Shown: positions 1-51,059 of the stretch, one piece after another
Numbering within the stretch: position 1 is the stretch's first letter
How the letters are laid out: the number at the start of each line of letters is the position of its first letter
Assembly: GCA_017471965.1 (NCBI GenBank)
Contig: JAFURF010000003.1
Location: 1 to 51,059 of the forward strand
Length of the DNA stretch: 51,059 bases
From: Bacteroidales bacterium
GTDB taxonomy: Bacteria; Bacteroidota; Bacteroidia; Bacteroidales; UBA932
Direction: 5' to 3'
Position numbers and translations under genes: made by a program
The notes under the pieces: generated by a model
What the model saw: the letters and a program-made list of their open reading frames with translations, nothing else
Database searches by the model: none
Told to the model about the DNA's origin: nothing

Positions 1-1
1 C

Positions 2-1324
2 ATGGACTTCCTTGACTTGGTGTATCCGGGCATCACCTACGAAAGGGAAGACGCCCAGAAGGCGATGGACCTCTTCTACGCAGAGAAGGTGGACTTCATC
101 TACGCGGAGTTCCTCTCATGGAGCGAGGACTTCGCCTGGATAAGATTCCTTCGCGACTGTCCTGAGATCCCTATAATCTTCTGCAACGTCGCAAAGCCTA
201 AGATGACATTCGAGACCACTCTGGACGAGGATGACTTCGTCGATTACCTCTGCGCAGGTACCCTCGTGGGATCTCTCGAAGGCTCGGGCAGCATCAGGAG
301 GATCCCTCGCAAGAACGTGAAGACCATCATGGGAACACGCGAGCAGGTGACAGAGCAACTCAAGGTCTATGCGAATGCGGCAAAGACACGCGCCATACTG
401 CGCAACTCGACCGTCGGTCTCATGGCAAACATGAACGAGGCGATGTGGAGCACATACATCGACAACTACGACCTCTTCACCAAGATCGGACCGGAGATCC
501 GTTATCTCCCGTACAGCGACTACGGAACAGAGATCGAGAACCTCACCGATGAGGAAGTGAATGCATACGCCGACGAACTCACCGGCAAGTACAGGATGAT
601 GGACGACGTCGAGTACGAGAAGTTCATCGGATGCGTGAAGGCTACGCTCGGAATCAAGAAACTCGCCCAGAAGAACGACATCGACTGCTATGTCTACAAC
701 GACATCGACCAGGCTACGTTCAGGACCGCAGGATGCCGCGCCGGATTCTATCCGCAGTGGTTCAACGAGAACGTATCGGTACTCGTGCCTGAGGCCGATA
801 TAGGAGCAGGACTCATCACATACATCCTCAAACTCATGAGCGGAAAGAACGTCAACTTCGTCGAGCCTTTCCACATCGAGGACGATTTCGGCACATTCGC
901 TGGAGGACACGCCGGTCCTAACGACCACAACGACCCTCAGTGGCAGGAGAACGTGGTCATCTCGCGTGACGTCAGGTTCGCAAAGACGAACTGGAAGTAT
1001 GCAGGAGCACCGTTCGCATGGTACCGCTTCAGTCCGGGAATGAAGACCGTAGCGGGTCTCTACGAGGAAGACGGAAAATACAAACTGATCACCTTCCTCG
1101 CTGAGAGCCTTTCTGAGAAAGAGACCCCGCAGAGCGACAAGAAGCACCTTCTGGCAACCTACAGCCACACCTTCTTCAAGCCTGTCGTACCGGTAAAGGA
1201 ACTCTGGGAGCAGGTACTCAGGATCGGAGCCACCCAGCACTATGCCATCGTGGACGGTGACTGGCGCAAGGAACTTGAAGACTTCGCCCAGATCATGGGA
1301 TTTGAATTCTACAGCATCAAATAG
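2..1324 (+). CDS. L-fucose/L-arabinose isomerase-family protein (5' truncated)
   Basis: The protein (440 residues visible) looks like the cytosolic aldose-ketose isomerase superfamily that contains L-fucose and L-arabinose isomerases; this is fold-level recognition from the overall pattern, including the conserved central segment with GLITYILKLMSGKN and the HIEDDFGTFAGGHAGPND stretch. The reading frame is open to the left window edge. The ATG at base 2 is probably internal, because the N-terminal part of the first Rossmann domain expected in this family is missing. Substrate cannot be told from sequence: fucose, arabinose or another aldose are possible. It lies 34 bp before a ManA-like cupin and shortly before a ROK kinase on the same strand, so it probably feeds a sugar released by the downstream Sus-type locus into an isomerase-kinase route. 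No promoter is visible inside the window for it. Confidence 0.75.
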   Translation: MDFLDLVYPGITYEREDAQKAMDLFYAEKVDFIYAEFLSWSEDFAWIRFLRDCPEIPIIFCNVAKPKMTFETTLDEDDFVDYLCAGTLVGSLEGSGSIRRIPRKNVKTIMGTREQVTEQLKVYANAAKTRAILRNSTVGLMANMNEAMWSTYIDNYDLFTKIGPEIRYLPYSDYGTEIENLTDEEVNAYADELTGKYRMMDDVEYEKFIGCVKATLGIKKLAQKNDIDCYVYNDIDQATFRTAGCRAGFYPQWFNENVSVLVPEADIGAGLITYILKLMSGKNVNFVEPFHIEDDFGTFAGGHAGPNDHNDPQWQENVVISRDVRFAKTNWKYAGAPFAWYRFSPGMKTVAGLYEEDGKYKLITFLAESLSEKETPQSDKKHLLATYSHTFFKPVVPVKELWEQVLRIGATQHYAIVDGDWRKELEDFAQIMGFEFYSIK

Positions 1325-1358
1325 TAGTGTATTAATATATAATTAAAGGTATAAGACC

Positions 1359-3230
1359 ATGAGTTTTATGTACAATCCGTTCCCGTTTGACGATCCGAAG
1401 CCGATCAACAGACCGGAACTTTCAGAAAAGACCATCAGTTCTGTCGTAGCAGGCGGCACCCCTAACGTTGCCAAGAAATTCGTTGCAGAGATTGCAGAGA
1501 AAGTAAAGGCAGAGGGCGTGATCGTCGGAATCGACGGATATACGACTGCAAACTGGAACCTCTTCGTTGACCTCCTTGCAAGAGAGTGCGTCATCAACGG
1601 CTTCGAATTCGAGGCAGTGGATGCGGCAGCCGCAACGTTCAAGTCAGGAAAGGAGATCGACGACATGATCGACCCGCTCCTTATCTGGGATACAAAGATC
1701 GACCCTACCCTCCTATACGGAAAACTCTACCACGGAGGATACATCGGACTCTTCGATCAGGCGAAGGTGTCTGAGTTCAAGGCGGCAGTTCCTGCAAAGA
1801 AGGCTGCTGGAAAACTTGTTGTCGTTGCAGGATACGGTTCTATGGTACCTGAACTCCGCGACATGTACGATGTGAAGTGCTGGTTCGACCTCACCCCTAT
1901 GAAGACAATGCTCCGCATCAGAAACGGAGAATACCATAACATCGGAAAGGAGCGTCCGGGCATCATCAACCGCACGATCCGCCGCTGCTACTACTGCGAC
2001 TTCGAATGCGCCGTACAACTCAGAAAGGAACTCTGGAAGAACAACGTTCCCGACTTCTTCTTCCTCGACAACACTCCTGGAAAACTCCAGATGATGCCTT
2101 TCGCATCGTTTGCCGAGATCTGCGCGCAACTCGTGAAGTATCCGTTCCGCGCGAAGCCATGCTACCTTGAAGGAGTATGGGGCGGCTCATACATGAAGAA
2201 GCACCGCAACCTTCCTGAAGAGATGAGAAACGCTGCATGGGTGTTCGACTTCATCCCTATGGAGGTGAGCGTGCTCGTGGAGGCAGGAAAGGAGATGCTC
2301 GACATCAACTACTGCTCGTTCGTCCACAAGGAGGGCGTGAACCTCATGGGACAGAAGTGTGTGGACAAGTACCAGGGATACTTCCCTATCCGTTTCAACT
2401 GGGACGACTCTTACCACTCTACAGGAAACATGTCCATCCAGTGCCACTCCGACGGAAAGTTCAACATCGAGAACTACAACGAGTTCGGACGTCAGGACGA
2501 GAGTTACTATGTGGTCGTGACAGGACACGAGGCAAAGACATTCATCGGATTCCGTGATGACGCCGACATCCCTCAGTTCTTCAAGGAGATCGAGGATGCG
2601 GACACCAAGCAGATCCCTTGCGACTACATGAAGTATGTAAGTTACGAGGATTCTGTTCCGGGACTTCAGGTGATGCTTCCTGCAGGTACCATCCACTCGA
2701 GCGGACGCAACCAGGTCATCCTCGAGATCGGATCGCTCACAATCGGATCATACACATACAAGATGTACGACTACCTCCGTCTCGACTTCGACGGAAAGCA
2801 GCGTCCTATCCATACCTACCTCGGTGAGAAGTGCGTGAACCAGAACCGCAGGACATCTGTCATTCACGACCCGGACAGCCCGGACTACATCGTACAGAAG
2901 CCTCGCCTCGATGCAAAGGGTGAAGGATGGGAAGAGTATATCATCGGTGAGAACCCGCAGATGTACATATCCCTCCGTCGTCTCGAGTTCGAGAAGATGT
3001 GCGAGCAGGACACCAAGAACGAGAAGTTCCATGTGCTTACTCTCGTAGACGGCGACAGGGCACGCGTAAGAAGCGTGGAGAACCCTGAGAGATACTATGA
3101 CATGGACTTCATGGACATCGTCTGCGTTCCTGCAGACATGGGCAAATATGTCGTGGAGAACCTCGGCAAGGAGCCTGTACGCATCCATAAGACAACTCTT
3201 CGCGAAGGATTTGAGAATGACGCAAAATAG
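1359..3230 (+). CDS. Mannose-6-phosphate-isomerase-like cupin with N-terminal kinase-like domain
   Basis: The 623-residue protein is about twice the size of a usual class I phosphomannose isomerase. Residues from about 330 to the end resemble the ManA cupin. The four metal ligands can be placed: Gln361 and His363 in NMSIQCHSD, Glu381 in RQDESYYVV and His446 in PAGTIHSSG. The first ~270 residues contain GVIVGIDGYTTANW and later GYGSMVPEL, resembling a uridine-kinase/P-loop fold, but the canonical GxxxxGK[ST] loop is not there, so this half may be non-catalytic or bind a sugar phosphate. Likely role is cytosolic isomerisation or epimerisation of a sugar or sugar phosphate from the locus; the exact reaction is inferred only. 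The stop overlaps the start of the next gene by 14 bases, indicating translational coupling. The ATG at 1359 follows a 34-bp AT-rich gap. Confidence 0.75.
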   Translation: MSFMYNPFPFDDPKPINRPELSEKTISSVVAGGTPNVAKKFVAEIAEKVKAEGVIVGIDGYTTANWNLFVDLLARECVINGFEFEAVDAAAATFKSGKEIDDMIDPLLIWDTKIDPTLLYGKLYHGGYIGLFDQAKVSEFKAAVPAKKAAGKLVVVAGYGSMVPELRDMYDVKCWFDLTPMKTMLRIRNGEYHNIGKERPGIINRTIRRCYYCDFECAVQLRKELWKNNVPDFFFLDNTPGKLQMMPFASFAEICAQLVKYPFRAKPCYLEGVWGGSYMKKHRNLPEEMRNAAWVFDFIPMEVSVLVEAGKEMLDINYCSFVHKEGVNLMGQKCVDKYQGYFPIRFNWDDSYHSTGNMSIQCHSDGKFNIENYNEFGRQDESYYVVVTGHEAKTFIGFRDDADIPQFFKEIEDADTKQIPCDYMKYVSYEDSVPGLQVMLPAGTIHSSGRNQVILEIGSLTIGSYTYKMYDYLRLDFDGKQRPIHTYLGEKCVNQNRRTSVIHDPDSPDYIVQKPRLDAKGEGWEEYIIGENPQMYISLRRLEFEKMCEQDTKNEKFHVLTLVDGDRARVRSVENPERYYDMDFMDIVCVPADMGKYVVENLGKEPVRIHKTTLREGFENDAK

Positions 3231-4095
3231 CCATATGATCCTTCTCGATGTGGGAGGAACCTTCGTGAAGTCATCTCTCGGCATCGCCTTCAAGGGCGCT
3301 GTCGAGGGTACTTTTGCAAGCACACCCATATCTTCGGACGGCACGGCAGAGGAAATCGAAGCATCGTTCCGTGATGCTGTAGGGACTCAGATGAAGAGAG
3401 CCGCAGAGGAAGGCATCACCATCGATGCAGTCTGCGCAGCCCTGCCGGGACCTTTCAACTACAAGGAAGGCATCTTCATGATGAAGCACAAGTTCGCTGC
3501 CGTATATGGAAGGAGTTTCCGTGACATTCTCGGTGAGGTCATCGGTCCAGAGGTGCGGCTGGCTTTCGCGCATGACGTGAACGGAGCGCTTCTCGGAGCA
3601 CTCACGGCAGATCCGTCCCTGAAGGCAGGCAATGTGGCGATGTCCACTTTCGGAACAGGCCTTGGTTTCGCCTACGCCGTAGAAGGAGAAATACAGGAAT
3701 CTCCTATGGGATCTCCCGCCAGGGACCTCTGGAACCAGCCTTACGAGGGAGGAATCCTCGAAGACTATATATCCAGAAGGGCAATCCTGAAGTTCTATGC
3801 AGAACTTGGCGGCATCCTTGCTGAAGGTGAAGACGTGAAGGAGATATCCATCCGTGCAAGACAGGGAGACGAAAAGGCATCGGAAGCATTCCGCATGGCG
3901 GGAAGACATTATGCGGCAGGTGCACGCGGAATGATTGAAGAACTTGGCATACGCCATATCCTCTTCGCCGGACAGATCGCAAGATCTTTCGACCTGATGG
4001 AAAAGGATATCCGTGAGGGTCTTGGGGACAGGATCGGCATATCCGTGCTGGAAGACATCCAGGGCACGGTCCTGATAGGTGCGGCTTCACTATAG
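3217..4095 (+). CDS. ROK-family sugar kinase
   Basis: A 292-residue ROK kinase, cytosolic, expected to phosphorylate a hexose or amino sugar with ATP. The phosphate-binding motif DVGGTFVK lies at the N-terminus, AHDVNGALLGA holds the family's catalytic-Asp region, and STFGTGLGFA is the second ATP-binding motif. The zinc-binding CxCGxxGCxE motif of many ROK proteins is absent and is replaced by a segment without Cys around NQPYEGGILEDYIS. I chose the ATG at 3217 because it is preceded by a GAAGG-like purine run about 9 bases upstream. It overlaps the cupin gene by 14 bases; an ATG at 3235 directly before ILLDVGG is an alternative. The frame continues upstream of 3217 inside the cupin gene and that extension is not protein-like. 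A second ROK kinase of the locus lies at 24035. Confidence 0.85.
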   Translation: MTQNSHMILLDVGGTFVKSSLGIAFKGAVEGTFASTPISSDGTAEEIEASFRDAVGTQMKRAAEEGITIDAVCAALPGPFNYKEGIFMMKHKFAAVYGRSFRDILGEVIGPEVRLAFAHDVNGALLGALTADPSLKAGNVAMSTFGTGLGFAYAVEGEIQESPMGSPARDLWNQPYEGGILEDYISRRAILKFYAELGGILAEGEDVKEISIRARQGDEKASEAFRMAGRHYAAGARGMIEELGIRHILFAGQIARSFDLMEKDIREGLGDRIGISVLEDIQGTVLIGAASL

Positions 4096-4143
4096 ACTTG
4101 AAGACAAATCCAATAAAGACAATATTTATAAACTAACCTTATT

Positions 4144-7100
4144 ATGATGCTAACAAAACGTATGACAGCAATGAAGCAGATGATCGCAGTCTGCTTTACG
4201 CTCGTTTGCGCTGCGCTGACAGGTGTGTCAGCCTTCGCGCAAGACAGAAACGTCACCGGTGTCATCCTGGACGAGACAGATACAGGAATCGCCGGCGCTT
4301 ACGTTGTAGTAAAGGGAGAGACCCGTGGCGCCATGACTGACGACCAGGGTAGATTCAACATCAGCGTCTCTCCATCTGATGTTCTGATTGCCTCGTTCCT
4401 CGGATACCTTGATGAGGAAGTAAAGGTAGGCGACCAGACCAAAATGACAATAAAACTCGTTCCGGCAGCCAACGAACTCGAAGAAGTAGTGAAGGTTGCT
4501 TACGGTACCCAGAGAAAGGCATCCGTGATCGGATCCATCAGTTCTGTGGACGTAAAGGCAATCGCTGCCCCTATCGGACAACTTTCTACCGGTCTTGCAG
4601 GTAAACTCGCCGGTGTCGTTGCGATGCAGCGTTCAGGAGAGCCTGGTGCTTCAGCAGAGTTCTGGATCCGTGGTGTGAACACCTTCGGAGCAAACTCCAC
4701 CCCTCTCATCCTCGTGGACGGTGTGGAAAGAAGCATGGACCTTGTTGACGTTGAAGATATCGAGTCTTTCTCGATCCTCAAGGACGCTACTGCAACAGCC
4801 CTCTATGGTGTGCGTGGTGCGAACGGTATCGTGCTCATCACAACTCGCCGCGGTGAAGAGTCAAAGCCTCAGATCAACATCAAGGTTGAGACAGGTCTTA
4901 CCTCTCCTACAAAACTTCCAGAGATGGCAAGCACTGAACAGTACATCAACTTCTTCAACCAACTCGCTTCAGATGAAGGCCGTACAGACATGCTCATTTC
5001 TGACTACGACAAGCAGATGTACCTGAGTGGCGCCGATCCTGACCTCTATCCTTCAGTGGACTGGGTTAACGAGATCTTCAAGAATCAGGCGATGACCACC
5101 AAGGCCAACGTGAACGTTACAGGCGGTAACAAGAACGTACGTTACTATGTCGGAGGTTCATACTACTTCGAAGACGGTATCCTCAACACTGTCAACAATG
5201 GAGTATATTCTACTCAGTTGAACTACCAGAAGTTCAACTTCCGTTCAAACGTGGACATCAATGTCACAAAGTCTACAGTACTCGGAGTGAGCCTCTCTAC
5301 TCAGTTCACAGTGAGAAACGCACCTGGTGGAGCCCTTGACGCCATCCTCAATGCGACAATGATGAATACTCCTATCGCGATTCCTCTCATCTACTCGGAC
5401 GGAACACTTTCAGACCACGAGTATGCAGCCAACCCGTACACGGACCTCAACAGAAAGGGTTACAGGACAAACAGTTCGAATGTGGCACAGTCTACGATTT
5501 CCCTCACACAGGACTTCTCTGACTTCGTGACAGAAGGACTCAAGGCCAAGGTTCAGGCTTCATGGGACGCGACTTCAAGCACATCTCTCTTCAGAACCAT
5601 CATGCCTAACACATGGTTCGCTACAGGAAGGGATGAGAACGGAAACCTCATCTTCACGGAAAAGCCTGTCGCTACCGGAGGAAACTACATCAACGTTTCC
5701 AACAACGGTCAGTCCGGAGCACGCGTGCTCAACGTCGAGGCTTCCCTCAACTATGAGCGTCAGTTCGCATATGCACACCGCGTAAGCGCAATGTTCCTGT
5801 GGAACATGAGAACCCGCACCAACACGAACCCTGGTTCAGACACATACAACTCTGCATACATCAACTCGCATCCATACAAGACATTGGGTATTGCAGGACG
5901 TGCGACATACTCATACAAGGACCGCTACTTCGCAGAGTTCAACTTCGGTTACAACGGTTCGGAGAACTTTGCTCCAGGCCACCGTTTCGGTTTCTTCCCT
6001 TCAGGTGCAGTCGGATACATGATCAGCAACGAGCCATGGTTCGAAGATGCGAAGAAGGTGGTAAGTCACCTCAAACTGAAGGCTTCATACGGTAAGATCG
6101 GTAACGACCAGATCGGTGGAGGCCGCCGTTTCGCATACAACACGACCCTCAACACAAGCGCTTCAGGAGCAAACTGGGGAAGCGAGACAGGTTCTTCATA
6201 CATAAACGGTACGACCTACAAGACATTCGGTAACCCTGCAGTGTCATGGGAAGAGGCAACCAAGTTCGATACAGGTATCGAGATCGACTTCTTCAATGCA
6301 CTGAAGATCCAGGCAGACTACTTCTACGATATGCGTGACGGCATCTTCCTTGAAAGAAAGTCAACCCCAGGCGCTGTCGGTATGAATGTGACCCAGTTCG
6401 TGAACATCGGTCAGATGGTGAACCGCGGTTTCGACCTGTCCGCACAGTTCGACTACACATTCGCAAGCGGTCTTTCTCTCTCTGCACGCGGTAACTTCAC
6501 ATTCAACCGCAACAAGGTGCTTTACAACGACGAGCCTGACCAGATCTGGAAGTATCAGAACACTGTAGGTTTCGCTCACAACCAGCAGAGAGGACTCATT
6601 GCCGAGGGACTCTTCACCAGTCAGGAGGAAATCGACAACTGGCCGACCCAGAAATTCGGAGATGTACGTGTCGGAGACATCAAGTACCGCGACATAAACG
6701 GTGACGGTGTCGTGGATACATATGATATGGTGAAGATCGGTTACTCAGTCATTCCTGAGATCACATACGGATTCGGTGTGAGCCTCAACTACAAGGGCTT
6801 CGACGCTTCCGTATTCTTCAGCGGCGTAGACCATGTGACCCGTATCATCAGCGGTAACAACCTCTTCGGTGGTGCCACCACATCAGTACGCCAGGAAGGC
6901 CAGATCTTCGCAGACGTTGCTGAAAAGGCTTGGACAACAGTAAATCCTGATCCGAATGCGGTATATCCAAGACAGTCTCTTACAGGAGCGAACAACAACA
7001 AGCAGCCTTCTACATTCTGGCAGAAGGACATGAGTTTCCTCCGTCTCAAGAATGCCGAGATCGGTTACACCTTCCCTAAGAAGTGGACTAACAAGATCAA

Positions 7101-7248
7101 GATGAAGACCCTCCGCGTATATATATCAGGAGTGAACCTTCTTACCTTCTCTCAGTTCAAACTTTGGGATCCTGAGGTTACTGCCAGCAACGGTAACGCA
7201 TATCCGACCACAAGAAACGTCAGCATCGGACTTAACGTTAACTTCTAA
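4144..7248 (+). CDS. SusC-like TonB-dependent outer-membrane glycan transporter
   Basis: The 1034-residue SusC/RagA-type receptor imports oligosaccharides across the outer membrane with TonB energy. In order it has a signal peptide ending near GVSAFAQ, a carboxypeptidase-regulatory-like domain (about residues 30-115, VTGVILDETDTGIAGA), a TonB-box/linker region with EEVVKVAYGTQRK, the plug with the SusC signature GANGIVLITTRRG, and a long beta-barrel ending in an aromatic residue (GLNVNF). Four in-frame ATGs lie close together (4144, 4147, 4162, 4171). The last gives the most typical signal peptide (MKQMIAVCFTLV), but the longest form is listed. It starts 48 bp after the ROK kinase with no TAnnTTTG box in the gap, so it is probably in the same transcript. 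SusD follows 15 bp later. Confidence 0.97.
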   Translation: MMLTKRMTAMKQMIAVCFTLVCAALTGVSAFAQDRNVTGVILDETDTGIAGAYVVVKGETRGAMTDDQGRFNISVSPSDVLIASFLGYLDEEVKVGDQTKMTIKLVPAANELEEVVKVAYGTQRKASVIGSISSVDVKAIAAPIGQLSTGLAGKLAGVVAMQRSGEPGASAEFWIRGVNTFGANSTPLILVDGVERSMDLVDVEDIESFSILKDATATALYGVRGANGIVLITTRRGEESKPQINIKVETGLTSPTKLPEMASTEQYINFFNQLASDEGRTDMLISDYDKQMYLSGADPDLYPSVDWVNEIFKNQAMTTKANVNVTGGNKNVRYYVGGSYYFEDGILNTVNNGVYSTQLNYQKFNFRSNVDINVTKSTVLGVSLSTQFTVRNAPGGALDAILNATMMNTPIAIPLIYSDGTLSDHEYAANPYTDLNRKGYRTNSSNVAQSTISLTQDFSDFVTEGLKAKVQASWDATSSTSLFRTIMPNTWFATGRDENGNLIFTEKPVATGGNYINVSNNGQSGARVLNVEASLNYERQFAYAHRVSAMFLWNMRTRTNTNPGSDTYNSAYINSHPYKTLGIAGRATYSYKDRYFAEFNFGYNGSENFAPGHRFGFFPSGAVGYMISNEPWFEDAKKVVSHLKLKASYGKIGNDQIGGGRRFAYNTTLNTSASGANWGSETGSSYINGTTYKTFGNPAVSWEEATKFDTGIEIDFFNALKIQADYFYDMRDGIFLERKSTPGAVGMNVTQFVNIGQMVNRGFDLSAQFDYTFASGLSLSARGNFTFNRNKVLYNDEPDQIWKYQNTVGFAHNQQRGLIAEGLFTSQEEIDNWPTQKFGDVRVGDIKYRDINGDGVVDTYDMVKIGYSVIPEITYGFGVSLNYKGFDASVFFSGVDHVTRIISGNNLFGGATTSVRQEGQIFADVAEKAWTTVNPDPNAVYPRQSLTGANNNKQPSTFWQKDMSFLRLKNAEIGYTFPKKWTNKIKMKTLRVYISGVNLLTFSQFKLWDPEVTASNGNAYPTTRNVSIGLNVNF

Positions 7249-7263
7249 TGTAACAAAGAAGAT

Positions 7264-9261
7264 ATGAAAAAGACATTATATATCATTTCAACAGCAATGC
7301 TGGCGCTTTTCGGCCTGTCTTCATGCGACTCATACTTTGATGTCGACCTGAAAGACCAGCCAACCCTTGAAGAGCAGTTCAGCAAGTACCTTACTGCAAA
7401 GCAGTTCTCTGCAAACTGCTATGCTTATCTTCCTTATGAAGAGAAGCAGGATGCACGTGAGGGTGGTGTGATCAGACGTTCAGACGAATCACTCTTCGGC
7501 TTCACATCATCTGCCAGCAGCAGCGTATATTGGCAGGCCCGCATCGGAGATGCAAGTCCTGCAACCTATACTCCATATGGAGACCTGACCAATCCTGAAA
7601 GAGGAAACTTCTGGGACAGATATTATCAGGGAATCAGACAGTGTACTCTCGTAATGGAGAATGCACACCTTGTAGCAGACGTAGACCAGAAGGTACGTGA
7701 CTATATGGTAGCAGAGGCACGCTTCCTCCGCGCATATTACTATTTTCTCCTTTTCCGTTACTACGGACCGGTTATCATCTGGGGCGAGGAAATGGCTCCG
7801 GAGAACATAATGGGTTCAGAACTTGACAGAAACACCGTAGAGGAAAACATCTCTTTCATCGTTGACCAGTTAGACATAGCCGCTGCGGCACTTCCGAACA
7901 GCGTAGGCGAGATCGGTGGCGTGATAAGTACAAGTACTGACACAGGACGTCCTACCAAGGGTGCCGCACTTGCCCTCAAGTCACGCGTTCTCCTTTATGC
8001 AGCCTCACCTCTCTACAACGGCAACTCTCTCTATCAGGGCATGACCAACTACCGTGGAGAGCAGATCTTCCCTCAGGAATATGACGGAAAGAAATGGGAA
8101 CTTGCAGCACAGGCTGCGAAGGCGGTCATCGACATGAACAGATACAGCCTTCTCCAGGCATCCACACAGGACTTCAAGGGCTATGCTGAAGCATACAGAG
8201 GCGTATACTCGAAGAACTGGCAGGGCAATACGGAAGTCATCTGGGGATGGTGGCACAAGGCATGGGAACCAGGCAACGACTGGCTCGGCTCTGTCGGCGG
8301 ACAGTTCCCTTACCTCCTTCCTGGCAAATTTGCCGGCGTCATGTATTCATACGGCGGATGGATGCAGCCTTCACTCAAACTTGTGGACGCTTATCCTATG
8401 TTCGAGAGCGGACGTTACCCTGTGACCGGTTACGAGAAGGACGGACACGGACTCAACCTCTCTCGTCCATATGTCGATCCTGAGTCAGGATATGAGACTG
8501 AAGGATTCGTAGAGAACTGGGATGCTCCGCACCTTGACTGGGACACTGCAGACGGAAAGAACGGCGTGAAGGCTCACAAGTCGACTGTAGGCCGCGACCC
8601 TCGCTACTATGTATCTCTCGTTCCTAACGGACACTACTGGCCGAACAAGAACATGAACACAGTGATGACCATGTATCAGAGCAAGGAGGCAGCATGTCCT
8701 TGGACTGCAGGTACTTCATGCAACTACGTAGGTTATGTGTTCGCACGTCTTCTTCCTATCGACAACAACTTCGCTGACGGTGCAGCATACACTTCTGTAA
8801 GAGCGATCTTCCCTACATTCCGCATGGCTGAGATCTACCTCAACTACGCAGAGGCTCTCAACGAGCAGCCTGCACGCGACGGAGCAGGAGCATGTGAAGC
8901 CCTCAACCAGGTCCGCAACCGCGTAGGTCTTCCTGACATCGAGGTGTCTTATCCTGGCATCGAAAGCGATCAGGAACTTCTCCGTTGGTGCATCCAGCAG
9001 GAGCGCATGGTCGAGTTCGCATGGGAGGCACACCGTCACTATGACGCATGCCGTTGGATGATCGCGAAGGAAGAGTATCCTTCAGCAAACTGGACACTCC
9101 ATCTTTCTGCCGACAACTACGAGGCTTCATATGAGCGCGTTGACACTGACCATCCATATGCAAACCGTCCTGCTGTATTCTCGGACAAGGACTATCTCTT
9201 CCCTATGAGTTCTGACGAACTTAAGGAAATGGTCAACTACACTCAGAACTATGGTTATTAA
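7264..9261 (+). CDS. SusD-like surface glycan-binding lipoprotein
   Basis: A 665-residue RagB/SusD-family lipoprotein that caps the adjacent SusC barrel and binds the glycan at the cell surface. The signal peptide carries the lipobox LSSC with lipidated Cys at about residue 21. The N-terminal part has the alpha-helical TPR-like pattern of SusD (EARFLRAYYYFLLFRYYG, a hallmark near residue 160). The C-terminal part has MAEIYLNYAEALNE and the ELLRWCIQQERMVEFAWEAHRHYDACRW segment typical of the family. It lies 15 bp after susC and 12 bp before another surface lipoprotein, so the three form one unit. Length is somewhat above the usual 500-600 residues, owing to insertions in the middle that carry many Trp and Tyr residues and could shape ligand binding. 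Sugar specificity cannot be read from the sequence. Confidence 0.97.
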   Translation: MKKTLYIISTAMLALFGLSSCDSYFDVDLKDQPTLEEQFSKYLTAKQFSANCYAYLPYEEKQDAREGGVIRRSDESLFGFTSSASSSVYWQARIGDASPATYTPYGDLTNPERGNFWDRYYQGIRQCTLVMENAHLVADVDQKVRDYMVAEARFLRAYYYFLLFRYYGPVIIWGEEMAPENIMGSELDRNTVEENISFIVDQLDIAAAALPNSVGEIGGVISTSTDTGRPTKGAALALKSRVLLYAASPLYNGNSLYQGMTNYRGEQIFPQEYDGKKWELAAQAAKAVIDMNRYSLLQASTQDFKGYAEAYRGVYSKNWQGNTEVIWGWWHKAWEPGNDWLGSVGGQFPYLLPGKFAGVMYSYGGWMQPSLKLVDAYPMFESGRYPVTGYEKDGHGLNLSRPYVDPESGYETEGFVENWDAPHLDWDTADGKNGVKAHKSTVGRDPRYYVSLVPNGHYWPNKNMNTVMTMYQSKEAACPWTAGTSCNYVGYVFARLLPIDNNFADGAAYTSVRAIFPTFRMAEIYLNYAEALNEQPARDGAGACEALNQVRNRVGLPDIEVSYPGIESDQELLRWCIQQERMVEFAWEAHRHYDACRWMIAKEEYPSANWTLHLSADNYEASYERVDTDHPYANRPAVFSDKDYLFPMSSDELKEMVNYTQNYGY

Positions 9262-9273
9262 TAGAAACTGATC

Positions 9274-11232
9274 ATGAGAAAGATTTTAAGAAACATATTT
9301 ATCTCAGCCCTGGCGTTGTCTGCCGCTGCCGCATGCGTAGACGACAGGAACAACTTCATGGTTGATGACTCGTTCGGCTTCAACACTGCCATAGACGAGA
9401 ATCTGAATGAGCAGCCTGTCTACACCGGATCATACGAACTCGCTCTCATCAAGAGCGGAAAGGGATTCGAGGATGCGACTGTCTTCATTGAAGGAAACAA
9501 TGCTGCCCTTGCTGTCTACAACAAGGAGAAGAACAAGAATTACGCAGCGATCCCTGCAGAACTTTACAGTTTCAGTTCAAACAGCGTTGAATTCAAGGCT
9601 GACGAAGTAGTGAAGAAGGTCACTGTGACATGGGACGTAAAGAAGGTTGCTGAATACATGGACAAGGGAGCCGCAGATGAATACGTGATCCCTGTAGGCC
9701 TCAAGTCTTACGATCTTGAAGTGAACGATGGCCGCGACCTTGTCATCCTCAACCTCAAGAAGACAGAGGTGACCCATGAGCAGAGCCTTCTCAGCTGGAC
9801 CGTGACTTACGGTGATGAGGCTATAGCATTAACAGAGGACAAGAACATCAGCGTGCTTCTTGACAGAGCGCCAGGCATGGATCTGACCCTCGAATTTGTA
9901 TCAGACGAAGACCTTATCGCTGCATACAACCAGAACAATGGCGTGAATTATACTTTCGCACCTGAAGGACTCATCAGTTTTGACGGTTCAATGACCGTTG
10001 CAAACGGCGAACTCATCAAACAGTTGCCGGTGACCCTCAATACAGCCGTCCTTTTCGAAAACAACGAAATGCCTGCTTTTGAAGGTTATGTGGTTCCTGT
10101 CAGGATCAGCAGCGCTTCTGTAGAGGGCATCGACTATGATGAGGCTCTGACATACGTTGTAATCAAGGGTATGGCTCCTGTCGCTCCACAACTCTTCGAA
10201 CGTGTATGGGGACTTTATACTACTTCTTCGGCTTCTGTCTGGGATGCCAACCTTGGCCTTGCAGACGCCCGTAACATCACAATGGACAACGAATACATCT
10301 ACATACCTCAATCTGCTGCAGGCGAGCCTGTTCTCAAGGCTGTCAGCATCGCAGACCCTAGTGTGGTGAAGAACGTCAATGTCACAGGAATAGGAGGCAA
10401 GGCAACCGAACTCCACTCATTGTCATGCGTAAGAATGCTCCCTACAGCGAATGGAGATGTTCTTATGGCCTGCAACCTTTCAGGTGGAGAAGACGACTTC
10501 ACATTCTATATCTGGCACGATGGCATAGACAAGGCTCCGACCGCATATGTCGTATCTCCATCAGGACGTCGTCTCGGTGACAAGTTCATCATTACCGGAA
10601 CATGGGAGACAGGTGAGGTATATTGCAAAGACTATAAGACAGGCAATATCGTAAGATATGCACTTGGAAGCGGTGATGTAGGAGAATGGAGAGGCGCAAC
10701 TGCTTCATATGCACGTGGACGATATGACTATAGCGTAGTTGTTGAAGACAACAACTGCATCGGTTCTGCATATGTATATCCTGGTACAGAAGGAGCAGGT
10801 TCTGCTGCAATCAATTCATTCCTGATCACTTCGACAAGCAACAGTTACTTCCTCACCAATAATGGTGGATTCACTGGTGTAGATCTTGGAATGAAGATGA
10901 CTCATGGATACAGTTTCTTTGCTGATGGCAACAACAAGTACATTGCATACGTTGTTGTCGATGAAGACACTCTTGGCGGATCTGTCAAAGTCATTTCTGA
11001 TTCTGTCGGAACACCGGAGGGATTCGGCACTGTCCTCAAGGAGAACAAGATTGTATTCAATGCTCCTCTTCAGGACGCTGTTGACTCTGCTATTGATTCA
11101 CCTGTTGCTGCCAGCCACTCTACCGGAGACTGCGTCGTAAGGGAAATCAACGGCGAAGTCTACATGGCTGCAATGGTACAGCATGTCGGTCTTTCACTCT
11201 TCAAGATGAACGCCGGATTCGTTGCAGAGTAA
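9274..11232 (+). CDS. Surface lipoprotein: tandem DUF1735-type domains plus C-terminal propeller-like domain
   Basis: A 652-residue lipoprotein (lipobox AAAC near residue 20) in the usual position of the surface glycan-binding protein after SusC/SusD. Two DUF1735-like beta-sandwich modules are visible, at about residues 45-165 and 175-300. Each has the pattern YNKEKNKNYAAIP or YNQNNGVNYTFAP followed by a position-conserved beta-strand run. From about residue 305 to the end there is a domain with repeated beta segments (RNITMDNEYIYIPQ, GRRLGDKFIITGTW, GLSLFKMN). The same domain is found at the end of the lipoprotein at 18964-20922. I associate it loosely with the DUF5018/DUF4623 group but cannot confirm the name. 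The likely role is glycan capture at the cell surface. No catalytic motif was seen. Confidence 0.8.
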   Translation: MRKILRNIFISALALSAAAACVDDRNNFMVDDSFGFNTAIDENLNEQPVYTGSYELALIKSGKGFEDATVFIEGNNAALAVYNKEKNKNYAAIPAELYSFSSNSVEFKADEVVKKVTVTWDVKKVAEYMDKGAADEYVIPVGLKSYDLEVNDGRDLVILNLKKTEVTHEQSLLSWTVTYGDEAIALTEDKNISVLLDRAPGMDLTLEFVSDEDLIAAYNQNNGVNYTFAPEGLISFDGSMTVANGELIKQLPVTLNTAVLFENNEMPAFEGYVVPVRISSASVEGIDYDEALTYVVIKGMAPVAPQLFERVWGLYTTSSASVWDANLGLADARNITMDNEYIYIPQSAAGEPVLKAVSIADPSVVKNVNVTGIGGKATELHSLSCVRMLPTANGDVLMACNLSGGEDDFTFYIWHDGIDKAPTAYVVSPSGRRLGDKFIITGTWETGEVYCKDYKTGNIVRYALGSGDVGEWRGATASYARGRYDYSVVVEDNNCIGSAYVYPGTEGAGSAAINSFLITSTSNSYFLTNNGGFTGVDLGMKMTHGYSFFADGNNKYIAYVVVDEDTLGGSVKVISDSVGTPEGFGTVLKENKIVFNAPLQDAVDSAIDSPVAASHSTGDCVVREINGEVYMAAMVQHVGLSLFKMNAGFVAE

Positions 11233-11237
11233 GCAGA

Positions 11238-11318
11238 ATGAACAGATTGTTCGCAATATCAATGGTTTTATCCCTTCTCCTCTGCTCATGCGGGGAGGAG
11301 GGTAAAACTTTTTGTTAA
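11238..11318 (+). CDS. 26-codon lipoprotein leader ORF (possible remnant)
   Basis: A short ORF starts 5 bases after the previous stop. It encodes a basic N-terminus (MNRLFA), a hydrophobic run (MVLSLLL) and a lipobox CSCGEEG, then ends at TAA 7 residues after the second Cys. This is a complete lipoprotein signal peptide with almost no mature protein. It may be the frayed 5' end of a deleted or frameshifted lipoprotein gene, or a genuine very small lipoprotein. Its stop lies 11 bases before the ATG of the next lipoprotein gene, so coupling is possible. Nothing else shows that it is translated. Confidence 0.4.
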   Translation: MNRLFAISMVLSLLLCSCGEEGKTFC

Positions 11319-11329
11319 AAACACAGTCA

Positions 11330-12523
11330 ATGATAAAGAAACTGAACCTCCTGATTGCAACTGCTCTTCTTTTCTGCAGTTGCGGTTCTCAGAAGAACCT
11401 TTACAAATGGGAAAAAGACGAAATACGCACTATTGCAGACGCGGCCATATGCTACGGAGGCCACAGTGCCCGTAACCCATACCTCTGGACACCGGAGCGT
11501 TTCGAGAAGACCGTTGCATATACTGACGAAAACGGACAGGAGCACTGGCTTTTCGACAATATGATCATGATGGAACTCTGGGATGACGACTATAAAGTCA
11601 CTTTCTCGATTGCAAATGACGGACGTTATTCATCACGCAAGGAGCATTGGCAGAAACAGTTGGACTACTGGTTCGACAAGGAGCACGGCTTTGCTGCCCT
11701 TGACAAGTGCGTCGCTGATGTGGCTTCGAGAATCGGAGAACCTTCGACCAAAAGAGGAATCATCTTCTCTCTTCCAGACCCTGTCTACTTCGAGCATTAC
11801 ACCAATGCAATGAAGGGTGAGAACATGAACACCGTGTACTGGGGAGAGATCGACGGTGTGGAGATGGATTTCGCCAAGTCAGAAGACAGGGTGAAGGCAT
11901 ATATCTGGCTTATTGACGCAGTCCGTGCGAAGTTTGCGGAGGCTGATTACAAGCACATCGAACTCATCGGCTTCTACGTGCTTTCTGAGGAACTTTCCGC
12001 ACCGGGAAGTTTCCGTTACGAATACAAGGAGCACGACATCACCATCAAGGGAGCGGCAGACTACTGCCACAGCGTGAACGAAGGATTCTACTGGGTTCCT
12101 TACGCAATGGCTCCGGGCATCGAGAACAGTAAGGATTTCGGCTTCGACCAGGTCGTGATGCAGCCGAACTACTACTGGACTGATGCCAAATGGACATGGG
12201 ACCAGATCGAAAAGATCATCAGAGACAACGGCCTCGGAATGGAACTCGAGTTTGAAGGAACTCACGGAGAGCCTCTGACCTCATCCATACTTTCCAACCT
12301 CAGGAACGGTGAGGCTAATCCATACGCAGAGCGTAACAAGGCCCGTTTCCAGGAATACCTAGACAATGCCGTTTCACGTGGTCTTTACGGTGAGGTTCCG
12401 TTCGTTCTTTATGCCGGAACAAACGGTCTTTACGAACTTGCAGTGTCTGAAGATCCGGCAGACCGTGAAATGTACCATAAACTCTGTAAATTTGTCGTGG
12501 AGAACCCGCTGAAACAGAAATAA
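11330..12523 (+). CDS. DUF4855-type lipoprotein, candidate glycoside hydrolase (copy 1)
   Basis: A 397-residue lipoprotein with lipobox FCSC. I chose the ATG at 11330 (MIKKLNLL) because it gives a clean signal peptide; an in-frame TTG at 11312 would only add residues in front of it. The body resembles the DUF4855 family of Bacteroidetes, with CYGGHSARNPYLWTPERF at the front. Conserved with its neighbour (12530-14083) are FYVLSEEL (Glu220) and GMELEFEGTHGE (Glu305, Glu307, Glu309, His312, Glu314). They lie on predicted strand-loop positions, as expected for an acid/base and nucleophile in a TIM-barrel enzyme. That catalytic reading is my inference; no activity is assigned to the family to my knowledge. 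It is a typical Sus-locus accessory gene, 6 bp before its paralog, and probably surface-exposed. Confidence 0.75.
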   Translation: MIKKLNLLIATALLFCSCGSQKNLYKWEKDEIRTIADAAICYGGHSARNPYLWTPERFEKTVAYTDENGQEHWLFDNMIMMELWDDDYKVTFSIANDGRYSSRKEHWQKQLDYWFDKEHGFAALDKCVADVASRIGEPSTKRGIIFSLPDPVYFEHYTNAMKGENMNTVYWGEIDGVEMDFAKSEDRVKAYIWLIDAVRAKFAEADYKHIELIGFYVLSEELSAPGSFRYEYKEHDITIKGAADYCHSVNEGFYWVPYAMAPGIENSKDFGFDQVVMQPNYYWTDAKWTWDQIEKIIRDNGLGMELEFEGTHGEPLTSSILSNLRNGEANPYAERNKARFQEYLDNAVSRGLYGEVPFVLYAGTNGLYELAVSEDPADREMYHKLCKFVVENPLKQK

Positions 12524-12529
12524 TCCTGC

Positions 12530-14083
12530 ATGGCAAATAAAAGATTCATATACCTGCTCGCCTTCCTTCTCCTGATGCTCTCATGCGGAAGGGAGAAAGG
12601 TCCGGAATACGTCGCTACGCCTGTGATTGAGATGGAATTCGGTTCCTTCACAAACGGAGGCGTTTCAATCAAGGTGCGAAGCATGAATACCGATGCCGTA
12701 TATGCCGTTGCGCGTACCGCGTCGGAAGGATATCCCACAAGTCAGGAAATCGTAGAAAAAGGATATGAGGAAAAGGATGGCGTCATATTCATCCCGGACC
12801 TGAAGCAGAAGACGGAATACACCATCTACGGCGTAGGAATGCACGGAACAGACTTCAGCAAGACCGTAAGCATTACAGTCGTCACCCCTTTCCAGTATCA
12901 ATGGGAGTCAGTCAGGAATGAAATACCGTCCTTTGCCGACCTTGACCTGCTTCCCGGAGGACTCATTTCAAAACAGCCGGCCACATGGGACGAAGAGCGT
13001 CTCCTGCCTCACGTCACATTCAAGGACGAGACAGGAAAGGAGCAATGGCTTCATGAGGCCTTCCTTTTCATAGGAAGCGAGGATGCCAAAAGAAAAGCCA
13101 TCCTTTGCATTGCAGAAGGAAAGAACAAGTCCGGAAATCAGGACTCATGGAGAGACTTTGCAGACTACTGGACAAAGAAAGGGGGCGTCGTCACTACGCT
13201 TGACAGAACAATAGGAAACGCCGTATCACGCATTGGAAAGCCTTCTTTCAAGCACAAGGTGGTCATGACCATGCCGGACCCTATAATGCTGGAATATTTC
13301 TACAACAAGAATTCGTCGACTACATACTGGGGCCAGGTCAATGGACGTACCCTGGACTTCAGCAATCCGGCAGATCAGGTCCTGGCCTACATGTGGTTCA
13401 TAGATCATGTCAGGGAACTTTGGAACGAGGCTTCGCCCGAGCATCTTGAACTGGCCGGATTCTATATCCTGTCAGAAGTCCTCGTAGCAAAGCCTGACGG
13501 ATGGAATTACAGATACAAGAAATGGGACAAGATACTTCCGGAGGTCTCCGACTATCTTCATGGAATGAACTACGGGCTTTACTGGATTCCGTATTATCAG
13601 GCAGACGGATACGACATGACCGATGACCTGGGCATAGACTACACGTGGCTTCAGCCCAACAAATATTGGGACTATCCTGAAAAGAAGCAGAAGAAGTCAT
13701 GGTCATGGGTGTTCGATTCCATGCGGACCTACGGTCATGGAATGGAGATAGAATTCGAAGGATCCCACGGAGAATCAGGATGGAGCCAGTATGAAGAAGG
13801 AGTTGCAAGGACAAGTTCATCCATTCTGGAAACGGTCCGCACGGATAATGATGCACAGGGAACGGGAAAGGGCTCTCCAAACCCTCAGGCTGCACGAAAC
13901 AAGGCCCTTCTGCGGGAATACATGAATGAGTTCAGGAATGCAGGATATTACGGGAAAGCGCGTATCGCTACATATTCAGGCACAAATGCCATGTACGAAC
14001 TCGCCACATCACCCGATGCGAAAGACCGTGAGATGTATCTTGAATATTGTAACTTCATCGTAAATTCACCTCTTAGAAAATAG
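12530..14083 (+). CDS. DUF4855-type lipoprotein with N-terminal Fn3-like domain (copy 2)
   Basis: A 517-residue paralog of the preceding gene with lipobox MLSC at about residue 20. Residues ~25-120 form an extra beta-sandwich (VIEMEFGSFTNGGVSIKVR to TVVTPFQ) that looks like a fibronectin-III-type module not present in copy 1. The DUF4855-like region follows and keeps the conserved blocks FYILSEVL (Glu316) and GMEIEFEGSHGE (Glu406, Glu408, Glu410, His413, Glu415), TTYWGQVNG, and the C-terminal YSGTNAMYELATS. Two copies in a row with similar active-site blocks but different N-termini and loops suggest diverged specificity on linkages of the same glycan. The start follows the previous stop by 6 bp; the next gene follows by 12 bp. 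Confidence 0.75.
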   Translation: MANKRFIYLLAFLLLMLSCGREKGPEYVATPVIEMEFGSFTNGGVSIKVRSMNTDAVYAVARTASEGYPTSQEIVEKGYEEKDGVIFIPDLKQKTEYTIYGVGMHGTDFSKTVSITVVTPFQYQWESVRNEIPSFADLDLLPGGLISKQPATWDEERLLPHVTFKDETGKEQWLHEAFLFIGSEDAKRKAILCIAEGKNKSGNQDSWRDFADYWTKKGGVVTTLDRTIGNAVSRIGKPSFKHKVVMTMPDPIMLEYFYNKNSSTTYWGQVNGRTLDFSNPADQVLAYMWFIDHVRELWNEASPEHLELAGFYILSEVLVAKPDGWNYRYKKWDKILPEVSDYLHGMNYGLYWIPYYQADGYDMTDDLGIDYTWLQPNKYWDYPEKKQKKSWSWVFDSMRTYGHGMEIEFEGSHGESGWSQYEEGVARTSSSILETVRTDNDAQGTGKGSPNPQAARNKALLREYMNEFRNAGYYGKARIATYSGTNAMYELATSPDAKDREMYLEYCNFIVNSPLRK

Positions 14084-14095
14084 AACGATATACTT

Positions 14096-16231
14096 ATGAA
14101 AAAGGCATTAACGATTATTGCGGCTGCATTTGCTGCCCTGACAGCATGCAACGGGCCGGAGGCAAAGCCGGAAGCACCGACGCAGGATACCACCCCAGGA
14201 TATGTCCTCTGTGACGAAATGACGGAAGTCAAGATCGGAGAAGACGGAAGCCTCCTTATTCTGCGCAACATGAAGACAGGACACGACTATGCATCAGGTC
14301 AAGGATTGTGGAGAATGTTCTACAACACCCTTGACGAGAAGGAGATGCAGATAGACGGAACAGAAAACACACCTGCCGTATCTCAGGACGGCAATGTGAT
14401 CACCATCGCATACAAAGACCTGGTACACAGAGGAAAGACACTGAAGATGGATCTTACTCTTACCGTTTCTCTTGAGGATGGTGCCATTCGCTTCGGCTCC
14501 ACTGTCGCCAACAATGAGCCTCACACCATCATCCGTGAACTCCAGTACCCTCTGGTAGGCGACATGAACCTTCCTGAAGGTCACAAACTCCTGACCACCC
14601 ACACCGGAGGACAGGTCCACGACGACGCTCTCGACCTGATAGTGAACGTCAATCCGAAGACCCTCTACATGAAGCCGGACCAGTATTTCCGTCAGTATGA
14701 CCTCCAGTATCCGCGCCATGCGGCTTCCAACTGCTATGCATTCTTCGGAGAGAAGGACGGTCTGTATTTCGGAAGCCACGACGAAAGCTTGCAGCAGACA
14801 TGGCACGGACTTCGCGCGTACCCGTCTGCACCTAATCAGTTCGACCGTCTCGAGGCAGGATTCTACCGCTACCCTAACGCAATGTGCGGCGACACATGGA
14901 CCTGCAATACAAGCATCGTGAAGCCATATATGGGCTCATGGACCGAGACTTCACGCATCTACCGCGAATGGATCGACGGATGGTGGGACAAGCAGGATGT
15001 ACCGCAGTGGGTGAAGGAGATGACAGGCTGGCAGCGCATCATCTTCAAACATCAGTATGGCGAATACCTCCGCAAGTACACTGACCTTCCTGGCCGCATC
15101 AACGACTGCGGAAAGAGCGTCGGATGCAACGCCGTACTCGCATTCGGCTGGTGGAGCGACGGAATGGACAACGGCTACCCTAACTACTATATAGACGAGA
15201 CCCAGGGAGGAGAAGAGGCTTGGAAGAAGGCCATCGCCGACTACCGCGCAGAAGGCAACCGCCTCGTCCTCTATTATAACGGCCGTCTTGTGGACCGTGA
15301 GAGCGACTGGTACAAGCACGGAAACGGAAAGAAGGCCGTTAACAGGGACAATACCGGAGCAGAATTCGCCGAACATTATAAGTTCACAGGAGAAGGAACC
15401 GCCCTCGGATATTATGACACCCGCACATTCTCGATTGCAAACATGGCCAACCGCGAATGGCGCGACATGCTCGTGCAGTGGGCCGACAGGGCAATGGCCT
15501 ATGGCGCAGACGCCGTGTTCTATGACCAGCTCGGAGTGGCAGAGGAATTCCCTAACTGGGACATTTCAGGAGAATTCCCTGTACAGGACATCTATACCGG
15601 CCGATACAAGGCTGATGCTCTGAAGGAAATCCGTGACCACATCAAGGCAAAGAACCCTGAATTCTGCCTCGGTACCGAATGGCTCAACGACTGCACAGCC
15701 CAGTTCTGCGACTTCGTACATATCGTGGAATTCACAGCAGAACCGTACAGTTTCCCTGAATGGTTCAAATACACCTTCCCTGAAGTGATATGGTCAGACA
15801 GATGTCTGCGTGACGACACTGATGTGGAGCGCAGGGCAAACAACACCCTGCTCAAGGGACTGGTAAACGACATCGAGATCTTCAGATGCCGCGGCCTCAT
15901 CGACGAGACTCCGCACTATCAGGGATATCTTGCACAGATCAATGCAATCCGTCACAAATATCCTGAACTTCTTCTCGGAGCAGGACGATTTGTCCATACG
16001 GACGGCTTCACTTGCTCATCGGAAGACATCGTTGCACGTGGCTATGCTAACGGAAACCGTCTTGCCATCGTTGCTACCACCCTCGCAGAGAACGGCGCTT
16101 CAGGCAAGATCAGCGTACCTGGCTATAAATTCGTTGAAAGCAGCAGCATCGGTGATGTAAATGTCAGCGGAAACGGCTCGAAACTCCGTCTCGGCCAGCA
16201 CGGCATCACTGTCCTGATCTTCGAAAAATAA
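14096..16231 (+). CDS. DUF6259-like lipoprotein, candidate glycoside hydrolase
   Basis: A 711-residue lipoprotein (lipobox LTAC) with a two-part layout. An N-terminal beta-rich domain (about residues 40-280, galactose-mutarotase-like pattern with GHDYASGQGLWRMFYN) is followed by a TIM-barrel-like domain from about residue 295. Candidate catalytic residues are Asp477 in ADAVFYDQLG and Glu528 in CLGTEWLND, at strand ends about 50 residues apart. This is the layout of retaining alpha-glycosidases of the GH13/GH31/GH36/GH101 kind. I believe it matches the DUF6259 group, but the name is from memory. It ends the rightward operon. Its TAA ends at 16231, directly touching the stop codon of the convergent regulator, so there is no room for a terminator between them. 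Confidence 0.7.
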   Translation: MKKALTIIAAAFAALTACNGPEAKPEAPTQDTTPGYVLCDEMTEVKIGEDGSLLILRNMKTGHDYASGQGLWRMFYNTLDEKEMQIDGTENTPAVSQDGNVITIAYKDLVHRGKTLKMDLTLTVSLEDGAIRFGSTVANNEPHTIIRELQYPLVGDMNLPEGHKLLTTHTGGQVHDDALDLIVNVNPKTLYMKPDQYFRQYDLQYPRHAASNCYAFFGEKDGLYFGSHDESLQQTWHGLRAYPSAPNQFDRLEAGFYRYPNAMCGDTWTCNTSIVKPYMGSWTETSRIYREWIDGWWDKQDVPQWVKEMTGWQRIIFKHQYGEYLRKYTDLPGRINDCGKSVGCNAVLAFGWWSDGMDNGYPNYYIDETQGGEEAWKKAIADYRAEGNRLVLYYNGRLVDRESDWYKHGNGKKAVNRDNTGAEFAEHYKFTGEGTALGYYDTRTFSIANMANREWRDMLVQWADRAMAYGADAVFYDQLGVAEEFPNWDISGEFPVQDIYTGRYKADALKEIRDHIKAKNPEFCLGTEWLNDCTAQFCDFVHIVEFTAEPYSFPEWFKYTFPEVIWSDRCLRDDTDVERRANNTLLKGLVNDIEIFRCRGLIDETPHYQGYLAQINAIRHKYPELLLGAGRFVHTDGFTCSSEDIVARGYANGNRLAIVATTLAENGASGKISVPGYKFVESSSIGDVNVSGNGSKLRLGQHGITVLIFEK

Positions 16232-17260
16232 TCAGAAAGAGCCGCGACGTGTCATGTTGAAGTCGCAGTGGACCTTCCAGGTCTTGCGGTTGAGGATCAT
16301 TGTTGCGGCCGTCCTTCCCATCTGCTTGAAATCGGCAGAAATCGTGGTGAGTCCGCCGAGCACCACCTCATTCAGATCAAACTCGTTGTATGAAATGATG
16401 AATACATCCTTTCCTACTTCGAGTTTCTGTTTCTTTATGGTACGTGCCAGAGCAGCCAGACCTGAGTCAAGTTGAGAATTGATGATAAGATAGGTCTCGT
16501 TCTCGTTGATATGTTCCGGTGCTGAATGCATGTATTCAACCGGTATTCCGAATTCAAGACAGAATCTGTCTACTCCTTTGCAGACCATAGGACCATAAAG
16601 GCTCGACGGAAGGGTTATCACCTTCAGCGATGTGCCTTTAAGTTTGTCCAGTCCCTGCTTCAATCCATCATAGACATCATTTTCAAAATCCTGATAGACA
16701 GCGCCATAATTACCGACATAACTCTGGAGCCAATGGTCTACCATGATGAGTTTCCTGTTCGGTACGCGTGAGATGAGTTTCTTTGCCAGCGCCTGTGATT
16801 TATCATCAAGCGGAAAATGAGGACTGATGACATAATAGTCATATCTGTCCAGACATGTATCAAGGTAATATGTGAACAGGTCCAGATTCTGGTTATGAGT
16901 CAGGATGGTAAGGTCCGCCTTGTCACCCAATTCATTGGCAAGCGAGTTATACAGGACTTCCTTATAGATGCTCAGTTTGTCAAACAATACAAGCACGCGT
17001 GGCTTGGATGCATTGCCGGCATCGGCAACATAAAATCCCTTGCCCTGCTGAGGTATCAGAAGCCCTTTCTCACGAAGGATGACATAAGTCTTCTTTACCG
17101 TCTCTTTTGATATGCCCAACTGGGATGCAAAGTCATTCATGGACGGAATCTGTTCACCAGGTTTAAGGACTCCTGAGCGGATCGCATCCTCAAACTGATC
17201 TACAAGCTGCTTGTAGATCGGGTTCTTGCTGCCTGTCTCCAGGCTGATCTGAAGTGTCAT
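16232..17260 (-). CDS. GntR-type regulator with periplasmic-binding-like sensor domain
   Basis: A 342-residue transcription factor. Residues ~10-75 are a winged helix of the GntR family (IYKQLVDQFEDAIRSGVLKP, then a recognition-helix region QLGISKETVKKTYVILREKG and wing GKGFYVA). Residues ~85-335 look like a LacI/periplasmic-binding-protein sensor (RVLVLFDKLS, GMKTL-type end TTISADFKQMGRTAA). This architecture is known for sugar-responsive regulators in Bacteroides, such as the fucose regulator FucR; orthology is not claimed. It lies 11 bp behind the GH20 gene and has no promoter box of its own, so it is probably transcribed from the GH20 promoter, which carries a candidate operator at 18873-18888. 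It probably controls the three promoters that share that motif, which would include its own. The 3' end touches the convergent gene. Confidence 0.88.
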   Translation of the reverse strand: MTLQISLETGSKNPIYKQLVDQFEDAIRSGVLKPGEQIPSMNDFASQLGISKETVKKTYVILREKGLLIPQQGKGFYVADAGNASKPRVLVLFDKLSIYKEVLYNSLANELGDKADLTILTHNQNLDLFTYYLDTCLDRYDYYVISPHFPLDDKSQALAKKLISRVPNRKLIMVDHWLQSYVGNYGAVYQDFENDVYDGLKQGLDKLKGTSLKVITLPSSLYGPMVCKGVDRFCLEFGIPVEYMHSAPEHINENETYLIINSQLDSGLAALARTIKKQKLEVGKDVFIISYNEFDLNEVVLGGLTTISADFKQMGRTAATMILNRKTWKVHCDFNMTRRGSF

Positions 17261-17271
17261 GGTTTTAAGTT

Positions 17272-18840
17272 TTAAAGGATAAATGATGGATTGTCAAATC
17301 TGAGCCTTCCGGTCTGTGCCTTGAGGCTCTCGTTGAAAAGATCGAAGGTGTTGTATCCCATGCTGCGGAATACGGTCACAAGCGTAAGGCAACGCTCACG
17401 GAAATCGAAGAACTCCCTCTTTTCCTGAGGTGTCCAGCCTATTTCAGCTATCGCAAAAGTGCGCGGATACAACATATACTCGGCATGTGCGGCATATGGA
17501 ATAAGTTCACACCAGAGGTTTCCCTGAAGTCCGAGGATATGATGGTGATATTCCGGAGCGATTCCTTCAAGAGGATCATATTTATAGACATGACGAAGAG
17601 ACTGCATATGGCCTACAGCCTTCGGTTCCTTCCTGATAAGGTCCTGATAATAATCCAGATACACATAACTGTTTGGAGACATTATGACATCGTGGCCTTC
17701 AGATGCGGCCTTGATTCCGCCCGGAGTGCCTCTCCATGACATTACCACAGCCTGCTCCGGAAGTCCGGTCTCCACTATTTCATCCCATCCGATGACGGTC
17801 TTTCCCCTTTCGCGGAGGAACTTCTCAATATGGCGCACAAGGTAGCCCTGAAGTTCGTTCTTGTGAGTCATGCCCTCTGCCTGCATCCTCTTGCGGCAGT
17901 TCACGCAGACCTCCCAGTCCTTCTTGACGGCCTCATCGCCTCCGATATGGATGTATCTGTATGGAAACAGTTCGATGACCTCTTCCAGAACGGTCTCAAG
18001 AAATCTCAAGGTGCCGTCGTTTCCAACGCAAAGGTCCCACGAAAAAGGTCTTGGCTTTCCGTCTTCGCCCACACAGGCGATTTCCGGATAAGCCCTGTTG
18101 ACTTCCATGCTGTGGCCCGGCATTTCGATTTCCGGAATGATGTCTATATGACGCTCGGCAGCATATGCCACGATCTCACGGATATCATCCTTTGTGTAGA
18201 ATCCGCCGTATGCCTCAGGATCCTGTGCGTCGGTGAAGGGATATCCGAGAGCCTCCCACTCATGGTAGGTCTCTCCCTTCCTCCATGCAACATGGTCTGT
18301 AAGATTCGGATATGCGTCGATCTGAAGGCGCCAGCCTGCAGCATCCGTCAGATGAAGATGCATTACATTCATCCTGAGCAGGGCAAGAGCGTCAATCTGC
18401 TTCTTCACGAAATCCTTGCCCTTGAAACTGCGGGACTCGTCAAGCATGATGCCTCTGTGCCGGAAACGAGGATAATCGAAGATGGTGCAGCAACGGATGT
18501 CCCTGTCGATGAGACGCATCATTTCCAGAGCCTGTCTTGCCCTGAAGGCACCCTCTTCGGTCATGGCATAGATCTTCACGCCTTTACTCGAGACTATCAG
18601 TTCGTAGGCTTCCTCTCTCGCGAAATCCGGGAGGTCCTTTACCCTATGGGCAAAGTCACGGGTACCTAGGTACACCTTTATATCCGACCCATCCGACCTA
18701 AGGTTGCAGAATCCTTCAGAAACAGAATATTCCACAGGTCGTGGAATGATTTTGTCCGGACTGGAATATGCTGACAAACAGCAGATTGAGACAGCGGCAC
18801 AAGCCACCGACATAAGAAATTTCCGAATCATTGCAGTCAT
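17272..18840 (-). CDS. GH20 beta-N-acetylhexosaminidase
   Basis: A 522-residue exo-beta-N-acetylhexosaminidase releasing terminal GlcNAc or GalNAc by substrate-assisted catalysis. The N-terminal GH20b-like domain (about residues 25-120) is followed by the catalytic barrel. The catalytic Asp-Glu pair is Asp302-Glu303 in HIGGDEAVKKDW, and the family blocks FRHRGIMLDESRSF, MNVMHLHLTDAAGWRLQIDAYPNLT and DIIPEIEMPGHS are clear. I chose the ATG at 18840 (MTAMIRKFL), or possibly 18831, rather than the longer frame because the longer one crosses the promoter boxes. The N-terminus is a signal peptide without a good lipobox. The TATCTTTG box ends 15 bases upstream of the ATG, so the leader is very short. 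The GntR regulator follows 11 bp downstream. Likely substrate: beta-linked HexNAc at the non-reducing end of host or fungal glycans. Confidence 0.95.
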   Translation of the reverse strand: MTAMIRKFLMSVACAAVSICCLSAYSSPDKIIPRPVEYSVSEGFCNLRSDGSDIKVYLGTRDFAHRVKDLPDFAREEAYELIVSSKGVKIYAMTEEGAFRARQALEMMRLIDRDIRCCTIFDYPRFRHRGIMLDESRSFKGKDFVKKQIDALALLRMNVMHLHLTDAAGWRLQIDAYPNLTDHVAWRKGETYHEWEALGYPFTDAQDPEAYGGFYTKDDIREIVAYAAERHIDIIPEIEMPGHSMEVNRAYPEIACVGEDGKPRPFSWDLCVGNDGTLRFLETVLEEVIELFPYRYIHIGGDEAVKKDWEVCVNCRKRMQAEGMTHKNELQGYLVRHIEKFLRERGKTVIGWDEIVETGLPEQAVVMSWRGTPGGIKAASEGHDVIMSPNSYVYLDYYQDLIRKEPKAVGHMQSLRHVYKYDPLEGIAPEYHHHILGLQGNLWCELIPYAAHAEYMLYPRTFAIAEIGWTPQEKREFFDFRERCLTLVTVFRSMGYNTFDLFNESLKAQTGRLRFDNPSFIL

Positions 18841-18855
18841 GGTCTTAGTAATACG

Positions 18856-18888
18856 CAAAGATAGGTAAAAAAGACCACACCACAGCAC
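18856..18888 (-). promoter_or_regulatory. GH20-GntR promoter with candidate operator (site 1)
   Basis: On the minus strand TATCTTTG (18856-18863) matches the Bacteroidetes -7 consensus TAnnTTTG. No good -33 TTG is present at 18-bp spacing (TGT is there instead). At that position, 18874-18887, the minus strand reads TGCTGTGGTGTGGT, identical over 14 bases to the site at 23991. A motif overlapping a weak -33 region suits a regulator that either replaces or blocks sigma contact; which one cannot be told. Confidence 0.65.
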
Positions 18889-18911
18889 TGTTTGACAATA
18901 AAATCAAAGAA

Positions 18912-18941
18912 AAGGCGTCCTGCATTCCTGCAAGACGCCTT
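18912..18941 (-). terminator. Rho-independent terminator of the 18964-20922 lipoprotein gene
   Basis: The inverted repeat AAGGCGTC / GACGCCTT has an inner part that can pair further (CTGC/GCAG). On the minus strand it is followed by a T-rich tract (TTTTCTTTGATTTTATT). It lies 23 bp past the stop of the leftward lipoprotein gene. Confidence 0.85.
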
Positions 18942-18963
18942 CGTAGATTATCTTGATGTAAGA

Positions 18964-20922
18964 TTAGTTGAGTTTGTAAAGCGAGACACCTATGTTCTGA
19001 GCCATTACAGCAACATATGTAGTACCGTCTGCTGCCTGATGAACTGCACAGTCACCAAGACCATGACCTGCATTTCCTGTTCCATTCACCGGAGCAGTGA
19101 AAAGACCGGTCTGCGCCTCAAGTGTTCCCTTGAAGTCTGCGGCACCGTTTATATCCTCGATGATATTGAGAGTTGCAGAACTTCTGTCACCTTCCACTTT
19201 CACATATGCTATATAATTCTTCTCTTTGTAAGTAAAGAAGTTATATCCGAATGTCTGAGTGAGCTTCAGATCTGTTCCCCAAGCCGACAATTCATATGTA
19301 TTTCCTTCCTTCTGGTTGAAGTAGCCGCTGCCGGCATTTGTGGTAAGAAGAGCGGATGAAGGATTTCCATCAGCATCAAATGTTGCGTCCGGATGAATAG
19401 TGCACTCCCCGATGTTATATGCTCCTGCTATCGGCATATTATAACGTCCTGCAGCATAATACAAGCCATTCTTTGGCCAACTGCCAACAACACCATTCTC
19501 CACCTTGACGCGGATAACGATATTTCCATCATTGAAGTCGAAGAAATGAAGTTCACCTGATTGATATGTACCCTTGACTGTGAACTTGTCACCGAGACGA
19601 CGGGTACCTGAATCGATTTCAAAATAAGTTGGATCTGCATCAATTCCGTTTGTCCATACATAGACAATCAGCCTTTCTGTTCCGTCGCCCGTTGTAAGAT
19701 TTGAAGCAACGAGTACTGGCTTACCATCGTTTACAGCAGCATCTGTATTAGGAAGCATTCTAACACAAGTGACAGCATGTGTACCGTTGTCAAGACCTGC
19801 AGGCGCATGAGTTGTGACCTTTACATCCTTCACCTGAGCAGGATCAGCGATGCTGAATGCCTTAATTGCACCGTTTCCACCTGCGGCCTGAGCAACATAT
19901 ACATATTCGCCATCCATTGTCATGTTTCTGTCCTGTCCGCCACCGAATGGAACTGCAGCATTCCATACCAGGCCTGCAAAAGGAATGATTCCGCTAGCCT
20001 GAGCAACTGAAACTTCCTGAAGGACAACACCTGCAACTGTCTTGACTGCAACCTTTGCCGTACGAGCCTCACCTTCATTTGCATCAGCAGTGAACTTGAA
20101 TGAGAATTCTGCCTTAGCAGCAGGAACAGCCTTAAGCCACTCTGCACCCTCAACAACCTCTGCAGTAACATCTACATTTGATACGCCTGCGATGACTACC
20201 TCGCCACCCTCAGCAGGCACTTCTGCTACAGCCTCAATCTGGATTGCATTTTCCTCGAAAGAAAGTTTCTTGATAGAAGCCTTGCCTGCAGCATTGTCAG
20301 CCCAAACAAGAACCTCTCCTGCCACGAACGGATCAGGGATAGTGATCTCGACATGAGTCTCTGTAACCTTTGCCACATAACTTGAAGTAGTTGCAAGAAC
20401 ATCAACAGTTGTAGTCTCGTTTGCTCCTGTCACAGTATAAGCGACCTTTACAGTCTCGCCTGCATTTACAATAAGGTGAGTAGCATCGAGAACGAGTGCG
20501 AACTCCTTCTCCTGATAGAGAGGAAGAACCACTGTTGTGCCGTCAGTGTATGTGAATGTTGCAGTCTCCTTGTTCTCTGCAACCTCAACTGAAGCAATTA
20601 CCACTTCGTCAATCTCCTCTGCATCAAGGTCGAGTGGAATGAATACCGGATCAGCGCTTCTGAAAGTAACGATCACGCCCTTACCATCCTCTGAAGGAAG
20701 AACGCTTACAACGTAGTCCTCTGCAGCGGCAGCGGCGTTCACAGCCTCGATAGCCTTCTCTGCAGCAGCGATTCTCTCCATGAGAGCAGCAAGAGCAGCG
20801 TTGATTTCATCTGCATCCTGCTCGATCTGGTCCATCCTGTCCTTAATGGCAGTGTCATCATACTCAGGGGTACAAGCAAGTGCTGCAAGACCCAGCATGA
20901 GAGCAAAAAATAATTTCTTCAT
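18964..20922 (-). CDS. Surface lipoprotein: coiled coil, BACON-like domain and propeller-like C-terminal domain
   Basis: A 652-residue lipoprotein with lipobox LAC (near residue 17). Residues ~25-65 are a short coiled coil rich in Ala/Glu heptads (DRMDQIEQDADEINAALAAL, DUF4988-like), seen at the N-terminus of many Bacteroidetes surface proteins. Beta-sandwich segments follow. A BACON-like domain (about residues 228-312) then has the pattern EVPAEGGEVVIAGVSNVDV and ends VSVAQASG, expected in carbohydrate-active surface proteins. From about residue 315 the C-terminus matches the last ~340 residues of the lipoprotein at 9274-11232 (RRLGDKFTVKGTYQSGE versus RRLGDKFIITGTWETGE; MTMDGEYVYVAQ versus MDNEYIYIPQ). 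It is monocistronic, with its own promoter/operator and terminator. No catalytic signature was seen, so glycan binding is inferred. Confidence 0.8.
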   Translation of the reverse strand: MKKLFFALMLGLAALACTPEYDDTAIKDRMDQIEQDADEINAALAALMERIAAAEKAIEAVNAAAAAEDYVVSVLPSEDGKGVIVTFRSADPVFIPLDLDAEEIDEVVIASVEVAENKETATFTYTDGTTVVLPLYQEKEFALVLDATHLIVNAGETVKVAYTVTGANETTTVDVLATTSSYVAKVTETHVEITIPDPFVAGEVLVWADNAAGKASIKKLSFEENAIQIEAVAEVPAEGGEVVIAGVSNVDVTAEVVEGAEWLKAVPAAKAEFSFKFTADANEGEARTAKVAVKTVAGVVLQEVSVAQASGIIPFAGLVWNAAVPFGGGQDRNMTMDGEYVYVAQAAGGNGAIKAFSIADPAQVKDVKVTTHAPAGLDNGTHAVTCVRMLPNTDAAVNDGKPVLVASNLTTGDGTERLIVYVWTNGIDADPTYFEIDSGTRRLGDKFTVKGTYQSGELHFFDFNDGNIVIRVKVENGVVGSWPKNGLYYAAGRYNMPIAGAYNIGECTIHPDATFDADGNPSSALLTTNAGSGYFNQKEGNTYELSAWGTDLKLTQTFGYNFFTYKEKNYIAYVKVEGDRSSATLNIIEDINGAADFKGTLEAQTGLFTAPVNGTGNAGHGLGDCAVHQAADGTTYVAVMAQNIGVSLYKLN

Positions 20923-20973
20923 GATAAAATGAAAATTTGGTTATTAAATTGATTTTTATCGGTTTTATCTATA

Positions 20974-21030
20974 GTGTGGTGTGCTGTGGTGCAAACCGCG
21001 GCAAATATAGTGATAAAAAATGAAGTCCAA
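20974..21030 (-). promoter_or_regulatory. Promoter of the coiled-coil lipoprotein with candidate operator (site 2)
   Basis: On the minus strand TTG (21028-21030), an 18-bp spacer and TATATTTG (21002-21009) form a good Bacteroidetes -33/-7 promoter. Immediately downstream, covering the expected start site, the plus strand reads GTGTGGTG then TGCTGTGGTG (20974-20991). Position over the start point suggests repression by a bound protein. The untranslated leader is about 70 bases. Confidence 0.7.
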
Positions 21031-21044
21031 TGATTTTTTTCAAA

Positions 21045-23951
21045 TTATTTGCTTCTAAACTTCACGAATACAGGCAGATGGTCTGAAATCATGTCTGCTT
21101 TCCGGCCTCCGGCACAGGAAACGACCCTGCTTTCCAGGACTTCAACATCCCCGGATGACTTAAGATGAAAGACATAGTCGAGGCATTGACGGGGCTGTCC
21201 GGAAGGATAGGTAGGCCCTGTGCATGAGAGCAGGTCCCAAGACTCAAGAAGTCTCTTCACCGCAGGGCCGTCAGGCTCGCAGTTCATGTCCCCGCAAAGG
21301 ATCACTGGACGGAAATCCTCCGCATAGTTATCTTGACACCAGGCAGTTATGGAATCCACCTGCTGTATCCTGGCCTCAGTCCCGACATGGTCCAGATGGG
21401 TGGCGGCAAGGATATAGTCTAGAGTCTCGACCACGGCCATGCTCCTTGGCTCGGCGCCGTCAGAAAGCGGAAGAGCAACAGAAAACGAACGGATCACATC
21501 AGACGAAGTGGCGACGCCGTTTCCATATCCCCCTCCTGCAAACGGAAAGGCAGAAGCAAAGGCATGGTCCAAACCGCCAAGACTGTCAGTCAGAGCCTGC
21601 AACTGATGGACATTGTGCCGTCTGTTGCAACTGTCCAGTTCATTGAGTGCTACAGCGTCAACACCCAGGGCACGGATCAGGTCGGCCGCCTGAGGGGTGC
21701 TATCGTCTGAATATTTGCTGAATGTCCCCACATTATAGGTAAGCAGGGAGATGTCTTTCGGGCATGCCAGACCGTACTTTTCGAGAATTTCATGTGAAAG
21801 CCCGATATACGGCACAGGTTCACGATAATCGATATGCCTGTCATTCACGGCCCAATCCAGTTCAAAGGCATCTAGTCTTTCAAAGAAGGCCTTCTCATCA
21901 TAGATGCGGTCCTCACGGATGCAGTCCAGAATCTCATCAATGAACATCTTCCACCGCGGAGCATAGTATGAATCGATCAGTCCGCTCCAAAGTCTGGTTG
22001 CATAGTCCTTTATGGATGTCTGCTCTCCCCAGATGGTTATCAGAGTCCTGGCGTTGCGTCTGTAATAGGCCTTTTCCTCCGGAGTTCCGCCCCATGAAGA
22101 TGCATCATCGAGCCAACGGTCCAGGCGCAGGGACGGGTCACAGGCAGCAAGTGCGTCGAGGTCATCAAGGGCCTCAAGCATCAGGGCTCCCGTCTGTTCC
22201 GCTGATACAAGATCACGTTCCTCATAAGCCTGAGTCAGACGGTCCCTCAGGACCGCAAAGTGGTTTCCTAGTGCCTGAGTACCGAGGTTCACCACATCAG
22301 AGCGATATGTATCCCTGTCCGAGGATGCCTTGAGCATATCCTGCCATGCCCTTATAAGAGTCCCGTTATCATACCTTGTATTATGGATGGATGTCCAGTG
22401 CCAGTATCCTTCAAGACAAGGACGCGCGCACGCGAGAGGGGTCTGGCTCGAAAAAGAACCCGCGATATAGACGCTGTCGGCAAGAGTCTTCCATGCCCTT
22501 TCTGCATATGGATCGGGCCTTCCTGTCCTGCGTCGTGCAAGATTCCTTACCCATTCCTGATCGGAAATGCCTGCAGACCATGCCTTGTCGAAGACATATT
22601 CATACATGAACTGGTTGATGCCGAAGCCTTCTAGCGTCGATCCTATGCCGACGAAATTCTCCCCACCGCGCGCAAAGGCGTCATCGATGCGCTCTGAAGC
22701 CTGGTGGAAATTGCCCGAAAGGCGTATGTTTCCTCCGAAATTGCCAAGATAGCAGAGGATATACGGCTGTCCGTAGAAACGTTCGGTGACAGTCCATACA
22801 GGAGTATGCTCAAGGTAATAATCCAGAATCACTACCTTTCCCTGCGGAACTGCCTGAAGATAGGCCTTGACGTTTTCCGGAGTCCAGTGCTTCTGGTCAT
22901 AATAGAACATCCATCCCATCTGAAGCCACACGGCGTCGGGATCTACGGCAGACATGGATTCATAAGCGCCCTTGGAGATCGCTGCAAGTGTCTCGGGATC
23001 CCACGACGGAGCCTCCACTTCATTAAAAAGGTCGACACCATAGATATGGTCCGTCCCGAACATCTTCTCCTGCTCCTGCATGTATTCCCTCTGTATCTGA
23101 GCATAGAGAGGGTCCATAGGGGCAAGGAAATGGCAAAGATTATCGGCTGGAAAGCCGCTCCACCTGGGAATATCGGAAATCTGCGCATCAGGATATATTT
23201 CCTTCAACTGCTCCGGAACATGTCCTCCGAATGCAGAAAGCACAGGACGCATGTTCAACTGCCTTTCTCTCTTGAGGATCTTCTTCTGGAGGATGACCTG
23301 GGAATCTATCCACTCCTGCGGAAGAGGACCGTCGAAATGGTCGATGTTGCACATGCGGTGCCATCCGAGATGGGCCGGGCCGGTAAAATAAGACCTTATC
23401 TGTTCGTCAGTCATGCCATGCTTTCTCCATACCTTCTGCCATACGGCCTCCTGGCCGGTGTTGGCCAGAGGCATGTTTATGCCGTTGAGGGCCATCCAGT
23501 CTATCAGACGCTCCCAGTCTTCCCATTTCCACCATGGCATGGTATATCCGAAAGTGCAGTAGTTGAGAAAGAACCTGTCCTTTACACGTGCTTCCACCCT
23601 CACCTTCTCATCCACAGAAGGCATCTGTGCAGGATACTGGACCGGTTCATACGCATACCATGAGACCGTGACTCCGCAATGGTTCTTCAGGTAATGGTTC
23701 AGGCCCATGGCCATCGAGTTGGCATTGTTTCCGGCAATGACGATCTTTCCTTTCTCGGAGAAGACCTCGAACACATCGGCCGTGTCTTCCGTCTGACGGA
23801 AATCCATCTTGCCGACATAATCCGGAACAATCCTATGCGCCAGAGCCCTGGCAACCCGTTCATCGGCAGTTTCTCTGAAAATAAGGGCAGGAACTATGGA
23901 AATTATCGTCAGTATGACACAAAAAATGATTAATTTAGCATTGTTTCCCAT
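21045..23951 (-). CDS. GH89 alpha-N-acetylglucosaminidase fused to an EEP-fold phosphohydrolase domain
   Basis: A 968-residue protein with two enzymes in one chain. Residues ~40-715 are an alpha-N-acetylglucosaminidase (NAGLU, GH89). Visible blocks are FGYTMPWWKWEDWERLIDWM, MALNGINMPLA, the FNEV motif with a catalytic Glu, and STLEGFG with the second Glu. It would release terminal alpha-linked GlcNAc, as in gastric-type mucin caps or heparan-type chains. Residues 733-966 are an endonuclease/exonuclease/phosphatase domain with all its motifs: LLTYNVGTFS, LNELDS, ATHLDH, CGDMNCEPDG, CLDYVF and ISDHLPV. The N-terminus is a membrane anchor or uncleaved signal (AKLIIFCVILTIISIVPALIF) without a lipobox. 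The frame is continuous with no sign of an assembly join. The start at 23951 is the first ATG after the shared divergent control region. The function of the EEP part is unknown. Confidence 0.93.
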   Translation of the reverse strand: MGNNAKLIIFCVILTIISIVPALIFRETADERVARALAHRIVPDYVGKMDFRQTEDTADVFEVFSEKGKIVIAGNNANSMAMGLNHYLKNHCGVTVSWYAYEPVQYPAQMPSVDEKVRVEARVKDRFFLNYCTFGYTMPWWKWEDWERLIDWMALNGINMPLANTGQEAVWQKVWRKHGMTDEQIRSYFTGPAHLGWHRMCNIDHFDGPLPQEWIDSQVILQKKILKRERQLNMRPVLSAFGGHVPEQLKEIYPDAQISDIPRWSGFPADNLCHFLAPMDPLYAQIQREYMQEQEKMFGTDHIYGVDLFNEVEAPSWDPETLAAISKGAYESMSAVDPDAVWLQMGWMFYYDQKHWTPENVKAYLQAVPQGKVVILDYYLEHTPVWTVTERFYGQPYILCYLGNFGGNIRLSGNFHQASERIDDAFARGGENFVGIGSTLEGFGINQFMYEYVFDKAWSAGISDQEWVRNLARRRTGRPDPYAERAWKTLADSVYIAGSFSSQTPLACARPCLEGYWHWTSIHNTRYDNGTLIRAWQDMLKASSDRDTYRSDVVNLGTQALGNHFAVLRDRLTQAYEERDLVSAEQTGALMLEALDDLDALAACDPSLRLDRWLDDASSWGGTPEEKAYYRRNARTLITIWGEQTSIKDYATRLWSGLIDSYYAPRWKMFIDEILDCIREDRIYDEKAFFERLDAFELDWAVNDRHIDYREPVPYIGLSHEILEKYGLACPKDISLLTYNVGTFSKYSDDSTPQAADLIRALGVDAVALNELDSCNRRHNVHQLQALTDSLGGLDHAFASAFPFAGGGYGNGVATSSDVIRSFSVALPLSDGAEPRSMAVVETLDYILAATHLDHVGTEARIQQVDSITAWCQDNYAEDFRPVILCGDMNCEPDGPAVKRLLESWDLLSCTGPTYPSGQPRQCLDYVFHLKSSGDVEVLESRVVSCAGGRKADMISDHLPVFVKFRSK

Positions 23952-23958
23952 ATAATAT

Positions 23959-24008
23959 GTTGCAAGTCAAATAAGTTGTCTATCTTTGCATGCTGTGGTG
24001 TGGTGTGG
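23959..24008 (+). promoter_or_regulatory. Divergent GH89/ROK control region with candidate operator (site 3)
   Basis: For the rightward ROK gene TTG (23960-23962), an 18-bp spacer and TATCTTTG (23981-23988) form a good -33/-7 promoter. TGCTGTGGTGTGGTGTGG (23991-24008) lies at the expected start point. The leftward GH89 gene has only a weak -7-like TTATTTG in the same gap, so the motif would lie some 25-40 bases upstream of its start. One bound protein could therefore act on both genes. Confidence 0.7.
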
Positions 24009-24034
24009 TAAAGGTAGTAATAATTTTTATAACA

Positions 24035-24850
24035 ATGAAAATAGGAGTAGATCTTGGAGGAACAAACATCGTTGCCGGCCTTGTTGACGGCATGTCGATG
24101 GTCAGAAAAGTTAAGGTATCATGTCCTGCAAAGGGCAGTCAGGAAGATGTGATAGAGGCTATCGCATCACTGATCGGACAACTCATGGGTCCGGACGTGG
24201 AATCCATCGGCATAGGTGTCCCATCGGTTGTGGATACAAAAAAGGGAATCGTGTACAACGTGGCGAACATTCCGTCATGGGTGGAAGTTCATCTCAAGGA
24301 TATTCTTGAGGAAAGGCTCGGCATTCCTGTAAAGATAAACAATGACTCCAACTGCTACACCTTGGGCGAAAGCCGTTTCGGAAAGGGTCAGGGGTTTGCA
24401 GACATGGTATGCGTGACCCTAGGAACAGGAGTGGGATCCGGCATCATCATCGGAGGCAACCTGTATGAAGGACGAAACGCCGGAGCAGGAGAAGTGGGGT
24501 GTCTTCCATACCTCGACAAGGATTTTGAAAGTTACTGCAGTACTCCTTTCTTCGTGTCCCACAACACATCCGGAGCGGAACTTTCCGCAAAGGCGGAGGC
24601 CGGAGACGCGGAATCGATCGGCCTGTGGAACGAGTTCGGACACCACCTCGGGGAGTTGGCCAAGGCAATCCTCTTTGCATATGACCCGGAAGCCATCATC
24701 TTCGGCGGAGGCATAGCGGCAGGACATCCCCATTTCGAAGCGGCCCTGCGCGAACGTATACTGACCTTCCCGTTCGAGACAGCAAAGGACGTGAAGATAT
24801 TCTTCTCGGAAGACGGAGACATGGCTCTTTACGGAGCATCGGCACTTTAA
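24035..24850 (+). CDS. ROK-family sugar kinase (second copy)
   Basis: A 271-residue ROK kinase, likely an N-acetylglucosamine or glucose/glucosamine kinase given its place beside GH89 and the GH2 exo-glucosaminidase. Motifs are MKIGVDLGGTNIVAG (phosphate loop), INNDSNCYTLGE (catalytic Asp region), TLGTGVGSGI and NAGAGEVGC. The usual His of GEIGH is Cys here, and the CxCGxxGCxE zinc motif is reduced to a single Cys in ESYCST, so zinc binding is doubtful. I chose the ATG at 24035 because the longer frame starts inside the operator repeats. The GH2 gene follows after 22 bp. It is about as short as ROK kinases come. Confidence 0.9.
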   Translation: MKIGVDLGGTNIVAGLVDGMSMVRKVKVSCPAKGSQEDVIEAIASLIGQLMGPDVESIGIGVPSVVDTKKGIVYNVANIPSWVEVHLKDILEERLGIPVKINNDSNCYTLGESRFGKGQGFADMVCVTLGTGVGSGIIIGGNLYEGRNAGAGEVGCLPYLDKDFESYCSTPFFVSHNTSGAELSAKAEAGDAESIGLWNEFGHHLGELAKAILFAYDPEAIIFGGGIAAGHPHFEAALRERILTFPFETAKDVKIFFSEDGDMALYGASAL

Positions 24851-24872
24851 AATGAAATAAAACATTCAAGAT

Positions 24873-27497
24873 ATGACTAAGAAAAAAGAAAGAATTATTG
24901 CACTTATCGGAGTCTTCATTCTGATGGGACTATTCATTTTCGTCAAGATAAGAGAACCCAAGTTACAGGATGCAGACATCCTCCTTTCGGAAGGTTGGCA
25001 TATCCAGTCTTCGGCGAAGGTATCCCTTGACGGCGTGCAACTGTCGACAGAAGGCACCGACTTCGGCACTGACTGGTATCCGGCAAGCGTGCCTGCAACA
25101 GTCATGGGAGCGCTTACTGCAAACGGACTTTACGCCGATGCATTCACCGGAAAGAACTACGCAGAGATCGACAGGGAGCAGTTCGACACCACATGGTGGT
25201 ACAGGACTTCATTCGAGGTGCCTGCACTTAAGGATGGACAGAGGGCGGAACTTGCTTTTGACGGAGTAAGTTACCGCGCCGACGTATGGCTCAACGGAAA
25301 GCAGATAGCATCTGCAGATGAATTCTTCGGACCGTTCCGCCAGTTCACTTTCGATGTGACCGATGTACTCGGAGAGAAGAATAACCTCGCTGTACGCGTT
25401 CACAGGTGGCAGAAGGGCGAATTCAATATCGGATTCGTAGACTGGAACCCTCGTCCTGCAGACGAGAGCATGGGTATCTTCCGTCCGGTATGGCTCAGAT
25501 ACAGCGACGCCGTATCACTCACAGATCCTGCAGTGCGCTCTAAAGTTGACACTTCGGATTTCAAGGAAGCATGGCTTACAGTAGAGGCAACTCTCTGCAA
25601 CGCTTCAGACAAGGCTGTTTCAGGAAAACTTCAAGGAGAGTTCGAGAACAGACGTTTCGAATATCCAGTAGAACTCGCTGCCGGGGAGACAAAGACCGTA
25701 AAGGTAACTGCAGAAGACGCCAGGGAACTGCATATAAGGAATCCGCGCCTGTGGTGGTGCCACAATCTCGGCAATCCTGAGATGTACTCGATGGACCTGA
25801 CTTTCGTCGTGGACGGAAAGGTGTCTGACAATGCGACTGTAGACTTCGGAATAAGACATCTGGACTCATGGTTCAACGAAGACGGATACCGTGGATTCAT
25901 CCTCAACGGAAAGAAGGTGCTTGTAAAGGGTGCCGGCTGGACAGATGACATCTTCCTTCGAAATCCTGACGAAAGGAATGCCCTGGAGGTGGCATATGTC
26001 AAGGACATGAACATGAACTGTATCAGATTTGAGAACGTATGGGGTACGTCGCAGAACATATATGACGAGTGCGACCGTCAGGGAGTGCTCGCCCTTGTGG
26101 GATGGAGTTGCCATTGGGAATGGGAAGTCTACACCGGAAAGCCGAACGACCGCAACGGATGTATTTCTACAGAAGAGGATATCGACCTGATTTCAGAGTC
26201 ATGGAGGGATCAGATCCTTTGGCTCAGGAACCATCCTTCGATAATCTGCTGGTACGGCGCCAGCGACATGCTTCCGCGTCCTGCCCTCGAGCAGCGTTAT
26301 CTCGACATCCTCGCAGAAATCGATGACCGTCCTTATACCGTTCATGCCGGATCGGCAAAGAGCCCTCTGAGCGGCCCTGCCGGAATGAAGATGTGGGGAC
26401 CTTACGAATGGCAGGCGCCATATTACTGGTATTCCGAAGAGGCAAAGGGAAATGCAGTGGGCTTCAATACCGAGACAGGTATCGGTGCACAGATGCCTGT
26501 GCTGGAATCCCTCAGGAAATTCATACCTGAAGAAAGTCTCTGGCCTGTCGGAGATGCATATGACTACCATACGACCACATCCCGTGACGCCCTTCACGAC
26601 CTGAGCGAACTCAAGACCGTGATCGAAAAGAGAATGGGTGGAGCCTCGGATCTGGAGGACTTCCTGCGCAAGGCCCATTTCCTTGACTATGAAGGAACCA
26701 GGGCTATGGTGGAGGCTCATCGCGTGAATGTACCGCGTTCTACAGGTATCATCCAGTGGATGCTCAACTCCGCATGGCCGTCACTCTACTGGCAGTTGTA
26801 TGACTGGTATCTTGTACCTGTCTCATCATATTGGTCGGTCAAGAAGGGATGCATGCCTCAGCAACTTGCCTACAACTATGCAGACGACAAGGTCTATGCA
26901 GTCAATGACGAGAAGGAGGACAGAAGCCTCATAGCGAAGATGAAGGTCTATGGCATGGACGGAACCGTACTTTCCGATGTCAGGTGTGATGCAGAGATGC
27001 CGGCCGGCTGCTCGAAGGCGTTGTTTGAAGTGACTTCTCCGGTAAGCGGTCAAAGTCCTGTATATTTCGTTTTCCTGAGTCTTGAAGACAGAAAGGGCAA
27101 TGTCGTGTCATGCAACGAATATTGCCTTGCTGATGTCAAGGACAAGCATGACTGGAGCAAGTACAGATGGTGGAGGACCCAGATGGAAAGTTACGGCGAC
27201 TTCTCTGCCCTAAATAACCTTGCTCAGGCAGACCTTGCAGCAAGCAGCAACACAGATGGCAACAAAGTGACCGTTACATTGAAGAACGGATCCGAGGTCG
27301 TGGCCTTCTTCATCGATCTGAAGATAAAGGACTCCGAAGGAGAAATCATCGTGCCAGGCTTCTGGTCAGACAACCTTGTGAGCATAGCACCTGGTCAGGA
27401 AATCACATTGACATGGAGCAACGGCAAGGATCTTCCTGAAGGTTCTGCACTTGAAATCTCAGGATGGAACATCGAAGACAGCAGGTTCGATCTTTAA
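24873..27497 (+). CDS. GH2 exo-beta-D-glucosaminidase / mannosidase-like enzyme
   Basis: An 874-residue GH2 enzyme with sugar-binding sandwich (about residues 60-210), immunoglobulin-like domain and TIM barrel (about 325-620), then C-terminal sandwich domains. In exo-beta-D-glucosaminidases such as CsxA the acid/base is Asp instead of the Glu of the usual NE pair. Here Asp465 in WYGASDMLPRP and Glu534 in GFNTETGIGAQMP fit that arrangement and spacing, and MLNSAWPSLYWQLYDWYLVP is also typical of that branch. It would remove beta-linked glucosamine (or a close relative) from chain ends, but beta-mannosidase activity cannot be excluded. The N-terminus has a hydrophobic anchor (IIALIGVFILMGLFIFV) and no lipobox, which suggests a periplasmic, inner-membrane-tethered enzyme. 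The stop overlaps the convergent gene by 4 bases. Confidence 0.9.
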   Translation: MTKKKERIIALIGVFILMGLFIFVKIREPKLQDADILLSEGWHIQSSAKVSLDGVQLSTEGTDFGTDWYPASVPATVMGALTANGLYADAFTGKNYAEIDREQFDTTWWYRTSFEVPALKDGQRAELAFDGVSYRADVWLNGKQIASADEFFGPFRQFTFDVTDVLGEKNNLAVRVHRWQKGEFNIGFVDWNPRPADESMGIFRPVWLRYSDAVSLTDPAVRSKVDTSDFKEAWLTVEATLCNASDKAVSGKLQGEFENRRFEYPVELAAGETKTVKVTAEDARELHIRNPRLWWCHNLGNPEMYSMDLTFVVDGKVSDNATVDFGIRHLDSWFNEDGYRGFILNGKKVLVKGAGWTDDIFLRNPDERNALEVAYVKDMNMNCIRFENVWGTSQNIYDECDRQGVLALVGWSCHWEWEVYTGKPNDRNGCISTEEDIDLISESWRDQILWLRNHPSIICWYGASDMLPRPALEQRYLDILAEIDDRPYTVHAGSAKSPLSGPAGMKMWGPYEWQAPYYWYSEEAKGNAVGFNTETGIGAQMPVLESLRKFIPEESLWPVGDAYDYHTTTSRDALHDLSELKTVIEKRMGGASDLEDFLRKAHFLDYEGTRAMVEAHRVNVPRSTGIIQWMLNSAWPSLYWQLYDWYLVPVSSYWSVKKGCMPQQLAYNYADDKVYAVNDEKEDRSLIAKMKVYGMDGTVLSDVRCDAEMPAGCSKALFEVTSPVSGQSPVYFVFLSLEDRKGNVVSCNEYCLADVKDKHDWSKYRWWRTQMESYGDFSALNNLAQADLAASSNTDGNKVTVTLKNGSEVVAFFIDLKIKDSEGEIIVPGFWSDNLVSIAPGQEITLTWSNGKDLPEGSALEISGWNIEDSRFDL

Positions 27498-28453
27498 AAC
27501 CTTATACCTGTAAGGTAAGACATTACCTTGCTTTCAGGGGCATCCTTAAGGATGACCCCTTTTTCTTTGTCCAGAAGATAAAGGGACGGAATGGCCCTGA
27601 CGTTATAGAGATTGTCGGTACGGATGACAAGGTCCGGATCAAAGCCGTTGTACCAGTTGTCGGGATATACAGGCATATAGTCCCTCCATGCCGCGATATC
27701 CTCGTCTATATAGATATTCACAACGGCAAGGACTCCTTCCGATATCATCCGGGATACCGCAGGCTCTCCTTTAAGCATTTCTATGATGTTCATGCAGGCA
27801 TCGCATCCGGGATTGCTGAAGAACAGAAGGGTCAGAGGGGCCTCTATGGCATGCAGGGTATGCATCCTGCCGTGACGGTCAGCAAAACGGAAATCGGCGG
27901 CCTTTGTTCCAAGTCGGTTGAGGGCACAGACACGTGCCTGATATGCATATTTGTCACGGACTTCCTGAGGATTGCCCTCATAAGAGGCCATGTGCCTTGC
28001 AAAATGAAGATAGTATTCTTCGTTCCTCAAAGGAGAATTGGGGTCATAGAGGTATTTTTCCGAAAGGGCGGTAATGGTCTCGAATACATTTGACGAAGTG
28101 TCCTTCTTCTCACATTCGGAAATCCTCCTGAAAAGACGCGAAACGGCTTTTTCGGAAACCTTGAGGTCCGTCATGTCCAGAACCGATATCCAGTTTGCGA
28201 ATTTCTGCTCCACATCCTCCTTCAGAACTCCGCTCACAAGGGATGAGTCGGAAGGATACGCTCTCTCCGGATCAGTAAGGCGGTCCCAGAAATGTTCTGC
28301 AAGATAATCCGCCCTCTGTTGAGCGGATTCCATCATGGAAGGTACAGTGACATCAGGAAAAGACAGAGCCTCAAAAGACTCTGTCTTCCTCTGCCCGCAT
28401 CCTGCGACAAGAAAGGCCGCAAGAAGCAGACCTATGACGGTATCAGTCCTCAT
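27494..28453 (-). CDS. DUF5106/thioredoxin-like lipoprotein
   Basis: A 319-residue lipoprotein with lipobox LVAGC. The N-terminal helical half (about residues 35-170) resembles DUF5106. The C-terminal half (about 180-315) is a thioredoxin-like fold with the redox motif NPGCDACMN, a cis-Pro-type block AIPSLYLLD, and a DIAAWRDYMP insertion. It is probably a periplasmic thiol-disulfide protein; its partner is unknown. It overlaps the upstream Na/Pi cotransporter gene by 11 bases, so the two are translationally coupled, and overlaps the convergent GH2 gene by 4 bases at the 3' end. Confidence 0.8.
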   Translation of the reverse strand: MRTDTVIGLLLAAFLVAGCGQRKTESFEALSFPDVTVPSMMESAQQRADYLAEHFWDRLTDPERAYPSDSSLVSGVLKEDVEQKFANWISVLDMTDLKVSEKAVSRLFRRISECEKKDTSSNVFETITALSEKYLYDPNSPLRNEEYYLHFARHMASYEGNPQEVRDKYAYQARVCALNRLGTKAADFRFADRHGRMHTLHAIEAPLTLLFFSNPGCDACMNIIEMLKGEPAVSRMISEGVLAVVNIYIDEDIAAWRDYMPVYPDNWYNGFDPDLVIRTDNLYNVRAIPSLYLLDKEKGVILKDAPESKVMSYLTGIRF

Positions 28454-30149
28454 CTTTCGTGACAGCTGCCTCTGAAATGTTTATCAGGAAATCACCTATC
28501 TTCTCGAGTTCATTCAGAACATCGATATAATAAACTCCTGTGAGATAGTTGTAACTGTTGCTTTCTATGTTCACTATATGCTCTTCCCTGAGATATCTTC
28601 TGCACTCGTCGATGTTATACTCGGCATTCACGGCATTGGAGATATCTGTCAGGTCAGGATTCTTCAGATTCTCCACCATGATGTCATATCCTTTCTGCAC
28701 GAGATCCATCATCTTGTTGAGACGGTCAAGAAGCGACTTGTCGAAGACCTTTCCATGGACATTCTTACGGGTGAGGATGCGTCCGATCGCTTCTCCTGAG
28801 TCACCGAGAGACTCCATTTCCTTGATGATCTTGTACATGGACCTGATCCTGTCGGCAGCCTCGGCGCTTATTTCGTTTCTTGACACCTCGTTGAGATACT
28901 GCGCTATTTCATACTCGATCCGGTCTGTAATCTCCTCATATTTGACAAGTTTCTCATTCAGGACATCGAATTTCTCCTTGTTCTGTTCATTCACGGCCTG
29001 ACGGAGATATCCGAACCCGTTGCGGCAGATCTCGGCAAAATGCACCATCTCCTGCTGGGCCTCCTGCAGAGAAAGTTCTGCAGTGCTGAGAGGACCTGCG
29101 GAGATATACTTGAGTCTGAACACTTCTTCTCCCTTAGGAGCCTTCACCATCCAAGTCACTATCTTCTCTATCTGAGGCGTGAACCATATGAGGATCAACG
29201 TATTTGTTATGTTGAACAGTGTGTGGAGCATCGAGATTCCGTAAAGGAGGGACGAGGATGCACCAGGTGCAGTGAGGTCGACGGTAAGAGGATTATAGAA
29301 ACCGAGAGCCTCCATGATGATGCCCACAAGACTGAGGAACGGCTTGAATACCACAAGGACCCAGAACACTCCGAAGACATTGAATACGGTATGGGCGCGT
29401 GCAGTCCTCTTAGCAGAAGTATTGCCGACTGCAGCGGCCATGTTGGCAGTAATCGTGGTTCCTATGTTCTCACCAAGGACCATTGCGCATGCCAGAGGAA
29501 AATCGATAAGTCCTGAGGTCGCCAGGAGCATGGTGATGGCCATTGTGGCGCTGGAAGCCTGAAGGACTATGGTAAGAATGGTACCGGCAAGCAGGAAGAT
29601 GATCTGAGACCAGAATCCGAAGCCGGTGAAATGCGAGAAGAATGAAAGCATCGCATCCTTGTTGTCAAGGAGAGCGCCTGCAGAGTTCTTCATGAAGGAG
29701 AGTCCGAGGAACATGATGGCGAATCCGACCACGAACTCACCTATGCTCTTGTTCTTCTGCTTCTTGGATGTACAGAGAACGAAACCGAGGGCCATCAGAG
29801 GCACTGAAAAGACGGAAATGTCCACTGAGAAACCGAGGGCGGTGACCCATGCAGTGAGTGTCGTTCCTATGTTGGCACCCATGATGACGCCGATGGCATT
29901 TCCGAGGGTAAGAAGTCCTGCGTTGACGAAACTTACCACCATGATTGTCGTTGCCGATGACGACTGCACGAGGGCAGTCACACCAAGACCGGTAAGTACA
30001 CGCTTGAAGGAATTAGAAGTCATTGACGCAAGGAATGACCTCAACTTGTCACCGGCTGTTTTCTGAAGTCCTTCGCTCATGAGGGTCATTCCATAAAGGA
30101 ACATTCCCAAAGCACCTATCAAGGTCAGGACCTGTAGAAGAATACTCAT
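28443..30149 (-). CDS. Na/Pi cotransporter family protein with C-terminal PhoU-like domain
   Basis: A 568-residue inner-membrane protein. The first ~330 residues hold the two inverted Na/Pi-cotransporter repeats with their signature QSSSATT (ALVQSSSATTIMVVSFVNAG) and LQASSATMAITMLLAT. About residues 350-560 are a helical PhoU-like domain (EKFDVLNEKLVKYEEITDRI). It probably moves phosphate with sodium and senses or regulates through PhoU. A TATTTTTG box on the minus strand at 30182-30189 lies 33-40 bases upstream of the ATG. It is followed by an overlapping lipoprotein gene. Confidence 0.93.
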   Translation of the reverse strand: MSILLQVLTLIGALGMFLYGMTLMSEGLQKTAGDKLRSFLASMTSNSFKRVLTGLGVTALVQSSSATTIMVVSFVNAGLLTLGNAIGVIMGANIGTTLTAWVTALGFSVDISVFSVPLMALGFVLCTSKKQKNKSIGEFVVGFAIMFLGLSFMKNSAGALLDNKDAMLSFFSHFTGFGFWSQIIFLLAGTILTIVLQASSATMAITMLLATSGLIDFPLACAMVLGENIGTTITANMAAAVGNTSAKRTARAHTVFNVFGVFWVLVVFKPFLSLVGIIMEALGFYNPLTVDLTAPGASSSLLYGISMLHTLFNITNTLILIWFTPQIEKIVTWMVKAPKGEEVFRLKYISAGPLSTAELSLQEAQQEMVHFAEICRNGFGYLRQAVNEQNKEKFDVLNEKLVKYEEITDRIEYEIAQYLNEVSRNEISAEAADRIRSMYKIIKEMESLGDSGEAIGRILTRKNVHGKVFDKSLLDRLNKMMDLVQKGYDIMVENLKNPDLTDISNAVNAEYNIDECRRYLREEHIVNIESNSYNYLTGVYYIDVLNELEKIGDFLINISEAAVTKDED

Positions 30150-30181
30150 TTTTATAATAATATCTTAGGTTGAAAATCACG

Positions 30182-30208
30182 CAAAAATATAAAAAATAAT
30201 TAGATTTG
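30182..30208. promoter_or_regulatory. Divergent -7 boxes between Na/Pi transporter and HEXXH/barrel genes
   Basis: CAAAAATA (30182-30189) read on the minus strand is TATTTTTG, fitting TAnnTTTG for the leftward transporter. TAGATTTG (30201-30208) fits for the rightward gene starting at 30243. Neither has a clear TTG at the -33 position. Confidence 0.5.
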
Positions 30209-30242
30209 CATAGTTTCTGAAACCTGACCTATTTTACTTGTT

Positions 30243-33200
30243 ATGAAATTATTCAGATTTATTATCCCGATTGCAGTTTTTCTTATTCCTACTCTGGCCG
30301 AAGCCCAGTTCTATGTGACAGGAGATGATCCGGGAAAACTCAGGTGGTACTCTATAAATACTGACAACTACACCATCATATATCCAGAAGGAACGGACTC
30401 TCTCGCCCGTGTGTACGGAAAGAACCTTGAAAAGTTCCGTGTGCCTGTTTCGCGCACCGTCGGATATCTGCCGGGAGGTCCGGGAAAACTCAGAATGCCG
30501 GTAGTGATGCATGCCCACAATGCCGCCAACGGTTCTGTGGCATGGGCCCCTAAGAGAATGGATTTCTTTACCATCCCTTCTGCATACGATCCGGAGCCGA
30601 TGCCTTGGGCTACGATGCTTTCGGTGCATGAGTCCCGCCATGTGTCCCAGATGCAGTTCGGAATGACAAAGGCGCAGAAGCCTATCGGATGGATATTCGG
30701 AGAAATGTGGAACATACTTGCATCCCTCCTTTATCCGGGACTGTCGAACATTGAAGGAGACGCCGTGATCGCTGAAACCGCCCTTACCAATTCCGGACGC
30801 GGACGTACGGCAGACTTCCTGAACTACTACCGTGTGGCCTTCGACAACGGGGACTTCAGAAGATGGGACCAGTGGAGGCTCGGTTCGCAGCGCCGATATG
30901 CTCCCGACCACTATGCACTCGGCTACCTTACCATCGGCGGTCTGAGGACCCTTTATGATGCCCCGCAGTACATGGATTCGGCATATCATATCGCTGCCCG
31001 CAGGCCATACAACCTTGCGACCTTCTACACGGCCGCAAAGAAGATGACAGGAAAGAAATATGAAGAGGTATTCATGGAATCCTGCCATGCCATGCATGAA
31101 ATATGGAAGGCGGAGGCCGATGCCCGTGCACCGTTCATTCCTTCTGAACAGGTGACAAAGGAACCGCGTCTGTATACGGACTATCAGGGTCTCGCCATAT
31201 GCGGCACCGACCTGTATGCCGTAAAGAAAGGCCACGAAACAGTACCGGTACTCGTCCGGATAGACACTGACGGAAACGAATATGTATTGTCGGCATTTTC
31301 ACCACAGACCAGCAACCTTGCCATTGTCCCTCAGACAGGAAAGATATACTGGAGCGAGACCTTGGTTGATGAAAGATGGACTCTGGAGACAGATTCCAGG
31401 ATCAGATACATGAACATCAGCGTAGGCGGCAAGAAGAATCTCACTGATACGGATATGCTTCTCTTCAATCCCGGATTCGGAGATGGTGCTGAAAAGACTG
31501 CGACAGTACAGTATTATCCTGACGGAAGATCATCACTGACTGTCATCGACAGCGCTACAGGAGATGTCTTGTCCGACACGGAAGCCCCTTCCGGGCTCCA
31601 ACTTGTCCAGACCGCATGGATAGGTGAAGACATATACGCTACGGCTATAAATGACAACGGATACGGAATATACAGACTGCGCGACGGAGAATGGGATACC
31701 GTTCTGGAACCTCAACCGGTAATGGTAAAGAATTTCGGCACCATCGGTGATGAACTGATGTTCGTCTGCGACAGGACAGGTGCAGACGAACTATACCACT
31801 TCAATCCGGTATCGGGTGAACTCAGTCAGAAGACCGTGACCCGCTACGGCGCCGACGACTTCGTCTACAGCGAGGACGGGAAATGGCTCTACTACACATC
31901 GCAGACAATGAAGGGCAAGCATGTCTTCCGCACATCTGTATCCGACCTTATAGACCGTCCTGCAGACTTTACTCAAAGGCATTCGTGGCATCTGGCCGAA
32001 AGACTTACTGAACAGGAAAAGACCATAGCACAGAAGGCCGGATACAATGAAACCGTGACCGAAGTCGAGACCACATTCTCCGAACCTGAAAGATATGGCA
32101 AGTTCGCTCACGCATTCAACCTCCACTCCTGGGCTCCTGTATATGTGAACGTGAACAACATCATGAACATGTCGTTTGACCACATCTGGCAGGCAGCATC
32201 TCTCGGCGCCACAGGCATCATGCAGAACCGTCTGGCAACCTGCGTCGGAGAATTCGGATATTCGGCACATAAGGATCCTTACAATCCATCAAAATGGAGA
32301 CACTCAGGACATGCCCGACTGACATACTCAGGCTGGTATCCGGTATTTGAACTCTCCGTCAACTTCAATGACAGGGCTGCAAGACAATGGTCTCCGATAC
32401 TGTATGAAGAGGAAGAAGGCACATACATCTCCCTTGGGAGCAAGCAGATGTCTGACCCATATATCGAAGGCAGCATCAAGGCATACATTCCTTTCAATTT
32501 CTCATCAGGAGGATGGTACAAAGGCGTGATTCCTCAGGTATCTTACAATATCAGCAACGACAAGTTCAACACCAGTGCCACCGTCCTCAAACCGGACAAT
32601 ATCCATGATATATTCATCAATGAAGAGTCCACTGCCATCATTACCAGCAAGAGATATGGATTTTCGGGTGTTACAGAAGGAAAGAACACCTTCCGGCATA
32701 GCCTTACAGGATCTCTCCGTGCATACACAATGCTTGCAACACCTAATTCCGCCATCTATCCAAGATGGGGAATAGGAATGGAGGTCGGAGCACACGGAGG
32801 ACTCGAAAGCAGCAGGTATCTCTCCCCTATGGGATATGCATATCTTTACGGATATGTTCCAGGTATCCTGAGGACACACGGAATAAAACTGACAGCGACT
32901 TTACAGGGCAAACTCAACGACGCCCCTTTCGGACAGACCATAACGAACATCCTTCCAAGAGGTCTCAGTGAGAACGGTTCTCTACTCAGTTGGATATCTG
33001 TCAGGAACAAAAGCATGGCAAAGGTGACGGCAGACTACGCCTTCCCTATCTTCATCGGAGACCTCGCTATCGGAGGAAACTTCTTCTCGATAAAGAGACT
33101 TGTAGTCAATCCTCATTTCGACTATACCTATGCCGGAGGAAAGGGACTGTTCTCAGTCGGAGGAGAACTCATCCTTGATCTGCACAGTATCCTGACCCTC

Positions 33201-33329
33201 GAATGGCCATGCTCGTTCGGAATCACCTATTCATACAACGGAGGCAACGGCATCAAGACCCTTTCGGAGGAAAGCGGAATCGCCATAAACCGCCATTTTG
33301 TAGGACCTACATTCAACGTCTCATTCTAA
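30243..33329 (+). CDS. Large outer-membrane protein with HEXXH peptidase-like domain and C-terminal barrel
   Basis: A 1028-residue secreted protein with signal peptide ending near LAEAQ. Residues ~30-290 look like a gluzincin (peptidase MA-like) domain, with HESRH at 129-133 matching HEXXH and NIEGDAVIAE (Glu171) resembling the EGxA third-ligand motif. About residues 300-590 are a TolB-like beta-propeller (repeats such as YSEDGKWLYYTS). The C-terminal ~400 residues alternate like a beta-barrel and end in VSF, typical of outer-membrane insertion. Family function is unknown to me; whether the metal site is active is open. It starts 34 bases after a TAGATTTG box and is followed 9 bp later by a CpXC gene. 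Confidence 0.8.
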   Translation: MKLFRFIIPIAVFLIPTLAEAQFYVTGDDPGKLRWYSINTDNYTIIYPEGTDSLARVYGKNLEKFRVPVSRTVGYLPGGPGKLRMPVVMHAHNAANGSVAWAPKRMDFFTIPSAYDPEPMPWATMLSVHESRHVSQMQFGMTKAQKPIGWIFGEMWNILASLLYPGLSNIEGDAVIAETALTNSGRGRTADFLNYYRVAFDNGDFRRWDQWRLGSQRRYAPDHYALGYLTIGGLRTLYDAPQYMDSAYHIAARRPYNLATFYTAAKKMTGKKYEEVFMESCHAMHEIWKAEADARAPFIPSEQVTKEPRLYTDYQGLAICGTDLYAVKKGHETVPVLVRIDTDGNEYVLSAFSPQTSNLAIVPQTGKIYWSETLVDERWTLETDSRIRYMNISVGGKKNLTDTDMLLFNPGFGDGAEKTATVQYYPDGRSSLTVIDSATGDVLSDTEAPSGLQLVQTAWIGEDIYATAINDNGYGIYRLRDGEWDTVLEPQPVMVKNFGTIGDELMFVCDRTGADELYHFNPVSGELSQKTVTRYGADDFVYSEDGKWLYYTSQTMKGKHVFRTSVSDLIDRPADFTQRHSWHLAERLTEQEKTIAQKAGYNETVTEVETTFSEPERYGKFAHAFNLHSWAPVYVNVNNIMNMSFDHIWQAASLGATGIMQNRLATCVGEFGYSAHKDPYNPSKWRHSGHARLTYSGWYPVFELSVNFNDRAARQWSPILYEEEEGTYISLGSKQMSDPYIEGSIKAYIPFNFSSGGWYKGVIPQVSYNISNDKFNTSATVLKPDNIHDIFINEESTAIITSKRYGFSGVTEGKNTFRHSLTGSLRAYTMLATPNSAIYPRWGIGMEVGAHGGLESSRYLSPMGYAYLYGYVPGILRTHGIKLTATLQGKLNDAPFGQTITNILPRGLSENGSLLSWISVRNKSMAKVTADYAFPIFIGDLAIGGNFFSIKRLVVNPHFDYTYAGGKGLFSVGGELILDLHSILTLEWPCSFGITYSYNGGNGIKTLSEESGIAINRHFVGPTFNVSF

Positions 33330-33338
33330 ACAAGATAT

Positions 33339-34001
33339 ATGTCAATCATCAACGAAGCCCTCGCCCCATGCAGCAAATGCGGCCAGCAGCACAAGGTCAC
33401 AGTATACAGAAGCATAAACATCTCGGAGAATCCCGAACTCAAGGCAAAGGTCCGCGACGGATCCCTCTTCCTGTGGGAATGTCCTCATTGCGGACAGGTC
33501 AACCTTGCAAGGTACGAGACCCTCTACCATGACCCTGAAGCAAGACTGATGATATGGCTCATTCCTGAAGGGGAAATCTCGGAAACCCAGATGCAGGCCA
33601 TCACCATGCACACGAAGGCAATGGGAGGATATACCCTGCGTCGCGTGAACGACATGGGTTCACTCATGGAAAAGGTACTCATCAGTGAGGCCGGACTCGA
33701 CGACGTGGTCCTCGAGATGTGCAAATACGTGACCAGGATGGAGATGCTGCAGAAGAATGTTTCTGCCGAACAGAAGGAGGAATTCATGGCATCCGTCTTC
33801 CATTTCTACAGGTCGGAAGGAGAAGGCGACGAGCGCATACTCACCTTCATGTATGCCCTTGACGGCCAGATGCTCGGAGTCAACATAGGATGGAACGTAT
33901 ATCAGGACTGCGCCGGCATCCTCGAGCGCAACCCACAGATCCGCCCTGCAGAAGGCTTCGCCCGCATCGACTCCGACTGGCTGACCTCTCTTGTCAGATA
34001 A
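33339..34001 (+). CDS. CpXC-domain protein
   Basis: A 220-residue cytosolic protein. Two zinc-ribbon Cys pairs (PCSKCGQQHKV and WECPHCGQVN) enclose the CpXC domain at residues ~8-60. A helical/alpha-beta region follows. The C-terminus PAEGFARIDSDWLTSLVR also recurs, diverged, in the remnant at 35389-35445. Function of the family is unknown. It is 9 bp behind the barrel gene, so probably in its transcript. Confidence 0.8.
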   Translation: MSIINEALAPCSKCGQQHKVTVYRSINISENPELKAKVRDGSLFLWECPHCGQVNLARYETLYHDPEARLMIWLIPEGEISETQMQAITMHTKAMGGYTLRRVNDMGSLMEKVLISEAGLDDVVLEMCKYVTRMEMLQKNVSAEQKEEFMASVFHFYRSEGEGDERILTFMYALDGQMLGVNIGWNVYQDCAGILERNPQIRPAEGFARIDSDWLTSLVR

Positions 34002-34036
34002 TCACTTGCCATTAATCTATAAAATTATCCAAGAGT

Positions 34037-35155
34037 ATGAAAAAACCTTCTGAACGTATCAAAGAATGGCTGCGTCATGATACACCTGAAAGCCACGGTT
34101 TCGAGGTATATATAGAGGACTTTGACTTTTTTTGCGAAGATATGGCCGAGGATTATGATATCGCAGATAGTTTGGATACTCTGAATTTCACTTATTACGC
34201 TGAAGATGAAGTTACAATCAATTCAGTGGAAGATCTTCTGATCTATGTCATTGACAGTAATAATCAAGCAACAGAACTTCTGACTGAACTTGCCGTATAC
34301 TATAGAAGCAAAGGCAATATGGGGTATGCATTATACTGGGCTCAGAAGGCAGTCATTCTGTCGGAAATCAACTATAAGAGAGATGATGCCCCCAACTATG
34401 CCATACAATTATATTTTGACGCATGCACAGAACTTGGCAATTGCTATTTCTCGGAATCTGAAGGTAATTCACTTCCTGATCTGCCCAAAGCAGCACATTA
34501 TTACACAGAAGGATGCAACTTTCTTTGTGCAGCAAGAGCCTACATCGGAATGGAGAAGTATAATAAAGCCGAAATAGAATTTGATAAGTTAAAGGCGATA
34601 GGCGGAATTTGTGCTTCTTTGGCAAATGCCTGGCAAGGCCAGATGTATTTTATAAGAAACATCATCTCTAAGGCAATTCACTATTGGCAGTTATCAATAG
34701 AAGGTAATTCCGGTTGGGGTGAATATTTTATGGGAAGATGGCTTTGGGGAAAAGAGAATCGCAAACAGGAGGCGATAAAACTCTGGAAACAGGGGTTAGA
34801 AAAGGGCTGCCTCGAATGTGAGATAGAACTCTATAACGATATCATGAATTATGAAACTGAGGAGATTAAGGACCAATGGCATAATCTCGTAAGTTCCGAG
34901 GCCGATAATCAAATATATAAAACCGGCTATCACTATCTATATTGGAATATGAAGTATGATAGCATTTTTAATGATGAGTCAGAAGAAGTCCGAGACTACA
35001 AGGCTCAGTCTTATCTGGATTCAGGTCTACGGCATTTTTGTCCATATTGTGCTGACTTTATGAGCACACAATATCGTAATGATGGTTGGGAAGAAAGTGC
35101 AAAGCATTTCGAGAGAGTGATGAAGGCATGGGGATTTGATGCCAACCTTTATTAA
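34037..35155 (+). CDS. Sel1/TPR-like repeat protein
   Basis: A 372-residue protein without signal peptide, made of helical repeats (YALYWAQKAVILSE, KAAHYYTEGCNFLCAARAY, KAIHYWQLSIEGNSGWGEYF, EAIKLWKQGLEKG) fitting Sel1-like/TPR repeats from about residue 85 on. It is probably a protein-protein interaction scaffold; no enzyme motif is visible. Its composition is visibly richer in A+T than the genes on either side, and it lies between the CpXC gene and the 3' remnant of a second CpXC copy, so it may be an insertion. A short gap (35 bp) precedes it with no clear promoter box. Confidence 0.7.
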   Translation: MKKPSERIKEWLRHDTPESHGFEVYIEDFDFFCEDMAEDYDIADSLDTLNFTYYAEDEVTINSVEDLLIYVIDSNNQATELLTELAVYYRSKGNMGYALYWAQKAVILSEINYKRDDAPNYAIQLYFDACTELGNCYFSESEGNSLPDLPKAAHYYTEGCNFLCAARAYIGMEKYNKAEIEFDKLKAIGGICASLANAWQGQMYFIRNIISKAIHYWQLSIEGNSGWGEYFMGRWLWGKENRKQEAIKLWKQGLEKGCLECEIELYNDIMNYETEEIKDQWHNLVSSEADNQIYKTGYHYLYWNMKYDSIFNDESEEVRDYKAQSYLDSGLRHFCPYCADFMSTQYRNDGWEESAKHFERVMKAWGFDANLY

Positions 35156-35220
35156 TTTTTAAAATTCAAACCTCTCGAATTCGATACGTCAAAGCCCTGC
35201 TGAGAAGCACTTATCCGGTT

Positions 35221-35332
35221 AGAATCAAAAAGTCGGGCGAATTTTTGATTCTGATGTCTATTTTGTGTAAAAAAAGTGGTTTTCTCTGATTTTTCCCATT
35301 TGGAATCAAAAAGAATGAGGATTTTTTGATTC
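35221..35332. repeat. Two copies of a GAATCAAAAA hairpin
   Basis: The first copy has AGAATCAAAAA (35221-35231) and TTTTTGATTCT (35242-35252), a perfect 11-bp stem. The second has GAATCAAAAA (35303-35312) and TTTTTGATTC (35323-35332), a perfect 10-bp stem. Both have a 10-base loop of different sequence. Conserved stems with changed loops suggest a repeated structural element, either a terminator pair or a REP-like repeat. The rest of 35156-35388 shows no gene. Confidence 0.8.
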
Positions 35333-35388
35333 TGGTTGGTGTATCATGACATATTGTGTAAACTTGTATATCATTACCTATAATTAAA

Positions 35389-35445
35389 GCAGCCGACGGA
35401 TTCTCACGGATCGACGCCGACTGGCTCAGTTCTGAACTCATGTAA
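35389..35445 (+). pseudogene. 3' remnant of a second CpXC-type gene
   Basis: The reading frame encodes AADGFSRIDADWLSSELM and a stop, matching the C-terminus of the CpXC protein at 33339-34001 (PAEGFARIDSDWLTSLVR) in 11 of 18 positions. A stop lies three codons upstream of it (35380-35382) and no further homology is seen. The DNA is well diverged, so this was a paralog, not a fresh copy. It overlaps the end of the convergent lipoprotein gene by 8 bases. Confidence 0.75.
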
Positions 35446-35788
35446 ATCCACCGCACTCCCAATCCGGACCATAATCCACAATAGAGACTTCTATTATATA
35501 TTCATACCCTTCTTCATATTTAAAATCATCAAAACCACCGATACTATTTTCTTCCCTAAATGCCTCATGCAGATTACGCATATATCTTAATTTCCACTTC
35601 GGATTTGAAGAATGATTCAGACCTATATCTTTGTAAAGAATATGCGGCTCAGACCTATCAAATCCATTTTCAGGACTAATATACAGACAAGATGCCACCT
35701 TCCAATGAGTAATTCTGATTACATTGTCTTTCTGACAAGAGACAGAAGTCAGAAGAACCAGTACTGCTAAAAGAATTGATTTTTTCAT
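35438..35788 (-). CDS. Small DUF4377-like lipoprotein
   Basis: A 116-residue lipoprotein with lipobox SVSC. The body is a single small domain, and its SIGGFDDFKYEEGYEYIIEV block resembles the end of DUF4377 domains. It is A+T-rich like the neighbouring 34-35 kb gene. Function is unknown. It is probably its own transcript, since strong terminator-like hairpins separate it from upstream galK. Confidence 0.7.
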   Translation of the reverse strand: MKKSILLAVLVLLTSVSCQKDNVIRITHWKVASCLYISPENGFDRSEPHILYKDIGLNHSSNPKWKLRYMRNLHEAFREENSIGGFDDFKYEEGYEYIIEVSIVDYGPDWECGGFT

Positions 35789-35848
35789 ACGATAATACTT
35801 TTAAGTATAACGTAAAAAATATATAAATACTGCCTGAAAACAAAAAAA

Positions 35849-35885
35849 CTCTCACGGTGGTCATTTCTTGGTACCACCATGAGAG
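35849..35885 (-). terminator. galK terminator hairpin
   Basis: A 13-bp stem with one C-A mismatch (left arm CTCTCACGGTGGT, right arm ACCACCATGAGAG), followed on the minus strand by TTTTTTTG. It fits a Rho-independent terminator about 85 bases after the galK stop. Confidence 0.8.
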
Positions 35886-35914
35886 GTAATATGCATTTAA
35901 TGCTATATAGAGCA

Positions 35915-35961
35915 GGTTCGCGCTCACGGTGGTCATCATAAACACCCACCATGAGTGAACC
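35915..35961. repeat. Second CTCACGGTGG hairpin after galK
   Basis: The left arm GGTTC..CTCACGGTGG and right arm CCACCATGAG..GAACC pair with the same C-A mismatch as the hairpin at 35849-35885. It shares with that one the identical direct repeat CTCACGGTGGTCAT. It has no T tract. It lies 7 bases past the galK stop. Confidence 0.75.
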
Positions 35962-35968
35962 GCATAGG

Positions 35969-37105
35969 TTAGGCAAGTTTACGTGCTCCGTCGCTGATCA
36001 CCACTGGGATCACTACAGGCTCGTGGCCGTATTTCTCTGCGAATGCAGCCTTTGCCTTCTCGATGAATGCATCATACAGTTCAGCCTTCACGAGGTTGAT
36101 GGTACAGCCGCCGAAGCCGCCACCCATGATACGTGAACCTGTCACGCCGCACTCCTGTGCCACTGTAGCAAGGAAGTCAAGTTCTTCGCAAGACACTTCA
36201 TAATCCTTTGACATGCCCCAGTGAGTCTCGTACATGCGTGCTCCTACTGTCTCGTAGTCACCCTTTCCGAGAGCGTCACAGACATCGAGTACCCTCTTCT
36301 CCTCACCGATCACATAGCGTGCACGGAGGTAATCTTCCTCTGAAATCTGATCCTTGATGGCCTCAAGTTGATCCATGGTTGCGCCACGGAGGAACTCCTG
36401 GCCGAGAACCTTGGCAACTCTCTCGCATGATGCACGACGGTCATTGTATGGAGAGCCCACGAGTTCGTGCTTTACGCATGAGTTGAGAAGAACGAGTTTA
36501 TAGCCGTGCTGCTCAGGATCGAATGGGAAATACTCGAACTCCATAGAACGGCAGTCAAGACGCATGAGATGACCTGCCTTGCCGAAAACTGAAGCGAACT
36601 GGTCCATGATGCCGCACTTCACGCCACAGTAGTTATGCTCTGTGCTCTGGCCGATACGCGCAAGTTCAAACTTGTCGATGCCGAGATCGAAGAGATAGTT
36701 GAGTGCAAATGCAAATGTACTCTCGAGGGCTGCAGAAGACGACATACCTGCTCCGAGAGGAACGTCTCCTGCAAATACTGTATCGAAACCTGCTATCTTT
36801 CCTCCTCTCTTGATGGTCTCGCGGCATACTCCGAAGATGTATCTTGCCCAACTCTGTACAGGAGCATCCTCCTCATTGAGACCGAACTCGCAGTACTCGT
36901 CAAGGTCAAGTGCGAAAGCACGTACCCTCTCTGTACCGTTGAGTCTGATTTCAGCGATCATTCCCTTGTCGATGGCACCAGGGAAAACGAAGCCACCATT
37001 ATAGTCTGTATGCTCACCGATAAGGTTGATACGTCCTGCAGACGCAAAGAACTCACCCTCTGTCTGGAAAAGGGTCTGGAATTTTTCAGCGATTCTTGTT
37101 TTCAT
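35969..37105 (-). CDS. galK: Galactokinase
   Basis: A 378-residue GHMP kinase phosphorylating galactose to galactose-1-phosphate in the Leloir pathway, cytosolic. Motifs: GRINLIGEHTDYNGGFVFP (galactokinase signature, near residue 25), PLGAGMSSSAALE (ATP-binding GHMP motif) and SRIMGGGFGGCTINLV (C-terminal GHMP motif). Length is usual. The gene stands alone here: no galM, galT or galactose transporter is adjacent. It has its own promoter at 37146-37175 and twin hairpins downstream. Confidence 0.97.
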   Translation of the reverse strand: MKTRIAEKFQTLFQTEGEFFASAGRINLIGEHTDYNGGFVFPGAIDKGMIAEIRLNGTERVRAFALDLDEYCEFGLNEEDAPVQSWARYIFGVCRETIKRGGKIAGFDTVFAGDVPLGAGMSSSAALESTFAFALNYLFDLGIDKFELARIGQSTEHNYCGVKCGIMDQFASVFGKAGHLMRLDCRSMEFEYFPFDPEQHGYKLVLLNSCVKHELVGSPYNDRRASCERVAKVLGQEFLRGATMDQLEAIKDQISEEDYLRARYVIGEEKRVLDVCDALGKGDYETVGARMYETHWGMSKDYEVSCEELDFLATVAQECGVTGSRIMGGGFGGCTINLVKAELYDAFIEKAKAAFAEKYGHEPVVIPVVISDGARKLA

Positions 37106-37145
37106 TGTTATTGGTTATTTAATTATTGGTTTCATATAAATCATC

Positions 37146-37175
37146 CAAAGGTAAGAATATATGTTGATTTTTCAA
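37146..37175 (-). promoter_or_regulatory. galK promoter
   Basis: On the minus strand TTG (37173-37175), a 19-bp spacer and TACCTTTG (37146-37153) fit the Bacteroidetes -33/-7 pattern. The ATG is 40 bases downstream of the -7 box. Confidence 0.7.
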
Positions 37176-37219
37176 TGACGGCATATAGAAGAAAAATACT
37201 TATAAACACCACTTTTGTC

Positions 37220-38170
37220 CTAATCCATAATCAGTATTATCGGATAGTGGTCGCTTACTCCACCTATATATCTTGGTCCTGAATATGTCCTGAAAGGTTT
37301 CAGGCCTGTATGCTTTGCGTCTCTTACTGTCAGAAAAGGTATCCGGCACACTTCCATTACAGTACATGTATCCAGTTCCGGACTGACCAGAAACATATCG
37401 ATCATATCCCACCTGCCCTCGTATCTTATGGTTCCTTCGCCTCTCTGGTGAAGGTATCCGGCCTTGTTCATCAGCCTGTCTTCCGTCAACCGGAATGCCG
37501 GTGCATCCGGAGTGTCATTGAAATCGCCCATGGATATGATTCCATCGGAATCGAGGGAATCGCACAGTTCCATCATGGACTGCATTGCAGACACCCTTCT
37601 GCCGGAAGACTCTTCTTCCCCGCCATATTTGGAAGGGTGATGGTTGACTATGAAATCCATTTCATCTCCATCAGACAGACGCATCCTTACATGCAGTATG
37701 TCACGTGTATTCATCTTATGACCATCATGTTCCGGAGTCCTCAACGAAGTGAAGACAGTATCCATTGAAGACCTGCGGAAAAGCAGTGCCACATCTATTC
37801 CTCTCCTGTCGGAGGATTCAAAATGGACTATCCGATAATCATATTTTCTCAACAAGGTAGTATTCAGTAACTTATAAAGAACTCCCCTATTTTCTATCTC
37901 TGCCAGTCCTATGACATCCGGCATCCTTCCGTACTGCTCACCTATCCACATAATGCCTTTTGCAACGGCATCACACTTCACATGAAACCTTTTCTTCGTC
38001 CATCTCCTTGTCCCGTATGAAGAAAATTCCTTGTCCGACTCCCCTGTCCCCTGGTCGATATGGTCAAAGAAATTTTCAAGGTTCCAGAACATCACCAGCA
38101 AAGAATCCCTGTCTTCCGCAAAGCAGGACAGTGACATCAATGCAAATATGACTGCGAGAATCCTTTTCAT
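37220..38170 (-). CDS. Secreted endonuclease/exonuclease/phosphatase-family protein
   Basis: A 316-residue EEP-superfamily protein. I chose the ATG at 38170 (MKRILAVIFALM), which gives a signal peptide cut near SCFAED; the longer frame adds a non-signal-like extension. Motifs: FWNLENFFD, IGLAEIEN (metal-binding Glu), VNHHPSKYGG, SMGDFNDTPDA and GGVSDHYPI. It is probably a periplasmic or surface nuclease or phosphodiesterase; substrate unknown. It is the second EEP domain in the window (the first is fused to GH89), but the two are not close in sequence. It is monocistronic, upstream of galK but separated by 114 bp. Confidence 0.85.
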   Translation of the reverse strand: MKRILAVIFALMSLSCFAEDRDSLLVMFWNLENFFDHIDQGTGESDKEFSSYGTRRWTKKRFHVKCDAVAKGIMWIGEQYGRMPDVIGLAEIENRGVLYKLLNTTLLRKYDYRIVHFESSDRRGIDVALLFRRSSMDTVFTSLRTPEHDGHKMNTRDILHVRMRLSDGDEMDFIVNHHPSKYGGEEESSGRRVSAMQSMMELCDSLDSDGIISMGDFNDTPDAPAFRLTEDRLMNKAGYLHQRGEGTIRYEGRWDMIDMFLVSPELDTCTVMEVCRIPFLTVRDAKHTGLKPFRTYSGPRYIGGVSDHYPIILIMD

Positions 38171-38284
38171 CGCTAACGGATATATTCGTACAAAATTGCA
38201 ATGAATTGAATCAATGAAGGCCAAGAAAAAGAAAAACTTTGGCTAAAAAACGGAAATAATCATAAGAAAAAGAAAAAGTTGGCG

Positions 38285-38292
38285 TAAATTTG
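38285..38292 (+). promoter_or_regulatory. -7 box of ychF
   Basis: TAAATTTG matches TAnnTTTG and lies 49 bases before the ychF ATG. No TTG is found at the usual -33 distance. Confidence 0.5.
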
Positions 38293-38341
38293 CGGCCTGA
38301 TAATGAATTAGAGTATTTTTACCATTTAAAGATAGATTGCA

Positions 38342-39445
38342 ATGGCACTTAAATGCGGTATAGTAGGACTTCCGAATGTAGGAAAATCGACCTTGTTCAA
38401 CTGTGTGAGTTCTGGTAAGGCCCAGAGCGCAAATTTCCCGTTCTGTACGATTGAGCCTAACATAGGTTCGACCATCGTACCGGACAAGAGACTTGAGGTG
38501 CTGGAAAGTCTGTGCAACCCCAAGAGGGTGATTCCTGCAACAGTGGAGATAGTGGACATCGCCGGACTCGTCAAGGGAGCTAGCAAGGGTGAAGGTCTCG
38601 GAAACCAGTTCCTTGCAAACATCAGGGAAACAGATGCCATCCTCCATGTCCTCAGGTGCTTTGACGATCCTAACATCGTGCATGTGGACGGAACTGTAGA
38701 TCCGGTTCGTGACAAGGAAGTGATCGACCTCGAACTTCAGTTGAAGGACCTCGAGACTGTGGAAAACCGCATTGCAAAGGTGCAGAAGCAGGCTCAGACA
38801 GGAGGTGACAAGAACGCAAAGAAACTGTTCGACCTTCTCTGCAGATACCGCGACGCCCTCCAGCAGGGCAAGTCATGCCGCACAGTAAAACCAGAAAATG
38901 CAGAAGAAGAGCAGATGGCCAAGGAACTTTTCCTCCTTACCAACAAGCCTGTAATGTATGTCTGTAACGTGGATGAGGCTTCTGCAAAGGATGGAAACCA
39001 GTATGTGGAGATGGTGCGCGAGGCTGTGAAGGATGAAGATGCGGAGATTCTCGTGATTGCCGCTAAGATCGAGTCTGACATTGCGGAACTCGAATCATAT
39101 GAAGAGCGTCAGATGTTCCTGGAGGAGATGGGACTGGAAGAATCAGGAGTCGTAAGGCTTATCCAGAGCGCATATTCGCTCCTCAACCTGCGTACATACT
39201 TCACAGCAGGTGCTGACGAGTGCCGTGCATGGACCATAAACAAGGGGGACAAGGCTCCTAAGGCTGCAGGAGTGATCCACACAGACTTTGAAAAGGGATT
39301 CATCCGTGCGGAAGTCATCAAATACGATGATTTCGTGACATTGAAGTCAGAGGCTGCATGCCGCGCTGCCGGCAAACTTGGAGTCGAAGGTAAGGAATAT
39401 GTGGTTCAGGACGGAGACATCATGCACTTCCTTTTCAACGTATAA
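38342..39445 (+). CDS. ychF: YchF/OLA1-type translation-associated ATPase
   Basis: A 367-residue Obg-like ATPase of the cytosol that binds ribosomes. GLPNVGKSTLFNCVSSG (P-loop), NFPFCTIEPNIG (switch), DIAGLVKGASKGEGLGNQFL (G3) and NVDEAS (the changed G4, which gives ATP preference) are clear. A TGS domain with HTDFEKGFIRAEVI follows, ending near MHFLFNV. Full length. It overlaps the convergent lipoprotein gene by 11 bases. Confidence 0.97.
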   Translation: MALKCGIVGLPNVGKSTLFNCVSSGKAQSANFPFCTIEPNIGSTIVPDKRLEVLESLCNPKRVIPATVEIVDIAGLVKGASKGEGLGNQFLANIRETDAILHVLRCFDDPNIVHVDGTVDPVRDKEVIDLELQLKDLETVENRIAKVQKQAQTGGDKNAKKLFDLLCRYRDALQQGKSCRTVKPENAEEEQMAKELFLLTNKPVMYVCNVDEASAKDGNQYVEMVREAVKDEDAEILVIAAKIESDIAELESYEERQMFLEEMGLEESGVVRLIQSAYSLLNLRTYFTAGADECRAWTINKGDKAPKAAGVIHTDFEKGFIRAEVIKYDDFVTLKSEAACRAAGKLGVEGKEYVVQDGDIMHFLFNV

Positions 39446-39938
39446 CATCTTCAAGGGCAGACTTGATATCGTCATAAGAAGGGTTGGGACTATCGGTGAA
39501 TATATGCCTGATGATCCCGCCCTTTCCGTTTATATATACTCTCGGTATCCTGGTCTTTGCAAACTTTTCATAGACCTTCCGGTCATTCTGGGCAGAATAA
39601 GGCATTTCAAGACCTTTTTCCTTCCAGAAAGAGTCTATATCCTCTTTTGATTCCTCGCGGCTTATAAGGACTATTCTGACCTTTTCTGACGCATATCCGT
39701 CATATATCTTCTGCATCCGGGGCAGAACCTGCTGACAGTCCGGACAGGAAGTATGGAAGAACATCACAACCGACACCTCCTGTTTCAGATAATCATCTGT
39801 GACCACAGAGCCGTCATTCATGACCACTTCAAAATCCGGCAGCATGTCCCCTGTATTCAGATCGGCACCTGCCTGTTTTTCCTTGATACATCCTGACAGT
39901 ACCACCAGGACCGTTATGATAGATAAAATCTTCTTCAT
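39435..39938 (-). CDS. TlpA/ResA-like thioredoxin lipoprotein
   Basis: A 167-residue lipoprotein with lipobox LSGC. The thioredoxin fold has the redox motif FFHTSCPDCQQVL and a cis-Pro block RIPRVYING. It probably reduces or delivers thiols in the periplasm. A TAATTTTG box on the minus strand (39943-39950) lies only 4 bases before the ATG, so the true start of transcription may give a leaderless message. It overlaps ychF convergently by 11 bases. Confidence 0.88.
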   Translation of the reverse strand: MKKILSIITVLVVLSGCIKEKQAGADLNTGDMLPDFEVVMNDGSVVTDDYLKQEVSVVMFFHTSCPDCQQVLPRMQKIYDGYASEKVRIVLISREESKEDIDSFWKEKGLEMPYSAQNDRKVYEKFAKTRIPRVYINGKGGIIRHIFTDSPNPSYDDIKSALEDVIR

Positions 39939-39958
39939 GCCGCAAAATTATAAAAAAA

Positions 39959-39988
39959 TCTCCCGATAATCAGAAGATTACCGGGAGA
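39959..39988 (-). terminator. Terminator of the mfd-ppiD cluster
   Basis: Stem arms TCTCCCGATAATC and GATTACCGGGAGA (one mismatch) with an AGAA loop, followed on the minus strand by seven Ts. It lies 22 bases past the stop of the PpiD-like gene. Confidence 0.93.
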
Positions 39989-40010
39989 ATCATATCTGTC
40001 ACTCTGAGTT

Positions 40011-41990
40011 TTAGAAGAAACGTGCTCTGTTATCCTTTACGTCTGCATCGTCCATCATTGTAGGAACGAGCATCTGGGTAGAATACTGAGCCATCTGAGC
40101 ATCACGGGCCCTTGCATCATCTTCTGTGAAGAATGCACCTGTATCACGGCCTGTAACCTTGTATACATACACTCCGATGTTTCCTGCAAGAGGACCGCAG
40201 ATCTTTCCATCCTCTGCTACAGAAGCGGCTCCGATGAACTTAGGATCGAGACCCTGAGCGGTAAGTGAAGAGAATGCTACACCCTCCTTTGTGCTGACTG
40301 TGGTGCCGAGAGCCTCTGCTATAGCCTCCATAGATCCGAGACCTTCAATCTTTGCTGCAACTTCTTCTGCCTTCTTAGCGGAAGCCTTCTCAGCATAAAG
40401 GACATTGCTGATCTGTGAAGCAACCTCGCTTACAGGAGTATAGCCTTCCTTATGGATACCCTTGAGGGCAGCAACGATGAAGTAATTGTTATCAACAGTG
40501 ATGATGTTTGAAACATCACCTACCTTTGCATCGAAAGCCCATCTTGTGACTTCCTTGGTATGACTTACAGCACCAAGTCTGTCAGCGCTCTCAAGCATCT
40601 TGTTTACAGGATGTGCATATACGCCTTCCTCTGTGCATGCAGCCTGGAACTTCTCATATTTTCCGGCAGACTTGGTAGCGAGAGTGTTAGCCTTTGCATA
40701 ATATCCGTTTACAGTCTCCTTGCTTGCAACTGCATTCTTCTCAAGAACAGCAACCTTCTTCTTGGCAACAGGTGCAGTAACATCGAGGACATTGAATACA
40801 AGACCTCCTACAGTCACTGTAGAACCCTTCTTGGCAGCCATCACATCCTCGAAGCCAGGAGTCTGAGTAATCCACATAGGCTCAGCCACATTGAGGAGGC
40901 TGTCTACGTTCTCTGAATTTGCAGGTACATATTTCACGAATACTGAATCAGGAATCATAGCCTCATCCATCACGCGGACAGCATAGAATGTGTTTCCGTT
41001 TGAAAGAACCTCCGACACACCCTTATTGTCACCGAAAGCATAATCATTGACAACCTTTGCAACAGTATTGAGTTCACCAGCCCTGTACCAGTGGTTGTCA
41101 TACTGTCTGTCAGAATTTGCAAGAAGGAAACTCTTCATATTCTCTGCAGATGCAAACTCATCATACACGGCTACGAGAGCCTCGTTTGCAGCAGCAACAT
41201 CCTCAGCAGAAGGAACCACCTCGAATACTGCATATTCGATATCCCTGCTTGCCTGCTGCCTGAAGAACTTCTTGTGAGCGTCGTAATACTTCTTGATCTC
41301 GCTGTCAGAAACTACGATTGTAGAATCCTTTGCGAATCCTATCGGCATCATTACGAACTCAACATCGAAAGTGTTGTTGTTCTCAGCGATCTCGTCAGCG
41401 AGCATAAGACTGTTGGTATAGTCGCTCTGAGTGAAAAGTGACATATACTTCGCATAATACTGCTGAGTTTTTGCAGATTCTACGAGATAATCCCAATAGA
41501 GTTGGAGACGGCCTGTCTGGTCTGACTCGATATAGTTTACGAACTCTGTCAGAAGTGCAGGAGAGAATACACCGTTCTCGTCCATGAATGCAGGATTCTG
41601 AGTAAACACAGGGGAATCGATTATTCCTGAGATGATGTCTACCATTTCCTCCTCACCTACGTGGATGCCGGCCTCGTTTGCATTCTTCACGACAAGATAC
41701 TTGTCGATGAGAGACTGCCATGCTGCATTTCTGATTGAGATCTGCTGCTGCTCGTTCTGAGCAGAAGATCCTGTCATGATCTCGTTGATAGTAGTGAATC
41801 TGTCAATGTCTGCCTGGAAATCCATATATGAGACGGATTTTCCGTCGATTTCTCCTACATCATACTTTGATGATGAACCTGATACAGACTGAAGTGTGGT
41901 CGGGTCAATAATGAATGACAACAGTGCCACTGCTATGAGCACTGTTATCAGGACTCCGAGTTTTACACGGATTGTTTCAAGAACTGCCAT
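40011..41990 (-). CDS. PpiD/SurA-like periplasmic folding chaperone
   Basis: A 659-residue protein with one N-terminal membrane anchor (about residues 11-30, VLITVLIAVALLSFIID) and a SurA_N-type helical region (GKSVSYMDFQADIDRFT). Weak parvulin-like segments follow around residues 300-355 and 465-515. Expected to fold outer-membrane proteins from the inner-membrane face. The parvulin signature is poor, so isomerase activity is uncertain. It is the last gene before the strong terminator, 91 bp after lptC. Confidence 0.85.
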   Translation of the reverse strand: MAVLETIRVKLGVLITVLIAVALLSFIIDPTTLQSVSGSSSKYDVGEIDGKSVSYMDFQADIDRFTTINEIMTGSSAQNEQQQISIRNAAWQSLIDKYLVVKNANEAGIHVGEEEMVDIISGIIDSPVFTQNPAFMDENGVFSPALLTEFVNYIESDQTGRLQLYWDYLVESAKTQQYYAKYMSLFTQSDYTNSLMLADEIAENNNTFDVEFVMMPIGFAKDSTIVVSDSEIKKYYDAHKKFFRQQASRDIEYAVFEVVPSAEDVAAANEALVAVYDEFASAENMKSFLLANSDRQYDNHWYRAGELNTVAKVVNDYAFGDNKGVSEVLSNGNTFYAVRVMDEAMIPDSVFVKYVPANSENVDSLLNVAEPMWITQTPGFEDVMAAKKGSTVTVGGLVFNVLDVTAPVAKKKVAVLEKNAVASKETVNGYYAKANTLATKSAGKYEKFQAACTEEGVYAHPVNKMLESADRLGAVSHTKEVTRWAFDAKVGDVSNIITVDNNYFIVAALKGIHKEGYTPVSEVASQISNVLYAEKASAKKAEEVAAKIEGLGSMEAIAEALGTTVSTKEGVAFSSLTAQGLDPKFIGAASVAEDGKICGPLAGNIGVYVYKVTGRDTGAFFTEDDARARDAQMAQYSTQMLVPTMMDDADVKDNRARFF

Positions 41991-42081
41991 TTTATTTATT
42001 TGTTTTAGATTATTATCCCGTTATTTACGCATGCATTTACACATGAGGGGGCGAAGTTAACAATTTTCTGCCAATCTGCCG

Positions 42082-42708
42082 CTATTTTTTTTGCATAGGA
42101 CCTATAAAATTAACAGAATCAATCACTACGGCCGTACTGTCCTGAGTCATTATCGCGTAATTATTGAACGGTCTGAAGAGTTCGGTATCTCTTGCACGCT
42201 GGTCAGATTCCATTCCATATCCCTGCATGAATCCGTCCGGAGAATACATCCTCACATAGCAGTGAGTATATATCTTTTCATTTTCCTGATCCCAGTACAG
42301 GGTATCAGTCTCCATTATTTCCTGATTGATCAGGTTCTTCACAACTACATTTCCGAACGCCTCCCATGACTCTCTTCCATCCTTATATTTGAGATGTCTG
42401 GCATTATCGGCAACTATCTCTGTTTCAAGTCTTCCGTCCTCAGTATATCCATATACGGCAATACCTTCAGGAAAAAGTTCATATGAAAGGGTATCCCTCT
42501 CATATCGTTCCATAAGCGGTGCCTCTGCCCTCACTTTCATGATGCTGTTCTCTGTCTGGATAATGAACATGTCATCTACTTTCTGGACAGGAGTTTCCGA
42601 AAGAGAGATGGATTCGGCCTCGGCCAGTTTTCCCTTGCATGAATAAACGATGAAAGCAACCGCCGCGGCGGTTGCAATCATCTTCAGAATATTTATAAAT
42701 CTTTTCAA
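42082..42708 (-). CDS. lptC: LPS-export periplasmic protein LptC
   Basis: A 208-residue bitopic protein: N-terminal hydrophobic segment (ATAAAVAFIVYSC, possibly lipidated at Cys) and beta-jellyroll blocks of OstA/LptC type (VYGYTEDGRLETEIVADNAR, EAFGNVVVKNLINQEIMETD). It bridges LptBFG and LptA in lipopolysaccharide export. It starts 6 bp after the TPR gene. Confidence 0.9.
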   Translation of the reverse strand: MKRFINILKMIATAAAVAFIVYSCKGKLAEAESISLSETPVQKVDDMFIIQTENSIMKVRAEAPLMERYERDTLSYELFPEGIAVYGYTEDGRLETEIVADNARHLKYKDGRESWEAFGNVVVKNLINQEIMETDTLYWDQENEKIYTHCYVRMYSPDGFMQGYGMESDQRARDTELFRPFNNYAIMTQDSTAVVIDSVNFIGPMQKK

Positions 42709-42714
42709 TTGATC

Positions 42715-44043
42715 TTATTTCTGAGTCCTTACAGTTGTAACAGCCCTCATTCCACCGCATGAAACAGTGTATGACTGACCGTCAGTGACGTCATACATGA
42801 AGGCCTCTGCTGTCTGAGGATAATATGCAGCATACTGTCTGATCATGTTGTTTGCGTCCTCAGCAAGTGCAGGATCAGCATTCTTTGCCTTTGTCATATA
42901 ATCTACAGCAACCCAATATTTTGCTCTCTGCTCTATATCGTTACCTGAACATGGGGTGTTGCCCCAGATGGTACCGATGAGCATATATGACTTTCCTGCG
43001 AGAGATGCGTCAAGTTCCGCTGCTTTCTGAGCCGCAGCATAAGCCTTGCCGTTATTTCCGTTCTTGAAGCAGAATGCTGCAAGTTCATAGTTGTAATTTG
43101 CATCGGTCAATGCATCTGACTCCTCATATGCGATAGCCTCTTCCATATACTTGACTGCAGTCTCTACATCACCTCTTGAAGAATTGAGTTTGTAGAGGTT
43201 ATATGCTGAAACATGTGAAGGCTCATTTGTATGCATAAGGGTAATCGCATTGAGGAAAAGATCATTGTCTGTACATCCCTCAGTGATACCCATCATCCTT
43301 ACGATGTTCTTTGCAAGTTCCACATCCTGAGGGGCAGCCTCATATCTTGGAGTGAAAAGCGCGATAAGGTTATCACAACTTGCAACCTGGCTTGTGATGA
43401 AAAGTCCCTCGATGTCAGCGAGTTTGCTTTCATTGCTTCTCTTTTCTGTATCGTTCTTAGGAGTCATCTGAGCAAAGTTTGCAACCGCATTCTCATATAC
43501 ATTGATAACCGATTCAGGATCTAACTGACCGTTCTTATAAAGATCTACGGCAGTACTGAGCTGGAAAAGGAAGATGTCAGGTCTTGCCTTAGGACCAAGT
43601 TGATTTACAGCATCTGTAAGACCTTCATAAAGTTTCATAGGCTCATCCTTCATGAAGTTGTACATATCGAGAGACTTGTTGTTAAGAGAACTTGTGGCGT
43701 ACTTAGGCCAATACTGGATTCTCTCATCATAAATCTTCATGATAGAATCAACCAGAGCCTCCCTGTAGATAGGATTCTTCTGATTCTTCTGGAGAACCCT
43801 CTTGAGAAGGGTGGTACCGTCAGAAAGAAGCGAATATCTTGCAGTAGGAGGGCAAAGTTTATATGCCTGTCTCCAGTTAGGAAGAGCAGAGTCGTAATTC
43901 TTCTGCTTGAAATACTCAGTATAGTATGACAGATACTTGATACATTCAGTGCTGTCAGGACCATACTTTCCTTGTGCGGAAGCAACGCTGCTGCTTACAA
44001 ATGCCATTGCAGCGATAGAAATCAACAGTACAATCTTTTTCAT
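42715..44043 (-). CDS. Secreted TPR-repeat protein of the coaX cluster
   Basis: A 442-residue protein with signal peptide ending SSVASAQG and TPR-like helices throughout (YYTEYFKQKNYDSALPNWRQ, GDVETAVKYMEEAIAYEES, NGKAYAAAQKAAELDASLAG). Periplasmic scaffold or envelope-assembly role is likely from its place between an outer-membrane protein and lptC. No catalytic motif. Confidence 0.8.
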   Translation of the reverse strand: MKKIVLLISIAAMAFVSSSVASAQGKYGPDSTECIKYLSYYTEYFKQKNYDSALPNWRQAYKLCPPTARYSLLSDGTTLLKRVLQKNQKNPIYREALVDSIMKIYDERIQYWPKYATSSLNNKSLDMYNFMKDEPMKLYEGLTDAVNQLGPKARPDIFLFQLSTAVDLYKNGQLDPESVINVYENAVANFAQMTPKNDTEKRSNESKLADIEGLFITSQVASCDNLIALFTPRYEAAPQDVELAKNIVRMMGITEGCTDNDLFLNAITLMHTNEPSHVSAYNLYKLNSSRGDVETAVKYMEEAIAYEESDALTDANYNYELAAFCFKNGNNGKAYAAAQKAAELDASLAGKSYMLIGTIWGNTPCSGNDIEQRAKYWVAVDYMTKAKNADPALAEDANNMIRQYAAYYPQTAEAFMYDVTDGQSYTVSCGGMRAVTTVRTQK

Positions 44044-44074
44044 AATGGTTATTGGTGTATTTATTTATTATCTA

Positions 44075-45394
44075 TTACTGATACTGATTCTTCCTGAACC
44101 AGATGTCATGGATATTGAATCCTATGACAAACCTGGCATATCTTTCACGGATCATTCCATGACGAGTACTTGCTCTCTGTCCTACATCTATTCCCACAGA
44201 AATTCCGTTATATAGCCTGTATACAGGAAATGTAATTCCTAAAGTCAGTCCGACAGAACTTACGGAATTGCCGTCAAGTTTATAATATGACTGGTCATAA
44301 TATATTCCTGCCCTGTAGGAACATGTCTTCATGTAGTATCTGATATCATTCCTGTTAGGAACTATTTCAAAACCTGCCCTGAAGGAATTTGAAACAGTTG
44401 AAGAAAATCTGGAATCTCCTATAGAGGCAAATCCAGGCGCCTTATCCATTCCGGACCTGCTCCAGTCTGACCTTACATAATTGAATTCTGCTGCCCATTT
44501 TTCTCCTCCCTTGACAGAAATACCTATTCCTATTTCATCTCCGAATCTCAATCCTGACGCAGAAAGGGTATCAACGCTATGCTTAAGGGTATCTGCTACT
44601 GAAGACTGGTTGGCATACCTGAAATTAGTAGAATATCCTTTCATCTTGGTTCCCATCCTGTAGGTAGCACCAACAATGACCGATACATCTCCTGCCACCT
44701 TCTGCTCGTACTGAAGTCCTAACTTTCCTGTCAATCCCCTCACAGTAAGTTCGCTTCCGCTGTTAAGTGACCTGTAACTTGAATTGCTGTAATTCATGTT
44801 TGTGATCTTGTCTATATTACCGAAGTAATATATCATCTCTGCACCTACGGAAAATTTCTTCCAGAATGTGGCTCCTGCACCTAAAAATGCCTGATAGACA
44901 CTTCCTGTACCGTACGAATCATATTCTATGTTTCCTGTGTTTCCTATGATTTCAGGATCAGTCTCAATAGAAGAGAAGTCATATCCTACGTCACTGAAAG
45001 GAGAAATACCTACTACAAAAGCCGAAGACTTCCATATAGGGAAACTCATTATGAAGTGATGGATATTGAAGGTATTGTGACCTGACCTTATATCACCCTG
45101 TGCAAACATGTCATTGCTCTGCTCCAGACCGAAATCAGCCATGAATGAGAGCGTATCCCTTGCAGTTACCGCTGCAGGATTCATATAATTGATGAATCTT
45201 CTGTTTCTGTTTGCTATACCTACGCCTCCCATACTTTTGTTGTACGCGGTACCGTCCTTGGACAAGTCGCCTATTCCGAAGATGGAATATGGAGAGTACG
45301 CACCATAAGTTCCTTCCTGTGCCGATACGGAAACACTTATGATGAGAAACACTGACAGCAAAAGTATCCTTTCAATCTTTCTTATCATATTCAA
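44075..45394 (-). CDS. Outer-membrane beta-barrel protein of the coaX cluster
   Basis: A 439-residue protein with signal peptide cut near SVSAQEG and alternating amphipathic strands to the C-terminus, FadL/PorV-like in feel (SIFGIGDLSKDGTAYNKSMGGVGIA). Probably an outer-membrane channel or assembly factor. It overlaps the end of coaX by 23 bases, so the two are translationally coupled. An alternative ATG lies two codons in. Confidence 0.8.
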   Translation of the reverse strand: MNMIRKIERILLLSVFLIISVSVSAQEGTYGAYSPYSIFGIGDLSKDGTAYNKSMGGVGIANRNRRFINYMNPAAVTARDTLSFMADFGLEQSNDMFAQGDIRSGHNTFNIHHFIMSFPIWKSSAFVVGISPFSDVGYDFSSIETDPEIIGNTGNIEYDSYGTGSVYQAFLGAGATFWKKFSVGAEMIYYFGNIDKITNMNYSNSSYRSLNSGSELTVRGLTGKLGLQYEQKVAGDVSVIVGATYRMGTKMKGYSTNFRYANQSSVADTLKHSVDTLSASGLRFGDEIGIGISVKGGEKWAAEFNYVRSDWSRSGMDKAPGFASIGDSRFSSTVSNSFRAGFEIVPNRNDIRYYMKTCSYRAGIYYDQSYYKLDGNSVSSVGLTLGITFPVYRLYNGISVGIDVGQRASTRHGMIRERYARFVIGFNIHDIWFRKNQYQ

Positions 45395-46085
45395 CTGCTA
45401 TTAAGGCTAATCCCATCAATACGAGATTACAAACTACAAAGATGGAGTTTTTCATCCGTTTTGCAAAATAAATCGCATCACCGCCTGTAAAAACTGTTAT
45501 TTTTTCAGGATGACGACAAATGTATCCCTCCATTTCAAATATTATGCCTGAAACAACCCCTATTTCTATGGAAGATTTAACGTCCAGACCTGTCCCTTCA
45601 ATGGAATCCGGTGAATCTACAAGAGGCAGAATCCTTGAATATCTGTTCAAAGCCTTGAACCTTGTACGGTATCCTAATGATATGTTTCCACCTTCATATC
45701 TTCCGTCCGCATCCAGAAAATCAACTGTAAGAGTGGTACCAAGGTCAAAGATCATGCAACCTTTCTTCCTGAAAAGATATCTGGACGCAATTATCGAAGC
45801 GGCACGGTCCGGAGTAAGATGAAGAGGAATATCGTAAGACGAAAGAAGATTTTCGTCCATTACGACAAGTTTTCCGCACTCTCCTTTCAATATTTCTATA
45901 CTTTGGTCGGAAAATGTCCGGATACTGCTTAAAATCATGATTTCAGGCTTTTCCTTCGATGTAAGGGATAATATGAAATCCATCATTCTTTCTCCCTGAT
46001 ACCTGAAAGTCTTTCCTAAAGTCATTCCGTCACACCATGCAGCCTTAAGTGCGGTATTTCCAATGTCTATTATAAGATTGGCCAC
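45372..46085 (-). CDS. coaX: Type III pantothenate kinase
   Basis: A 237-residue cytosolic kinase for the first step of coenzyme A synthesis. ASKHA-fold motifs: IIDIGNTALKAAW at the N-terminus, IFDLGTTLTVDFLD (phosphate 2), GGNISLGYRTRF and TVFTGGDA. Length is usual. It follows mfd by 37 bp. Confidence 0.95.
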   Translation of the reverse strand: MANLIIDIGNTALKAAWCDGMTLGKTFRYQGERMMDFILSLTSKEKPEIMILSSIRTFSDQSIEILKGECGKLVVMDENLLSSYDIPLHLTPDRAASIIASRYLFRKKGCMIFDLGTTLTVDFLDADGRYEGGNISLGYRTRFKALNRYSRILPLVDSPDSIEGTGLDVKSSIEIGVVSGIIFEMEGYICRHPEKITVFTGGDAIYFAKRMKNSIFVVCNLVLMGLALIAVEYDKKD

Positions 46086-46122
46086 TTCGTTAAAGTTTAT
46101 CCACGCAAAATTACAAAAATTC

Positions 46123-49100
46123 CTATAACTTGTTCAATATGTCATAAGCCTTGGATATCGAATCGACATTTCTGACGAATATCCTTAATTTGCTGTCATT
46201 CTGCTTCAGTTCAAACAGACGTGGATTCAGACTTATGTTTTCCAATATTTTCGAGAACCTGTCGCTTCTATAATACTGGGAAAGAGGATTTGATATGAAG
46301 AACGCTATCATTACTCCATTCTTGATGATGATCTTCTCAAATCCCATCTTCTGTCCCAACTGCCTTATCCTCACTATATCGAAAAGTCTTGAAAGTTCAT
46401 CAGGAACCGGACCGAACCTGTCGGTCAACTTCATTTTCATATGCTCTATCTCCTTCTCTGAAGAAAGTGAATCCAGTTCCTTGTACAGTCTGATCTTTTC
46501 GGCTGTCATATCTATATATGAATCAGGAATAAGAGCCAACTGATCGGTTTCAATGGTACAGTCTGATGAGAATCCGCTGTCGCTGCTCTTTGCAGATATT
46601 CCTGTCTCCATACCAAGTTCCTCCATAGCCTCGGCAAGTATCTTCTGATAAGTCTCGAAACCCATGTCGGTTATGAAACCGCTCTGCTCGGCGCCCAGAA
46701 GATTTCCGGCACCACGGATATCGAGGTCCTGCATCGCAATATTGAAACCGCTTCCCAGGTCCGAGAATGATTCTATCGCCTTGAGTCTTCTTCTTGCATC
46801 TTCGGTAATAGACACCAGAGGAGGCACTATGAGATAACAGAAAGCACGCCTGTTGGAACGACCTACCCTGCCTCGCAACTGATGCAGATCACTCAATCCT
46901 ATGTTCTGTGCCTGATTTATTATTATCGTATTGGCATTAGGAATATCAAGTCCGTTCTCGATGATGGTCGTGCATAAGAGCATATCGTAATCCCCTGCCA
47001 TGAAATCAAGAATCTTGTTTTCAAGAGTCTTGGGTTCCATCTGACCGTGAGCAACACATATCCTCATGTCCGGTACAAGTCTCTGCAGGATATCGTTTAT
47101 CGACTGGAGTTCCTCCACCCTGTTATGCACAAAGAACACCTGTCCTCCCCTGTTAAGTTCATAATTGATGATCTTGCGCATCTCGTCATGATCGAAAAGC
47201 ATTATTTCGGTCTGGACAGGAATCCTGTTTGGAGGAGGAGTATTTATGATGGAAAGGTCCCGGGCTCCAAGAAGAGAAAACTGAAGGGTACGCGGAATAG
47301 GAGTAGCAGTCAGTGTAAGAGTATCCACTGATGCCTTCAACTGACGGAGTTTTTCCTTGGCGGTCACTCCGAACTTCTGCTCCTCATCTATTATAAGAAG
47401 ACCAAGATCCTTGAATTCAAATCCTTTTCCTATCAGTTTATGAGTACCTATAACTATATCCAGACTGCCGGACTTCAATCTTTTCTGTATATCGGAGATT
47501 TCCTTTGCTGTCCTCAGGCGGCTCACATAATCTATATTGCATGGAAGGTCTTTCAGACGGTTTCTGAAGGTATTGAAATGCTGAAGCGCAAGAATGGTGG
47601 TAGGCACAAGGACGGCAACCTGCTTGCTGTCAGCCACTGCCTTGAATGCAGCACGGACAGCAACCTCTGTCTTTCCGAAGCCTACATCGCCACAGACAAG
47701 TCTGTCCATAGGACAGTCGTCCTCCATATCCCTCTTGACCGCAGCAACCGCCTTCTCCTGGTCAGGAGTATCCTCATACATGAAAGAGGATTCAAGTTCC
47801 TGCTGCATATATGTGTCAGCAGAAAAGGCAAATCCGTGTGCACTCTTTCTCTTGGCATATAGTTGTATGAGGTCCTTCGCTATGTCCTTTACCTTTGACT
47901 TAGTGCTGGTCTTGAGATTCTGCCATGCCTTGGAACCCAGCCTGTGAATCTTCGGAGGCTCCGAATCCTTTGACTTGTAACGCGATATCTTATGAAGTGC
48001 ATGAACAGACACGAATACCACATCGTTGTCCTTATATGTAAGTTTCACGACTTCATGCATCCTGCCCTTGTCATCCTTCATCCGTACAAGACCGCCGAAT
48101 ATTCCCACTCCATAATCTATATGGACGATGTAATCCCCTATCGAAAATGATGTAAGGTCATTGATGGTGAGTTGCTCACTCTTTTCTACCGTCCTGCGTA
48201 TGCTGACCCTGTGGAATCTGTCGAATATCTCATGATCGCTATAGCAGCATACCTTGTTTTCATGGTCGATGAAACCGTTATGAATGTTGCATTTCACAAC
48301 AAACTCAGGAAGTATCGCATTGTTCTGAGAAAGAATGGACTTGAGTCTTTCCAATTGAGACTGCTTCTCTCCATAGATCCTGACCCTGTAACCTTCTTCA
48401 AGTCTTTTTCTTATCTCTACGGTAAGAAGTTCAAAATTCTTGTTGAATACAGGCTGAGGTACTATATTGAAACGTACCGGATCCTCATCCTGACGGGAAA
48501 GAGGAAGTTCCATATATATCTTACGGAACCTTTCAAGAAGAGGAAAGAATGACTTGTTGCGGTACATATCCGACGAATCAAGCCACAGAAGCGTATCGTC
48601 AGGAAGAACATCCGATATACTAATGAAAGATTCTTCGCTTTCGGAAGTCACTATATCCGGATATATCTCAGCACTCTGCACCTTTTCCTTCGAAAGTTGG
48701 GTGTTGCAGTCAAATATGTTTATCGAGTCTATCTCATCACCGAAAAAGGATATACGGAAAGGATCGTTATATGAATATGAAAATATATCCACAATCGCTC
48801 CCCTGATGGCAAACTGCCCCGGTTCAGCAACGAAATCCACTCTTTCGAATCCATTCGAAAAAAGAGAATCCACAATATCGTCATGACTGATTTCATCTCC
48901 GACTGCCAGTTTAAGAAGAGAATCCTTTATCTTCTGCACAGACGGAATTCCCTCTTCCATTGCCGAAGGGTATGTAACCACTATCAGTTTACCTTCATTA
49001 TATTCCAGTATCTTTCCGATAGCGGAGGTCCTCTGCACACTCAGCGTAGACTTGTAGTTGCTTCTTTCAAGACTCTTTCCGGAATCCGGCAGAAAGAACA

Positions 49101-49308
49101 CGCAATCCCCTTCTATAAGATTGTACAGATCGGCCGCACAATACTCAGCCGATTCCTTGTCAGGAAGTACGATTACCTGAATACCGTCATGATCCAACTG
49201 CGAAACAACGAACCATTTCGCAGAAAGAAACAGTCCGCTGCAGAAAGTTTCCATTGAAGACGAAACTTTGTCAGCAAGTGTGATTGTAGATTTTGTACTT
49301 ATTAACAT
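46123..49308 (-). CDS. mfd: Transcription-repair coupling factor
   Basis: The 1061-residue Mfd protein displaces stalled RNA polymerase and recruits UvrA. In order: UvrB-homology region with GQFAIRGAIVDIFS, RNA-polymerase-interaction domain (DYIVHIDYGVGIFGGLVRM, about residue 390), helicase motor with Walker A GDVGFGKTEVAVRA, DEEQ box, TLTATPIPRTLQ and GRVGRSNRRAFC, and the C-terminal TRCF domain. It is slightly shorter than the usual 1100-1150 residues but all motifs are present. It is the first gene of the leftward cluster; no TAnnTTTG box is evident upstream. Confidence 0.97.
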   Translation of the reverse strand: MLISTKSTITLADKVSSSMETFCSGLFLSAKWFVVSQLDHDGIQVIVLPDKESAEYCAADLYNLIEGDCVFFLPDSGKSLERSNYKSTLSVQRTSAIGKILEYNEGKLIVVTYPSAMEEGIPSVQKIKDSLLKLAVGDEISHDDIVDSLFSNGFERVDFVAEPGQFAIRGAIVDIFSYSYNDPFRISFFGDEIDSINIFDCNTQLSKEKVQSAEIYPDIVTSESEESFISISDVLPDDTLLWLDSSDMYRNKSFFPLLERFRKIYMELPLSRQDEDPVRFNIVPQPVFNKNFELLTVEIRKRLEEGYRVRIYGEKQSQLERLKSILSQNNAILPEFVVKCNIHNGFIDHENKVCCYSDHEIFDRFHRVSIRRTVEKSEQLTINDLTSFSIGDYIVHIDYGVGIFGGLVRMKDDKGRMHEVVKLTYKDNDVVFVSVHALHKISRYKSKDSEPPKIHRLGSKAWQNLKTSTKSKVKDIAKDLIQLYAKRKSAHGFAFSADTYMQQELESSFMYEDTPDQEKAVAAVKRDMEDDCPMDRLVCGDVGFGKTEVAVRAAFKAVADSKQVAVLVPTTILALQHFNTFRNRLKDLPCNIDYVSRLRTAKEISDIQKRLKSGSLDIVIGTHKLIGKGFEFKDLGLLIIDEEQKFGVTAKEKLRQLKASVDTLTLTATPIPRTLQFSLLGARDLSIINTPPPNRIPVQTEIMLFDHDEMRKIINYELNRGGQVFFVHNRVEELQSINDILQRLVPDMRICVAHGQMEPKTLENKILDFMAGDYDMLLCTTIIENGLDIPNANTIIINQAQNIGLSDLHQLRGRVGRSNRRAFCYLIVPPLVSITEDARRRLKAIESFSDLGSGFNIAMQDLDIRGAGNLLGAEQSGFITDMGFETYQKILAEAMEELGMETGISAKSSDSGFSSDCTIETDQLALIPDSYIDMTAEKIRLYKELDSLSSEKEIEHMKMKLTDRFGPVPDELSRLFDIVRIRQLGQKMGFEKIIIKNGVMIAFFISNPLSQYYRSDRFSKILENISLNPRLFELKQNDSKLRIFVRNVDSISKAYDILNKL

Positions 49309-49595
49309 TCGGGCAAAAACTCTGTTGATAACCGGTTGAAAACCCTGTTAAAAAACTCTGAAAACTAAATTGGAAAAATCCGAAAGCCCGTATATACATG
49401 GACAGTGTCTGAATTTCCAAAAGATCCGGAATTTTTTTTCAAAGAAGTTCACATCAGGTTTTTCAACAATATCTGTAATTCATACATAATTGATATTCAA
49501 TATAATGAGGGAGTTATCAACATATCAACAGGTAAATAATCATCATCAAATATTAAATAAATACTTATATTTGTATATAATTATTTTTCTCGTGT
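49309..49595. other. mfd-ruvB intergenic region, AT-rich, with DnaA-box-like words
   Basis: 287 bases without a gene. Words differing by one base from the TTATCCACA box occur at 49323-49331 (TGTTGATAA, read on the minus strand as TTATCAACA) and 49514-49522 (TTATCAACA), with a weaker ATATCAACA at 49522-49530. The 49540-49590 part is nearly pure A+T. It lies exactly where gene direction switches from leftward to rightward. It may be an origin or simply a promoter gap. Confidence 0.4.
49566..49573 (+). promoter_or_regulatory. -7 box of ruvB
   Basis: TATATTTG matches TAnnTTTG, 22 bases before the ruvB ATG. No TTG at the -33 position. Confidence 0.55.
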
Positions 49596-50624
49596 ATGGT
49601 GACCGACTTCGACCCGCATAACATCAATGATGGCAAAGATAAGGATTTAGACGGAATTATCCGCCCGCAGGATCTGCAGGACTTTACCGGACAGGACAAG
49701 ATAGTATCCAATCTCAAGATTTTTGTGGCCGCAGCCAAGATGAGAGGGGAGTCTCTTGATCATGTTCTTTTCCATGGACCTCCCGGCCTTGGAAAGACTA
49801 CCCTGGCACATATTATAGCAAATGAACTTGGAGTGAATATGAAGGTCACTTCGGGACCTATACTTGACAAACCAGGAGATCTTGCCGGCCTTCTGACTTC
49901 ATTGGAAGAAGGTGATGTACTTTTTATTGACGAGATCCACAGACTTTCCCCTGTAGTAGAGGAATATCTTTATTCCGCCATGGAAGACTTTGTCATAGAT
50001 ATAATGATAGACAAAGGTCCTGGAGCCCGTTCTGTACGCATTTCCTTGAATCCTTTCACCCTGGTTGGAGCGACAACGAGAAGCGGTCTCCTTACCTCTC
50101 CGTTAAGGGCGCGTTTCGGGATCACCTGCGCAATGGAATATTATGATACGCTCACTCTAGTAAAGATCGTCAAGAGGAGCGCCTCCATATTAAAGGTAGA
50201 AATAGAGCAGGATGCCGCCTATGAGATAGCTCTGCGAAGCCGCGGTACTCCACGTATTGCGAATTCACTTCTGCGAAGGGTCCGTGACTTTGCGCAGGTT
50301 ATGGGCAACGGTAAGGTGGACCTTGCAATAGCGCGTTATGCTCTCGATGCTTTGAATATAGACAAGAGGGGACTGGATGCCATTGACAACAAGATACTTA
50401 AGACTATCATCACCAAGTTCAAAGGTGGTCCTGTAGGAGCAAATACCATCGCTACTGCAGTAGGTGAGGATCAGGGTACGTTGGAAGAAGTTTATGAACC
50501 GTTCCTTATAAAGGAAGGCTTCATCATGCGTACGCCAAGGGGAAGGGAGGCAACTGAACTTGCATACCGGCATCTCGGACTTGAAAAGGGTAATATCAAT
50601 CTTGATGATCCGACATTATTTTAA
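49596..50624 (+). CDS. ruvB: Holliday junction branch-migration motor
   Basis: A 342-residue AAA+ ATPase that drives Holliday junction migration with Ruv[15 protein letters not shown] (Walker A), [11 protein letters not shown] (Walker B), [18 protein letters not shown] (sensor 1 region) and [16 protein letters not shown] (sensor 2 region) are all present, followed by the winged-helix end ([26 protein letters not shown]). Full length. The start ATG follows a TATATTTG box. Confidence 0.98.
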
Positions 50625-50629
50625 AGGTA

Positions 50630-50680
50630 CTATCATTAATGATAGGGAATCGGCTGATTTAATTGCTAAATCGGCCGATT
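50630..50680 (+). terminator. ruvB terminator region: palindrome and hairpin
   Basis: A perfect 16-base palindrome CTATCATTAATGATAG (50630-50645) is followed by a 13-bp stem (50648-50660 with 50668-50680, one mismatch), then TTCATTAT. The second is a plausible terminator with a short T tract; the role of the palindrome is unknown. Confidence 0.6.
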
Positions 50681-50720
50681 TTCATTATACTTGTGCCGAA
50701 ATTTCATTAAACACTATAAA

Positions 50721-51059
50721 ATGGCCGAAAAACTTATTTCTAAGATTCCTGAGGGTCCTTTGGCCGAGAAATGGACAAAGCACAAATCTCAGATCCGTGT
50801 TGTCAGCCCTGGCAACAAGAGAAAAATGGAAGTCATAGTAGTCGGAACAGGTCTCGGTGGAGCCGCTGCAGCAGCATCACTCGGTGAACTCGGCTACAAC
50901 GTCAAGGTGTTCTGTATCAGCGACTCTCCTCGTCGTGCTCACTCTATTGCAGCGCAGGGAGGTATCAATGCCGCTAAGAACTACCAGAACGACAATGACT
51001 CTGTGTATCGTCTCTTCTATGACACAATCAAAGGAGGAGACTATCGTGCACGCGAGGCA
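50721..51059 (+). CDS. Fumarate reductase/succinate dehydrogenase flavoprotein subunit (3' truncated)
   Basis: The first 113 residues of a flavoprotein subunit: FAD-binding [21 protein letters not shown] and the [19 protein letters not shown] block with the His of covalent flavin attachment (AHSIAAQGG) are diagnostic. The gene runs off the window. It starts 97 bases after ruvB; TATACTTG at 50686-50693 is a near-consensus -7 box. No cytochrome b subunit gene is upstream on this strand. Confidence 0.93.

Follow-up and report, generated by a model that had tools for sequence, protein, structure and literature searches.

A tandem 10-bp direct repeat as the probable operator of a GntR-LacI hybrid regulator in a Bacteroidales PUL

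Three promoters in the window (i.e., the whole stretch of 51,059 nucleotides analysed here) carry a 20-bp tandem direct repeat of 10-bp units, (A[C/G]TGTGGTRT)x2, and we propose, at a probability of roughly 0.85, that it is the operator bound by the GntR-LacI hybrid regulator P0001 (16232-17260) encoded in the same locus. Residues 16-78 of P0001 match the GntR winged helix-turn-helix (HTH) domain (PF00392, 49.4 bits, cut-off 27), which places it in the GntR superfamily, and a LacI/GalR-type sensor is indicated by a match to Peripla_BP_3 (PF13377, 28.5 bits, cut-off 26.5) that is limited to residues 266-325. On these matches, P0001 is classed as a protein of AraR architecture and not as an AraR ortholog. 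The sequence-only reading had named the linked GntR protein as the candidate regulator, and k-mer enrichment at ortholog loci and a profile across the genus both support this choice. The features of the locus are collected in Table 1; a DNA-binding domain was looked for in the ROK-family protein at 24036..24850 and none was found.

Table 1 Predicted operators, putative promoter boxes and genes of the locus. Scores are weight-matrix scores of the best 20-bp frames.
Feature	Position	Strand	Remarks
Operator 1, ACAGTGCTGTGGTGTGGTCT	18872..18891	-	Precedes GH20-GntR, 8 nt upstream of -7 box; score 19.2; weakest of the three (most degenerate, lowest-scoring)
Putative -7 box of GH20-GntR promoter, TATCTTTG	18856..18863	-	
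Operator 2, AGTGTGGTGTGCTGTGGTGC	20973..20992	+	9 nt downstream of -7 box of BACON lipoprotein gene, on opposite strand to gene; score 33.9; basis includes L116
Putative -7 box of lipoprotein gene, TATATTTG	21002..21009	-	
Operator 3, GCTGTGGTGTGGTGTGGTAA	23992..24011	+	3 nt downstream of ROK-GH2 -7 box; ~40 nt ahead of divergent GH89 gene; score 24.3; basis includes L116
Putative -7 box of ROK-GH2 operon, TATCTTTG	23981..23988	+	
GntR-LacI hybrid regulator P0001, 342 aa	16232..17260	-	Winged HTH (16-78) and periplasmic-binding-protein-like sensor
GH20 beta-hexosaminidase	17272..18840	-	Probably co-transcribed with regulator, 11-bp gap
BACON-domain lipoprotein	18964..20922	-	
GH89 alpha-N-acetylglucosaminidase fused to endonuclease/exonuclease/phosphatase domain	21045..23951	-	
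ROK-family protein	24036..24850	+	Probably sugar kinase
GH2 with exo-beta-D-glucosaminidase Ig-fold domain	24873..27497	+	
Run of isomerase-like, unknown, ROK, SusC, SusD, DUF1735-type, two DUF4855 and DUF6259 genes	2..16231	+	

The window contains three exact copies of the 10-mer TGCTGTGGTG, at 18878-18887 (-), 20982-20991 (+) and 23991-24000 (+), against a mean of 0.11 and never three over 100 dinucleotide shuffles of the window, which confirms the earlier claim of a shared core in three intergenic promoter positions. Sites 1 and 3 are indeed identical over 14 bases, and no other exact copy of that 14-mer exists in the draft genome (2.32 Mb, 64% complete). With up to three mismatches allowed, it gave 10 matches in the window versus 4.0 expected, and only exact or near-exact copies are therefore informative. 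The draft genome contains the 16-mer TGTGGTGTNNTGTGGT exactly four times: at sites 2 and 3 of the window, and on two further contigs (C6 and C42), where both copies precede genes. A TAnnTTTG box, the Bacteroidota -7 consensus, adjoins each of the three sites, as had been noted. The motif had also been described as a direct repeat and not a palindrome, and this is borne out: 49 of 58 distinct direct TGTGGT pairs no more than 30 bp apart lie at exactly 10 bp, and a single inverted pair was seen.

Unguided k-mer counting in the intergenic DNA of ortholog loci returned TGTGGTGT as the top 8-mer, present at 48 of 79 loci (some of them near-duplicates) versus 2.2 expected. Across 300 genomes of the genus, the exact 16-mer occurs in 44/82 genomes with a regulator homolog versus 4/218 without one (Fisher P = 2.6e-25, uncorrected for phylogeny), so that the motif tracks the regulator and is not spread through genomes without link to it. 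The motif is likewise present upstream of orthologs, as the sequence-only reading had asked to be checked: a weight matrix places a site scoring at least 16 at 64 of the 79 ortholog loci. Since these loci were also its training set, the k-mer count serves as the independent test. Some of the 15 loci without a site are short contigs and others are intact. At this score, 99 real matches compare with none in one shuffled set and 18 in reversed sequence, the latter being an unfair control because TGTGGTGT reads the same backwards. Gene calls were rough, and 10 of 79 motif matches, as well as sites in 10 of 40 remote loci, fell within called frames.

Sites are kept beside orthologs of only 43-47% identity (e.g., in Bacteroidales bacterium CF, GWF2_40_14 and Dysgonomonas BGC7); a Tannerella sp. 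ortholog (46% identity) has no site in 499 bp of upstream DNA, and 14 further ortholog loci (44-62% identity) include five without a site and one with a weak site only. The motif is absent from all 19 loci whose sole relative is less than 40% identical and from one at 40.2%; a further locus with one weak site (15.3) was excluded from this paralog count because it also holds a 53% ortholog. GH20 genes more than 70% identical are preceded by a site in 13 of 16 cases. In genomes without the regulator, no site was seen at any of 30 GH89 loci, the GH89 proteins there being only 33-52% identical to that of the window, and 15 of 26 GH89 genes within regulator loci lack one inside 350 bp. Four genomes have the motif with no regulator detected. 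Two of them are MAGs of limited completeness (57% and 67%) carrying pieces of the same PUL, and in a third the match falls within an acyltransferase gene. The fourth (95% complete) is an exception to the pattern, its matches being situated within an unannotated frame next to a sugar transporter.

Another regulator travelling with the same PUL (e.g., a SusR-like, HTCS or OmpR-type protein) might own these sites, with the GntR protein linked by inheritance only. Such a reading would fit the 38 of 82 regulator-positive genomes that lack the exact 16-mer, and direct-repeat operators are typical of Bacteroides HTCS and SusR (PMC3878776). We consider it improbable given that the GntR protein is the sole DNA-binding-family match among the 17 PUL-side proteins scanned (some small frames lay outside the scan), that distant species retain the motif next to the GntR gene, that diverged relatives have a different 10-bp repeat before their own gene which changes with the recognition helix, and that HTCS and SusR repeats are much wider apart (21 bp on average; 67 or 77 bp) (PMC3878776).

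The GH20 and GntR genes lie on one strand with an 11-bp gap, and site 1 therefore probably serves the regulator's own operon. The motif had been taken to mark a small regulon within the locus. The regulon is supported, its small size is not: in relatives (L257 and other loci) a site also lies in front of the isomerase-ROK-SusC-SusD operon, whose promoter in the window is off the left contig end, and the regulon is therefore likely PUL-wide.

Relative to the -7 box, 63 of 93 merged sites lie on or just downstream of it, 18 lie upstream and 12 have no exact box. Since the sites mostly overlap or follow the box, repression is the likely action, with P0001 as the predicted repressor. Activation, with site 1 in an activating position upstream of its box, is unlikely. 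Twelve upstream sites do lie at exactly 8 nt from the box (raw distances, with no chance control), a geometry that GH20 promoters of orthologs share with operator 1, but these upstream sites are still located between the -33 and -7 regions, and an activator would obstruct the polymerase at the 63 sites on or just downstream of the box. Most sites would be transcribed, and the units of site 3, the longest array, recur every 5 bp, as might be expected of an RNA element in a 5' leader or of a pentanucleotide microsatellite, respectively. Either origin is very improbable considering that the sites face both ways with respect to the genes, that one class lies upstream of the -7 box, and that the variant positions of the motif are conserved between species. 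The RNA element was rejected on the same two orientations and on the lack of any Rfam family match in the window at gathering thresholds.

Each proposed operator consists of two half-sites, A[C/G]TGTGGTRT, of 10 bp each, head to tail and one helical turn apart, and two winged-helix heads would therefore point the same way along one face of the DNA. Under repression, bound P0001 would block RNA polymerase, and a sugar set free by the PUL would, on binding to the LacI-type domain, cause P0001 to leave the DNA; an N-acetylhexosamine or a derivative is a plausible class of inducer, at about even odds. Release would turn on GH20-GntR (i.e., negative autoregulation), the surface lipoprotein, GH89, ROK-GH2 and the SusCD operon.

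Diverged relatives point to a design that is not confined to this motif. In clusters at 60% identity, 13 of 42 diverged GntR-LacI clusters have their own, different 10-bp direct repeat, compared with 0-2 clusters (mean 0.56) for other spacings and with 10-bp repeats at 3/144 and 14/588 control genes. The 10-bp spacing, set as a rule before the test sample was drawn, held in that fresh sample (15 of 45 clusters; other spacings 0-3). Over the 300 bp covered, about two thirds of the diverged clusters (29/42 and 30/45) show no clear 10-bp repeat. Some dependence remains between clusters at 60% identity, as several share an ACTGGTAKGT form; at 40% identity the repeat appears in 5 of 12 clusters versus 0-1 for other spacings. 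Two of 176 genes were dropped from the discovery set for too little upstream DNA, and 8 of 72 rows from the fresh sample as seen before or fragmentary, leaving 64, of which 61 are less than 60% identical to the discovery set. The 10-bp head-to-tail design appears widespread in the GntR-LacI branch of Bacteroidota, and the remark that a direct repeat is unusual for GntR holds for the superfamily, whereas genes of this branch show a strong excess of such repeats in front of them.

Comparison of helices and repeats suggests a tendency of half-site bases 4, 5 and 7 to vary with residues 52, 57 and 53, respectively, of the recognition helix. Base counts used only clusters with agreeing half-sites, and of 19 test clusters that carry a repeat, 5 were dropped for poor fit to the frame. 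At 60% clustering, K or R at residue 57 accompanies T5 in 22 of 23 clusters and other residues do so in 1 of 9 (P = 7e-6; P = 0.003 at 50% clustering), this rule being post hoc. Residues other than R/K at position 52 accompany T4 in 2/2 clusters versus 0/23 for R/K52 (P = 0.003; P = 0.007 at 50% clustering). For R/K52, the preset partner G4 is present in 9 of the 10 test clusters whose half-sites agree at this base, and A4 in the remaining one. At one locus (L286), the two half-sites have changed in concert (ACTGTGATGT ACTGTGATGC), and D53 replaces E53 in the helix. It is reasonably likely that GntR-LacI hybrids across Bacteroidota share one operator grammar, i.e., two head-to-tail 10-bp ACTGnnnTGT half-sites whose variable bases would be readable from few helix residues (R/K52 with G4 vs M or P52 with T4; K57 with T5 vs small or hydrophobic residues with G5; D53 excluding G7).

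A preset pairing of E53 with G7 did not hold, with C7 found in both E53 clusters of the test set, and G6, for which K/R56 had been preset as the partner, is also seen without K56. The test clusters that passed the repeat filter include no M/P52 cluster; one P52 locus (L379) has T4, in a repeat failing the G+C filter.

Like P0001, B. subtilis AraR joins a GntR DNA-binding domain to a LacI-type sensor, and it is a sugar-responsive repressor of polysaccharide-use genes whose recognition-helix Arg41 contacts a G (PMC4218819). By equal-length coordinates, and assuming a 20-residue tag on the solved chain, the position of Arg41 should correspond to residue 52 of P0001. AraR boxes are palindromic, At(T/A)tGTaCGTAcaa(A/T)T (PMC4218819), whereas the half-sites here run head to tail at 10 bp. 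With one inverted pair against 49 direct pairs at 10 bp, the operator here is not of the palindromic AraR type. Spacing reportedly sets the relative orientation of AraR monomers, going by the title of Jain and Nair 2013.

For the arrangement on DNA, we slightly favour a single LacI-core dimer, its two heads sitting in tandem, over two dimers side by side. A separate dimer per half-site, with one head each and at least two dimers stacked cooperatively, is a more tentative possibility that concerns this arrangement only. E. coli NanR, of the FadR subfamily, combines a GntR-type HTH with tandem direct repeats in sugar metabolism as predicted for P0001, placing three dimers on (GGTATA)3 cooperatively (PMC8012715), and some sites here, e.g., site 3, exceed two units. 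However, NanR cooperativity requires a 32-residue N-terminal extension and its sensor is all-helical (PMC8012715), whereas P0001 has about 15 residues before an HTH starting at residue 16, a LacI-like sensor by its periplasmic-binding-protein match, and sites with a 10-bp period; neither a long N-terminal extension nor a helical FadR-type sensor was found.

Non-palindromic direct-repeat sites within the GntR family are described for FarR, NagQ and the MocR-type GabR, TauR and PdxR, which belong to the FadR, HutC and MocR subfamilies and not to that of AraR, with long spacers in MocR sites; the survey table of these three subfamilies lists one Bacteroidetes regulator (PMC4494728). B. thetaiotaomicron FucR (BT1272) and ManR (BT2103) are GntR-family sugar regulators with determined or predicted motifs (PMC3878776), in which the same 10-bp design may already be present. 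Among the titles and abstract openings listed by a literature search, none reports a tandem operator of 10-bp period for Bacteroidota regulators of the GntR-LacI type, and passages of PMC12125979 and PMC5507952 have no bearing on one.

The single-dimer arrangement comes with a structural puzzle, since a LacI-core dimer normally has two-fold symmetry and would here have to keep its two winged-helix heads in tandem. For many glycan-use loci of uncultured gut Bacteroidota no operator is known, and a defined site together with a partly readable protein-DNA code offers a direct way to propose regulons in such loci. If the shared grammar is true, protein sequence would allow operators and regulons to be predicted for many regulators that are still uncharacterised in uncultured gut bacteria.

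Within the window, the 10-mer that the sequence-only reading had assigned to three promoters occurs at exactly those three places, with 0.11 occurrences expected by chance, and a TAnnTTTG box adjoins each site. The 14-mer common to sites 1 and 3 has no further exact copy in the draft genome (2.32 Mb, 64% complete), and a degenerate 16-mer, TGTGGTGTNNTGTGGT, is present there four times without mismatch, sites 2 and 3 being two of the four. A search tolerating a single mismatch to the 16-mer gave 79 hits around 79 regulator orthologs (69, from 51 loci, outside rough gene calls and 10 inside); these yielded 63 distinct sequences, whose consensus, A[G/C]TGTGGTGT A[C/G]TGTGGT[G/A][T/C], is one 10-bp half-site in tandem. 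By weight matrix, site 1 is a weaker version of the tandem unit found at sites 2 and 3. Direct TGTGGT pairs no more than 30 bp apart were spaced by exactly 10 bp in 49 of 58 distinct cases, whereas only one inverted pair occurred within 30 bp, which upholds the earlier description of a direct repeat.

Features and their coordinates (window positions unless a locus is named)
Feature	Position	Strand	Remarks
Site 1	18872..18891	-	
Site 2	20973..20992	+	
Site 3	23992..24011	+	
P0001, GntR-LacI hybrid	16232..17260	-	winged HTH and LacI-type sensor
Isomerase-ROK-SusC-SusD gene run	2..16231		promoter beyond contig end
GH89 gene	21045-23951		joined to endonuclease/exonuclease/phosphatase domain
Further operator with exact 16-mer, contig C6	L027 4992-5011		precedes DUF3575 gene cluster
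Further operator with exact 16-mer, contig C42	L028 5043-5062		precedes short reading frame and lipoprotein-like gene
Phosphodiester glycosidase (NAGPA) gene	L234 5117-6748		fn3 domain; divergent from operator-bearing operon

Comparative evidence argues that P0001 binds this motif, a reading to which we give a probability of roughly 0.85 and which agrees with the regulator proposed at the outset. In an unguided 8-mer count of intergenic DNA from the 79 ortholog loci, TGTGGTGT came top (48 loci vs. 2.2 expected), with -7 box words ranking alongside it. A weight matrix, trained on the same 79 loci that it scored, placed a site (score ≥16) in 64 of them and none in one shuffled set. Across the genus (300 genomes), 82 genomes encode a regulator homolog (E ≤1e-25, a cut-off that counts some diverged or partial copies), 48 carry the exact 16-mer and 44 have both (Fisher P = 2.6e-25 for the association, phylogeny ignored). 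The four motif genomes lacking a homolog comprise two incomplete MAGs with pieces of the same PUL, one whose match falls within an acyltransferase gene, and G017, for which we have no explanation.

Fourteen further ortholog loci (44-62% identity) had a site at score 15 in nine cases and no site in five. At 43-47% identity, the site still adjoins the GntR gene in six loci (L182, L183, L184, L187, L188, L189), with another genus evident from the record only for Dysgonomonas (L189), where it precedes the neighbouring SusC gene; L185 (46%) has no site. None of the 19 loci in which the sole relative is less than 40% identical has the motif, and neither does L282 (40.2%). GH89 genes carried a site in 11 of 26 cases in regulator loci and in 0 of 30 loci from regulator-less genomes (match in 35 of 74 searched), a control weakened because these proteins are only 33-52% identical to that of the window, many not being close orthologs. 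Nine of the 50 listed GH89 matches in regulator-less genomes are separate 274-308-aa frames, matching residues 726-966 only.

Most likely, the promoter would be covered by a single LacI-core dimer whose winged-helix heads sit in tandem at a distance of one turn, keeping transcription blocked until a sugar binds. Alternatively, two NanR-like dimers could occupy the operator; NanR offers a precedent for a direct-repeat site (PMC8012715). B. subtilis AraR has the same architecture as P0001, but its boxes are palindromic (PMC4218819). Many GntR sites are palindromic, with exceptions listed in PMC4494728.

Of 93 merged sites (score 16), 63 lie on the nearest TAnnTTTG box facing a neighbouring gene or follow it by up to 14 nt. 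Another 18 lie upstream, 12 of them (the GH20 class) by exactly 8 nt, and the remaining 12 lack an exact box; the boxes are putative, and their counts uncorrected for chance. The genes whose starts lie no more than 350 bp from a site encode the BACON lipoprotein (28), GntR (17), GH20 (13), GH89 (11), a C42-type lipoprotein (9), SusC (7) and others (38), with no gene in one case. Read from gene order, the site also precedes an isomerase-containing run in about two dozen of 40 loci, most of which were retrieved as the surroundings of an exact match to the motif. This run proceeds to ROK and SusC, has its counterpart at the window's left end, and begins with an MFS transporter in L257, the only locus where the first gene was tested. 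GH20, GH89 and GH2 (glucosaminidase-type domain) together suggest N-acetylhexosamine-containing glycans, and the NAGPA gene of L234 is a possible extra regulon member. A variant site, ACTGTGGTGTACTGTGTTTC, recurs with close forms in L241, L243, L245 and L222; in L243 its neighbour is an N-acylglucosamine 2-epimerase gene, in L222 (G017) a gene for a sugar transporter.

In diverged relatives without TGTGGT, different 10-bp direct repeats precede their genes. Among 42 discovery clusters (formed at 60% identity, all <42% identical to P0001), 13 showed a 10-bp repeat (≥8/9 identities) and other spacings of 6-24 bp gave 0-2; upstream regions of other genes gave 3/144 and 14/588. With the 10-bp hypothesis fixed in writing beforehand, a new order-level sample replicated this in 15 of 45 clusters (other spacings 0-3, mean 0.67; P = 8e-17). 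About two thirds of diverged clusters had no clear repeat within the 300 bp examined. The better half-sites match ACTGnnnTGT, ACTTGGGTAT and ACCGTTCTGT being among the exceptions.

Half-site bases covary with the recognition helix across 32 clusters (60% identity). K/R at residue 57 accompanies T at position 5 in 22 of 23 clusters vs. one of nine for other residues (P = 7e-6; 0.003 at 50% clusters), a rule that is post hoc because the pooled data showed it first; in the test sample alone, K57 went with T5 in 11/11 and other residues with G5 in 3/3. T4 occurred in 2/2 clusters where residue 52 is not R/K and in 0/23 with R/K (P = 0.003; 0.007 at 50%). G7 occurred in 0/20 clusters with D53 and 7/9 with E53; the rule pairing E53 with G7 failed in the test set (C7 in 2/2). 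At L273 (G187), a 30%-identical paralog with P52 stands beside a 53% ortholog, and its own repeat, CCTTTGGTGC TCTTGGGTGC, has T4 in both halves, matching the residue-52 rule. What is new is that the operator plan seems to be shared across the regulator branch, its code legible in part.
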